Of a stretch of DNA of 42,398 nt, positions 1 to 42,398 are shown in pieces. The notes beneath the pieces were generated by a model. It was not told the DNA's origin and did no database searches. It saw nothing but the letters and a program-made list of their open reading frames with translations. Numbering within the stretch: position 1 is the stretch's first letter; the number at the start of each line of letters is the position of its first letter. Source of the DNA: a virus; IMG/VR virus record IMGVR_UViG_3300013103_000019, positions 1 to 42,398 of that record. One strand, given 5' to 3'. The translations under genes were made by a program, and so were the position numbers.

Positions 1-33
1 CTATTGATCTTTCTGCTACCTATTGATCTTTCT
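1..33. repeat. 14-base direct repeat, period 19
   Basis: CTATTGATCTTTCT occurs at 1-14 and again at 20-33. The copies are exact. The window edge prevents seeing whether further copies lie upstream. Confidence 0.7.
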
Positions 34-72
34 ATATCTATTATTACAATTTGAATAAGTTGATAGAACTAT

Positions 73-127
73 CCCCCCCTTTTGTATGATGAAAAAATTG
101 AAAGAAAAATTCATACAAAAAGGAGGG
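73..127. repeat. Long imperfect inverted repeat
   Basis: A C-run plus TTTTGTATGA (73-89) can pair with TCATACAAAAAGGAGGG (111-127), leaving a 21-base A-rich loop. There is one bulge and one mismatch. The 3' arm contains an AAGGAGG Shine-Dalgarno-like sequence that the C-run would mask, but no gene start follows at a useful distance, so the role is unknown. Confidence 0.5.
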
Positions 128-177
128 AAAATCAAATCCATTCACAAAAGGGTGCCTACTGCCTGCCGTTACGCCCC

Positions 178-209
178 AGTCTTTTATCCAACGCTAAAAG
201 ACTATTTTT
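178..209 (+). terminator. Rho-independent terminator
   Basis: AGTCTTTTA (178-186) and TAAAAGACT (195-203) form a perfect 9-bp stem with an 8-base loop, followed by ATTTTT. It probably ends a transcript entering from upstream of the window. Confidence 0.7.
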
Positions 210-246
210 GATTATCCCCTGACAAAAGTCAACAGAACGGGTATAC

Positions 247-300
247 TTGATTTAGATAAAAAGATATTACTAAAAAATTTATTGATAATATCTAAATCAA
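247..300. repeat. 12-bp perfect inverted repeat
   Basis: TTGATTTAGATA (247-258) is the exact reverse complement of TATCTAAATCAA (289-300). An alternative inner pairing, GATATTA (263-269) with TAATATC (286-292), overlaps the right arm, so two mutually exclusive folds are possible. Confidence 0.55.
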
Positions 301-321
301 TAGTAGGAAGATTTTCTTTTT

Positions 322-344
322 GTACCGCTATCTCCTTGCGGCAC
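322..344 (+). ncRNA. Hairpin with anti-Shine-Dalgarno loop (candidate small RNA element)
   Basis: CCGC (325-328) pairs with GCGG (338-341) and GT/AC pairs lie just outside across one mismatch. The 9-base loop TATCTCCTT is the exact complement of AAGGAGATA, the ribosome-binding sequence in front of the major capsid gene (8795-8803). The hairpin is seen directly; an RNA product and regulatory role are inference. Confidence 0.25.
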
Positions 345-405
345 CTTCTTCTATTATTTCATTTATAAACATTTTTTAAATAAAATAATACTATCGTTCA
401 TTGAA

Positions 406-434
406 TTAATAAATGAACCATATCTCTCTATAAT
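406..434 (+). promoter_or_regulatory. Candidate sigma70-like promoter
   Basis: TTAATA (406-411) and TATAAT (429-434) are separated by 17 bases. The -10 is a perfect consensus and the -35 matches at four of six positions. In DNA this AT-rich a chance match is likely. A transcript from here would run into the hairpin at 465-487. Confidence 0.35.
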
Positions 435-464
435 GTTCCTTTTATGGAATACAAATTATAAGAG

Positions 465-492
465 CCTTCGAAGGTTTTGAGTGAAGGTTTTT
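465..492 (+). terminator. Weak terminator or attenuator candidate
   Basis: CCTTC (465-469) can pair with GAAGG (483-487), followed by TTTTTC. A competing local palindrome CCTTCGAAGG sits at the 5' arm. The stem is only 5 bp, so support is weak. Confidence 0.25.
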
Positions 493-536
493 CTACTTAT
501 TAAGTTGTTGGTATCACCATCTTAAATTTATATTTT

Positions 537-544
537 TATAAATA
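537..544 (+). promoter_or_regulatory. T4 late-promoter consensus TATAAATA
   Basis: An exact TATAAATA, the T4 late-promoter sequence, sits at the edge of the first copy of the 33-base tandem repeat and 124 bases before the first gene. The AT-rich setting makes chance occurrence plausible. Confidence 0.3.
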
Positions 545-621
545 TAACATATATATTTATAATTGTAAAAAAGTTTTTTTATTCTATTAAATATAACATA
601 TATATTTATAATTGTAAAAAA
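540..621. repeat. 33-base exact tandem repeat, period 49
   Basis: The segments 540-572 and 589-621 are identical over 33 bases and are separated by a 16-base T-rich spacer. Each copy contains a TATAAT hexamer. The second copy runs directly into GATAAATA (623-630). The repeat may be a duplicated promoter or regulator-binding region. Confidence 0.6.
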
Positions 622-622
622 T

Positions 623-630
623 GATAAATA
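623..630 (+). promoter_or_regulatory. Putative late promoter GATAAATA
   Basis: GATAAATA lies 38 bases before the start of the first gene, directly after the tandem repeat. It is one of eight copies found upstream of virion genes in this window. Confidence 0.4.
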
Positions 631-667
631 TAAAAAAGTTTTTATTTTATTTAGTAAAGGAGTAAAA

Positions 668-1153
668 GTGTCTAATCCAAAAAATTTAACATCATCACAT
701 AGATTTAAATTTACATTAACAAGTGAAAGATTTAGAAATAATCAATTAGAACTTATGATTAATGGAATAAATATTCCTGGAATGCAATTAGGAATAGTTA
801 ATCATCCAACACCTATAAGACAAATTGAACGACCAGGTGATTCAATCACCTTTAATGATTTATCAATTGAATTTTTAATTTCCGAAAATTTTACTGAATG
901 GAAAGAAATTTATGATTGGTTGTATGATTTAAGAGATTTCAATAAAATGAATTTTGATAATTCAATAATTGCTGATGCTTCATTAGTTATCCTTTCAAGT
1001 AAATTAAATCCTCTAGTTTGTTTTGATTTTACTAACATATATCCTTATAATTTATCAGATCTTAATTTAACATTATCAGTTTCAGATTCAGAACCTCTTA
1101 TTTGTGAAACTACTTTTAAATTTCAAAATTATAAATTTTTAAGTAATATTTAA
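668..1153 (+). CDS. Tail-tube-fold virion protein (gp19-like)
   Basis: 161 residues, close to the 163 of T4 tail tube gp19. The GTG start at 668 is preceded by AAAGGAG, and no better start is visible. The protein is beta-rich with no signal peptide or membrane segment. The pattern of an early strand, then NIPGMQLG, then ERPGDSITFNDLSIEF, then a short helix (EWKEIYDWLYDL, about residues 77-88) and a closing strand pair is the layout I associate with gp19/gp54-type tail-tube proteins of T4-like phages. The canonical gp19 would be expected just after gp18 beyond the right edge, so this may be a paralogue such as a tube initiator or baseplate component. It sits alone between the leader and the uvsY promoter. 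Family assignment is moderate; exact role is inferred. Confidence 0.5.
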   Translation: MSNPKNLTSSHRFKFTLTSERFRNNQLELMINGINIPGMQLGIVNHPTPIRQIERPGDSITFNDLSIEFLISENFTEWKEIYDWLYDLRDFNKMNFDNSIIADASLVILSSKLNPLVCFDFTNIYPYNLSDLNLTLSVSDSEPLICETTFKFQNYKFLSNI

Positions 1154-1178
1154 CAAAAAATTATTTTTAGTGTATAAT
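1150..1178 (+). promoter_or_regulatory. Sigma70-like promoter for uvsY-uvsW
   Basis: TTAACA (1150-1155), a 17-base spacer and a perfect TATAAT (1173-1178) lie in the 73-base gap before uvsY. The -35 overlaps the stop codon of the preceding gene. It is the best sigma70-type match I found. An early or middle promoter is expected for recombination genes embedded among late genes. Confidence 0.6.
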
Positions 1179-1226
1179 AAGTTTTAATTAATGTAAAAAA
1201 TTAATTTTTGGAGGAGCTAATTCTTT

Positions 1227-1619
1227 ATGAAGATTAAATTATTAGATGAGATTAAAAATGATTTGTTAATTGATGAATCTAATTTAAATAAAAAATTATA
1301 TTTAATACCATTATTACATAGTAAATATTTAAAGATGTATTTTGAATATAAACTTAAATTAAATAAAAAACAAAAAGAATTAAACCAACTTTACAAGAAA
1401 AAATATTATTTTTATAAAGATGGTGATCGTCTTTTGGAAAACCAAAAAGAAATACAATTTAATATTTTAGCTGATGAAGATTATTCTAATTTAAATTTAC
1501 AAGTTCAAAATTTAAGTGATTTAGTTGATATTCTTGATAGAACAATTAAAAAAGTGAATAACTTATCTTTTGATATTAAGAATTTAATAAGTTATCTAAC
1601 ATATATAAATGGAGTATAA
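1227..1619 (+). CDS. uvsY: UvsY-like recombination mediator
   Basis: 130 residues; T4 UvsY has 137. UvsY loads the UvsX recombinase onto Gp32-coated single-stranded DNA during recombination-dependent replication and repair. The N-terminal pattern (LLDEIKNDLLIDESNLNKK), the central Lys/Tyr-rich helix (about residues 35-60, with KYLKMYFEYKLKLNKKQKEL) and the all-helical C-terminus parallel T4 UvsY. The ATG is preceded by GGAGGAG at 8-10 bases, a strong ribosome-binding site. The stop overlaps the ATG of uvsW by one base (TAATG), so the two are translationally coupled, consistent with a shared recombination function. UvsX itself is not in the window. Confidence 0.85.
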   Translation: MKIKLLDEIKNDLLIDESNLNKKLYLIPLLHSKYLKMYFEYKLKLNKKQKELNQLYKKKYYFYKDGDRLLENQKEIQFNILADEDYSNLNLQVQNLSDLVDILDRTIKKVNNLSFDIKNLISYLTYINGV

Positions 1620-3088
1620 TGTTAAAAATAAATAAAATTAATGAATCTTTTGTGCAATTAGATGGTGATTATGATGAATTATTAACAATTTCAAATTATT
1701 TTAGTTTTTATACTCCAAATTATAAATGGAGCCCAAAATATAAAGCTGGTATTTGGGATGGTAAAATTCGTTTATTAAATTTAAAAAATGGTAATCTTCC
1801 TATTGGTCTTTATCCAAGACTAAAATCATTTTGTAAAGATTTAAATATAAAAACAAATATAAATTTTAAGAAGACTTCTATCAATTTTTCAGAAGAACAG
1901 ATAGAAAAATATGCTTCTGAAAAATTAAAAATATCATATAAATTAAGAGATTATCAAACTTTTGGAATAAAAACAGCTTTTAAACAACAGAAAGCGGTTA
2001 TACTTTCTCCGACTGCCAGCGGAAAATCTATTATTTTATATGTAATTACTAAATTATTTTTGGATTTAAATAAAAATTCTAAAGTATTACTTATCGTACC
2101 TACTGTTTCTTTAGTTGAACAAATGAAAGGTGATTTCATTGAATATGATGAAAATACAAAAATTAGTTTAAAAGATGAAATAACCACGATATATTCTGGC
2201 CAAGAAAAAATATGGAATAAAAAATTAATAATTTCAACTTGGCAATCATTAAATACTATCACAGATAAAAAAATATTTGAAAGTTTTGGTTGTGTTTTAG
2301 TTGATGAAGTTCATTCAGCTCAAAAAGCAGTGATAATCAAATCAATTATTGAAAAATGTTCTTTAGCTCAAATGAAAATTGGAGTATCTGGAACTATTGA
2401 TGATGAAAAAATAAGTAGAATACAGTTAGAAGGATTGTTCGGAAAAATACATCAATTTACTACTACTAAAAAATTGATAAAAAATAAAACTCTTTCAAAC
2501 TTAAAAATTAATATATTTCATTTAAAATATCCAGATGAATGTAGAAGAGTTGCATATAAGTTAACATATTTTGATGAAATGTCTTATTTAGTAGATAGTG
2601 AACTTAGATTAGAATTTTTATTAAAGATAATAAAAACGATAAATAAAAATATACTAATTTTATTTAAACATTTAAAATATGGTAAATTAATATATGAAAG
2701 ATTAAAAGAAAATATTCCTGATAGAAATATTTATTATGTTGCTGGTTCTACTAAATCTGAAATCAGAGAAAATGTTAGAAAATTAACAAGTATTGATTCT
2801 AATGCTATCGTGGTTGCTTCACTAGGTGTATTTGCAACAGGTATTAATATTCCAGGATTAGATTATTGTATTTTTGCTCAACCTTTTAAATCAAAAATTA
2901 AAACATTACAATCAATTGGTAGAATTTTAAGAAAAACACATACAAAAAGTATTGCTTATTTAATTGATATTGCTGATGATTTAACTTGGAGAAGAAAAAA
3001 AAATTATTCTTTTAAACATGCTTTAGAAAGAATTTCTATTTATAATAAAGAGGGTTTTGAATATAAAATAAATGAAAAAATTCTTTAA
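1619..3088 (+). CDS. uvsW: UvsW-like superfamily 2 DNA/RNA helicase
   Basis: 489 residues, close to T4 UvsW. UvsW unwinds branched DNA, regresses forks and removes R-loops, switching T4 replication from origin-dependent to recombination-dependent. The N-terminal about 80 residues (with YKAGIWDGKIRLL and LPIGLYPRL) match the small UvsW N-terminal DNA-binding domain. Helicase motifs follow in order: the Q-motif-like LRDYQ (109-113), Walker A SPTASGKS (130-137), motif II DEVH (229-232), motif III VSGTI, motif V ASLGVFATGIN, and motif VI QSIGRILRK. All catalytic residues appear intact. It is coupled to uvsY upstream and overlaps the lipoprotein gene downstream by 17 bases. Confidence 0.92.
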   Translation: MLKINKINESFVQLDGDYDELLTISNYFSFYTPNYKWSPKYKAGIWDGKIRLLNLKNGNLPIGLYPRLKSFCKDLNIKTNINFKKTSINFSEEQIEKYASEKLKISYKLRDYQTFGIKTAFKQQKAVILSPTASGKSIILYVITKLFLDLNKNSKVLLIVPTVSLVEQMKGDFIEYDENTKISLKDEITTIYSGQEKIWNKKLIISTWQSLNTITDKKIFESFGCVLVDEVHSAQKAVIIKSIIEKCSLAQMKIGVSGTIDDEKISRIQLEGLFGKIHQFTTTKKLIKNKTLSNLKINIFHLKYPDECRRVAYKLTYFDEMSYLVDSELRLEFLLKIIKTINKNILILFKHLKYGKLIYERLKENIPDRNIYYVAGSTKSEIRENVRKLTSIDSNAIVVASLGVFATGINIPGLDYCIFAQPFKSKIKTLQSIGRILRKTHTKSIAYLIDIADDLTWRRKKNYSFKHALERISIYNKEGFEYKINEKIL

Positions 3089-3338
3089 AATTATTATTTT
3101 GATTTTATTTTTTAGTATTTTAGTTGGTTGTCATGAAAATGTTAAAAAACAATATTGTAATGATTGTTGTATAATTCCTATTTGTAAAATTGAATCTGGA
3201 GGAAGATATTTTAGTGGAATAAAAAATTATCATTGTAGTAGATGGTATCGTCGTCATTATAATCATAGTTATTATAGAATGGAAAGAATTTATTTTATTT
3301 TAAAAGTAAAAAAGAAAAATAAAGATTGTTGTGAGTAA
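3072..3338 (+). CDS. Small predicted lipoprotein
   Basis: 88 residues of unknown function. A classical lipoprotein signal is visible: MKKFFK, a hydrophobic stretch (7-17) and the lipobox LVGC with Cys20 as the acylated residue, which implies export and anchoring to a membrane of the host. The mature part is short, basic and unusually rich in Cys (a CNDCC pair, then CK and a terminal DCC) and Tyr/His/Arg. It overlaps uvsW at its start and gene 4 at its end, which supports a real compact gene, but its ribosome-binding site is weak. Possible roles include an outer-membrane spanin-type or superinfection-exclusion lipoprotein; neither is demonstrated. Confidence 0.55.
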   Translation: MKKFFKIIILILFFSILVGCHENVKKQYCNDCCIIPICKIESGGRYFSGIKNYHCSRWYRRHYNHSYYRMERIYFILKVKKKNKDCCE

Positions 3339-3768
3339 ATATAGTTCAGCAAAAAAAGGAATATTTGTTCCAAAACATCCAGAAAAATGGTTACAAGATA
3401 AAATTATATATAGATCTGGATTGGAAAGAAAATGGTTTAATTATTTTGATAAATCACCATCAGTTATTTCTATTGCTTCTGAAAAAATAGTTGTTCCTTA
3501 TTTTGATAAAGTTAAAAATAAAATAAGAAATTATTATGTTGATTTAATTATAAAATATAAAGATAAAAATGGTGATATAAAAATAAAGTTAATTGAAATA
3601 AAAACATCATCAGAAAAATATAAACCTAAAATTCCAAAAAGAAAAACTAATAATTATAAAAGTTCTATGTTAACTTATATTACTAATCAATGTAAATGGG
3701 AAGCCGCAACTGAATTTTCAAAAAAACATGGTTGGGAATTTATTGTTCTTTCAGAAAAAGATTTATAA
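3331..3768 (+). CDS. gp4: Head completion protein gp4-like
   Basis: 145 residues (T4 gp4: 150). gp4 acts on the filled head before tail joining and has a fold related to TnsA-type nucleases. The pattern of a basic N terminus, YRSGLERKWFNYFD (28-41), the strand IASEKIVVPYFD followed by NYYVDLIIKY and KIKLIEIKTS (about 88-97), then YITNQCKWEAATEFSKKHGWEFIVLSEKDL parallels gp4, and D/E-x-K-like residues (D76, E94, K96) are those of a PD-(D/E)XK fold. The start is GTG, overlapping the lipoprotein stop by 8 bases; no strong ribosome-binding site is visible, so coupling is likely. It opens the head module. Confidence 0.75.
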   Translation: MSKYSSAKKGIFVPKHPEKWLQDKIIYRSGLERKWFNYFDKSPSVISIASEKIVVPYFDKVKNKIRNYYVDLIIKYKDKNGDIKIKLIEIKTSSEKYKPKIPKRKTNNYKSSMLTYITNQCKWEAATEFSKKHGWEFIVLSEKDL

Positions 3769-3782
3769 AAATTAACTAATAA

Positions 3783-3790
3783 GATAAATA
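3783..3790 (+). promoter_or_regulatory. GATAAATA motif close to a start codon
   Basis: GATAAATA ends only 9 bases before the ATG at 3799. If it acts as a late -10 element, the message would be nearly leaderless, and indeed no Shine-Dalgarno sequence is seen before this ATG. Chance occurrence is possible. Confidence 0.3.
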
Positions 3791-3798
3791 TATATATA

Positions 3799-4323
3799 AT
3801 GGCAAAAAAATTACCAAAAGAAGTCAATTATTTAATTGATAAAGTTACTACTGAAGATCATGAATCAGTTAGACCAGGAACAAGACTCCATATGGGAGAT
3901 TTATTCCTATATTTTTATGATGCTAAATATAAATCGGTTTTAGATGTTTGGGATCAATTACCTTTAATAATTTTATTAGATATTCCTCATGGAAAATATA
4001 TTTTAGGAATTAATATTCATTTTATTCCATGGACGTATCGAATACAATTTATTAAAAATATTCGAACTAAAGGTAATAGAATAAAATATAGAGATATAGT
4101 GAAAGCTTGGAAAAAAGCTAAAATTCCAGAAGCTTATGCTAAATTAGCAATTAGAAAATATTTAGTATCACATATTAAATCCAATATTAAAATATTTACA
4201 GATGAAGATGATCAATTAGAAATAGTAAAAAATATTTTACCAAAATTTAAAAAGAAGTCTATGTCACAGACTTATAAAGATATTGAAAATAAAATAAAAC
4301 AACAAAGAAAAAAAGGTAAATAA
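3799..4323 (+). CDS. Virion-associated protein, putative DNA end protector
   Basis: 174 residues. The N-terminal half has a short beta-barrel-like pattern (RPGTRLHMGDLFLYFYDAK, then LPLIILLDIPHGKYILGINIHFIPW at about 53-77). The LGINxHFIP element recurs in T4-like phage proteins that I recall being annotated as DNA end protectors (gp2 function), which shield packaged DNA ends from host RecBCD. The C-terminal half is helical and ends in a strongly basic tail (KKKSMSQTYKDIENKIKQQ), suited to DNA binding. There is no Shine-Dalgarno sequence before the ATG. It sits between gp4 and the portal gene and overlaps the portal ATG by one base. The functional name is tentative. Confidence 0.45.
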   Translation: MAKKLPKEVNYLIDKVTTEDHESVRPGTRLHMGDLFLYFYDAKYKSVLDVWDQLPLIILLDIPHGKYILGINIHFIPWTYRIQFIKNIRTKGNRIKYRDIVKAWKKAKIPEAYAKLAIRKYLVSHIKSNIKIFTDEDDQLEIVKNILPKFKKKSMSQTYKDIENKIKQQRKKGK

Positions 4324-7208
4324 TGAGTTTTTATGATACTATAAAATCAGTTTTTAATAAAAAACAAATTGAACAAGAACAAGAACAAGTTCCTAATTCA
4401 ATAAATATTCCTTCTAAAGAAGATGAACCAGAAGTTCAAATTATTAATACAAATACACTTGGTTATGGTTCAATTCAATCAACAATAAATTTTGATAATA
4501 CTTCTGAAGATATTAAAAAATTAATTTTGAATTATAGAGATTTATCAACTTATCCAGAAATTGATATTGCTATACAAGAAATTGTTAATGAAGCAGTAGT
4601 TTTAGAAAATAATGAAAATGTTTTATCTATAAATATTGAAACAGATGAAATATCAGAAAAAATTAAAGATATTATTATTGAAGAATTTAAACATATTATT
4701 TCAATGTTTGAATTTAATAAAAAAGCAGATGAATATTTTAGACAATGGTATGAAGATGGACGCATGTATGTTCATAATGTTATTGATTTATCAAAACCAA
4801 AAGATGGGATTCAAAAAATAAATATATTATCACCATTTTCTTTAAATAAAATTAAAGAAAATGAAAAATATTGGTATTTATATAAAGATGTTAAAAAAAA
4901 TATTGTATTAAAGATACCACCAGAACATATATCTTTTTGTCCTTCTGGTCTTACATCTGCTGATAAAAAGATGTATTTAAGTTATATTCATAAATCAATA
5001 AAACCTTTTAATCAACTTAAAATGTTAGAAGATGCTGCAGTAATATATAGAATTACTCGTGCACCTGAAAGAAGAGTATTTTATGTTGATATTGGTCAAA
5101 TGAATAAAACTAAAGCTGAAGCATATATAGCTAAATTAATGTCAAAATTTAAAAATAAGATTATATATGATTCAGCTACTGGTGAAGTTTCTGAAAAGAA
5201 AAATACGATGACTATGACTGAAGATTTTTGGTTACCGAGTTCTGAATCAAGTTCAGGTAGTAGAGGAACAAAAATTGATACATTACCTGGTGGCTGTTTA
5301 TCAATGGATACAAAAATTTCACTTTTAGATGGAAGAGAATTAAGTATTGTTGATATTGAAAGTGAAATGAAAGAAAATAAAGAATTATGGACTTATTCTT
5401 GTCATCCAATTACTGGGAAAATACTTCCAGGAAAAATTTCTTGGGCTGGTGTAACTCAAAAGAAAGCTAAAGTTATGAAATTAACTTTAGATAATGGTGA
5501 AGAAATTATTTGTACACCAGATCATAAATTTCCTATATATAATGAGGGTTTTAAAAGAGCTGATGAATTAGAAGAAAATGAAAGTTTAATTCCCCTTTAT
5601 AGACGAAAAAAGGAAATAGCAAAAAATAAATTATCTTATGAGCAAATTTTTGATAATGAAGATAAAAAATGGTATTTTACTCATAGACAAATAAGTAAAT
5701 TTTTAAAAGATAAAGAAGTGAAATATAATATTTATGATAATAATTATTCTAATAAAAAATATGAAGTTATTCATCATAAAGATTTTAATAAACATAATAA
5801 TGACCCAAATAATTTAACATATATGAGTTGGAATGATCATAGAAAATATCATAGTGATAATTTCAAACATTGGGCTACACTTGGAACTAAAGCTGCAGCC
5901 GAAAAATGGACATATATTAAAGAATTTGATAAAGATGAATATAATAGAAGAATTTCTATTATAAGTGAAAATTCAAAAAATTTCTGGAATAATATGACAG
6001 AAAGTGAAAGAGTTATTTTAATAAATAAAAGAAGAAAAAAATTAATTGAATTTTATGAAAATTTAGAAGGTGAAGCTAAAGAAAAACATAGAAAAAAATG
6101 TATTGCTAATAGAGATATTGGTGCTAAAAATAAATTAAAAAGAATGGAAGAAGATGATGAATATCGTGATTGGATTTGTGAACAACAAAGTTTAGGATGG
6201 ACAGATGAAAAAAGACAAATAAGAAGTGAATTAACAAAAAAATTAATCAATGAAAGATTTAGTGATGAAGAATATTGTCGTCAATATAAACAACGACATC
6301 AAGAAAATCAAAAAATAGAATATCATATAGAACATATTAAATTTATAATTGATTTAATTCAAAATAAAACTTCTCATGAAAAAACTTGTAATGATATTTG
6401 TAATGATTTAAATGATGATAAGTTAATGATGCAATTATTATTTAGATTAAATTATAATAAAAATGTGCCAAATTGGCACATTGATTTAGGTTTTTCACCT
6501 ACAATGTTAACAAATATTGTTTCTCAATTTGGATATAAAAAATGGTCAGATTTTAGAAAATCAGAATCAAATTTTAATCATAGAATTATTAAAATAGAAT
6601 ATTTAAATGATGAAATTGAAGTTGGAACCTTAACAATTGATTCTGATGAAGAATATCATAATTATCATACTTTTGCTTTATCTGTTGGTGTTTTTACTAA
6701 AAATTCTCAACTTGGTGAAATTGATGATATTGAATATTTTAGAAAAAAATTAATTAAATCTTTAGGTGTTCCTTATTCTAGATTTGATTCAGAAGGTGGT
6801 TCATTAATGGCATTTGGTAATATGAATGGTGAATTATCTAGAGATGAAGTTAGATTTTCAAAATTTATTAATAAATTAAGAAATAAATTTAGTTTATTAA
6901 TATATGATATATTAAAAAAACAAATTATTTTAAAAAATATTATTACAATAGAAGAATGGAATAAATATAAAGAATATATAAATTTTATTTGGAATTCAGA
7001 TTCATATTTTAGTGAAGTAAAGAATTCTGAAATATTTAAAAATAGAATAGAATTAGCAGATTCTTTAGAAACATATATAGGAACATATTTTTCAAAACAA
7101 TATGTAATGAAAAATGTTTTTAAATTAACTGATGAAGAAATTGAAGAAGAACAAAAAAATATTGAAGAAGAAGGTTCTAATGAAGAACCTTCTGAAGACG
7201 AATATTAA
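4323..7208 (+). CDS. gp20: Portal protein gp20 with an in-frame intein
   Basis: 961 residues as translated; removing the intein (residues 325-794) leaves 491, in line with T4 gp20 (524). The portal forms the dodecameric ring at the head vertex through which DNA is packaged and to which the neck attaches. N-extein marks: TLGYGSIQSTINFDNTSED, YRDLSTYPEIDIAIQEIVNEA (45-80) and RAPERRVFYVDIGQM (near 250). The intein interrupts the conserved loop after KIDTLPGG, and the C-extein resumes with SQLGEIDDIEYFRKKL, exactly as the gp20 family continues. The acidic C-terminal tail (EEIEEEQKN) is typical. Head genes gp67-like, 21, 22 and 23 follow in T4 order. Confidence 0.93.
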   Translation: MSFYDTIKSVFNKKQIEQEQEQVPNSINIPSKEDEPEVQIINTNTLGYGSIQSTINFDNTSEDIKKLILNYRDLSTYPEIDIAIQEIVNEAVVLENNENVLSINIETDEISEKIKDIIIEEFKHIISMFEFNKKADEYFRQWYEDGRMYVHNVIDLSKPKDGIQKINILSPFSLNKIKENEKYWYLYKDVKKNIVLKIPPEHISFCPSGLTSADKKMYLSYIHKSIKPFNQLKMLEDAAVIYRITRAPERRVFYVDIGQMNKTKAEAYIAKLMSKFKNKIIYDSATGEVSEKKNTMTMTEDFWLPSSESSSGSRGTKIDTLPGGCLSMDTKISLLDGRELSIVDIESEMKENKELWTYSCHPITGKILPGKISWAGVTQKKAKVMKLTLDNGEEIICTPDHKFPIYNEGFKRADELEENESLIPLYRRKKEIAKNKLSYEQIFDNEDKKWYFTHRQISKFLKDKEVKYNIYDNNYSNKKYEVIHHKDFNKHNNDPNNLTYMSWNDHRKYHSDNFKHWATLGTKAAAEKWTYIKEFDKDEYNRRISIISENSKNFWNNMTESERVILINKRRKKLIEFYENLEGEAKEKHRKKCIANRDIGAKNKLKRMEEDDEYRDWICEQQSLGWTDEKRQIRSELTKKLINERFSDEEYCRQYKQRHQENQKIEYHIEHIKFIIDLIQNKTSHEKTCNDICNDLNDDKLMMQLLFRLNYNKNVPNWHIDLGFSPTMLTNIVSQFGYKKWSDFRKSESNFNHRIIKIEYLNDEIEVGTLTIDSDEEYHNYHTFALSVGVFTKNSQLGEIDDIEYFRKKLIKSLGVPYSRFDSEGGSLMAFGNMNGELSRDEVRFSKFINKLRNKFSLLIYDILKKQIILKNIITIEEWNKYKEYINFIWNSDSYFSEVKNSEIFKNRIELADSLETYIGTYFSKQYVMKNVFKLTDEEIEEEQKNIEEEGSNEEPSEDEY
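5295..6704 (+). mobile_element. Intein with HNH homing endonuclease in gp20
   Basis: 470 residues from Cys325 (codon 5295) to Asn794 (codon 6702), with Ser as the +1 residue. Block A is CLSMDTKISLLDGREL. Block B is GEEIICTPDHKFPI with the TxxH pattern. A homing endonuclease domain lies in the middle: IHHKDFNKHNNDPNNL followed by WNDHRKYH is an HNH motif (His484-His485 onward). The splicing C-terminal blocks are EVGTLTIDSDEEYHNYHTF and VGVFTKN. The usual penultimate His is Lys here, a variant tolerated in some inteins. The many basic, helical residues between are the endonuclease DNA-binding region. It should excise post-translationally and home into intein-free gp20 alleles. Confidence 0.92.
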
Positions 7209-7225
7209 AATAGAGGAGATATATA

Positions 7226-7375
7226 ATGTCAAAAGCTGATTTATTAAAATATGCAAATGAAAATAAACCGGTAGATTTTTCAAAAGAATTTAAAAACGAA
7301 TTAAATCAAAGTATCCAAACTAGATTAAATCCTTCTAAAGAAGAAGAAAAAGAGGGAACTGGAGATGAAGAATGA
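7226..7375 (+). CDS. gp67: Prohead core protein gp67-like (small)
   Basis: 49 residues, too short for usual gene callers. It has a good GAGGAG ribosome-binding site 8-9 bases before the ATG, and its TGA overlaps the ATG of the protease gene (ATGA). The protein is MSKADLLKYANENKP, then FSKEFKNELNQSIQTRL, then a Glu-rich tail. Location between portal and protease is where T4 has gp67, a minor prohead core component cleaved during maturation; the helix-plus-acidic-tail layout also fits. T4 gp67 is 80 residues, so this is a reduced version. Assignment is by position and general character. Confidence 0.65.
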   Translation: MSKADLLKYANENKPVDFSKEFKNELNQSIQTRLNPSKEEEKEGTGDEE

Positions 7376-8046
7376 AAATTATAAGAGAATTAAGTACAGA
7401 TATAATTACTGAATCAATTTTAGATGAAGCAACAAATCAAAAAAAATGGACAATAAGTGGTGTCACATTACAATCAGATATTCAAAATAAAAATAAACGT
7501 ACATATCCAAAAAAAGTATTATCTGAAGCAATAAATAAACATATAAAAGATTATATGAAAGAAGATCGAGCTGTTGGTGAGTTAAATCATCCTGATTCTA
7601 ATGTTTCTTCAATAAATTTAGATAGAGTTTCTCATAAGTTTATAGAAGTTAAAGAAGATGGTTCTAATTTTATTACTAAAGCTGAAGTTTTAGATACACC
7701 ATGTGGAAAAATTGTTCAAAATCTTTTAGAAGGAAATGTTAAATTAGGTATTTCATCTAGAGGATTAGGTAGTGTTAAAACTGAAAAAACAGGAACTCTT
7801 GTTGAAAATTTATATTTAATTTCATTAGGAGATATTGTTGGTGATCCTTCAGCACCAAATGCTTTTATTCAAGGTATTTTAGAAGGTGCTGAATATGAAT
7901 TAACTGAATCTGGAATTATTGAGAAAAAAGATGTAAAAATTAAATTAGATAAATATAGTAAGTTAATTAAAGAAGCATCAAAAGAAGATTTAAATGAAGC
8001 ATTAAAATGTATTTTTAAAGATTATTTAAAATCACTAAAAATATGA
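7372..8046 (+). CDS. gp21: Prohead core protease gp21-like
   Basis: 224 residues (T4 gp21: 212). This serine protease sits in the prohead core, cleaves scaffold and capsid proteins, then destroys itself. Family marks are clear: SGVTLQSDIQNKNKRTYPKKVL (29-50), the catalytic His in VGELNHPD (His73), the catalytic Ser in LGISSRGLGS (Ser128 or Ser129) and GDIVGDPSAPNAF with Asp157. The start overlaps the gp67-like stop. Its targets gp22 and gp23 are encoded immediately downstream. Confidence 0.92.
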   Translation: MKIIRELSTDIITESILDEATNQKKWTISGVTLQSDIQNKNKRTYPKKVLSEAINKHIKDYMKEDRAVGELNHPDSNVSSINLDRVSHKFIEVKEDGSNFITKAEVLDTPCGKIVQNLLEGNVKLGISSRGLGSVKTEKTGTLVENLYLISLGDIVGDPSAPNAFIQGILEGAEYELTESGIIEKKDVKIKLDKYSKLIKEASKEDLNEALKCIFKDYLKSLKI

Positions 8047-8049
8047 ATT

Positions 8050-8057
8050 GATAAATA
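8050..8057 (+). promoter_or_regulatory. Putative late promoter GATAAATA before gp22
   Basis: GATAAATA lies in the short gap between protease and scaffold genes, 45 bases before the chosen ATG of gp22. Position and sequence fit a T4-like late promoter. Confidence 0.45.
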
Positions 8058-8102
8058 ATAATAAATGTTTTATTATTGAGAAACATCAAAGGAGAAAGAT
8101 TA

Positions 8103-8789
8103 ATGGAAAAATTATTAGAAGCTATTAAAGCTAAACTTGGAGAAGATGTTATTTCCGAGGAATTAATAGCTGATCTTCGTTCCGAATTTGAAGTAATGGT
8201 TAATGAAAAGGTTCAAGAATTAATTATTACTAAAGAAAAAGAACTTGAAGAAGATTCAGCAAAAGAAATGACAGAATTCAAAGATTCTTTAATTGAATCT
8301 TTAGATAAATATATTGAATATGCAACTGATGAATATCTAAAGGAAAATGAAGTTGCTTTAGAAGCTAAAACAAAAGTTGAAGCAGCAACTAAAATTATTG
8401 AAGCAGCTAAAGGAGTTTTTGCAGAAATTGGTTTAGAAATTCCGGAATCTGAAATTGATAGAGTTAAAGAATTAGAAGAAGAAATTAAAGAAGTAAATGA
8501 AAAATTAAATAATTCAATTGAAGAAATTATTGAAGCTAAGAAACAAAATTTTGAATACGAAAAAGCAATTAGTTTTCAAAAATTAACTACAGATTTAGCA
8601 GAATCTAAAATTGAAGAAGTACATACTTTATTAGAAGGTTTAGAATATTCTGATATTGAAGATTTTGAACGTAAAGTTAAAATTGTGATGGGGAAAATTA
8701 AAGATATTAAAGAAGAAGAAGAAGAAAATTTAGATCTAGATGATTTAAAGGAACAAAAGAAAAGTTCCATCGATAAATATCTAGTTTAA
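8103..8789 (+). CDS. gp22: Prohead scaffold protein gp22-like
   Basis: 228 residues from the ATG at 8103, which has a clear AAAGGAG ribosome-binding site (8 bases away); an in-frame TTG at 8076 lacks one and was not used. The protein is almost entirely charged helix, dominated by Glu, Lys, Ala, Leu and Ile (for example ELEEEIKEVNEKLNNSIEEI), as expected for the scaffold core that is later chopped to peptides by gp21. T4 gp22 is 269 residues. The C-terminal segment EEEEENLDLDDLKEQKKS followed by IDKYLV resembles the conserved gp22 tail. It lies between protease and capsid genes, as in T4. Sequence similarity in such proteins is weak, so position carries the call. Confidence 0.85.
   Translation: MEKLLEAIKAKLGEDVISEELIADLRSEFEVMVNEKVQELIITKEKELEEDSAKEMTEFKDSLIESLDKYIEYATDEYLKENEVALEAKTKVEAATKIIEAAKGVFAEIGLEIPESEIDRVKELEEEIKEVNEKLNNSIEEIIEAKKQNFEYEKAISFQKLTTDLAESKIEEVHTLLEGLEYSDIEDFERKVKIVMGKIKDIKEEEEENLDLDDLKEQKKSSIDKYLV
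8772..8779 (+). promoter_or_regulatory. Putative late promoter GATAAATA before gp23
   Basis: GATAAATA falls in the last codons of gp22 and ends 28 bases before the capsid ATG. Additional transcription of the capsid gene, the most abundant product, would be expected here. Confidence 0.5.
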
Positions 8790-8807
8790 TTATAAAGGAG
8801 ATAAAAA

Positions 8808-10187
8808 ATGTCTGATAAAAAAGTTATTTTACCTGAATCAACAGATGAACTTATTGAAAAATGGTCACCTGTTATTGAAGGAACAGGAAAATGGGAAAAA
8901 GTTATTGATGGAATGCCTAAAGTACCTGTAAGTCAACACAAAATTTTAGCTACACAACTTGAAATTTTAGAACAAACCGAATTACAAGAAGCTTCAAGTT
9001 CTTCAGCTATTGGTAATTATACACCTATTTTAATTCCTATGGTTCGTAGAGTTATGCCAGCCTTAATTGGTAATGAAATTTTTGGTGTTCAACCAATGAC
9101 CGGTCCAACTGGAATGATTTTTAGTTTAAAATCACTTTACCAAGGTGATGGTGCTGATGCAGTTGATGCAGAATATGAAATTTTAGTAGTTGCTGACTCT
9201 AGTGGTTTTTCACCTGATGATGATATTTCAGGTGATGTTTCTGGTGTTGGTAAAGTTGTTCATTCAGAAGATAATGCTATTTTAGTTAAACTTGTTTCTG
9301 GAACATTTGCAACTTCAGCTGATGTTGATGATACCGATCCATATTCATCATCTGTAACAACTATCACAAGAGTTTTTGCTGATGGCGAAGCGTTAGCTAA
9401 TGTAATTTTTAAATCATTTAGTGGTTCAATGACTACTGCTGATGGTGAATTTCTTGGTACAGATACTAAAGAAATGGGTTTTGAAATTGGAACCAATTCA
9501 GTTACAGCTAAAACTCGTAAATTAAAAGCGCGTTGGACTATGGAACTTGAAGACGATTTAAGAGCTGTTCATGGTTTAAATGCAGAACAATTACTTTCTG
9601 GCGTAGCTGGTGATGAAATTGTTCGTGAAATGAATAGAGAATTTATTGATCAAATCAAAGCTTATGCTGCTTTAACTTCCGATAATGGTTTAGCTGCTGC
9701 ATCATGGACTTATGATAATACTGAGAATTTTGATCAAGGACGTTATGAAAATGAAAAATATTTATCATTAATTAATATTATTTCTCGACAACGTCGTAAA
9801 TTAGCTGTTGCTAATCGTCGTGGTCAAGCAACTTTTATGATTGTTACTTCTGGAGTTTTAACAGCATTAGAAGCAACTGGAAGATTTAAATCAAATGGCG
9901 ATCCTTTAAGTAATGCTTTTGTTGGTACTTTTGATGGAATGAAAGTTTTTGTTGATTTATTCCCAACTACTGCAGAAGAAGCTGTTTACTTAGGTTATAA
10001 AGGTGGTTCAGAAATTGATGCTGGTCTTTATTACTGTCCTTATATTCCACTTCGTGTAAATAAAGGTTATGGTGAAGAAGATAATATTCCACGTTTGTTC
10101 TTCAGCACAAGATATGGTTTAACTGAAAATCCTTTCGGTGCTAAGAATTATTATCAAAAAATTACAGTTAATAGTTTACCTAATTAG
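8808..10187 (+). CDS. gp23: Major capsid protein gp23-like
   Basis: 459 residues (T4 gp23: 521). It forms the HK97-fold hexamers of the head. Hallmarks: PMVRRVMPALIGNEIFGVQPMTGPTGMIFSLKSLY (about 77-112), KTRKLKARWTMELEDDLRAVHGLNAE (about 236-261), ILNIISRQRRKLAVANRRGQA-type segment (about 317-340), and the C-terminal GLYYCPYIPL...KNYYQKITVNSL. An LQE at residues 59-61 before ASSSSAIGN is a plausible gp21 cleavage site of the (I/L)xE type, matching the T4 cut after residue 65. The ribosome-binding site AAGGAGATA is strong. Codon choice here includes more CGT and GCT than neighbours, as in highly expressed genes. A terminator follows. Confidence 0.96.
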   Translation: MSDKKVILPESTDELIEKWSPVIEGTGKWEKVIDGMPKVPVSQHKILATQLEILEQTELQEASSSSAIGNYTPILIPMVRRVMPALIGNEIFGVQPMTGPTGMIFSLKSLYQGDGADAVDAEYEILVVADSSGFSPDDDISGDVSGVGKVVHSEDNAILVKLVSGTFATSADVDDTDPYSSSVTTITRVFADGEALANVIFKSFSGSMTTADGEFLGTDTKEMGFEIGTNSVTAKTRKLKARWTMELEDDLRAVHGLNAEQLLSGVAGDEIVREMNREFIDQIKAYAALTSDNGLAAASWTYDNTENFDQGRYENEKYLSLINIISRQRRKLAVANRRGQATFMIVTSGVLTALEATGRFKSNGDPLSNAFVGTFDGMKVFVDLFPTTAEEAVYLGYKGGSEIDAGLYYCPYIPLRVNKGYGEEDNIPRLFFSTRYGLTENPFGAKNYYQKITVNSLPN

Positions 10188-10215
10188 ATTATTAATTTAA
10201 TTTATTAAATATATT

Positions 10216-10249
10216 AAAGCGACGATTCAATTAAGGATCGTCGCTTTTT
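10216..10249 (+). terminator. Rho-independent terminator after gp23
   Basis: AAAGCGACGAT (10216-10226) pairs perfectly with ATCGTCGCTTT (10237-10247) around a 10-base loop, with a T-run at the end. It closes the head operon. Confidence 0.9.
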
Positions 10250-10255
10250 CTATCT

Positions 10256-10263
10256 GATAAATA
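10256..10263 (+). promoter_or_regulatory. Putative late promoter GATAAATA before gp48
   Basis: GATAAATA lies immediately after the gp23 terminator and 21 bases before the next ATG. A new promoter is needed after a terminator, which makes this one of the more convincing copies. Confidence 0.55.
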
Positions 10264-10284
10264 AAATAAATAAGTGAGGTATAA

Positions 10285-10947
10285 ATGTTACAATTTCCAA
10301 AAGATATTTCAAACAAAGGTGATTCTTTTTTGATGATTCCTATTAGTTATAGAATTACATTAAAATCACATAGATTTTATCAAAAAATTAATAAAATTCC
10401 AGATTCAGTAAAAATAATTCTTCCGACTCCTTCAGAAGGGTTAAATCTAACTGAAGGTTCTAATTGGGATGAAACTGAAGGTTTAATATCTTTCAAAGAA
10501 GGTGCAAAAGCTGGATTTGGTAAAAAAATGATTGAAAGTGGTGGTACACCACTAAAACATTTAATAAAAGGAGAATTTATTAATGATTATGCTTCATTAT
10601 CATATAATGGATCTAATTTTAGAACTTATTCTTTTTCTTGGGATTTAATACCATCTAGTGAAGAAGAAGCAACTATATTATCAAAGATTATTTCTAAAAT
10701 TAGAAAAGAATCTTTACCCACATACACAGGACAATTAATTCATTATCCAGCCATGTGGAATTTATTTCCTGTTAGTCAAAATCCAATGGGAATTTATATT
10801 CAAGATTGTGTGATTACAAATTTTACTGTTAATTATACTCCAGATGGTGTTCTAAGAATGTATAAAACAGGACATCCTCTTTCTGTAAAAATGTCAATAG
10901 ATTTTAAAGAATTATATCGAGCTAGTCAAAGTGATGTTCCATCATAA
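10285..10947 (+). CDS. gp48: Baseplate tail-tube cap/initiator gp48-like
   Basis: 220 residues. The second half carries the pattern seen in T4-like gp48/gp54 proteins: YNGSNFRTYSFSWDLIPSSEEEA (about 112-134), then IRKESLPTYTG, HYPAMWNLFPV, and QDCVITNFTVNYTPDGV with FKELYRAS at the end. These proteins sit on the baseplate hub and start tail-tube polymerisation, with a fold related to the tube protein. T4 gp48 and gp54 are longer (364 and 320), and one gene may serve both roles here. A GTGAGG ribosome-binding site precedes the ATG. The next genes (53, 27, 5) are baseplate parts. Confidence 0.75.
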   Translation: MLQFPKDISNKGDSFLMIPISYRITLKSHRFYQKINKIPDSVKIILPTPSEGLNLTEGSNWDETEGLISFKEGAKAGFGKKMIESGGTPLKHLIKGEFINDYASLSYNGSNFRTYSFSWDLIPSSEEEATILSKIISKIRKESLPTYTGQLIHYPAMWNLFPVSQNPMGIYIQDCVITNFTVNYTPDGVLRMYKTGHPLSVKMSIDFKELYRASQSDVPS

Positions 10948-10965
10948 ATAAAAAAGGATTTAATT

Positions 10966-11424
10966 TTGCAATATTTTTCAAATTTACCAACTTTAGAATA
11001 TACAATTTCTAGTATTTCATCCACTGCTAAGATGAAAAATATATTTTTCCATCTTAATATAATTTTAGATGATAATGAATTTATTGATATCTATAGAATT
11101 GATGGAATAAAACGATTAGATACAATATCATTTGAATTATATAATAAAACTGATTATTGGTGGATTTTAGCATTATTAAATAAAATAGATGATATTATTT
11201 TTGATCTTCCAATATCTGAAGAAATTTTATATTTAATAGCAAAAGATAGAACAAAGAAAATTTATGGTGATGATGTTAATTTAAATACTAATACAGAAGC
11301 TATGAATTATTATATATCTCAAGTAGAAATATTAATTTTAGAAAATGATAATAAAAGAATTATTAAAGTAATTAATCCTTTATATATTGGAACAGTATTA
11401 TCAGAAGTAATAAAGAGTATTTAA
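10966..11424 (+). CDS. gp53: Baseplate wedge protein gp53-like
   Basis: 152 residues (T4 gp53: 196). gp53 joins adjacent baseplate wedges around the hub. The middle part, YRIDGIKRLDTISFELYNKTDYWWILALLNKIDDI (about 44-78), is the characteristic LysM-like segment of this family, in which a YW-WxxLxxNxIxDP-type pattern recurs. The TTG start at 10966 is supported by AAAAAGGA 8-9 bases upstream; no in-frame ATG precedes the conserved region. The stop abuts the gp27 ATG with no gap. Confidence 0.8.
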   Translation: MQYFSNLPTLEYTISSISSTAKMKNIFFHLNIILDDNEFIDIYRIDGIKRLDTISFELYNKTDYWWILALLNKIDDIIFDLPISEEILYLIAKDRTKKIYGDDVNLNTNTEAMNYYISQVEILILENDNKRIIKVINPLYIGTVLSEVIKSI

Positions 11425-12621
11425 ATGATTAATGAAATAATATCTAATGCTAATTTATATAAATTAAATTTAAAAAATGATGAAAAAGAAGTTTCATTAA
11501 AAAATGTATTTGTTTCAGTTAATATTTTTGAAGATATTTTTTCAAATTTTAAAACAGGTAAATTAATTTTAGAAGATACAAATAATATAATTGAAACTTT
11601 TCCTATTGTTGGTGGTGAAGAAATAACAATATTTTTTAATACTAATAATGATTTTAATAAAAATAATATTCAAACATATTATATTTATAAAATAGAAAAA
11701 GATTTAAATGTTCAATCAAAAATAAAAGATGCATCATTAGTCGTTATTTATTTTGCTTCAAAAGAATTTATTTTAAATGAACAATTTAAATTTAGTAAAA
11801 AATTTAATGATACTCCAAATAACATAATTCAAAAAATATTTACTGATATTTTTAAATCAAAGAAAAATATTAATTTTGAATCAAATATTGAAAAAATTGA
11901 ATTTATAAGTAATTTTTGGAAACCATCAGAAATATTTAATTATTTAACAAAATATTCAAAAAATAAATATCATGATTTTTTGTTTTTTGAAAATATAAAT
12001 GGTTTTAATTTTACATCATTAAGTGAATTAATGAGTAAAAAACCAACTCATGAATTATTTTTTAAAGATACTAATGAATCTTTATATAAATATAATATAA
12101 TAAAAAGTAAAACAATTTCAAAATATTTTAATGATTTAGAACTTCTTAAATTAGGAAGTTTTGGAAATACATATTATCAAATTTTAGATAATATTTATGG
12201 TTTTAATGTCTTTAATAATGATTTTATTTCAGCAACTGAAAAAGGAACATTTTTAGGTAAAAATGTTCAAAATAGAAAAGAATTATCAAATTACAATAAT
12301 ATTAATATAACTTATAAAAATTCTGGTGAACATCTTTCTTATAGAAGTTTATTATTAAAAGCTTTATCTAAGTATCATATGATTGTAAAATTAAATGGTG
12401 ATTCAACAAAAACAGTTGGACAAGTTTTTAATCTTGATATTAGAAGACAAATAAAAGATGATAATGATATAAATACTTTATTATATGGAAATTGGTTTGT
12501 TACTAATATAAATCATATTATTTATAGAACAGGTTATTTTGAACAAAATGTAAAATTAATTAAAAATTCATTTTTTAATTTTAAAGAATTTGAAAAAATA
12601 AAAGGGAGAAAAAATATATGA
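11425..12621 (+). CDS. gp27: Baseplate hub protein gp27-like
   Basis: 398 residues (T4 gp27: 391). gp27 forms the trimeric hub torus that links the tail tube to the gp5 spike. The N-terminal VSLKNVFVSVNIFEDIFSNFKTGKLILEDTNNIIETFPIVGGEEITIFF is the typical opening of gp27 in T4-like phages (tube-like domain). The middle has FWKPSEIFNYLTKYSKN, and the C-terminal part has SYRSLLLKALSKYHMIVKLNGDSTKTVGQVFNLDI, resembling the second tube-like domain. The gene overlaps gp5 by an ATGA, which fits their one-to-one complex. Confidence 0.88.
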   Translation: MINEIISNANLYKLNLKNDEKEVSLKNVFVSVNIFEDIFSNFKTGKLILEDTNNIIETFPIVGGEEITIFFNTNNDFNKNNIQTYYIYKIEKDLNVQSKIKDASLVVIYFASKEFILNEQFKFSKKFNDTPNNIIQKIFTDIFKSKKNINFESNIEKIEFISNFWKPSEIFNYLTKYSKNKYHDFLFFENINGFNFTSLSELMSKKPTHELFFKDTNESLYKYNIIKSKTISKYFNDLELLKLGSFGNTYYQILDNIYGFNVFNNDFISATEKGTFLGKNVQNRKELSNYNNINITYKNSGEHLSYRSLLLKALSKYHMIVKLNGDSTKTVGQVFNLDIRRQIKDDNDINTLLYGNWFVTNINHIIYRTGYFEQNVKLIKNSFFNFKEFEKIKGRKNI

Positions 12622-13490
12622 TTTTTGTCGGAGTTTGTGAAGATAATTCTTCAGATCCTTTAAAATTAGGAAGAATAAAAGTTAGAATTATTGGAATTCA
12701 TACTGAAAATAAAAATAATGAAATAGATAATAAACTTTTAAATGTTGATGATCTACCTTGGGCAGTTCCATGTTTTACAAATTCAATTGATGGTATTAGT
12801 GATTTTAAAGTTCCAGAACAAGGTTCTTATGTTTTAATTTTATTTTTAGATTCAGAATTTCAACATCCTATTTATTTTGGAACAATTCCAAAAATTTTAC
12901 AACAACAACCTGATTTTACTTTAGGTTTTTCTGATCCAGCTGGAAAACATCCTAATAAAGAATATAAAAATGAATCTCCAATTTCTAGACTTGCAAGAAA
13001 TGAAAAAATAGAAAAAACTATTATTCAAGATAAAAAAAATAATGTTAAAACTGGTATAAATTGTAATGGAACTTCTTTTGATGAACCAAAAACAGAATAT
13101 GATTCAAAATATCCAGATAATAGAGTTATTGAAACTAAATCAGGACATATTATTGAAATAGATGATACAAATGAAAAAGAAAGAATTCATATATATCATA
13201 AATCAGGTAGTTTTCAAGAATATTTTCCAGATGGACAAGTAGTAAATAATATTAAAAATAAACAAACAACAATTATTATTTCTGATGATAATATTCTTAT
13301 TGAAGGAAATAAAAATGTTCATATAGATGGAGCAAAAAATATTTTAATTAATAAAAGTAAAAATGAAAAAATAAATGAAACATTAAATATCGATGTTGGT
13401 GGTGATTCAAATATAACAACTGGTGGGCAAACAAATATAAAATCAAGTGGAAAAGTTGTTATCACTGGTTCAAAAATAGAGTTAAATTAA
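12618..13490 (+). CDS. gp5: Baseplate central spike protein gp5-like, no lysozyme domain
   Basis: 290 residues; T4 gp5 has 575. The N-terminal OB-fold is visible: MIFVGVCEDNSSDPLKLGRIKVRIIGIHT, then DLPWAVPCFTN and FKVPEQGSYVLILFLDSEFQHPIYFGTIP (to about residue 92). The C-terminal about 90 residues are a run of short strand repeats (NILIEGNKNVHIDGAKNILI...NIDVGGDSNITTGGQTNIKSSG) as in VgrG/gp5 triple-stranded beta-helix needles. The lysozyme domain that T4 carries between these parts is absent, so wall degradation must come from other proteins. The PAAR tip gene is two genes downstream. Confidence 0.9.
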   Translation: MIFVGVCEDNSSDPLKLGRIKVRIIGIHTENKNNEIDNKLLNVDDLPWAVPCFTNSIDGISDFKVPEQGSYVLILFLDSEFQHPIYFGTIPKILQQQPDFTLGFSDPAGKHPNKEYKNESPISRLARNEKIEKTIIQDKKNNVKTGINCNGTSFDEPKTEYDSKYPDNRVIETKSGHIIEIDDTNEKERIHIYHKSGSFQEYFPDGQVVNNIKNKQTTIIISDDNILIEGNKNVHIDGAKNILINKSKNEKINETLNIDVGGDSNITTGGQTNIKSSGKVVITGSKIELN

Positions 13491-14150
13491 ATGACTATTA
13501 CTAATAAAATAAACAATCTTATTAATGGATCATCATTGAAGAATCCTTACTCTTCAATCATTAATTATGTATCATCATCAATTTTAAAATTAAGTACAAT
13601 GACAACAGATGTTACTTGTTCTGATACTGATGAAAAAGCAATTTTTGATGGTTTAATAGGTGATTTACAAACTATTGTTAATAATTTCAAAGATTATTTA
13701 GAAGAATTAAATGAAGAAAGACATGAATTTTTTGAACAAAAATTAATTGTTTTAATATCAATGGCAAATTTAAAATCAAATATTTTAAGTGAAGATAATT
13801 TAGATCCATTAGAAATTGATGATACTTATGGAGTTCATAAGATTGTTATAGATAATCTTTCATCATTGGAATCATCTTATCTTTCAACTATTAAAAATGA
13901 TTATAAAAATTTTAATACATTTTTATCTTCAATGCCGGGTGATTATTCTTTATCAGAATTAATTGAATTAGATTTAGAATTAACATATTATAAAACAAAT
14001 TTAAATTTAATTACAGTAACATTAGAAAATAAAGTTGATGCAGATAACAATGGTTATGATGATGCAATGAATTATATTAAAAAATATTCATTATTAAATT
14101 CAATAGAAAAATATCCACTTTTATTTTCTATGTTATATGAAATATCATGA
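13491..14150 (+). CDS. Unknown baseplate-region protein with a DxDxxGxxD motif
   Basis: 219 residues, not recognised. It is acidic and mainly helical, with a long Glu-rich helix (YLEELNEERHEFFEQKLIV, about 63-81). Near the C terminus DADNNGYDDA (about 183-192) looks like a calcium-binding loop of the EF-hand/dockerin type. It lies with no gap after gp5 and overlaps the PAAR gene (ATGA), so its product probably belongs to the hub or spike. A chaperone for spike assembly is another possibility. Function is unknown. Confidence 0.7.
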   Translation: MTITNKINNLINGSSLKNPYSSIINYVSSSILKLSTMTTDVTCSDTDEKAIFDGLIGDLQTIVNNFKDYLEELNEERHEFFEQKLIVLISMANLKSNILSEDNLDPLEIDDTYGVHKIVIDNLSSLESSYLSTIKNDYKNFNTFLSSMPGDYSLSELIELDLELTYYKTNLNLITVTLENKVDADNNGYDDAMNYIKKYSLLNSIEKYPLLFSMLYEIS

Positions 14151-14446
14151 ATAATTTAATGTCAAGAGTTGGAGATTTGGTTTCATGTGTTTGTTGTTGT
14201 CATAGTGGTTGTAGACATACAATAGGAACAATTATTACAGGTGCTAAATCAGTATATGCTGAAAATCAACAAGTAGCACGTCTAGGTGATATTGCTTTAT
14301 GTGATTGTGGACATATAACAATAATAGTTACTTCAGCAAAGTCAGTCTATGCTGAAAATCAACAAGCAGCAAGATTAGGTGATGTAGTTTCTGCTTGTCC
14401 TGTTGGTACAATTATAACATCATCATTAAAAACATTTGCGGAGTAA
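14147..14446 (+). CDS. gp5.4: PAAR-type spike tip protein (gp5.4-like)
   Basis: 99 residues. PAAR proteins cap the central spike with a metal-stabilised cone and help pierce the outer membrane. The SAKSVYAENQQxARLGD segment, the PAAR-like signature, occurs twice (about 35-51 and 63-79). A dense Cys/His cluster near the N terminus (CVCCCHSGCRH, residues 14-24) and CDCGH (52-56) supply metal ligands, more cysteines than usual. T4 gp5.4 is of similar length. It overlaps the preceding gene (ATGA) and is followed at once by gene 25. Confidence 0.85.
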   Translation: MNNLMSRVGDLVSCVCCCHSGCRHTIGTIITGAKSVYAENQQVARLGDIALCDCGHITIIVTSAKSVYAENQQAARLGDVVSACPVGTIITSSLKTFAE

Positions 14447-14448
14447 AA

Positions 14449-14829
14449 ATGTCAATTTATTCAGATTTTAATTTTGAATTTGATAAAATTATTACTAATG
14501 ATATTGAAACATTAGAAGATTATAAATCAATTAATCAATCAATTAAAAATATTTTATTTACTAATAGAGGAGAAGTTCCTTTTGATCCTCTATTTGGTTC
14601 TGGGTTAAATAATATTTTATTTGAAAAAATGTCATTAGTTACAGAATTATTAATTAGAAATGAAATAAATTTTGCACTTGAAAATCATGAACCTAGGATT
14701 CAGATAAATAATATAGATATACAAGCAGATAATGAAAATTTACAATATTATATTGATATAGAATATATCATTATTAAATTAAATTCAATAGGAAATGTTC
14801 AAATTACCTTACAATTACAAGGACTTTAA
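14449..14829 (+). CDS. gp25: Baseplate wedge protein gp25-like
   Basis: 126 residues (T4 gp25: 132). gp25 is the conserved wedge component that nucleates sheath assembly, shared with type VI secretion (TssE/GPW family). Visible marks are SIYSDFNFEFDKI, the central KSINQSIKNILFTNRGEVPFDPLFGSGLNNILFE, and the C-terminal PRIQINNIDIQADNEN. The EPR-type element is ENHEPRI. The ATG at 14449 has GCGGAG six bases upstream; a longer in-frame opening at 14395 lies inside the PAAR gene and lacks a site. The stop abuts gene 6. Confidence 0.93.
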   Translation: MSIYSDFNFEFDKIITNDIETLEDYKSINQSIKNILFTNRGEVPFDPLFGSGLNNILFEKMSLVTELLIRNEINFALENHEPRIQINNIDIQADNENLQYYIDIEYIIIKLNSIGNVQITLQLQGL

Positions 14830-16473
14830 ATGGCTGATTATTTATTTGATAAATTAGATTTTGATGATCTAAAAGAAAATATAATAAATTATATAAAAGA
14901 TTCTGATGAATTTCAAGATTATTCTTTTGATGGTTCTGCTTTAAATAGTATTGCAAATTTGTTGACTTATATTACACTTCAACAAAATTATTATTTAAAT
15001 ATGACGACTCAAGAATTATATTTGGATACTGCAACACTTTATAAAAATGCGGTAGTGATAGCAAAATCATTAAACTATATTCCTCATAGAAAAATTTCAT
15101 CAAGTTTAAAAATAAAAATGAAATGTGTTACTTTAGAAAAAGAAATTGAAGAAGATTATGGAATATTAATTCCACAAAATTGTTTGTTTAGTGTTGGTGG
15201 AAAAAAGTTTATAACAGAAGCTTCATATACTATTTTAGATAAAATTTCTGAAACTGAAATTTCTTTATATCAAAGAGAATTGTATGAAGAAACATTTACT
15301 TTTGATGGAAGTGATATTGAATTATTATATGGTTATGATATTGATGATAATTTTCTTTCAGTTACAGTTGATGGAGTTTTATGGACAGAATATAGAAATA
15401 ATATTTCTGGAACAAGTGATTCTGAAATATATTTTGTTGATTTAAATTTAGATGATAAATTAGTAATTACTTTTGGTGATAATATTATTGGTAAAAAACC
15501 ATTAAATGGTGTTGAAATAAAAGTTACTTATGGTGTTACTGAAGGAGTTTTAGGAAATTCTTTAACAGATGCTACATTAGATCAAACTGTTTATTCAAAT
15601 GTTACCGCTTTTGATAATAGTGATTTTTTAATTACTTCTGAAGTTTCTAATGGAGGATTAAATGAAGAGAGTTTAAATTCAATTAAAACTAATGCTCCAA
15701 AATTTTATGAAGCACAAAATAGAGCGGTTACTAGGCAAGATTATCAAGCATTATTAAAAGATATTTCATTTGTTGAAATATTGAATGTTTGGAATGGTGC
15801 TGATGAAAGTCCTCCAACTTATGGAACAATTTTTTCTACATTCAAACCAGTTGATACGATTTCAAATTTATCAGATACACAAAAAGATGAAATATATTCT
15901 TTTATTAGACCATATATGCCACTTTCAATCGTTCTAAAAATTATTGATCCAATTTATATTTATGTAAATATATCATCAAAAATATATTATTATTTAAATT
16001 ATAATAAATCAACTTCAACTATTAGTTCAGAAATTCAATCAAATATTTCTGATTATTTTAAAAATCAATTATTAGTTTATGATACTAAATTAAAATATTC
16101 AAATTTAATTCATTTAATTGATGAATTACCAGAAGTATCAAATAATTTAACTGATCTTATTTTAAATATAAAATTTAATAAAACAACTCTTTCAAGTTTT
16201 GCTTATTCTTTTGAAACAAGAAATGCTTTATTACCAGGTTCAATTGATAATACATATTTGAGAGATGATAGTTTAGGAAATATTGTTGATAAATCAACTT
16301 TAGAAATTATTGGTTCAGTTGATTATACAAGTGGAAGAATTAGTTTTGCAAGAGATGATATGGATGAAACAGATAATTTATTATATTTTAAAACTGCTAT
16401 TGATGATATTGTTTTTATTAGAAATAATTTACCTATTTTAGGAACAACAAATTTTACTTTTATTGGTGTATAA
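14830..16473 (+). CDS. gp6: Baseplate wedge protein gp6-like
   Basis: 547 residues (T4 gp6: 660). gp6 forms the inner baseplate ring (baseplate J-like family). The N-terminal half carries DLKENIINYIKDSDEFQDYSFDGSALNSIANLLTYITLQQNYYLNMTTQELYLDTATLYKN in sequence, which is the signature opening of gp6, including Y-FxGSxxxxxLLxY. Further on, NGGLNEESLNSIKTNAPKFYEAQNRAVTRQDYQALL (about 275-310) is the conserved baseplate-J element. It lies flush between genes 25 and the gp7-like gene, as in T4 (25, 6, 7, 8). Confidence 0.92.
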   Translation: MADYLFDKLDFDDLKENIINYIKDSDEFQDYSFDGSALNSIANLLTYITLQQNYYLNMTTQELYLDTATLYKNAVVIAKSLNYIPHRKISSSLKIKMKCVTLEKEIEEDYGILIPQNCLFSVGGKKFITEASYTILDKISETEISLYQRELYEETFTFDGSDIELLYGYDIDDNFLSVTVDGVLWTEYRNNISGTSDSEIYFVDLNLDDKLVITFGDNIIGKKPLNGVEIKVTYGVTEGVLGNSLTDATLDQTVYSNVTAFDNSDFLITSEVSNGGLNEESLNSIKTNAPKFYEAQNRAVTRQDYQALLKDISFVEILNVWNGADESPPTYGTIFSTFKPVDTISNLSDTQKDEIYSFIRPYMPLSIVLKIIDPIYIYVNISSKIYYYLNYNKSTSTISSEIQSNISDYFKNQLLVYDTKLKYSNLIHLIDELPEVSNNLTDLILNIKFNKTTLSSFAYSFETRNALLPGSIDNTYLRDDSLGNIVDKSTLEIIGSVDYTSGRISFARDDMDETDNLLYFKTAIDDIVFIRNNLPILGTTNFTFIGV

Positions 16474-17469
16474 ATGAAAGAAAGACCTTATTCTTATTTA
16501 GTTGATGCAATTATTCCACAATATATTAAAGATGAATATCCTAATTATATTGCTTTTATTAAAAAATATTTGGAAGCAATTGAATCTGAATCTGGACCAG
16601 TTGGAGTTTTATATTCTTTACCTGAATATATTGATATTAATTCTGTTAATGATGATTCATTAATTTATTATATAAAACAATATATTAGTTCATTTCCAGC
16701 AACTCTATTAAATGATTTAAATGTAAAAGAATTTATTAAAAATGCAAAAGTTTTTTATTCAAATAAAGGTAATGAAGAATCATTAAAATTTATTTTTAAT
16801 TTATTAAATAAAAAAATTAAAATAAAATATCCTGCTGAAAGTATTTTTATTTTAAATCAAAGTGAATTAGATAATAGTAAATATTTACATGATAATTTTT
16901 ATTATGCTTATTATACATATGAAGTTGAAACTGATTTAGATATTGGTATTTATGAAGATTTAGTTAAAAACACTATGCATCCAATCGGTGTAAAAGTTTT
17001 TGCTAATAAAATAATTGAATTTCCAGATATTGGAAATATGGAAATGATAATTCCTCATAATAATGAAGAATTTTATATTGAGGAACAAAATCATTTTAAT
17101 ACAAATTCAAGAACTGGTGTTTTGGATAATAGAGATATTCAATTAGTCTATTCTTCTAGTCCTGGTGTGATAAATAATTATATAATTTTATCGGGAACAA
17201 TAGCTTTAATGTTCTGGATAGATGAACTTTTTACTGGAACTTTAGTAAGTTCAGTAAGAACATATGATTATTATTTAACAAAAATAGAAGATTTATTTAG
17301 TTATAAAATAAAAGATTTTTATGATTTTGATACTAAATTATTTTTTGATGGTATATATCCAAAGAATGATTTAGAACCAACAAATAATTTAAAACCACTT
17401 TCTTTAACAAATAATGATGTAGATACAATTAATGTTCAAAGAAGTGCTAATTTAGATATCACAAGTTAA
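16474..17469 (+). CDS. Baseplate wedge gp7-like protein (short)
   Basis: 331 residues. The N terminus, SYLVDAIIPQYIKDEYPNYIAFIKKYLEAI, and the segment NAKVFYSNKGNEESLKFIFNLLNKKIKIKYP (about 91-121) match a family that is encoded next to gp6 in many T4-like phages and is usually treated as a gp7-like wedge or baseplate structural protein. NTMHPIGVKVFANKI (about 167-181) is another shared element. T4 gp7 is far longer (1,032), so only part of that function can be present. It directly follows gene 6 with no gap. Confidence 0.6.
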   Translation: MKERPYSYLVDAIIPQYIKDEYPNYIAFIKKYLEAIESESGPVGVLYSLPEYIDINSVNDDSLIYYIKQYISSFPATLLNDLNVKEFIKNAKVFYSNKGNEESLKFIFNLLNKKIKIKYPAESIFILNQSELDNSKYLHDNFYYAYYTYEVETDLDIGIYEDLVKNTMHPIGVKVFANKIIEFPDIGNMEMIIPHNNEEFYIEEQNHFNTNSRTGVLDNRDIQLVYSSSPGVINNYIILSGTIALMFWIDELFTGTLVSSVRTYDYYLTKIEDLFSYKIKDFYDFDTKLFFDGIYPKNDLEPTNNLKPLSLTNNDVDTINVQRSANLDITS

Positions 17470-17480
17470 TGGAGAAATAG

Positions 17481-18323
17481 ATGTCTTATACAAAAACAAC
17501 GTGGGTAAATGATCAAGCTCCAGCTATTAATGCAACAAATTTAAATAACATAGAAGATGGAATAGCTGATGTTGATTCTAGAACAACTACTTTAGAAGGT
17601 CAAGTTACAAATTTTAAAACAGGATCAGAAATTACTACAGAAATTGGTGCAGCGGTTGATGATTTATCAGGAGTTACAGATGCGTCAACTGCAAGAAGTA
17701 ATTTAAGCGTTTATTCAACATCAGAAGTAAATGCTTTAGTTGATGATTTATCTGGTGTATCAAACGCATCTGGAGCAAGAAGTAATTTAGGCGTTTATTC
17801 AACATCAGAAGTAAATGCTTTAGTTGATGATTTATCTGGTGTATCAAACGCATCTGGAGCAAGAAGTAATTTAGGTTTGGTTATTGGAACAGATGTTTTA
17901 GCTTATAGTGCTTATGTTTCATATAAAAATGCTTCAGAAACAAGATCAGCAAGTATTAATATGGCTGATAATACTTTTCAAAGACCTAAATTAATAGATT
18001 ATTCAGAAACAGTAAATGCTTTAGGTACTGTTGGAGCTTCTCCAGATGTAGATTTAGAAGATGGTAATGTTATTACTGCAACAGTTTCAACAACAGCACC
18101 AACATTTACATTCAGTAATCCTCCAGCAAGTGGTTCTGAAGGTTCTTTCACTTTAATTTTAACTAATGGTGCAGCTTCTACGATAACTTGGCCTACTTCT
18201 GTAGATTGGGAAGGTGGAACAGCTCCTACATTAACTGCTTCTGGTATAGATATATTAGTTTTTACGACTATTGATGCTGGTACAACTTGGTATGGTTTTC
18301 TTGCTGGAAAGGATATTAAATAG
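17481..18323 (+). CDS. Repeat-containing tail fibre protein
   Basis: 280 residues. After an N-terminal helix (NLNNIEDGIADVDSRTTTLEGQV), as found where fibres attach to baseplates, there is a tandem 28-residue repeat, two nearly identical copies of VYSTSEVNALVDDLSGVSNA plus a third degenerate one. The C-terminal half is a beta-rich domain with TFTFSNPPASGSEGSFTLIL and GTTWYGFLAGKDI, an ending common in phage tail-spike or fibre head domains. It lies between wedge genes and a DUF7483-like protein, so it is likely a receptor-binding or fibre component. Confidence 0.65.
   Translation: MSYTKTTWVNDQAPAINATNLNNIEDGIADVDSRTTTLEGQVTNFKTGSEITTEIGAAVDDLSGVTDASTARSNLSVYSTSEVNALVDDLSGVSNASGARSNLGVYSTSEVNALVDDLSGVSNASGARSNLGLVIGTDVLAYSAYVSYKNASETRSASINMADNTFQRPKLIDYSETVNALGTVGASPDVDLEDGNVITATVSTTAPTFTFSNPPASGSEGSFTLILTNGAASTITWPTSVDWEGGTAPTLTASGIDILVFTTIDAGTTWYGFLAGKDIK
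17707..17874. repeat. 84-base tandem repeat within fibre gene
   Basis: Two copies, 17707-17790 and 17791-17874, are nearly identical at base level, with a degenerate partial copy upstream (VDDLSGVTDASTARSNL). Near-identity at base level points to recent duplication, a usual way fibres change length. Confidence 0.85.
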
Positions 18324-19298
18324 ATGTTATTAGCAGATAAATTAAAAATTGTTGGTGGGCTTCCTAAAATATTTGATCAATTTATTTATACCGGAACGGG
18401 TGCAGCTAAAACAATTACAACTGATCTTGATTTAGTTAATAATCGAGGATTAGCTGTTGTTAAAAATAGAGATGGTACTGATGGTCGATGGCAATGTTCA
18501 GATACTGTAAATGGTGTTAATGTACAATTAAATCCTGATAATTCGGATGAATATTTTACAGCAACTGATAAAATCACAGCTTTTGGGACGACTGGATTTA
18601 CTTTAGGTACTAGTAATTATATTAATACAAATGGTGTTCATTATGTAGGATTTTCAATTCGAGCTAGTTCTTTAAGTTCTAATAGAATTTTTAGAGTCAA
18701 AACTTATACGGGAAATGGAACGGCTGGAAAAACAGTTAATCATTTGATGGGAACCACTCCCACAATGATCTGGATAAAAAATGATCACGATGATCGTGAT
18801 TGGGCGGTTTATCATAAACACTTACATGCAACTGCTCCAGAAGAATATAAATTAAAATTAAATCTAACAGATGAAAGAGTAGAAACAAATAATTGGAATG
18901 ATACAGCTCTCAATGATACTTATGTGACTTTAGGATATGGTCAAAGTGTAAATGAAAATAATCAAGATTTTACCATGTATACTTTTGCTGATTATCCTGG
19001 TATATTTAAAACTGGTGCTTATACTGGAAATGGTACATCACAGAATATTGACATGGGATTTGCGACTGGTGCAAGTATGTTTGTTTCAAAGTCTATTTCT
19101 GCAACTGGTGGATGGCATTTGTGGTGTAAAAGTTTAGGAATAGGTTCAGGAAATGAAGGATATATGGATTTAGATAATAATACTGATGAGACAACCGGAA
19201 GTGATTTTGTAGATTACTATGCTTCTGGAATTACTGTTAAAGGGAATAGTCATGGTAATTATAATGGGGCTGATTACATATATTTTGCATTTGCTTAA
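18324..19298 (+). CDS. DUF7483-like tail fibre/structural protein
   Basis: 324 residues. The pattern YTGNGTAGKTVNHLMGTTPTMIWIKNDHDDRDWAVYHKHL (about 132-170) and a second YTGNGTSQNIDMGFATGASMFVSKS (about 232-256), ending with NGADYIYFAFA, is that of a fibre-type domain common in aquatic phage virion proteins (DUF7483, from memory). The pieces are two or three related beta modules, each starting with YTGxGxxxxI. It probably forms a receptor-contacting or decorative fibre part. It starts flush after the previous fibre gene with no ribosome-binding site of its own, suggesting translational coupling. Confidence 0.65.
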   Translation: MLLADKLKIVGGLPKIFDQFIYTGTGAAKTITTDLDLVNNRGLAVVKNRDGTDGRWQCSDTVNGVNVQLNPDNSDEYFTATDKITAFGTTGFTLGTSNYINTNGVHYVGFSIRASSLSSNRIFRVKTYTGNGTAGKTVNHLMGTTPTMIWIKNDHDDRDWAVYHKHLHATAPEEYKLKLNLTDERVETNNWNDTALNDTYVTLGYGQSVNENNQDFTMYTFADYPGIFKTGAYTGNGTSQNIDMGFATGASMFVSKSISATGGWHLWCKSLGIGSGNEGYMDLDNNTDETTGSDFVDYYASGITVKGNSHGNYNGADYIYFAFA

Positions 19299-19318
19299 AA
19301 AATAAATAGGAGAAAAAA

Positions 19319-19849
19319 ATGGTTTTTTATAACCCAACAACTCAAGAAATATTAAATGATGTAGAAGAATTAAAAGAAAAATTATACCCTTCTACTTTAC
19401 CAGCAGAAATTACTGATGAAAAAATTAGTTTTACTGGTTGGTATATACTGAATAAAACAACTGCGCCAGTAGTTGATGATTTTCATAATGCTGAATTAGA
19501 TGGTGCTACTTATACTGATGGTAAGTATTATATGAAATGGAAAATTGTTGATAAATATTCAGATATTGATGTAGTTAAAACAAGAAAAAAAGAAATAATT
19601 AAGAAAGAAGCTAATGAAAAAATTCTTGAAATTGCTGATGAAATAAAACAAAGAAATTTATTAGCTACTGGATTAAATTTGCAACATATAGGTCCTTCAA
19701 ATTGGTCTGCTGAAGAAGAAGCGACTTCTGATGCTATATTAGCGATTTGGGCTCAAATAAAAGCAATTAGAGATGAATCAGATATAATGGAAGCATCCGT
19801 AGATTCAGCAACATCTATTCAAGATGTAATTGATGTTGATTGGTCTTGA
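19319..19849 (+). CDS. Possible tail fibre assembly/chaperone-like protein
   Basis: 176 residues. N-terminal beta-rich part (GWYILNKTTAPVVDDFHNAELDG..YYMKWKIVDKY), then a long charged helix (KTRKKEIIKKEANEKILEIADEIKQ, about 86-110) and WSAEEEATSDAILAIWAQIKAIRDESDIMEA. Such a small-domain-plus-helix layout beside fibre genes is common for tail fibre assembly chaperones, but I see no decisive motif. The start has AGGAGAA. The short gap after it holds the GATAAATA at 19848. Confidence 0.45.
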   Translation: MVFYNPTTQEILNDVEELKEKLYPSTLPAEITDEKISFTGWYILNKTTAPVVDDFHNAELDGATYTDGKYYMKWKIVDKYSDIDVVKTRKKEIIKKEANEKILEIADEIKQRNLLATGLNLQHIGPSNWSAEEEATSDAILAIWAQIKAIRDESDIMEASVDSATSIQDVIDVDWS

Positions 19850-19855
19850 TAAATA
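19848..19855 (+). promoter_or_regulatory. Putative late promoter GATAAATA before gp8-like gene
   Basis: GATAAATA overlaps the stop of the preceding gene and ends 20 bases before the next ATG, with a strong AAGGAGAA between. Confidence 0.4.
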
Positions 19856-19875
19856 AACTAAAGGAGAAATATTAA

Positions 19876-20388
19876 ATGGCTGTTATTACTTTAAACAGTA
19901 GAACACAAAGAACATATGATTTAGCACAAAAAAATCTTTATATTGGTTTTGGACAAACATCTGCTTGGTCAAATGAAAATATTCCTGATGCACCAGATCC
20001 TTCTGATACTTTATTAGATGAATTAAATTTTATTGCTAGAGTTGAAAACATCAAATATGTAAAACCTGATCCTGGTGGTTCTATTGTTTATAGAGATACA
20101 AATTGGTTAGAAGTTGCTGAAGAAAATATTTTTACAGAAAATATTATCAATTTATATTTAGATGTTCTTTTAGATTATGATAATTATCCTTTGATTTCAT
20201 TTAGAGCTATAGGGCTTTTAGAAAATCCAACTTGGATGAATGTTGATATAGAAACTGATTGTACAGAACAAGAATATGATGTTGGTGATCTTCATAGTCA
20301 AGGTGTTTTACATTATATAGATAATAGATTAGTTACACACAGAAGTATCAGTCAAAAAGAAAAAGTATCAATAATCTTAGAATTTTAA
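19876..20388 (+). CDS. gp8: Baseplate wedge protein gp8-like (half length)
   Basis: 170 residues against 334 in T4. The two ends match T4 gp8: LYIGFGQTSAWSNENIPDAPDPSD near residue 20 parallels the T4 segment with FITFGRSEPWSSNEN, and the C-terminal GVLHYIDNRLVTHRSISQKEKVSIILEF parallels GEMIYMENRPPIIMAMDQTEEINILFTF-type ending. The middle of T4 gp8 is missing, so this is a compact form. gp8 is a dimer that binds gp6/gp7/gp10 in the wedge. The comparison with T4 is from memory of its sequence. Confidence 0.7.
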   Translation: MAVITLNSRTQRTYDLAQKNLYIGFGQTSAWSNENIPDAPDPSDTLLDELNFIARVENIKYVKPDPGGSIVYRDTNWLEVAEENIFTENIINLYLDVLLDYDNYPLISFRAIGLLENPTWMNVDIETDCTEQEYDVGDLHSQGVLHYIDNRLVTHRSISQKEKVSIILEF

Positions 20389-20403
20389 AAAGGAATTATA
20401 TAA

Positions 20404-23400
20404 ATGGATTTGAATCAATATCCTTATTACGATGACCATCAATCTCAATATGAAAAGGGTTATAAACAATTACTTTATAATCCTGGTCGACCTCTTCAAG
20501 CTAGAGAATTAACACAAAATCAATCTTTATTAATAGATCAATTACAAGAAAATTTTAATACTCTATATAAAAATGGTACATTGATTGAAGGTTGTGATTT
20601 GTCTATTTCTTCAACTGAAGATACAGCTTATTTATCTTCAGGGTTATTATATTTTGATGGAAGAGTATATGTAGTTGAAGATCAAACTATCTCAATAACT
20701 AAATCTGGAATAGAAAATATCGGATTAAAAATAGTCGAAACAATTATTGATTCTGATGATGATTCAACATTATTTGATCCTGCAGCTGGATATAATAATT
20801 ATAATTTACCTGGTGCTGATCGTTTAAAACAAATATGGACAATTGCTAAAGATGATGAAGATATGATTACATTTTATACTATAACAGATGGTGTCATTAC
20901 TGATGCAGCTAAAAAACCTGATTATAGTATTATTATGGATACTTTAGCAAAAAGAACATATGATGAATCAGGTAATTATCTTGTTGAAGGAATGGAATTA
21001 TATACAGAAGCAAGTATTAATGCAAATAAAATGAATTTTGCTATCGATGCTGGTAAGGCTTATGTTCAAGGATATGAAGTCAATTTTATAGTTCCTCAAA
21101 AAATAGAAGTTGATTTATCACAAACTTTTGATGAAAGATTAAATGAACCTAAAACTTTTTCTAGTGGAACAACAAATTATAAATTAAATGTTCCTTATGT
21201 AAAAGAAGTTGAGCATTTATCTGCTCATGTTGCAGTAGCTTCTGTTGAAATTATCAGGGGAGCAGTTTCAAATACTGCTGATTCAATTCCAGGTTATTCT
21301 TCAATTTATTCAATTACAAAAATTTCTGATACTGATGGTGGTGGTGCAGATTATACTCCATCAACTGATTATATTTTGACTGGTGATACTGTTGATTGGT
21401 CTCCAGGTGGAAGTGAACCATCAGGTGGAAGTTCATATTGGGTTGATTTTATTTATGTTAAAGATTTAGTTCTTAATACAGATTATACTTTAGTATCAAA
21501 TTCTGAAGATTCTAAATATTCAGATGTTCATATTTCAGGTGGGGATACTCCTGTTGATGCTTCTGAAATGTTAATTGATTATAATTATTATTTAGCAAGA
21601 ACTGATTTAGTTTCAATTAATAAAGATGGAAAAATAATTGTTACCACTGGAAATCCTGTTTTTTATACAGAGGATCAAATTCCTAGCGCTTCAGAACAAA
21701 ACCTTCCAATAGGTACAATTAAATTGATGCCTAATAGAGATTATGATGAATCTCTAATTTATGAATATAAATATTCTAGAGTAACAATGCGAGATCTTTA
21801 TAATTTACTTGTTAGAGTAGATGATTTGGAATTAAATCAAGCAGAATTAGCATTAGAAAATCAAGCAAAAAGTTCTGAATTACCAACATCTTTAAGAGGA
21901 ATATTAGTTGATAATTTTAGTGATTTTGATAAATCAAATATAACAGCTGGTGATTGGAAATGTGCTTTAAATTTAATTGATAATGAATTAACTGCAGCAA
22001 TTGATTATGATAATATAAGTTTTGATTATTTAAATAATACTGAAACTGATGTTGATATTAAAAATGATGGTGGTCATATTGATATTACTTTAGAAAGAAC
22101 AGCTGAAACGGTTGCTTTAGAAATAGAAAATAAAACTGGAACATTAAATTTAAATCCTTATGGTTTTATTCCTGCAGCTGGTACTGTTGTTATTGATCCA
22201 GCTGTTGATAATTGGGTTCATGAAGAAGTTAAAAATATTGTTAAAACAAAAAATGTTAATGTTAGATCATATAGAACAATTCATCGCCCTTGGTTATGGT
22301 GGTGGTCTTCAAGAAGATATGTTCATTTTAGAAAAACTAAAAAATATTTAGATACTTCTATAAAAAATACTGAAAAAATTGAAGAAAAAATTGCACAAAT
22401 TGCTCAAGAATCAATAATTACTTTTACTGGTCAAGATTGGACAGTTGGAAATAGAATTCAAATAAATTTTGATGATACTAGAATTATTCCAGCAACAGGT
22501 ACTGTAGATGGAGATGATTATTTAATTGTTCAATCTGGTGGTGGATTTACTGGAACTTTTGTTGTTCCTTCTAATACAAAAACCGGTACTCATAAGGTTG
22601 ATTTTATTGATATTGATGCTAATTTAATTTCATCAGCTACTTTTACAAGTAATGGTGTTAATAAAATTATTAAGAAAAGAAAAGTTGTTACTAAACGACA
22701 TGAAATTATTAGAGGATGGAGATGGTCAAGAAGAACTAGATGGTGGAATTGGAATGGTCACCATCGTCATTGGTTCATTGATCCTCTTGCACAATCTTTT
22801 AATTTTGAAGATAATAAAATGTTTAGTTCTATTGATCTTTATTTTAAAACTAAAGGCTCTAGTGATACAAAAGCATTTTTACAAATTGGATATATTGAAA
22901 ATGGATTTCCTTCAAGTTCTTCAATATTTCATTATCAAGAAATATTACCAGAAGATATAACAGTTTCAACTGATGGTTCTGTTGCAACAAATATTGAATT
23001 TACTGCTCCAATTTTTATCCCAGCAGGTAAAACATTTTTTATTAGTGTTGGTTCTGAAAGTAATGAATATTCATTATTTATTTCAGAAATGGGTAAAAAA
23101 GATATTATTACCGATGAAATAGTCAGTAAAAATTCATATTTAACTGGAATATTATTTGCTTCTTCAAATAATGATACTTGGACTCCATTACAAACGAAAG
23201 ATTTATCATTTAAATTATATGAACCTACTTTTAAAACATCAGGTAATATTATAACAGAAAATAAAACTGGATTAAATATTGCTTATATTAATCCACAAAT
23301 TGATAATATTTTACCTCCAGAAACTGATCTTAAATATTTTTATTCTAATGATAATGGAGTTACTTGGGAATCTATTTTACATGATGAATTTAATACATTA

Positions 23401-24045
23401 GATACATTAAATACTTCAGCAAAAATAAAAATTGAATTTACAGGTAATGGAAAACTTACTCCATCAATTGATTTTAATACTTTAAATGTTATTACTTCAG
23501 CTTTTAATACTGATGGTGATAATTATTATCAAACAAAACAAGTTGATAATGTTCCTGCTTATAATACAGTAAAAACTTCTTTTGATATGAATTTACCATC
23601 AGGAACAGCTGCTACATTTTATGGTTCATTGGATGGTTTATTGTTCTTTCCTTTGAATAGAATTGGTGATCAAGATGAAACTTCTGAAATTGAAACAGAT
23701 GTATATAATTACATTTATACAACTGATATCACTGATTTTAGTACGATTGGAATTACTGGAACAACCGGAACTCCAGAAGAAGGTGAAACATTTACTAATG
23801 GTGGAAATTCTTTTACATATCTTGATCATACTTCATCAAATTGTTTATTTTCAGATAAATCTGGAACATTAACTAGTTTGACTTTTACAGGTGATTCATC
23901 AGGTGCTACAATTACTACGGGTGGAACTGGTGATACAGCTTATTCAACTGGAACACAATTTACTGGAAAAATTCATTTAAATAATACTTCAGCTTTAAGT
24001 TCACCAGTTATTGAAAAACTTAGATTTATAATGAAAACTGTTTAA
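20404..24045 (+). CDS. DUF4815-type large tail protein
   Basis: 1,213 residues. The N terminus, LLYNPGRPLQARELTQNQSLLIDQLQENFNTLYKNG (about 22-57), is the signature of DUF4815 proteins, which sit at the baseplate rim and carry fibres. NKMNFAIDAGKAYVQGYEVNF (about 200-220) is also shared. The DPLAQSFNF (about 794) opens a conserved beta domain including GKTFFISVGSESNEYSLFISEMG. Two odd Trp/Arg/His-rich patches occur, HRPWLWWWSSRRYVHFRK (about 627-644) and RGWRWSRRTRWWNWNGHHRHW (about 770-790). The C terminus is Thr/Gly-rich and may be a receptor or lectin-like tip. It follows gp8-like and precedes the accessory cassette. Confidence 0.75.
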   Translation: MDLNQYPYYDDHQSQYEKGYKQLLYNPGRPLQARELTQNQSLLIDQLQENFNTLYKNGTLIEGCDLSISSTEDTAYLSSGLLYFDGRVYVVEDQTISITKSGIENIGLKIVETIIDSDDDSTLFDPAAGYNNYNLPGADRLKQIWTIAKDDEDMITFYTITDGVITDAAKKPDYSIIMDTLAKRTYDESGNYLVEGMELYTEASINANKMNFAIDAGKAYVQGYEVNFIVPQKIEVDLSQTFDERLNEPKTFSSGTTNYKLNVPYVKEVEHLSAHVAVASVEIIRGAVSNTADSIPGYSSIYSITKISDTDGGGADYTPSTDYILTGDTVDWSPGGSEPSGGSSYWVDFIYVKDLVLNTDYTLVSNSEDSKYSDVHISGGDTPVDASEMLIDYNYYLARTDLVSINKDGKIIVTTGNPVFYTEDQIPSASEQNLPIGTIKLMPNRDYDESLIYEYKYSRVTMRDLYNLLVRVDDLELNQAELALENQAKSSELPTSLRGILVDNFSDFDKSNITAGDWKCALNLIDNELTAAIDYDNISFDYLNNTETDVDIKNDGGHIDITLERTAETVALEIENKTGTLNLNPYGFIPAAGTVVIDPAVDNWVHEEVKNIVKTKNVNVRSYRTIHRPWLWWWSSRRYVHFRKTKKYLDTSIKNTEKIEEKIAQIAQESIITFTGQDWTVGNRIQINFDDTRIIPATGTVDGDDYLIVQSGGGFTGTFVVPSNTKTGTHKVDFIDIDANLISSATFTSNGVNKIIKKRKVVTKRHEIIRGWRWSRRTRWWNWNGHHRHWFIDPLAQSFNFEDNKMFSSIDLYFKTKGSSDTKAFLQIGYIENGFPSSSSIFHYQEILPEDITVSTDGSVATNIEFTAPIFIPAGKTFFISVGSESNEYSLFISEMGKKDIITDEIVSKNSYLTGILFASSNNDTWTPLQTKDLSFKLYEPTFKTSGNIITENKTGLNIAYINPQIDNILPPETDLKYFYSNDNGVTWESILHDEFNTLDTLNTSAKIKIEFTGNGKLTPSIDFNTLNVITSAFNTDGDNYYQTKQVDNVPAYNTVKTSFDMNLPSGTAATFYGSLDGLLFFPLNRIGDQDETSEIETDVYNYIYTTDITDFSTIGITGTTGTPEEGETFTNGGNSFTYLDHTSSNCLFSDKSGTLTSLTFTGDSSGATITTGGTGDTAYSTGTQFTGKIHLNNTSALSSPVIEKLRFIMKTV

Positions 24046-24059
24046 AAGGATATATAATA

Positions 24060-24233
24060 ATGATAGAAAAAAGATGTTTAAATTCTGGTGCTTTATTATT
24101 CTTTCCTTCAAAAGAAGATTTACAAAAACAAGAAGAATCTAAAAAGATTTTAGATTTAGAAAAGAAAAATAAGTATTTAGATAAAAAAATTAAAAAATTA
24201 GAAACTTTGGTTAAAAGTTTAATAAAGGAATAA
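24060..24233 (+). CDS. Small coiled-coil protein
   Basis: 57 residues, too short for most callers, with AAAAGGATAT before the ATG. It reads MIEKRCLNSGALLFFPSKED, then a Lys/Glu/Leu heptad helix through the C terminus (ILDLEKKNKYLDKKIKKLE). It lies three bases before the next gene. Function is unknown. A short trimerising adaptor for a virion protein is possible, given its neighbours. Confidence 0.6.
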   Translation: MIEKRCLNSGALLFFPSKEDLQKQEESKKILDLEKKNKYLDKKIKKLETLVKSLIKE

Positions 24234-24236
24234 TTA

Positions 24237-24656
24237 ATGGCTTTAACAATTATCATTCCAGATGATTCATTTCAAGATTGGTTTAACAAACAAAATGAAG
24301 TTATTAATGAAATTAATAAAATACATGCTTTCTTAGAAGTTGATACTCACTCTACTTCTGTTGGAATGTTTGGATATATTGATAGTTCTGGAACAGTTCA
24401 ACCAGCTGATGCTTCATCTTCATTAACTTATTCTAATTGTTTTGTTATAGAATCTGCTAATCCTGGAAAAGCTATAGGTAGTGGATATATAAAAGATGTT
24501 CAAGTTGAAAATGCAGTAACAGTTTCTATAGGTGATAGTATTTATCTTTCAGAAAATGAACCTGGAAAAGTTACAAATGTTTTAACTGGTGATTTTTTAG
24601 GAATTGCTTTGACAGCTACAAGTAGTCATTTAATCAATATGTGGTATAAAAATTAA
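24237..24656 (+). CDS. Small beta-barrel virion protein
   Basis: 139 residues. An N-terminal helix (SFQDWFNKQNEVINEINKIHAFLEV) is followed by a beta-rich domain in which VSIGDSIYLSENEPGKVTNVL...DFLGIALTA parallels the GDxVYLSxTxGKVT...GIA pattern found in phage decoration and head-fibre domains (DUF2190-like; from memory). Ribosome-binding site AAAGGA. Likely a trimeric virion decoration or fibre-tip protein; the precise site is unknown. Confidence 0.5.
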   Translation: MALTIIIPDDSFQDWFNKQNEVINEINKIHAFLEVDTHSTSVGMFGYIDSSGTVQPADASSSLTYSNCFVIESANPGKAIGSGYIKDVQVENAVTVSIGDSIYLSENEPGKVTNVLTGDFLGIALTATSSHLINMWYKN

Positions 24657-24667
24657 AAAGGAATAAA

Positions 24668-25066
24668 ATGAGTGATTTTGAAAAGATTTTAGCAAAATAT
24701 GATGCTTTAACTCAATCATTAGATTTTTCAAAAATTATTAAAGAAAATGGTGGTAATTTTGCTGAATTAGAAACTATTGAAGGTCATAGTTATTGTCGTG
24801 GTTTATTTAAAAGTAAACAAATAGGTATAATGTCTTGTTATCATGCAGAAAATTCAGTTTTAAAAAATCATAAACATAAAACAAAAGAATTATTAATTGT
24901 TTTTGAAGGTTCATTAACTCTTTCAATTAAGAACGAACCAGATAAACTATTAAAAGAAGGTGATATGTATTATATTAATGCTAATGTTGAACATTTAATT
25001 AGAAATGATGAACAATGTCGATATATTAGTGTAACAATTCCATCAGATAAGGCCTATGTTTCATGA
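24668..25066 (+). CDS. Cupin-fold protein
   Basis: 132 residues. The pattern HxHxxxELLIVFEGSLTLSI (His74, His76 and Glu80 as metal ligands), then KEGDMYYINANVEHLIRNDEQCRYISVTIP with His101, matches the two conserved cupin motifs. Cupins bind a metal and small molecule or sugar. Here it lies in a cassette beside lysis genes and may be a metabolic modifier or part of a virion. The substrate cannot be read from the sequence. Overlaps the next gene by ATGA. Confidence 0.75.
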   Translation: MSDFEKILAKYDALTQSLDFSKIIKENGGNFAELETIEGHSYCRGLFKSKQIGIMSCYHAENSVLKNHKHKTKELLIVFEGSLTLSIKNEPDKLLKEGDMYYINANVEHLIRNDEQCRYISVTIPSDKAYVS

Positions 25067-25422
25067 GTGAATTTTCTGATTTATTTTTAGTTATTAAAGA
25101 ATTAATTAAAACAACCAGGGATGAAAATAATAATCATATAACAGAATTAAAAAAAGAAATTCTTTTACAAAATGAAGAATTAAAAAAAATACAAACTTCA
25201 TTAAAAGATGTGTTATGTCCTGAAGTAATTAAATTAAAAGAAAATGCAAAAAATTTAAATATTTTAATGAAAGATCATAAGAGTTGTTGGGAAGGTGATC
25301 ATAGTCCTAAAATTCTTAAAAAAGAAATTGATGAATTATCAGATTTTATTCATTCGAATAAATGTCCAAAATGGTTTCTATTATTTGCTAAATTTATTAA
25401 AAAAATATCAGGATTAGATTAA
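25063..25422 (+). CDS. Unknown coiled-coil protein
   Basis: 119 residues, not recognised. Nearly all helix with a central heptad region (HITELKKEILLQNEELKKIQTSLKDVL, about 25-51), then CPEVIKLKENAKNLNILMKDHKSCWEG with two Cys, and a short amphipathic hydrophobic C-terminal segment (KWFLLFAKFIKKIS), which may touch a membrane. It overlaps the cupin gene (ATGA) and lies one base before the peptidase gene. A lysis accessory or virion-associated helper is possible. Confidence 0.6.
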   Translation: MSEFSDLFLVIKELIKTTRDENNNHITELKKEILLQNEELKKIQTSLKDVLCPEVIKLKENAKNLNILMKDHKSCWEGDHSPKILKKEIDELSDFIHSNKCPKWFLLFAKFIKKISGLD

Positions 25423-25423
25423 T

Positions 25424-25819
25424 ATGCTTACATTTACTAAAAATCCAAAAATTAGAAGTGATTCAATGGGTGATGGACATTATTTAGCACCAAGAGGAAA
25501 TCATATCCATCAAGGTGTTGATTGGGAAGCACGTCCTTATGAAGAAATTTATACTCCTATTGATTGTAAAATAATTAGATTAGCATATCCTTATGTAGGA
25601 GATCTTTATTATAAAGGTCTTTTAATTGGAAATAAATATATGAGAATAAAAATTTTTTATATATCACCACTTGAAAATATTATAGGTAAATTTTTAAAAG
25701 CTGGTGATATTATAGGTTATGCTCAAGATATAACAAAAAAATATGGTAAAAATATGACTAATCATATACATACAGAAATGGATTCATTTGATTTGAATTT
25801 ATTAGTTGGAAAATTATAA
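25424..25819 (+). CDS. M23-family peptidoglycan endopeptidase
   Basis: 131 residues. Zinc ligands of the LytM/M23 family are in place: HQGVD (His29 and Asp33, HxxxD) and HIH (His114 and His116), with LKAGDIIGYAQD before the last, as in M23 enzymes. These cleave peptide cross-links in peptidoglycan. There is no signal peptide, so export would need a holin or virion association. A holin candidate (25837) and another wall hydrolase candidate (26022) follow. A minimal length suggests a bare catalytic domain. Confidence 0.85.
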   Translation: MLTFTKNPKIRSDSMGDGHYLAPRGNHIHQGVDWEARPYEEIYTPIDCKIIRLAYPYVGDLYYKGLLIGNKYMRIKIFYISPLENIIGKFLKAGDIIGYAQDITKKYGKNMTNHIHTEMDSFDLNLLVGKL

Positions 25820-25836
25820 AAAAGGAGGAGTTAATA

Positions 25837-26025
25837 ATGAAATTTTTTTCAGAAGGAAGTGGGGACGAATTAGCATTATTTGCATTAGCTTTAATGTTAA
25901 TTATTGGAGTTGGTCTTCTTGGTTATTTTGGTAAAAATAATGATATTTTAAAATGGGTTCCATATGGAGGAACTGCTTGGTTATCATCTTTTGCAACTTA
26001 TTTAAAAACAGGACTTAAAAAATGA
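25837..26025 (+). CDS. Small membrane protein, holin candidate
   Basis: 62 residues. One clear transmembrane helix, ALFALALMLIIGVGLLGYF (about 13-31), is followed by a short linker and a weaker hydrophobic segment (TAWLSSFATYL, 46-56) and a basic end (KTGLKK). The strongest ribosome-binding site in the cassette, AAAGGAGGAG, precedes it. Position between an M23 peptidase and a papain-fold hydrolase fits a holin, which would release those enzymes. Size and topology also fit; nothing here proves it. Overlaps the next gene by ATGA. Confidence 0.6.
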   Translation: MKFFSEGSGDELALFALALMLIIGVGLLGYFGKNNDILKWVPYGGTAWLSSFATYLKTGLKK

Positions 26026-26537
26026 AAATTTTTGTTGGTGCTTATAAAGGAAAAAAATGGACTTCAAAAGCGATTAAATTAGAAACTTGGGGAAAGTTTT
26101 CTCATGTTGCTTTAATAAATGAAAAGGGTCATTCAATTGAATCTAGATTAAAAGGAGGAGTTCAATTTTTTAAAACTCTATGGGATGATCATAAAAAAGG
26201 TACAGAAGTTTTATTATTATCTTTACAATATCCTCAAGAATATCATAGACAAGTTTGGAGAAGAGCTGAAGAAAAAGTAGGTTGTAAATATGATTGGCGT
26301 GCTTTAGCTGGATTTAATTTTATGACAAGATTTCTTTGGAAAGATGATCCTAAAAAATGGTTTTGTTCACATCAAGTTACTGATGATTGTAATTTAAATA
26401 AAAATTATCAATTATTTAATAATACAGTCAAAACATATAAAATTGATCCAAGTTATTGTGTCTCTTCTTCTTGGTTAAAACCTTTAAGAATTATTAAAAA
26501 TATGGATGAATTTAATAAATTAATGGAGGAAATATAA
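26022..26537 (+). CDS. Permuted papain-fold hydrolase (NlpC/P60-like)
   Basis: 171 residues. FSHVALI with His28, SIESR (Glu40) and KWFCSHQV with Cys115 match the YiiX/permuted NlpC/P60 pattern, where catalytic His precedes Cys in sequence. Relatives hydrolyse peptide or amide bonds in peptidoglycan or lipids. It lies after the holin candidate and is thus probably a second lysis enzyme. No signal peptide is present. An alternative role in cell entry is possible. Confidence 0.75.
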   Translation: MKIFVGAYKGKKWTSKAIKLETWGKFSHVALINEKGHSIESRLKGGVQFFKTLWDDHKKGTEVLLLSLQYPQEYHRQVWRRAEEKVGCKYDWRALAGFNFMTRFLWKDDPKKWFCSHQVTDDCNLNKNYQLFNNTVKTYKIDPSYCVSSSWLKPLRIIKNMDEFNKLMEEI

Positions 26538-26538
26538 T

Positions 26539-26790
26539 ATGTCAACAATTCCAGTAGCAAGTATTTTACAATTATTACCTTTATTTACTAATGAAAAAGA
26601 TAATGCACCTTTTCAAGAAATTTTTAAAACTATTCAAAATGATGATAAAAGAAAATTAGAAATAATTTTAATTATTGTTAATATGATGGATGATAAAGGT
26701 ATGGTTAATGGAAAAAAATTAATTCAAGAAATATCAAAATCAAAAGTTGATATTTTTAATAATGATAATGATGAAGAAACTGATTTATAA
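26539..26790 (+). CDS. Unknown small helical protein
   Basis: 83 residues, not recognised. Mostly helical with a moderately hydrophobic start (PVASILQLLPLF), a segment KRKLEIILIIVNMMDDKG, and an acidic tail (NNDNDEETDL). It has GGAGGA upstream and its stop abuts the next ATG. No membrane segment long enough to be certain. Lies inside the lysis cassette. Confidence 0.6.
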   Translation: MSTIPVASILQLLPLFTNEKDNAPFQEIFKTIQNDDKRKLEIILIIVNMMDDKGMVNGKKLIQEISKSKVDIFNNDNDEETDL

Positions 26791-27186
26791 ATGAAAAAAA
26801 TTTTTATTTTAATAACAATTTTATTTATTTTATTTTTTAGTATTAATGTTGAAGCTAAACATTTACATCTTGAAAAATATTATCAAAAGGCGTGGTGTGA
26901 TCAAAATAATGGTCAATGTGAATATGTATTATCAAATAGAACAAGAGTTGATTGTTTAACTGAACAATATGCTGTTGAAGTTGATTTTGCAAGTAAATGG
27001 GCTGAATCAATTGGTCAATCATTAAGTTACGCTATTAACACAGGAAAAAAACCAGCAGTTTTATTGATAATAGAAGATTTTGAGAAAGATTATCATTTTA
27101 TTAATTTATTGATGTCTGTAGCAAATAAATATGATATAACAATTTTTATTATAAATAAAAATCTTCAATGGTTTAGATTAAATTAA
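26791..27186 (+). CDS. Secreted nuclease-like protein (putative)
   Basis: 131 residues. A clear signal peptide (MKKIFILITILFILFFSINVEA, likely cut after VEA) implies export to the periplasm. The mature part has KTRVDCLT-like spacing: RVDCLTEQYAVEVDFASKWAESIGQSL (about 51-77), then GKKPAVLLIIEDFE. The D...ExD...GQ arrangement resembles PD-(D/E)XK nuclease-fold proteins and is like small secreted bacterial proteins I remember as unannotated. Nuclease function is inference. Cysteines (30, 37, 54) could form a disulphide. It is the last gene of the cassette before the giant fibre. Confidence 0.6.
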   Translation: MKKIFILITILFILFFSINVEAKHLHLEKYYQKAWCDQNNGQCEYVLSNRTRVDCLTEQYAVEVDFASKWAESIGQSLSYAINTGKKPAVLLIIEDFEKDYHFINLLMSVANKYDITIFIINKNLQWFRLN

Positions 27187-27196
27187 ATAATATATC

Positions 27197-27204
27197 GATA
27201 AATA
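27197..27204 (+). promoter_or_regulatory. Putative late promoter GATAAATA before giant fibre
   Basis: GATAAATA lies in the 54-base gap before the fibre ATG, ending 36 bases upstream. No other promoter-like element is apparent, and the fibre's Shine-Dalgarno sequence is weak. Confidence 0.5.
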
Positions 27205-27240
27205 CTTTATAAATTTAAATACAGGTATTAAAATCAATAT

Positions 27241-28128
27241 ATGAGTCTATATCCAAAAAATTCTTTATATCCAGATAATGGTCAATATCCTGATGTAGCA
27301 ACATATTTGTTTTCAGCAAATATAAAATCAGATACAGTACAACCTAAATTATTTAGATTTGATGTTGATTTAAAATCAACTGATGGTTTAACAGAACCAC
27401 TTTCTGGTTCTGTGACTACTCTTAGAGATGATGGAAAATTTGGTGGAGCGGTAGCAGTTGAAGAATCACATTGTAATAAATTAGTTGCTGATTTTTCAGT
27501 TGATTTTTCAGCAGGTACTGGTTGGCGTTCTAATTATATTACCTTAAATGGTGATGGTTCAGCAACTTTTTCTTCTATTGATGATTGGTATTATTTATCA
27601 ACATCAGTTTCTGGATATTTATCTAATGAATTAGTACCAGGTGAATTAATTTCATTTTCTGGAAAATATAAAGTTAATAGTTGGCCTGCTGATGCTACTA
27701 AAATTACTTTTGCAATTAGATTTATTAACTCTGAAGGATCTTCAGCAGGATATTTAACAAAATCAATTTTAAAAGCAGATGCTTCTGAAGATTATTTAGA
27801 AAGATTTGAATATAATAGTTTCAATGTATATGATGACACAGTAAGTATTGCTTTACTTGCTTATTTTAATGATGCTACTGATGCTACTGGTTCAATAACA
27901 ATTTCAGAATGGCAATTAGAAAAATGTAAATGGTCAAATTCATTTACTACTATTGGAAGTGATAATAAAGTAGCAACAAATCCAGGATTTGAGGATGGTG
28001 ATGAAACCGGATGGAGTTGGAATTGTAATTCTACATATGCAACTCATTCAGTAGTATCCGATAAATCAAAATATGGAACATATTCGCATAAAATGGTTCA
28101 AGATGGTGTGAATTCAGGCGCTGGTTGA
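27241..28128 (+). CDS. Giant tail fibre, N-terminal part up to in-frame TGA
   Basis: 295 residues, ending at TGA 28126-28128; the same frame continues unbroken to 37410, so this is probably the head of a single protein of about 3,390 codons. It opens with a YP-rich motif (LYPKNSLYPDNGQYPD) related to the long repeat unit in the C-terminal region. It then has GKFGGAVAVEE, a beta sandwich, and the start of a carbohydrate-binding-like domain (TNPGFEDGDETGWSW...YSHKMVQDG), which is cut by the stop. The rest of that domain is downstream in frame. The N terminus likely anchors to the tail. The ribosome-binding site is weak. Confidence 0.75.
   Translation: MSLYPKNSLYPDNGQYPDVATYLFSANIKSDTVQPKLFRFDVDLKSTDGLTEPLSGSVTTLRDDGKFGGAVAVEESHCNKLVADFSVDFSAGTGWRSNYITLNGDGSATFSSIDDWYYLSTSVSGYLSNELVPGELISFSGKYKVNSWPADATKITFAIRFINSEGSSAGYLTKSILKADASEDYLERFEYNSFNVYDDTVSIALLAYFNDATDATGSITISEWQLEKCKWSNSFTTIGSDNKVATNPGFEDGDETGWSWNCNSTYATHSVVSDKSKYGTYSHKMVQDGVNSGAG
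28126..28128 (+). other. In-frame TGA within giant fibre frame
   Basis: TGA stands between GGT and CTTACC where the domain GAG-x-LTQTFTV would be expected to carry a sense codon, probably Trp (TGG). TGA is a normal stop in many other genes here (for example 7375, 12621, 14150, 25066), so general recoding is not the explanation. It could be leaky readthrough (TGA followed by C), a nonsense mutation or a sequencing error. Confidence 0.75.
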
Positions 28129-28146
28129 CTTACCCAAACTTTCACC

Positions 28147-31100
28147 GTGAGTGAAAATAAAACTTATAGACTTAAAGTTAATTTTTTTGCAGAATCTGGA
28201 AATTATGCTTATATAAATCTTAGAGACCAGACAACACCATCAAGTCATACAATTTCTAGAGAAGGTAATGGATCGTGGCAAGAATTAGAAATTATCGTGA
28301 CTATGCCTGCTGGAACGACTCAAGCAAGAGTTTATTTATATTCAACAGTTAGTTCAGTTGATAATACTGTTTATTACGATAATATTGAAGTTGTAGAAGT
28401 TACTGCTCCCGGAGCATTGGATTACCAGACTGATCTTGATTTGACTGAAGATGGTCATGTGCATTTTGTGGTTAATTCTCATAAAAATCCAACAGATCAT
28501 ATTAGTTATTATAGTGGTGCTTTGTGTACTATCGGACGGGGAACCACACGTCAGTTAGATATTTGGATGTATCAAAGTGGTTTATATTTAATAGTAAAAG
28601 GTTCAAGTCATTATATTCAATCTTTTACAAAAAGTATTGATTACACAATAGATGTCACTTGGAAAAATGGTGGTAATCCTAAATTATATGTTGATGGTGA
28701 ATTAAAATATGATGGTAGTTCTTTAGGTGATGATTATTTTACCTATGCTGGTGATGGTAAGTTAGAAATGGGTAGATATGTTGGTCAATGTGTTAATTCT
28801 GTCCTTTTCGATGAGCTTTATTATAGTATTTATTGTCCAACAGATAATAAAATAAAAGAAATATTTGCTGGCCCTTCAAGATTAGATATACCAACTGGTA
28901 AAGATATTCAAGCTAATTTAATAAGAAAACTTATTAATGAAATTAATATTTCTTCTATTAAAGAAAAATTATTTAGATTTGATAAAGATAATTTATTTTA
29001 TAATGGAAATTTAGAATATAAAAATAATACAAATTTTTCTAGTTTTGTATATGATGGAACTGAAGGTTTTAAAGAATTAGGTTGTGTTAAAGTTACATCT
29101 ACAAATAGTAATTTTTCTGATATTCCAATAAATGTTTGTATAGAAAAAAAATATAAAGAAGAAGTAGCTATAAAATCTATTAGCGATAGTGCTAAAATTT
29201 ATTTAGGTTTTAAATGTTTAGATAAAAATAAAAATACTATTTCTTATGCTGCATGTTGGAGAGATCCTGATAAAGATACAACTTTAGCTGCTGATGTTAC
29301 TTCTAGTGATAATATTGTTTATGTTGAACCAGCAAGTGAAAATTGGTTTGCTGTTTCAAATTCATTTATTCAATTTAATCCTACTGAAGATGATCATGAA
29401 TTACCAGATAAAACTTTAAGAATTTCTTCAGATTCTGATTCAATAGAAACTATAACAAATATTGCTTTACAAAGTGAAGCTTTTGATACTTCTCCAAATC
29501 ATTGTGGTTATGCTTCAATTTCTGCAAATGCGACAACTGCACCAGATGGAACAACTACTGCGGATAAATTAGTTGAAAATTCTGATGACAATTATCATTA
29601 TACTTATCAAACCGATATTAGTATTTCTTCAAGCACTACTTATAATATGTCAGTATATGCTAAAAAAGGAGAAAGAGATACTTTAGCTTTTTATTATTAT
29701 GATAATAATTCAACAAGAGTATCTGTTAATGGTTATTTTGATTTAACGAATGGAACCTGTACAGGTAGTTCTGGAGTAGCAATTGAATCTGTTGGTAGTG
29801 GTTGGTATAGATGTTCTGTTCCAATAACAACTGGATCTGATGCAACAATTTTAAATCTTCATAATCATATAAGAGTAAGTGGTTCAAATTCTTATCAAGG
29901 TGATGGTTCTTCTGGATTATATCTTTGGGGTCAACAAGTAACTGAAGGTTCAACATTATATCCTTATACTAAAACAACAACTTCATCAAAAGATATTTGG
30001 AAAATTACTTTATATAGTGGATATACTGTTGGAGCATCATTTTCTAAAGGTACTGAAATTGGAAATTCTTCATCAGGTGCATCTTATAATTATAATTTAG
30101 CTTCTAATATGATTGCTCCAATAGAATGGACTAATTATTCTGGAATTATTGAAGGTGTTAATTTATATAATCAACAACCAGTATATAATAAATTTCGTAG
30201 AGGAACTGAATATATTGTATTTATGACTCTTCCTAATTATGGAACAGGAACTAATACAATATATTTTGATGATTTTCAATTTTATGAATATGATGAAGAA
30301 TTAAATAAAAAAAATAGTTTAACTTCTGTAGATAAAACAATAACTCCAGAGCCTGGATATCTTGTTACCATGCGTCCTGATGAGGGTAAGTTTGGTGGTG
30401 CGGTAGCGGTTGAGGAAGCGACAGAGAATTTGGCATCAAATCCTTCTGTAGAAATTAATTTAGATGATTGGGCGGGGAGTTATCGTTGCTCAATAGTTCG
30501 GACAAATGAAACAAGTAAATTTGGAGATTATTCAGTTAAGATTACGACTGATGCTTCGGAAGCTGATAACTTTTTTGCGACGATCGCTTCCCCAGCCAGT
30601 AAAATTTCCGCCACTGTTGACACAACTTATGCTTTTACTGCTTATGTAAAAACATCCGAGAATGTTAAACTTGAAATTATTGAATATTATGACGGAGGGT
30701 ACATATCTCATTGGAGTGCTTATTCTAGTGGAGACAATTCAAAATTTGAAAGACTGGAAACTATTTTTACAACCTCAAATGAAACAAATATTGAGTTTGC
30801 TTTAAGGCTTCGTGGAAGCATACCTTGTGCTAAAAGCGCTATTATATATGTTGACGGGGTTCAACTCGAAAAAAAATCCTTCTCAACTTCCTTTGTCGAT
30901 GGTTCACGGTCTGCTGGGAAGTTGAATTACCAGACTGATCTTGATCTAACCAAAGATGGTCATGTACATTTTGTGGTTAATTCTGAAAAGGAAATGACAG
31001 ACCATGATGGGTATACGAATGGAACATTATGTACGATTTGTCAGGGGACAACCTTACAATTACACGCTGTGATGCGGGATATTGGTATGGCTTTAGCAGC

Positions 31101-34100
31101 AAATGGATCTTATGTGGGTGGTTTTATTAATTATTCTGCCAATACTGAATATACAATAGATATTACCTGGAAAAATGGCGGTAATCCTAAAATGTATGTT
31201 AATGGTGTATTGGAATTCGACGGCTCATCTTTGGGAGATAATTATTTCACTTATGCTGGTGATGGTAAGTTAGAAATGGCACGTCGTAAATCTTATGGAA
31301 ACTCCCTTCTTTTCGACGAGCTTTATTATTCAAATATTTGTCCTACTGATAATATAATATCTAATAAATTTCATTCATCAAATAGATTACCAGATTCTTT
31401 AAATATTATTAATATAAAAGCTGAACGTGAATTAAGTTCAAATTTACCATTTGTTTCTTCATTAACTGATATTGATTCTAAAGTTCAAAGAGATTTAGAA
31501 ACAAATTTACCATTTGTTTCTTCATTAACTGATATTGATTCTAAAGTTCAAAGAGATTTAGTATCTTCAATTTCAATTGTATATTCTAATTCAGTTATTG
31601 ATTTGTCATCAGTAAGAGAATTATCAACAAATATAAGTTTAATTTCTCAAACAAATGATATTAATGTTAAAGCTGAAAGAGATTTATTAGCTACTTTATC
31701 AGTTAATCTATCAATTTCAGATGCAATTTTTTATAATGAACGTGATTTAAGAGCTGATATTTATCGTCAACTCTATCCTTCCTCAAATTTTTATCCAGGA
31801 GATGGTGTCCACCCTGGTATATCTGATCAATTTGTATTATCTAAAATTGATATTATTGAAATTACTGTTATTACTTTTGAAGCTGATATTAGTGCTTCAA
31901 CTCTAACTAATGATGCAATTTTTCATGTTGTAAGATCATTAGATAATAATATATCTACGACTTATCAAATTACTAATGTTGATTCTACTGTTGAACGTGA
32001 TTTAATTTCAAATATTCAAAATGTTATTAATTTAACTAATCCAATAGTTGATATAGATAGAGAATTATCTAGTAATATAAGTAATTCAACTTTAACTAAT
32101 AATTCAATTTTTTATATTGTTAGATCTTTAGAATCAAACATTCCTGTTATTTCTTCTATAACAGATATTGACTCTACCGTTTTAAGAGAATTAGAATCAA
32201 ACATTCCTGTTAATACAGAAATTACAAATGTTGACTCTACTGTTTTAAGAGAATTAGAATCAAACATTCCTGTTAATACAGAAATTACAAATGTTGACTC
32301 TACTGTTTTAAGAGAATTATCTGCTACAATTTCTAATGATATTGATTTCACTAATCCAATAGTTGATATAGATAGAGAATTATCTGCTTCAATTATAAAT
32401 ATTTCTGAAATTTCTGATATTGAATTAATTATTGAAAGAAATTTCAGAGCAGATATATTTAGACAATTATATCCAAATACTACATTTTATCCTGGAAATG
32501 GGGTTTATCCTGGCATTTCAGATCAATTTGTATTATCTAAAATTGATATTGTTGAAATTACTATCAGAGAATTATCTTCAAATATTAATATTTCTTTTTC
32601 AACTAATGACACAATATTTTATGGAGTCCGTGAATTATTAGCTAATCAACCATTTACTTCTCAAATTACAAATATTGAGTCATTAGTACATAGAGATTTA
32701 GTTGCAAATATTCCTGTTAATACAGAAATTACAAATGTTGATTTAGATATAATTAGAGAATTATCAACATCAATTGAAAATGTTATTAATTTAACTGATC
32801 CAATCGTTGATATAGATAGAGAATTTAGTTCTAATATTCAAAATGTTATTAATTTAACTGATCCAATAGTTGATATAGATAGAGAATTTAATACTTCTAT
32901 TCCTATTAATATTGATTCTACAGATATTCAAGGAATAGTTGAAAGAGATTTAAAAGCAGATATATTTAGACAAGTATATCCAGAAAATGATTATTATCCA
33001 GGTGAACAAGTATTTCCTGGAATAGCTGATCAATTTGTTTGTTCAAATGTTACAGCTTTAGAAACTACTGGAATTAGTCTTACTGCACAAATTTCAATTG
33101 ATTTTAATGTTGAAAATTTTTATTTAGGTTTAAATCATGAATTTGAAGCAAATATTTCATTTACTACACAAACTTCAAATATTGATGAAATTTTATTTCA
33201 AAGAGATATTACCTCTAATATTCCTATTGTATTTTCTTTAGCCAATCCAATAGTTGATAATGATAGAGAATTTAGTGCAAATATTCAATCAGAATTTAAT
33301 TTAAATAATTTTATTTCTAGTGTCGAACGTGATTTAAGTGAAAATAATTTATGTAATTTTTCACTATCAAACGCAATTTTTTATAATGAACGTGATTTCA
33401 GAGCAGATATATTTAGACAACTTTTTCCAAATGATAGTAGTTATCCTGGAATAACTTTTTATCCTGGTATTTCAGATCAATTTGTATTATCTAAAATTGA
33501 TGCTATTGAAGTTACTGAAAAAACATTAAATGCAAATATACAACTAGAATTTAGTTTAAATAATCCTATTTCTAATGTTGAACATAATTTATCAACAAAT
33601 ATTTCATTTACTACACAAACTTCAGATATTAATGCTATAGAAGTTACTGATAGACCATTAAGTTCAGAAGTTATTCATACTTCAAAAACTTCTAATGTTG
33701 ATATTGAAGTTGATAGAGAATTAGAAACTGATATTAGTATTGAATTTGATGTTTCAGAAATCGAAGCTACAGAAACTACATCATTGACTTTTACAGCTAA
33801 TTCTCTTGGAACATTTTATTTAGGAGATTTAGATTGTTCAGTAGCTAGAGAATTTTCATCTTCAATTAATAATAATTTTAATTTATCAGATACAATATTT
33901 GCTGTCAAACGTGAATTTAGATCAAATATTTTTAAACAATTATATCCTGGAACAATAATATATCCTTCAGATACATTTTATCCTGGTTTTCCAGATCAAT
34001 TTGTTTGTTCAGATATTACTGTTTTTGAAATTACAGGAATTGGTTTATCAGCAAACATTTCAATAATTTCTGATATAGAATTAATTACTGTTGATAATGA

Positions 34101-37100
34101 AAGAGATTTAATTACAAATATTCCTGTTAATACAGAAATTACAGATATTGATGTTGAACGAATAATTTCTAGAGATTTAGTTGCAAATATTCCTGTTAAT
34201 ACAGAAATTACAGATATTGATGCAATAATTCATAAAGATTTAATTGCAAATATTCCTGTTAATACAGAAATTACAGATATTGATGTTACTGGAGCTGGAG
34301 CAATTGAAATAGTTTCTGATATTTCTTTAGATTTTAGTTTATCAGATGCGATAGCAACTTCATTTCATAAAATTGAATTAGTTACAAATATTCCTGTTAC
34401 TACAGAAATCACAAATGTAATTTGTTATAAAGTTATTCCTTTTGTAGCTGATATTTTTAAACAAGTATATCCAGAAAATGATTATTATCCAGGAAATTTA
34501 ATTTATCCAGGAATTGCTGATCAATACATAACATCTAAAATTGATATGTTTGTTGATATTGATCATGAAATTATTTCAATAATTAGACATACTGTTTATA
34601 ATTCAATAATAAATTTTAAAGTTGAAAGAGAATTTACTGCTAATATTCCAAGTAATTTATTTGTTTCAACAATTAACGCAAAAGAAGTTACTGATAGATT
34701 CTTTACTGCAAATATTCCTGTTAATACACAAACTTCAGACGTTGAACCACAAATAGTTGGTATTTCAGCCTTTAGAACTAATTTAGATATTAATACAACT
34801 TGTTCTAATATTGATTTAATTAAACATTTTTATTATGAAGCAAATATTGAAAGTGTTATTGATAATAATGAAATAAAAGTAGAAGTAGAACAAGGAATAT
34901 TATTTAATTCATTTATTGAAAATACTATTGATAATTCTGAAATTAGTATTTCAGTTGAAAGATTATTAGCTGCTGATATTCATAAACAAACTTATCCAAA
35001 AGTATCAAATTTACCTAATAATGATTTTTATCCTGGTTTAAGAGATCAATTTGTTTGTTCATCAGCTAAAGCAATTGAATCTACTGAAAGAACTTTACGT
35101 TCAATAATCAGACATACAGTTAAATTATCAGTTCCAATAGCTGAAAATATAATTCCATTAATTGCTGATATCAAAAATGATTTTGATATATCACTAGTAC
35201 TTTGTAGAAATAATTATTATTTTATTTCAAATATTGTCAATGATTTTATAACTTCTAATTTAGATGTTCAAGAAGTCACAGAAACAAGTTTAAGAACTAA
35301 TATTCTTACTAATTTTATAAATTCAAATATTGAATTTTATTTTATTACTGATTTTAATACAAATATTCAATCAGTAATAAATCTTTCAAATATTGAAGCA
35401 GTTGAAATAACAGGTATTCCACTTGTAGCATTTATTGAAAATTGTTATTCTATAACTGATATTTCATTAACAAATATTAGACAATTTAAAGCTAATATTT
35501 TTAGACAAGATTATCCAACAAATAATAGTTATCCTAATAATGGTTTTTATCCTGGTTTACAAGATCAATTTGTTTGTTCTAAAATTAATGCAATTGAAGT
35601 TACTGATATAAATTTACGTTCAACAATTAGACATACTGTTATTAATAATAATATAGATGTTTCATTAGAAAATTCATTATCAGCAACAATTAATAATGAA
35701 ATAACAGTTACAGATATTGATGCTAAAAGTGTTAAAGATGTTTTCTTAAAAGCAGATATATTAAAAAGTAAATATCCTGGTGAAAGAATTTTTCCAAATG
35801 AAGTATTTTATCCAGGACACGAAGAATTATTTATTTGTAGTGATGTTAATATTGCTTCAACTTATAGTTGTGAAATAAATTCTTCATTTATATGTTCAGA
35901 AATTTATATTGCACAAGAAAAAGCATTAACTTCTAATATTCAAATAGAATTTAATGTTAATGATATTAAAGCATCAGAAATTACAGGTATTCCACTTGTA
36001 GCATTCATTGAAAATAATATTGATGCATCAGATATTGAAGCAATTTCAGTTACTGAAAGATTTTTTAATTCAAATATTTCAATAGAAACTTCATTATCAA
36101 ATAGTATTGTAATAGTTTCTAGAAATATTGAATTAAATGCAAATATTCAAATCAATACAGAAACAAATATTGTTAATGCAATTGAAGTTACTGATAGATT
36201 TTTCAATGCAAATATTCAAATCAATACAGAAACAAATATTGTTGATGCATTTGTTATAAGATATCTTAATAATAGAGAACTTCTTCTTCAACCAGCATTA
36301 GGATATTTTGTTACTTCAGATGCAGCAGCAGTTGTTTTACGGGAAATAAAACATAGTAGAAGAAAATTTGAAGTTGAAAATATAATTAGTCTTTCAAATA
36401 GTATTGTTTCAAATGAAAGATTATTAATTTCAACAATAGATAATATTGTTACTTCAAAAGATATTGAAGTTAAAAATCTTCATAAATTTTCTTGTGAAGC
36501 AACTTCAATTTTAGATATTACAAATGTTGATATTACTGTTGATAGAGAAATAATTTCTAATATTGAAAATGAATTTAATAATAATAATATTATTATTGTT
36601 TCAATTGAAAGAAATTTATTAAGTCAATTAGAATTACAATTTAATTTAAATACTTTTAATTTATATAATTATTGGGCAATAAATTCAAATATTAATAATA
36701 ATATTAATGTATCATCATTATTAATTAATATAGATAGAGAATTTAATAGTGTTAATGATATTGAATTTAATATTAATGATAATATTGTTATTTCGATTGA
36801 AAGATTATTAGAATTTAATAAATTAAATAGTTTAAATATTTCAGATATTCAAATATTTAAAATTTCTGAATTACTAAATAATATAAATAATAATATTGTC
36901 ATTGATGTAATCAATGCGATAATTACAAAAACATTTGAAAATAGTATTAATGTTAATTTTGATTTTTCAAATATTGATATTTTTTGTTATAGAGAATTTT
37001 TATCTAATATTAATGAATTAGAATTTATTAATAATGATATTATTTTATTATGGGATTATTTAGGTGAAATACTTAAAACAAGAATTAAAAATATTTCTGA

Positions 37101-37410
37101 TTTTTCAAAAATTGAAAATGTTTCAATTTTCAGACATATAAATAATAATAGTATATTCACAAAATTATTAAGAATTCCTCTAGAGAAAAATTATTATGAA
37201 GTTCTTGATAAACAAAAAATAAATAAAACTATTTTTAGAAAATTAGAAAATGTTAGTGAAAAACGAAAAATAAATAAAGAATATTTTAGTTTGATAAATA
37301 ATGAGAGTATTAATTTTAAATTAGAAAAATTAATTGATTATAAACAAAAAATTGAAAATGTAAGTGAGGAAAAAGATTTCCCACTAATAGTAATCAATAT
37401 TCAAAAATGA
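28147..37410 (+). CDS. Giant repeat tail fibre, main part
   Basis: 3,087 residues from a GTG that lacks a ribosome-binding site; probably continuous with the 295-residue part upstream. Layout: the end of a beta-sandwich domain, a laminin-G/concanavalin-like module (28411-28848), spacer domains, a second CBM-like domain (about 30430-30900), a second copy of the laminin-like module (30916-31353), then about 2,000 residues of 21-residue repeats (from 31432), punctuated by nine 43-residue variants carrying xxADIFRQxYP...YPG...DQFVCS. A distinct basic end (about the last 100 residues) closes it. The gene is likely a long fibre contacting the host surface. An adhesin-like or shaft role is inferred from repeats and sugar-binding-like domains. 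Confidence 0.75.
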   Translation: MSENKTYRLKVNFFAESGNYAYINLRDQTTPSSHTISREGNGSWQELEIIVTMPAGTTQARVYLYSTVSSVDNTVYYDNIEVVEVTAPGALDYQTDLDLTEDGHVHFVVNSHKNPTDHISYYSGALCTIGRGTTRQLDIWMYQSGLYLIVKGSSHYIQSFTKSIDYTIDVTWKNGGNPKLYVDGELKYDGSSLGDDYFTYAGDGKLEMGRYVGQCVNSVLFDELYYSIYCPTDNKIKEIFAGPSRLDIPTGKDIQANLIRKLINEINISSIKEKLFRFDKDNLFYNGNLEYKNNTNFSSFVYDGTEGFKELGCVKVTSTNSNFSDIPINVCIEKKYKEEVAIKSISDSAKIYLGFKCLDKNKNTISYAACWRDPDKDTTLAADVTSSDNIVYVEPASENWFAVSNSFIQFNPTEDDHELPDKTLRISSDSDSIETITNIALQSEAFDTSPNHCGYASISANATTAPDGTTTADKLVENSDDNYHYTYQTDISISSSTTYNMSVYAKKGERDTLAFYYYDNNSTRVSVNGYFDLTNGTCTGSSGVAIESVGSGWYRCSVPITTGSDATILNLHNHIRVSGSNSYQGDGSSGLYLWGQQVTEGSTLYPYTKTTTSSKDIWKITLYSGYTVGASFSKGTEIGNSSSGASYNYNLASNMIAPIEWTNYSGIIEGVNLYNQQPVYNKFRRGTEYIVFMTLPNYGTGTNTIYFDDFQFYEYDEELNKKNSLTSVDKTITPEPGYLVTMRPDEGKFGGAVAVEEATENLASNPSVEINLDDWAGSYRCSIVRTNETSKFGDYSVKITTDASEADNFFATIASPASKISATVDTTYAFTAYVKTSENVKLEIIEYYDGGYISHWSAYSSGDNSKFERLETIFTTSNETNIEFALRLRGSIPCAKSAIIYVDGVQLEKKSFSTSFVDGSRSAGKLNYQTDLDLTKDGHVHFVVNSEKEMTDHDGYTNGTLCTICQGTTLQLHAVMRDIGMALAANGSYVGGFINYSANTEYTIDITWKNGGNPKMYVNGVLEFDGSSLGDNYFTYAGDGKLEMARRKSYGNSLLFDELYYSNICPTDNIISNKFHSSNRLPDSLNIINIKAERELSSNLPFVSSLTDIDSKVQRDLETNLPFVSSLTDIDSKVQRDLVSSISIVYSNSVIDLSSVRELSTNISLISQTNDINVKAERDLLATLSVNLSISDAIFYNERDLRADIYRQLYPSSNFYPGDGVHPGISDQFVLSKIDIIEITVITFEADISASTLTNDAIFHVVRSLDNNISTTYQITNVDSTVERDLISNIQNVINLTNPIVDIDRELSSNISNSTLTNNSIFYIVRSLESNIPVISSITDIDSTVLRELESNIPVNTEITNVDSTVLRELESNIPVNTEITNVDSTVLRELSATISNDIDFTNPIVDIDRELSASIINISEISDIELIIERNFRADIFRQLYPNTTFYPGNGVYPGISDQFVLSKIDIVEITIRELSSNINISFSTNDTIFYGVRELLANQPFTSQITNIESLVHRDLVANIPVNTEITNVDLDIIRELSTSIENVINLTDPIVDIDREFSSNIQNVINLTDPIVDIDREFNTSIPINIDSTDIQGIVERDLKADIFRQVYPENDYYPGEQVFPGIADQFVCSNVTALETTGISLTAQISIDFNVENFYLGLNHEFEANISFTTQTSNIDEILFQRDITSNIPIVFSLANPIVDNDREFSANIQSEFNLNNFISSVERDLSENNLCNFSLSNAIFYNERDFRADIFRQLFPNDSSYPGITFYPGISDQFVLSKIDAIEVTEKTLNANIQLEFSLNNPISNVEHNLSTNISFTTQTSDINAIEVTDRPLSSEVIHTSKTSNVDIEVDRELETDISIEFDVSEIEATETTSLTFTANSLGTFYLGDLDCSVAREFSSSINNNFNLSDTIFAVKREFRSNIFKQLYPGTIIYPSDTFYPGFPDQFVCSDITVFEITGIGLSANISIISDIELITVDNERDLITNIPVNTEITDIDVERIISRDLVANIPVNTEITDIDAIIHKDLIANIPVNTEITDIDVTGAGAIEIVSDISLDFSLSDAIATSFHKIELVTNIPVTTEITNVICYKVIPFVADIFKQVYPENDYYPGNLIYPGIADQYITSKIDMFVDIDHEIISIIRHTVYNSIINFKVEREFTANIPSNLFVSTINAKEVTDRFFTANIPVNTQTSDVEPQIVGISAFRTNLDINTTCSNIDLIKHFYYEANIESVIDNNEIKVEVEQGILFNSFIENTIDNSEISISVERLLAADIHKQTYPKVSNLPNNDFYPGLRDQFVCSSAKAIESTERTLRSIIRHTVKLSVPIAENIIPLIADIKNDFDISLVLCRNNYYFISNIVNDFITSNLDVQEVTETSLRTNILTNFINSNIEFYFITDFNTNIQSVINLSNIEAVEITGIPLVAFIENCYSITDISLTNIRQFKANIFRQDYPTNNSYPNNGFYPGLQDQFVCSKINAIEVTDINLRSTIRHTVINNNIDVSLENSLSATINNEITVTDIDAKSVKDVFLKADILKSKYPGERIFPNEVFYPGHEELFICSDVNIASTYSCEINSSFICSEIYIAQEKALTSNIQIEFNVNDIKASEITGIPLVAFIENNIDASDIEAISVTERFFNSNISIETSLSNSIVIVSRNIELNANIQINTETNIVNAIEVTDRFFNANIQINTETNIVDAFVIRYLNNRELLLQPALGYFVTSDAAAVVLREIKHSRRKFEVENIISLSNSIVSNERLLISTIDNIVTSKDIEVKNLHKFSCEATSILDITNVDITVDREIISNIENEFNNNNIIIVSIERNLLSQLELQFNLNTFNLYNYWAINSNINNNINVSSLLINIDREFNSVNDIEFNINDNIVISIERLLEFNKLNSLNISDIQIFKISELLNNINNNIVIDVINAIITKTFENSINVNFDFSNIDIFCYREFLSNINELEFINNDIILLWDYLGEILKTRIKNISDFSKIENVSIFRHINNNSIFTKLLRIPLEKNYYEVLDKQKINKTIFRKLENVSEKRKINKEYFSLINNESINFKLEKLIDYKQKIENVSEEKDFPLIVINIQK
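28411..28848 (+). other. Laminin-G-like module, copy 1
   Basis: Starts with ALDYQTDLDLTEDGHVHFVV and ends with LFDELYYSIYCPTDN. The core YTIDVTWKNGGNPKLYVDGE with YAGDGKLEMG is typical of LamG/concanavalin-like sandwiches that bind glycans. Its closest relative in the window is copy 2 (30916-31353). Confidence 0.7.
30916..31353 (+). other. Laminin-G-like module, copy 2
   Basis: Paralogue of copy 1: YQTDLDLTKDGHVHFVVNS, then TIDITWKNGGNPKMYVNG, GDGKLEMARR and LFDELYYSNICPTDN. Base-level identity is high around the shared starts, so the duplication is probably recent or the modules were exchanged. Confidence 0.7.
31432..37100. repeat. 21-residue repeat array with long-unit punctuation
   Basis: Units of 21 residues with the pattern LxxNIPVxTEITxIDxxxxRD (63 bases). 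Exact copies include 32191-32253 and 32254-32316; another near-exact pair starts at 31441 and 31504. Nine longer units begin at 31747, 32443, 32950, 33397, 33916, 34441, 34966, 35485 and 35746. Intervals of 519, 525, 525 and 519 bases between five successive long units show a higher-order period of about 174 residues, and the last interval (261) is half of it. Unit boundaries become less clear near the end. Confidence 0.85.
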
Positions 37411-37418
37411 GGTAAAAA

Positions 37419-38210
37419 ATGAGTTTAACAAATTATGCAGAAAATGCAATCTTAAATCATATTTTTGGGAATACTTCTTATTCACAAGTTTCTACTGTTT
37501 ATGTTGCATTAAGTTCTACAGATGCTGGTGAAGATGCTTCAGGATGGACTGAAGCAACGTATGGTTCTTATACAAGAAAAGCTATTACATTTGGCGCAGC
37601 AGCATCAAGAGCAATAACACAATCTGGAACAGTTACTTTTCCAAAATCTACTTCTGGAGATGAAACATATGGTTATTATGCTATATTTGATGCTTCTTCA
37701 GGTGGTAATATGTTAGCTTATGGTTCATTAAATAATGATATTAATGTCGTTGTTAATAGTACCCCATCAATTGCATCTGGTGAAGTTGTTATTAGTGTAA
37801 ATGCTGGTTCTGGAACAGGAATGTCAGATTATTTAGCAAATGCATTATTAGAATTTATGTTCAAAAATACATCTTATGCACAACCATCAATTTATGTTGC
37901 ATTGGTTACCGCTACTGTTTCAGATTCAGATACAGGATCAACAGTTTCAGATCCTGCTGGAAATAACTATGCTAGAAAAGCTTTTTCAGATTGGTCAACT
38001 GCAACAACTGGAACATTGAATAATAATACAAACATTCAATTTAATACACCTTCTGGTTCTTGGGGAACTATTGTTGCAACAGCATTATGTGATGATTTAA
38101 ATGCCGGTAATATGTTGATGTATGATAATACGAATGTAGTCGATCAAGCTGTAGGATTAAATGATGATGTTAAATTTTTAGCTGGACAATTTGTAACATC
38201 ACTAAATTAA
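37419..38210 (+). CDS. Tail fibre accessory protein with duplicated domain
   Basis: 263 residues made of two related halves. The first has NYAENAILNHIFGNTSYSQVSTVYVALSSTDAGEDASG...YTRKAITF...GYYAIFDASSGGNMLAYGSL; the second repeats it as DYLANALLEFMFKNTSYAQPSIYVALVTATVSDSDTG...YARKAFSDW...ATALCDDLNAGNMLMYDN. This family of small phage beta-proteins is common next to fibres in phages and is usually called a virion structural protein. It follows the giant fibre closely (ribosome-binding GAGG at the junction) and may cap or join it. Confidence 0.65.
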   Translation: MSLTNYAENAILNHIFGNTSYSQVSTVYVALSSTDAGEDASGWTEATYGSYTRKAITFGAAASRAITQSGTVTFPKSTSGDETYGYYAIFDASSGGNMLAYGSLNNDINVVVNSTPSIASGEVVISVNAGSGTGMSDYLANALLEFMFKNTSYAQPSIYVALVTATVSDSDTGSTVSDPAGNNYARKAFSDWSTATTGTLNNNTNIQFNTPSGSWGTIVATALCDDLNAGNMLMYDNTNVVDQAVGLNDDVKFLAGQFVTSLN

Positions 38211-38223
38211 TAGGTTAAATTAA

Positions 38224-38538
38224 ATGACTTTAACATTTGCAATTGGTAAAGAAAATGTTCAAAAAATAAAATTAAGTGATAATTCTACCGGGGTTTTTGC
38301 CCCGGCGGATTTATCAACTGTCACAAGAGTTGTGATGGAATTGGGTGAAGTTGTTATTGATTCAGATATAATAACTGATGCTTTTGATTGGTCAGCTAAT
38401 AATGGAACTATTACAATTAAAATTTTAAATGTTCCAGATTTACAAGAAGGCACATATGACGCATCAGTTACAATATATAAACCTACGGCACCTGCTGGAA
38501 TACAATGGATGCCTTCTTTTAAGGTAAAATTAGTATGA
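38224..38538 (+). CDS. Small beta-rich virion protein (Ig-like/BppU-like)
   Basis: 104 residues. Beta-strand pattern with TLTFAIGKENVQKIKL at the start and YDASVTIYKPTAPAGIQWMPSFKVKLV at the end resembles N-terminal Ig-like domains of baseplate upper proteins (BppU). Assignment is weak. A GC-rich hairpin (38287-38304) lies in its coding sequence. It overlaps gene 13 by 4 bases (ATGA). Confidence 0.5.
   Translation: MTLTFAIGKENVQKIKLSDNSTGVFAPADLSTVTRVVMELGEVVIDSDIITDAFDWSANNGTITIKILNVPDLQEGTYDASVTIYKPTAPAGIQWMPSFKVKLV
38287..38304. repeat. GC-rich perfect hairpin inside coding DNA
   Basis: CCGGGG and CCCCGG flank a TTTTTG loop. The stem of six G-C pairs stands out strongly from the AT-rich surroundings; the codons are ordinary (TGVFAPAD). 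No T-run follows the stem, so a terminator is unlikely. Confidence 0.6.
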
Positions 38539-39233
38539 CAAAAGTAGAATTCAAACAGCATATAATGCAACGTCTAGGATCACCAGTTATTAATATTGAA
38601 ATTGCTGATGAACAGTTAGATATCGCAATCCAAGATACGATTGATAAATTTGTTGAAGTTCATTATGATGGTTTAGATGAAGGTTTTGTTTTTTTAAATT
38701 TAATAAAAGATACTTTAGAATATAATTTACCTATTAATATAAAAACAGTTTTACGAGTTTTATCAATTACTGATTCTTTAATTACTGATGAACCTTTATT
38801 AATTAATCCTTATTTAATTAATAATATGACTCCGACTTATTCTTCTAGTGTTTTAGATTTGGAAATGTTTTATCAAAATATTTCAAATACCGAAAATTAT
38901 CTTAAAAGACAAAAATCATTTGATTTTAATTCAACAACTCATTTAATTAAATTTTTTAAAATAACTTCAGATGAAAAAGTTGCTCTACAAGTATATTCTT
39001 CACCAGTAGATGAAACATTATTATATGAAAATCTTTGGGTAAAAAAATACGCTGCAGCTTTAAGTAAAATTATCTGGGCTGGTAATATTGGAAAATATGA
39101 AGGAGCCACTTTACCAGGTGGAGTTTCATTAAATTATGGATCTATTTTAGAAGAAGGTAAAACAGAAAAAGAATTATTAGAAGAAGAATTATATAATCGT
39201 TATCAAGAACCAATTGACTTTATGTGGGGTTAA
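38535..39233 (+). CDS. gp13: Neck protein gp13-like
   Basis: 232 residues (T4 gp13: 309). gp13 and gp14 form the head-tail neck on the portal. LGSPVINIEIADEQLDIAIQDTIDKFVEVHYDGLDEGF (about 14-51) and WVKKYAAALSKIIWAGNIGKYEGATLPGGVSLNYGSI (about 167-203) are family marks of gp13 in T4-like phages. Gene 14 follows, as in T4. Start overlaps the previous stop (ATGA). Confidence 0.85.
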   Translation: MTKVEFKQHIMQRLGSPVINIEIADEQLDIAIQDTIDKFVEVHYDGLDEGFVFLNLIKDTLEYNLPINIKTVLRVLSITDSLITDEPLLINPYLINNMTPTYSSSVLDLEMFYQNISNTENYLKRQKSFDFNSTTHLIKFFKITSDEKVALQVYSSPVDETLLYENLWVKKYAAALSKIIWAGNIGKYEGATLPGGVSLNYGSILEEGKTEKELLEEELYNRYQEPIDFMWG

Positions 39234-39269
39234 AATAAAAATTTATGAAGATTTATTTAATAGGATAAA

Positions 39270-39863
39270 ATGATGGGTTATTTTAATTTTTTTGAAGAAA
39301 ATTCTTCAAATGAATATGCTTTATATAATGATAATACTTTAGAATATATTGAACAATATGGTATTCCTGTAATTTATTTACCAAGAACATCTATAGCTCA
39401 AGATGATTTATTTGGTGAAGATGATTTATCAACATTTGATGAAAAAATTGAATGTAAGATGTTATTAGATGATTATACAGCTTTTGGTGGTCAACAAGAT
39501 TTCTTTTCTAAATTTGGTTTAGAAATTGATGATACATTAAAATTAAAAATTCAACAAAATTATATGATTGAATTATTAGGTGGTGAATTACCAGAGATTG
39601 GAGATTTAATTCAATTTAAATTTAATAAAGTGATTTTTGAAATATCATTTGTAGAAGATGAAGAAATATTTTATTTAGCTGGAGGACAAACTTTATTTAC
39701 TTTTTCAGCTAAAAAATGGAATTATTCAGGAGAAATTCTTGATACAGGTGATATTAATATTGATATATTAGAAGATAAAATATCAGCTAAAGATGATTCA
39801 ATTCAAACTTTTACAGATATATTAGAATTTAATGAAACTGATCCATTTAACGATGGATTTTAA
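39270..39863 (+). CDS. gp14: Neck protein gp14-like
   Basis: 197 residues (T4 gp14: 256). The conserved core YIEQYGIPVIYLPRTSIAQDDLFGEDDLSTF (about 26-56) and later YMIELLGGELPEIGDLIQF and FTFSAKKWNYSGEILDTGD match the gp14 family. It follows gp13 as in T4. The start is ATGATG; 39270 is taken because of the TAGGA at a reasonable distance. A terminator follows. Confidence 0.88.
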   Translation: MMGYFNFFEENSSNEYALYNDNTLEYIEQYGIPVIYLPRTSIAQDDLFGEDDLSTFDEKIECKMLLDDYTAFGGQQDFFSKFGLEIDDTLKLKIQQNYMIELLGGELPEIGDLIQFKFNKVIFEISFVEDEEIFYLAGGQTLFTFSAKKWNYSGEILDTGDINIDILEDKISAKDDSIQTFTDILEFNETDPFNDGF

Positions 39864-39897
39864 AGAGTTATTGAAGATGAAATATGTGTCCTCCTCG

Positions 39898-39934
39898 TTG
39901 GGATTTTCTTTGTGAGGGAAAATCCCAATTTTTA
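39898..39934 (+). terminator. Rho-independent terminator after gp14
   Basis: TTGGGATTTTC (39898-39908) pairs perfectly with GAAAATCCCAA (39918-39928) around a 9-base loop, then TTTTTATTT. It ends the neck operon in a 257-base gap that holds nothing else coding. Confidence 0.9.
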
Positions 39935-40019
39935 TTTATGTAAGTTAATGAAATTATTAAAGTTTTATAAAAAAATCAAATAAATAAAATTTTACTTATT
40001 TTTAACATACACCTTGTTT

Positions 40020-40048
40020 TTGAAAAAAGCGTATTGTAAGTATTAAAT
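40020..40048 (+). promoter_or_regulatory. Candidate promoter before terminase
   Basis: TTGAAA (40020-40025), 17 bases, then TTAAAT (40043-40048). The -35 matches five of six and the -10 four of six. A nearby AAATAAATA (39978 region) could be a weaker late element. With a terminator just upstream, some promoter is needed here. Confidence 0.35.
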
Positions 40049-40120
40049 TTTATTAATGAAAAAACAGAAAATGACGATTAAACGATTTTTTTTAAAATTT
40101 ATAGACTATGGAGAATTTTT

Positions 40121-41683
40121 ATGAATAAAGTATCTTATCAAGGTAATATAAATCTAAACCCTAAAGGTTTCAAAGAAAATTATACTAAAGAACAAATTAG
40201 AGAAATAATTCGTTGTAAATTTGATCCAATTTATTTTATAAAAAATTATATTTATATTGTAAATTTGGATGATGGATTAATTAAATTTGATTTATATGAT
40301 TATCAAACTAAATTTATTAATTTAATACATAATAATAAAAGAATTATAGCAAAACTTGGAAGACAATCAGGAAAGACTGCATCTTTTGCAGCTTATATGT
40401 GTCATTATATAATATTCAATGAAAATAAAACTGCAGCAATTTTAGGTAATAAAGATAAGACAGCTAGAGAAATATTATATAGAATAAAAATAATGTTTGA
40501 AAATCTTCCAAAATGGTTAAAACCTGGAGTTGTTGAATGGAATAAAGGAACTGTTGAATTTGATAATGGTTCTAGAATAGTTACAGCAGCAACAAGTTCA
40601 TCAGCCATTCGTGGTATGGCAATAAATTTTTTAGCACTTGATGAATTTGCATTTATTCATCATGGTGTTTTTGAAGACTTCATTCAATCTGTTTATCCAA
40701 CTATTTCAACATCAAAAGAAGCTAAAATTTTAATGGTTTCTACTCCTTGGGGATTAAATCACTTTTATAAATTTTGGATTGAAGCAGAAAAAGGAATAAA
40801 TGGTTATAAATATTTTAGTATAAAATGGAATGAAGTTCCTGGTCGAGATGAAGCTTGGCGTGAAAAAATGATTTCTGAAATAGGAATTGAAAGATTCCGA
40901 CAAGAATTTGAATCTGAATTTTTAGGATCATCTAATACTTTAATTGATGTAAATACAATAAGAAATATGGTATTTGAAGACCCAATTTCAATAAATAATG
41001 ATAACTTAAAAATTTATGAAAATCCAATTAAAAATCATAGTTATATTTCTGTTTGTGATGTAGCTGAAGGTGTTGGTGGTGATTATTCTACAATTCAAAT
41101 TATTGATGTCACAACGATTCCATGGAAGCAAGTAGCAGTATTTAATGATAATTTGATTAAAACTAATTTATTTTCTAATGTGATAAATAATATAGGAAAA
41201 GCTTATAATAATTCATTAGTAATTGTTGAAAATAATTCTATTGGTGAATCAGTTTTAAATTCTTTGAATTATGATTATGAATATGAAAATTTATTTTTTT
41301 ATAATAAAAAATTTGGAATTAGGATGACTAGAGGTTCAAAACGATTAGGTTGTTCACATCTTAAAACATTTATAGAATTAAATAAATTAAATATATTAAA
41401 TTTTGAAACAATAGAACAATTTAGTTATTTTGAGAAGCAGAAAAATGGAACGTTTTCTGCTGCTAAAACAAAACATGATGATTTAATTACTCCATTAATT
41501 TTATTTTCATATTTTATGTCAAATGAACAATTAGTTGATATTTGGTTAGAACAAGAAAATATTTTGGGAAAAATTTATTCTAAAGCAATGGAGGAAATAG
41601 AAAATAATTTATTACCAGTAGGCTTTTTTCCAGATTCAATGAAAAAAGAAGATAATTCAATACCATTAGAATATTTTTTTTAA
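40121..41683 (+). CDS. gp17: Large terminase subunit gp17-like
   Basis: 520 residues (T4 gp17: 610). The packaging ATPase/nuclease pumps DNA through the portal and cuts headful lengths. ATPase motifs: Walker A GRQSGKT (80-86), Walker B FLALDEFA (170-177) and the coupling motif VSTP (207-210). The C-terminal RNase H-like nuclease has DVAEGVGGDYS with Asp313, VIVENN with Glu370 and KTKHDD with Asp453/Asp454, matching the acidic triad of T4 gp17. GGAG precedes the ATG. No small terminase (gp16) gene is seen beside it, and gp15 is also absent. Confidence 0.95.
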   Translation: MNKVSYQGNINLNPKGFKENYTKEQIREIIRCKFDPIYFIKNYIYIVNLDDGLIKFDLYDYQTKFINLIHNNKRIIAKLGRQSGKTASFAAYMCHYIIFNENKTAAILGNKDKTAREILYRIKIMFENLPKWLKPGVVEWNKGTVEFDNGSRIVTAATSSSAIRGMAINFLALDEFAFIHHGVFEDFIQSVYPTISTSKEAKILMVSTPWGLNHFYKFWIEAEKGINGYKYFSIKWNEVPGRDEAWREKMISEIGIERFRQEFESEFLGSSNTLIDVNTIRNMVFEDPISINNDNLKIYENPIKNHSYISVCDVAEGVGGDYSTIQIIDVTTIPWKQVAVFNDNLIKTNLFSNVINNIGKAYNNSLVIVENNSIGESVLNSLNYDYEYENLFFYNKKFGIRMTRGSKRLGCSHLKTFIELNKLNILNFETIEQFSYFEKQKNGTFSAAKTKHDDLITPLILFSYFMSNEQLVDIWLEQENILGKIYSKAMEEIENNLLPVGFFPDSMKKEDNSIPLEYFF

Positions 41684-41685
41684 AA

Positions 41686-41693
41686 GATAAATA
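41686..41693 (+). promoter_or_regulatory. Putative late promoter GATAAATA before tail sheath
   Basis: GATAAATA lies directly after the terminase stop and 49 bases before the sheath ATG. Sheath is a highly expressed late product, so a promoter here is expected. Confidence 0.5.
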
Positions 41694-41742
41694 ATTATAT
41701 TAATTATTTGAAGAAAATTAACAATATAGATTAAAGGAGAAT

Positions 41743-42398
41743 ATGATGGGCTTCAATCTTTCACCATCTGTCAATGTAAAAGAAATTGATTTAACAACTT
41801 CTATTCCAGCAGTTTCAACTTCAATAGCTGGAATGTCTGGTCAATTTGAATGGGGACCAGCATTTGACAAAAAACTTGTAACAAGCGAAAAAGATCTTTT
41901 AACCATTTTTGGATATCCAACTGATGCTAATTATCAAGATTGGTTTACAGCTTGGAATTTTTTACAATATGGAAATACACTTTATATTGTAAGAGCAGTT
42001 GATGATAGCTCAGCTCTTAATGCTGGATTGGAATGTGAAGATACTACAGGTGCTGGTGTGCCAGCAACAAAACCAGTATATATTCCAAATAGTGATGCAG
42101 CGGATGTTTATACTTATACAGCGGCCGATGAAGATCAAAAATTATTATTAGTCGCAAAATATCCTGGTATCAAAGGAAATACATATAAAGTAGCAATAGC
42201 AAATTATGCTGAATTTGCTTCAGCTAATATTGTTGGAACAACTAAATTTGCCGATGAATTTGAATTTGGTCCAGAAACTACTGATCAATTTGCTATCGTA
42301 GTTTTAGATTCTGATGATCAAATTTTAGAACAAATGATTGTTTCTTTTAATGAAACAGATACAAATTTTGAAGGAACTTCAATTTATGTTGAAGATTA
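41743..42398 (+). CDS. gp18: Tail sheath protein gp18-like, partial at window end
   Basis: Open frame of at least 218 codons, cut by the window edge, starting ATGATG with a strong AAAGGAGA upstream. The N-terminal MGFNLSPSVNVKEIDLTTSIPA, then STSIAGMSGQFEWGPAFDKKLVTSEKDLLTIFGYPTDANYQDWFTAWNFLQYGNTLYIVRAV, is the conserved sheath opening of T4-like phages. Sheath contracts around the tube to drive DNA delivery. gp19 would be expected next, outside the window. Confidence 0.95.
   Translation, partial: MMGFNLSPSVNVKEIDLTTSIPAVSTSIAGMSGQFEWGPAFDKKLVTSEKDLLTIFGYPTDANYQDWFTAWNFLQYGNTLYIVRAVDDSSALNAGLECEDTTGAGVPATKPVYIPNSDAADVYTYTAADEDQKLLLVAKYPGIKGNTYKVAIANYAEFASANIVGTTKFADEFEFGPETTDQFAIVVLDSDDQILEQMIVSFNETDTNFEGTSIYVED

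Follow-up and report, generated by a model that had tools for sequence, protein, structure and literature searches.

Genes at the locus

The window, that is, the whole 42,398-nucleotide stretch analysed here (IMG/VR record IMGVR_UViG_3300013103_000019), derives from a metagenome phage, a T4-like myovirus, and holds a giant ORF that stays open for 9.26 kb after an in-frame TGA at 25% G+C (Table 1). The giant ORF ends at 37410 and the adjoining gene starts at 37419; it encodes two Gp80-type domains (PF23140, phage GP4 fibre I), scores 186.6 bits against a curated cut-off of 27 and has halves that are 30% identical. A profile of this putative anchor (A5) matched the solved chain 8jou_a (E = 2e-17) and no other chain at E ≤ 1. 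It is the one Gp80-type gene found when 296 open stretches, from the window and four related-contig pieces (71 kb, partly overlapping the window), were searched for this type. The third gene of the module, encoding a 104-aa protein, occupies this position again in four of the six loci compared: its relatives there are in a Desulfofustis phage (E = 2e-11), L014 (3e-6) and, weakly, L186 and L154 (0.002 each), with E-values relative to the seven sequences compared, among which the L187 and Slicko01 counterparts were unrelated to it.

Table 1 Features of the giant gene and the genes that follow it
Feature	Position	Strand	Remarks
N-terminal open frame	27241..28128	+	295 aa, same phase as giant ORF
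In-frame TGA	28126..28128	+	sole stop between N-terminal frame and giant ORF
Giant ORF	28147..37410	+	3087 aa from GTG
Internal duplication, copy 1	28635..28771	+	82% DNA identity to copy 2
GTA head-spike-fibre domain (NF048003)	29452..29985	+	residues 436-613
Internal duplication, copy 2	31143..31279	+	82% DNA identity to copy 1
Array of ~77 21-residue units	31396..37047	+	consensus ~RELSANIPNVTSISDIDVTVE; residues 1084-2967
Long unit 1	31741..31869	+	21-unit with 22-residue YP insert
Long unit 2	32437..32565	+	21-unit with YP insert
Long unit 3	32944..33072	+	21-unit with YP insert
Long unit 4	33391..33519	+	21-unit with YP insert
Long unit 5	33910..34038	+	21-unit with YP insert
Long unit 6	34435..34563	+	21-unit with YP insert
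Long unit 7	34960..35088	+	21-unit with YP insert
Long unit 8	35479..35607	+	21-unit with YP insert
Long unit 9	35734..35868	+	divergent: ELFICS
C-terminal tail	37048..37407	+	ENVS-type short repeats by eye; presumably anchor-facing
Double-Gp80 protein	37419..38210	+	263 aa, two PF23140 stretches, E 2.6e-55; proposed anchor
104-aa protein, third module gene	38224..38538	+	relatives at same position in other loci
Head-tail adaptor Ad2	38535..39233	+	phrog_211
T4-type neck protein / head closure	39270..39863	+	Pfam and PHROG matches

Two levels of repetition

About 2,000 residues of the protein had been predicted to be built on a 21-residue unit; the unit was recovered, and the profile parse shortens the array to about 1,880 residues. 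Residues 1091-2990 show a periodicity at lag 21 (z = 15.8) with further peaks at lags 169, 173, 232, 42 and 348, and when a cyclic 21-column profile was built from the giant protein itself, it scored 1109, whereas 20 shuffles reached at most 16.3. The units are beta-patterned (that is, hydrophobic positions alternate), and neighbours are more alike than distant units (d = 1, p < 0.0005), as in local tandem duplication. Similarity is also raised six units apart (d = 6, p = 0.0015) and is not above average seven apart (d = 7, p = 0.30); the long spacing thus shows no visible block duplication, and duplication of a 174-residue block is unsupported.

Nine long units interrupt the array, as predicted, with DQF-like motifs at nucleotides 31825, 32521, 33028, 33475, 33994, 34519, 35044, 35563 and 35824. 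Rather than the separate 43-residue element that had been proposed, the profile parse gives a 21-residue unit into which 22 Tyr-Pro-rich residues are inserted after position 7, although in four of the nine copies the automatic parse broke up or displaced the insert. Six positions are invariant across all nine inserts. The cysteine of DQFVCS, previously described as conserved, is absent from four copies and present in five, which rules out cysteine-linked knobs as a general feature. The long units may act as joints or knobs of another kind. Successive motifs lie 696, 507, 447, 519, 525, 525, 519 and 261 bases apart, the last five exactly as originally stated, so that four successive gaps measure 173, 175, 175 and 173 residues. 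The claimed period near 174 residues therefore holds in residues; it does not hold as a strict count of parsed units, which number 6, 6, 6 and 7 in these gaps. Four such near-equal spacings arose by chance in 2 of 300,000 placements under a continuous null and with a probability of 0.002 under a null quantised to whole units, both nulls being crude and the tests having been picked after the data were seen. The two-level architecture, with nodes near-evenly spaced along a repetitive and probably structural phage protein, is supported.

Searches found the insert in the window virus and in a near-identical strain of it, and nowhere else; matches to YPGxxDQFV in L004-L010, L012 and L013 were due to chance, as was L202. 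AlphaFold2 modelled eight short units (A3; an alignment of 32 rows, many being windows that overlap within one protein) with a mean pLDDT of 43.9 and a long-unit block (A4; 9 rows) with 34.7; both predictions failed. Against solved structures, the A3 profile matched no chain at E ≤ 10 and the A4 profile gave just two weak matches, to unrelated chains; neither profile revealed a sequence relation to solved triple beta-spiral or beta-helix shafts. A profile of the JC1 repeat protein returned nothing useful (best E = 0.34).

Relatives of the short unit

The original prediction knew of no described fibre with this scheme. The short unit does occur in other phage proteins, many of them adjoining Gp80 genes, and it belongs to a family; 'well-described' does not fit this family, as the unit lies outside everything curated in Pfam, NCBIfam and PHROGs. 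We defined membership by tandem 21-residue R-x-L-x-[AST]-x-I units and by recognition of other members by one member's profile. The window profile recognised 11 of 12 other IMG/VR loci (scores 16.7-115.3), in every case above the highest of ten shuffles made of that locus (8.2-12.7); L146 failed with 9.0 and is still listed as a member, and L019, a near-copy of L018, was left unscored. An R-x-L-x-A-x-I pattern had returned 12 stretches, comprising a strain of this virus, six that we took as members (L014, L015, L018, L019, L020 and L022) and five other repeats. A TPD pattern returned 57, two of which were L020 and L022 again; of the 55 other loci, seven were accepted as members (L146, L148, L151, L154, L164, L186 and L187), the remainder being other repeats or not open, and L189 (generic score 30.7) was omitted as unclear. 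In genome contigs, three of the matches listed (L025-L143) had arginine in an open frame and none was unit-like; that pattern admitted serine at the arginine position, and its result is uninformative on prophages. When named phages and plasmids were searched with tblastn, neither the repeat region nor parts of the relatives L022 and L015 gave a match; with L154 and L187, N-terminal parts alone matched, and at the two loci inspected the scored genes lacked such a repeat. As the BLAST low-complexity filter may hide repeats, these tblastn negatives are weak.

Linkage to Gp80-type genes

Of ten repeat genes whose neighbours were scanned (L018, L019 and L164 stood outside this set), eight adjoin a Gp80 gene, and L020, one of the two exceptions, has Gp80 on the repeat gene's other side. 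A 66-aa ORF after L164 matched no family.

The converse survey matched at least 600 Gp80-type stretches, of which 548 were confirmed and the best 80 analysed, with 'double' denoting a match over 650 nt and periodicity a z of 3.5 after rounding to one decimal (applied also to L213 among the named phages). Beside a double Gp80, the upstream neighbour was periodic in 24 of 45 testable loci and the downstream one in 7 of 32, and 23 of 46 loci reached a 21-unit profile score of at least 20 on either side. Beside a single Gp80 the order was reversed, with an approximately 20-residue period in 21 of 30 downstream neighbours and 2 of 27 upstream ones; among other ORFs the count was 42 of 515. The upstream period is absent from 21 of the 45 double-Gp80 loci, and several loci, L236, L237, L255, L256 and L260 among them, have none on either side. 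L236 is the contig of L020, in which the repeat gene is not a direct neighbour of Gp80. These counts are not all independent, given shared contigs (L225/L014, L235/L148, L236/L020, L259/L154 and L262/L015), apparently identical neighbour pairs of the same length and scores (L240/L241, L248/L249, L279/L280, L278/L287 and others), and a generic profile trained on L014, L015, L018, L020 and L022.

In named phages, the gene adjoining Gp80 was periodic in 7 of 12 loci, against 6 of 130 other ORFs. This count leaves aside L212 (Gp80 ORF uncalled; neighbour z = 4.1) and L207 and L208 (no Gp80), takes a wrong ORF as Gp80 in L215, and includes among the 130 a gene two places further in L221 with z = 12.2. 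Six named phages with a single Gp80 carry a short repeat gene (170-291 aa) downstream of it.

A proposed tether and its anchor

The giant protein is probably a long tether that holds sugar-binding domains away from the virus particle. The model we favour, to which we assign about an even chance, is that it forms the payload and tether of a Gp80-anchored appendage, the neck or tail junction being a likelier site for this fibre than the baseplate. The payload would consist of the N-terminal carbohydrate-binding-type domains; the approximately 77 beta-patterned units would form a very long tether, in which the nine units with a 22-residue Tyr-Pro-rich loop would make nodes; and the C-terminus of the tether would face the anchor, the double-Gp80 protein, which would join it to the head-tail junction, perhaps helped by the 104-aa protein. 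Presence in the virion, polarity, oligomeric state and any role of the nodes are all presumed in this arrangement. For the location we rely on gene order, given that the head-tail adaptor, neck genes and Gp80 anchor together point to the neck or tail junction. The position of Gp80 directly after 'baseplate J' in PVJ1, and about 7.6 kb downstream of 'baseplate J-like' in cta39025, speaks against a fixed neck location. We also counted against the model the failed structure predictions, the double-Gp80 loci that lack the period, and the position of the repeat gene on the other side of Gp80 when Gp80 is single.

The label 'tail fibre' is uncertain: the order of adaptor, neck and Gp80 genes suggests a neck or tail-junction fibre, whereas the baseplate genes of these two phages keep it in play. 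A conventional long tail fibre, with its N-terminus at the baseplate, repeats forming a trimeric rigid shaft (a triple beta-spiral or beta-helix, for instance) and its tip at the C-terminus, would suit the length of the protein, its alternating hydrophobic positions, a T4-like myovirus and the match to phrog_5939, which is tail-type although confined to the GTA-like domain. We nevertheless regard it as rather unlikely, because the carbohydrate-binding-type domains are at the N-terminus instead of the C-terminus, the window gene adjoins Gp80, adaptor and neck genes, and its relatives are paired with Gp80.

The in-frame TGA raises a further question. By eye, the N-terminal frame opens with a YP-hexad stretch, MSLYPKNSLYPDNGQYPD, and then YLFSANI, in the manner of a long unit; the TGA falls within a domain resembling a carbohydrate-binding type; and no Shine-Dalgarno-like sequence precedes the GTG of the giant ORF. 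The near-identical strain contig L001 carries the same TGA and lacks 64 bases of the giant gene, which breaks the frame and may be an assembly error in repeats. Both the TGA split and the missing bases were counted against the tether model. TGA terminates 8 of 35 examined ORFs, including the two frames here; genetic code 4 (TGA = Trp) was rejected because the six further ORFs stop at TGA, three of them overlapping the following start. No suppressor tRNA was found among six tRNAs in 71 kb of related contig, and none in the window. A leaky TGA that yields mostly the 295-aa N-terminal product and a minority of full tether (that is, programmed readthrough) would be compatible with a Gp80-anchored tether and would account for a stop that is in frame, mid-domain and common to both contigs, with no evident ribosome-binding site downstream. 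We find this improbable, as the two contigs are possibly one population and a single nonsense mutation or a shared consensus error is simpler.

Residues 436-613 match the GTA head spike fibre family (NF048003, E = 2.2e-37) and the solved Rcc01080 chains (6tb9, E = 4.3e-26), so that one payload domain is homologous to the RcGTA head spike fibre; this was counted against the tether model in that it could suggest a capsid fibre. The internal duplication looks lectin-like (LamG) by eye, and Pfam LamG did not match the duplicated stretch. A capsid-surface fibre with the repeats as a long stalk would be in keeping with this homology and with the frequent annotation of Gp80-type proteins as 'head protein'. 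The RcGTA fibre has 325 residues and attaches by its N-terminal ten, a leucine-rich peptide that binds a jellyroll base protein (PMC7296036). The N-terminus of the window protein is, by eye, a YP stretch and not such a peptide, and the RcGTA fibre has no 21-residue array as long as that of the window; we consider a head fibre quite improbable.

Least likely of all is a decaying or neutrally expanding gene, grown by slippage, broken by the TGA and devoid of special architecture: the stop, the want of a suppressor tRNA in the sequences searched, the frame break in L001 and the likeness of adjacent units fit it, but 9.26 kb have stayed open at 25% G+C, the inserts keep six invariant positions and near-equal spacing while surrounding units diverged (d = 7 not raised), and the gap in L001 is possibly an assembly error.

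Comparison with known appendages

Fibre I of the Ralstonia podophage GP4 (PDB 8JOU) has the same PF23140 Gp80 domain as the gene adjacent to the giant ORF; its Gp80 trimers are reportedly strung as a chain along a 'rope' protein, with a 15-fold ring as the point of attachment. In other phages, too, Gp80 genes often adjoin proteins with approximately 20-residue repeats. One domain (140 aa) makes up the solved GP4 chain, against two in the 263-aa double-Gp80 protein.

The Alishewanella siphophage LSH1 has a three-gene virion module, gp34-gp36, for which a similar working model was proposed: a payload whose C-terminus is badly predicted, a match to GP4 8JOU_g and an Ig-fold protein, with a long low-confidence stretch of gp34 beside the payload domain left unexplained there (PMC13243795). 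The likeness extends to all three members, namely the payload with its lengthy C-terminal part that models poorly, the GP4-fibril-like protein and the small protein, and we counted it in favour of the tether model. In WGH49683 of Slicko01 (1843 aa) the sequence has a 20/40-residue period (z = 9.5 at lag 40), and a weak Gp80 match lies two genes on (E = 0.0036, below the Pfam cut-off). Its repeat went unrecognised by the 21-unit profiles (8.8 and 13.1), its sequence as printed has no YP insert, and the payloads of LSH1 and Slicko01 are unlike that of the window protein.

The bead-chain neck fibre (gp82-gp81-gp80) of the Anabaena myophage A-1(L) resembles the appendage proposed for the window virus, likewise a myophage, in a two-domain anchor (241 aa), a long flexible fibre and a distal carbohydrate-binding module. 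The A-1(L) anchor sits on a 15-fold neck ring, and the distal module did not bind the host in the authors' assay (PMC10966104). Profile A5 found no match to A-1(L) chains in a sequence-only comparison with a set that may lack the 8KEG chains. The make-up of the A-1(L) fibre was counted for the tether model, and the assay result and the missing A5 match against it. In A-1(L) some 14 trimers of a distinct bead protein make up the chain, whereas the window encodes one giant polypeptide, perhaps beside a bead protein unrelated to Gp80. On a neck fibre, the nine YP inserts could be periodic docking sites for one bead each, for example the double-Gp80 or the 104-aa protein, which may bind as one copy or a trimer per node, so that a single polypeptide would act as the ruler of bead number and spacing in place of A-1(L)'s stacked multi-copy beads; we hold this to be a quite improbable, speculative extension of the anchored-tether model.

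The data suggest that several long low-confidence stretches beside payloads are one kind of object, a tether of approximately 20-residue repeats that is genetically linked to Gp80, with the gene order running either way, and that occurs both in named phages and in metagenomic viruses. What the window virus contributes is a node returning every 173-175 residues over four successive gaps, and with it a testable question, namely, whether the repeat protein measures bead spacing on the fibre.

Genome setting and an interrupted fibre gene

The window (an IMG/VR virus record; 42,398 bases, 25% G+C) encodes T4-type proteins, namely a portal (Portal_T4), major head protein, baseplate wedge and hub proteins, a T4-type neck protein and terminase.

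Coordinates of features in the window
Feature	Position	Details
T4-type portal gene with intein	4323-7208	TIGR01445 and Intein_splicing, residues about 325-783; HNH-like motif
Structural protein with DUF7483	18324-19298	PF24299, E = 1e-38; PHROGs 'virion structural protein' and 'tail fiber protein'
Upstream open reading frame (ORF), 295 aa	27241-28128	Same frame as giant ORF
In-frame TGA stop	28126-28128	Falls within a fibre-gene domain; open frame of giant ORF directly after
Giant ORF, 3,087 aa	28147-37410	
Double-Gp80 gene, next after giant ORF	37419-38210	Two PF23140 stretches (Podophage GP4 fiber I protein gp80), E = 2.6e-55

The N terminus of the upstream ORF (27241-27300, MSLYPKNSLYPDNGQYPD) contains Tyr-Pro (YP) hexads as in the nine inserts of the giant ORF, followed by YLFSANI, and so resembles a long unit of the array. 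No Shine-Dalgarno-like sequence accompanies the presumed GTG start of the giant ORF. Recoding of TGA is unlikely, given that this codon terminates 8 of 35 ORFs examined (the upstream and giant ORFs included); no tRNA was found in the window, and the six tRNAs detected in 71 kb of a related contig include no suppressor. The same in-frame TGA is present in L001, the contig of a near-identical strain and the sole close relative found (two long segments 99.87% and 99.95% identical), and it may reflect readthrough, a nonsense mutation or a consensus error. L001 lacks 64 array bases (34644-34707, at L001 11245/11246), which would shift its frame and is possibly an assembly error in the repeats. The other differences from L001 (25795-25903, 29534-30706 and 39865-41413) all lie outside the array.

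Architecture of the repeat array

The 21-residue unit of the original prediction is well supported: autocorrelation over residues 1091-2990 is strongest at lag 21 (z = 15.8; next 169, 173, 232, 42 and 348), and a cyclic 21-column profile, trained on this same sequence, parses residues 1084-2967 into about 77 units with a score of 1109, against at most 16.3 for 20 shuffles. The nine 43-residue stretches described alongside it do exist but are no separate element, as they parse as usual 21-residue units with a 22-residue YP insert after position 7 (for example, RDLRADI-[YRQLYPSSNFYPGDGVHPGISD]-QFVLSKIDI...), cleanly in five cases and with the insert split or shifted in the remaining four. The insert of these long units, or nodes, holds three prolines six residues apart, and I28, P34, P40, P46, G47 and S55 (alignment numbering) are identical in all nine, whereas the DQFVCS cysteine, previously taken as conserved, is found in five and absent from the other four.

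Successive long units are spaced 696, 507, 447, 519, 525, 525, 519 and 261 nt apart, and the previously reported run from 519 to 261 nt is exact on recomputation. Four successive near-equal spacings were improbable in two rough nulls (2/300,000 and 0.002), both picked post hoc with the data already seen. Likeness between short units is above average for neighbours (P < 0.0005), rises slightly at a distance of six (P = 0.0015) and is not raised at seven (0.91 versus an average of 0.87, P = 0.30), so the long period reflects node spacing, with no visible block duplication. That the prolines are invariant and the spacing nearly constant favours a structural role of the nodes, which may be sites where an accessory bead docks, flexible joints or additional loops for binding.

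Relatives of the repeat units

The short unit matched no family in curated libraries (Pfam, NCBIfam and PHROGs), and tblastn of the repeat region against named phages gave no match. DNA patterns (R-x-L-x-A-x-I and T-P-D, each three times in steps of 63 nt) located it in 13 IMG/VR loci (L014, L015, L018, L019, L020, L022, L146, L148, L151, L154, L164, L186 and L187). Among the 12 scored with the window's own profile (L019 was left out as a near-copy of L018), 11 reached 16.7-115.3, each more than the highest value among its ten shuffles (8.2-12.7), and L146 (9.0) did not exceed its shuffles. In L018, a lectin-type domain precedes the array (Laminin_G_3, E = 6e-6, just below the curated cut-off).

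The YP insert was not found by regular expression in 11 relatives or in the tested Gp80-neighbour proteins, and DNA patterns for it matched this virus's strain and chance sequences only. The scheme had been thought to lack known relatives; this does not hold for the short unit, but within the material searched only this virus has the regularly spaced YP nodes.

Relatives of the short unit carry occasional variant units (for example, QGIISLIAN), which in L022 lie at residues 199, 306, 392 and 457, spaced 107, 86 and 65 residues apart. The upstream protein of L242 (1,229 aa), a tether of about 22-residue units with recurrent LWVSYIRS-like variants, is possibly another two-level design, without YP inserts.

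Linkage to Gp80 genes

GP4 fibre I reportedly consists of gp80 trimers joined by a rope protein. The halves of the window's double-Gp80 protein share 30% identity, and a profile of 11 Gp80-type sequences matched the solved chain 8jou_a (E = 2e-17) and no other chain at E ≤ 1. Ten scanned neighbours of repeat genes encoded Gp80 in eight cases, VanY in one (L146) and HNH in one (L020, with Gp80 on the other side of the repeat gene).

In named-phage Gp80 loci, the adjacent gene was periodic (z ≥ 3.5) in 7 of 12, versus 6 of 130 other ORFs. A period near 20 lies beside Gp80 in Burkholderia JC1, PBC5 (measured separately, not among the 12), Atu_ph08, C72C1, MEP401, ct2t2046 and cta39025, and a 14/42 period in Desulfofustis phage LS06-2018-MD01; Mvi-JY20, PVJ1 and Octadecabacter virus 2 have no period of about 20 there, and Itty13 (z = 3.2) and the next gene of phiM5 (z = 3.0) fall below 3.5. 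Among the best 80 of 548 Gp80 loci in IMG/VR, with counts limited by redundancy, rounding and profile training, the gene upstream of a double Gp80 (46 loci) was periodic in 24 of 45 testable cases and the downstream one in 7 of 32, with 21-residue-unit profile scores of at least 20 in 23 of 46; for a single Gp80 (34 loci) the downstream gene was periodic in 21 of 30 and the upstream one in 2 of 27. Of the remaining ORFs, 42 of 515 were periodic. From these counts two gene orders appear: tether, double Gp80 and small gene, or single Gp80 and repeat gene.

The window's small third gene (104 aa) is related to the gene in the same place in the Desulfofustis phage and L014, weakly to those in L186 and L154, and not to those in L187 and Slicko01, with E values relative to the seven sequences compared. 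Directly after a single Gp80, L211 (14413-15288), L217 (3671-4486) and L220 (5380-6210) carry alternating repeats of about 20 residues of another sequence type, one annotated 'serine-rich adhesin'; in L221 (Octadecabacter virus 2), a strong 22-residue period (z = 12.2) marks a gene annotated 'ribonuclease E' (7065-8591), about two places away from Gp80.

A putative tether, payload and anchor

Anabaena myophage A-1(L) has five flexible neck fibres of about 100 nm. Each is anchored to a 15-fold neck ring through the N-terminal domain of the two-domain gp82 (241 aa) and bears gp81 beads; its distal protein contains a carbohydrate-binding module, which showed no host binding in the authors' assay (PMC10966104). 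For the three-gene virion module of LSH1, the authors propose that the payload is held by a GP4-like fibril, itself attached through a small Ig-fold protein; AlphaFold failed to model the C-terminal part of the payload, for which they offer a repetitive motif as one possible reason, and Slicko01 is given as a relative (PMC13243795). The likely payload protein of Slicko01 is periodic at 20/40 residues (z = 9.5 and 6.8), and the second gene after it matches Gp80 weakly.

These published pieces, together with GP4, fit the window module. Part of the giant ORF matches the head-spike-fibre domain of gene transfer agents (GTAs), and the window protein is probably a tether of the GP4/LSH1 type with an N-terminal sugar-binding payload that includes this GTA-spike-type domain, its C terminus meeting the double-Gp80 anchor; its polarity, location and oligomeric state are what we infer. 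The baseplate J gene directly before Gp80 in PVJ1 and the baseplate J-like gene about 7.6 kb upstream of Gp80 in cta39025 are evidence against a fixed neck location. Our literature searches, with most subscription journals outside their reach, found no description of the repeat of about 20 residues, and the pairing of such a repeat tether with Gp80 seems to be a widespread, barely described kind.
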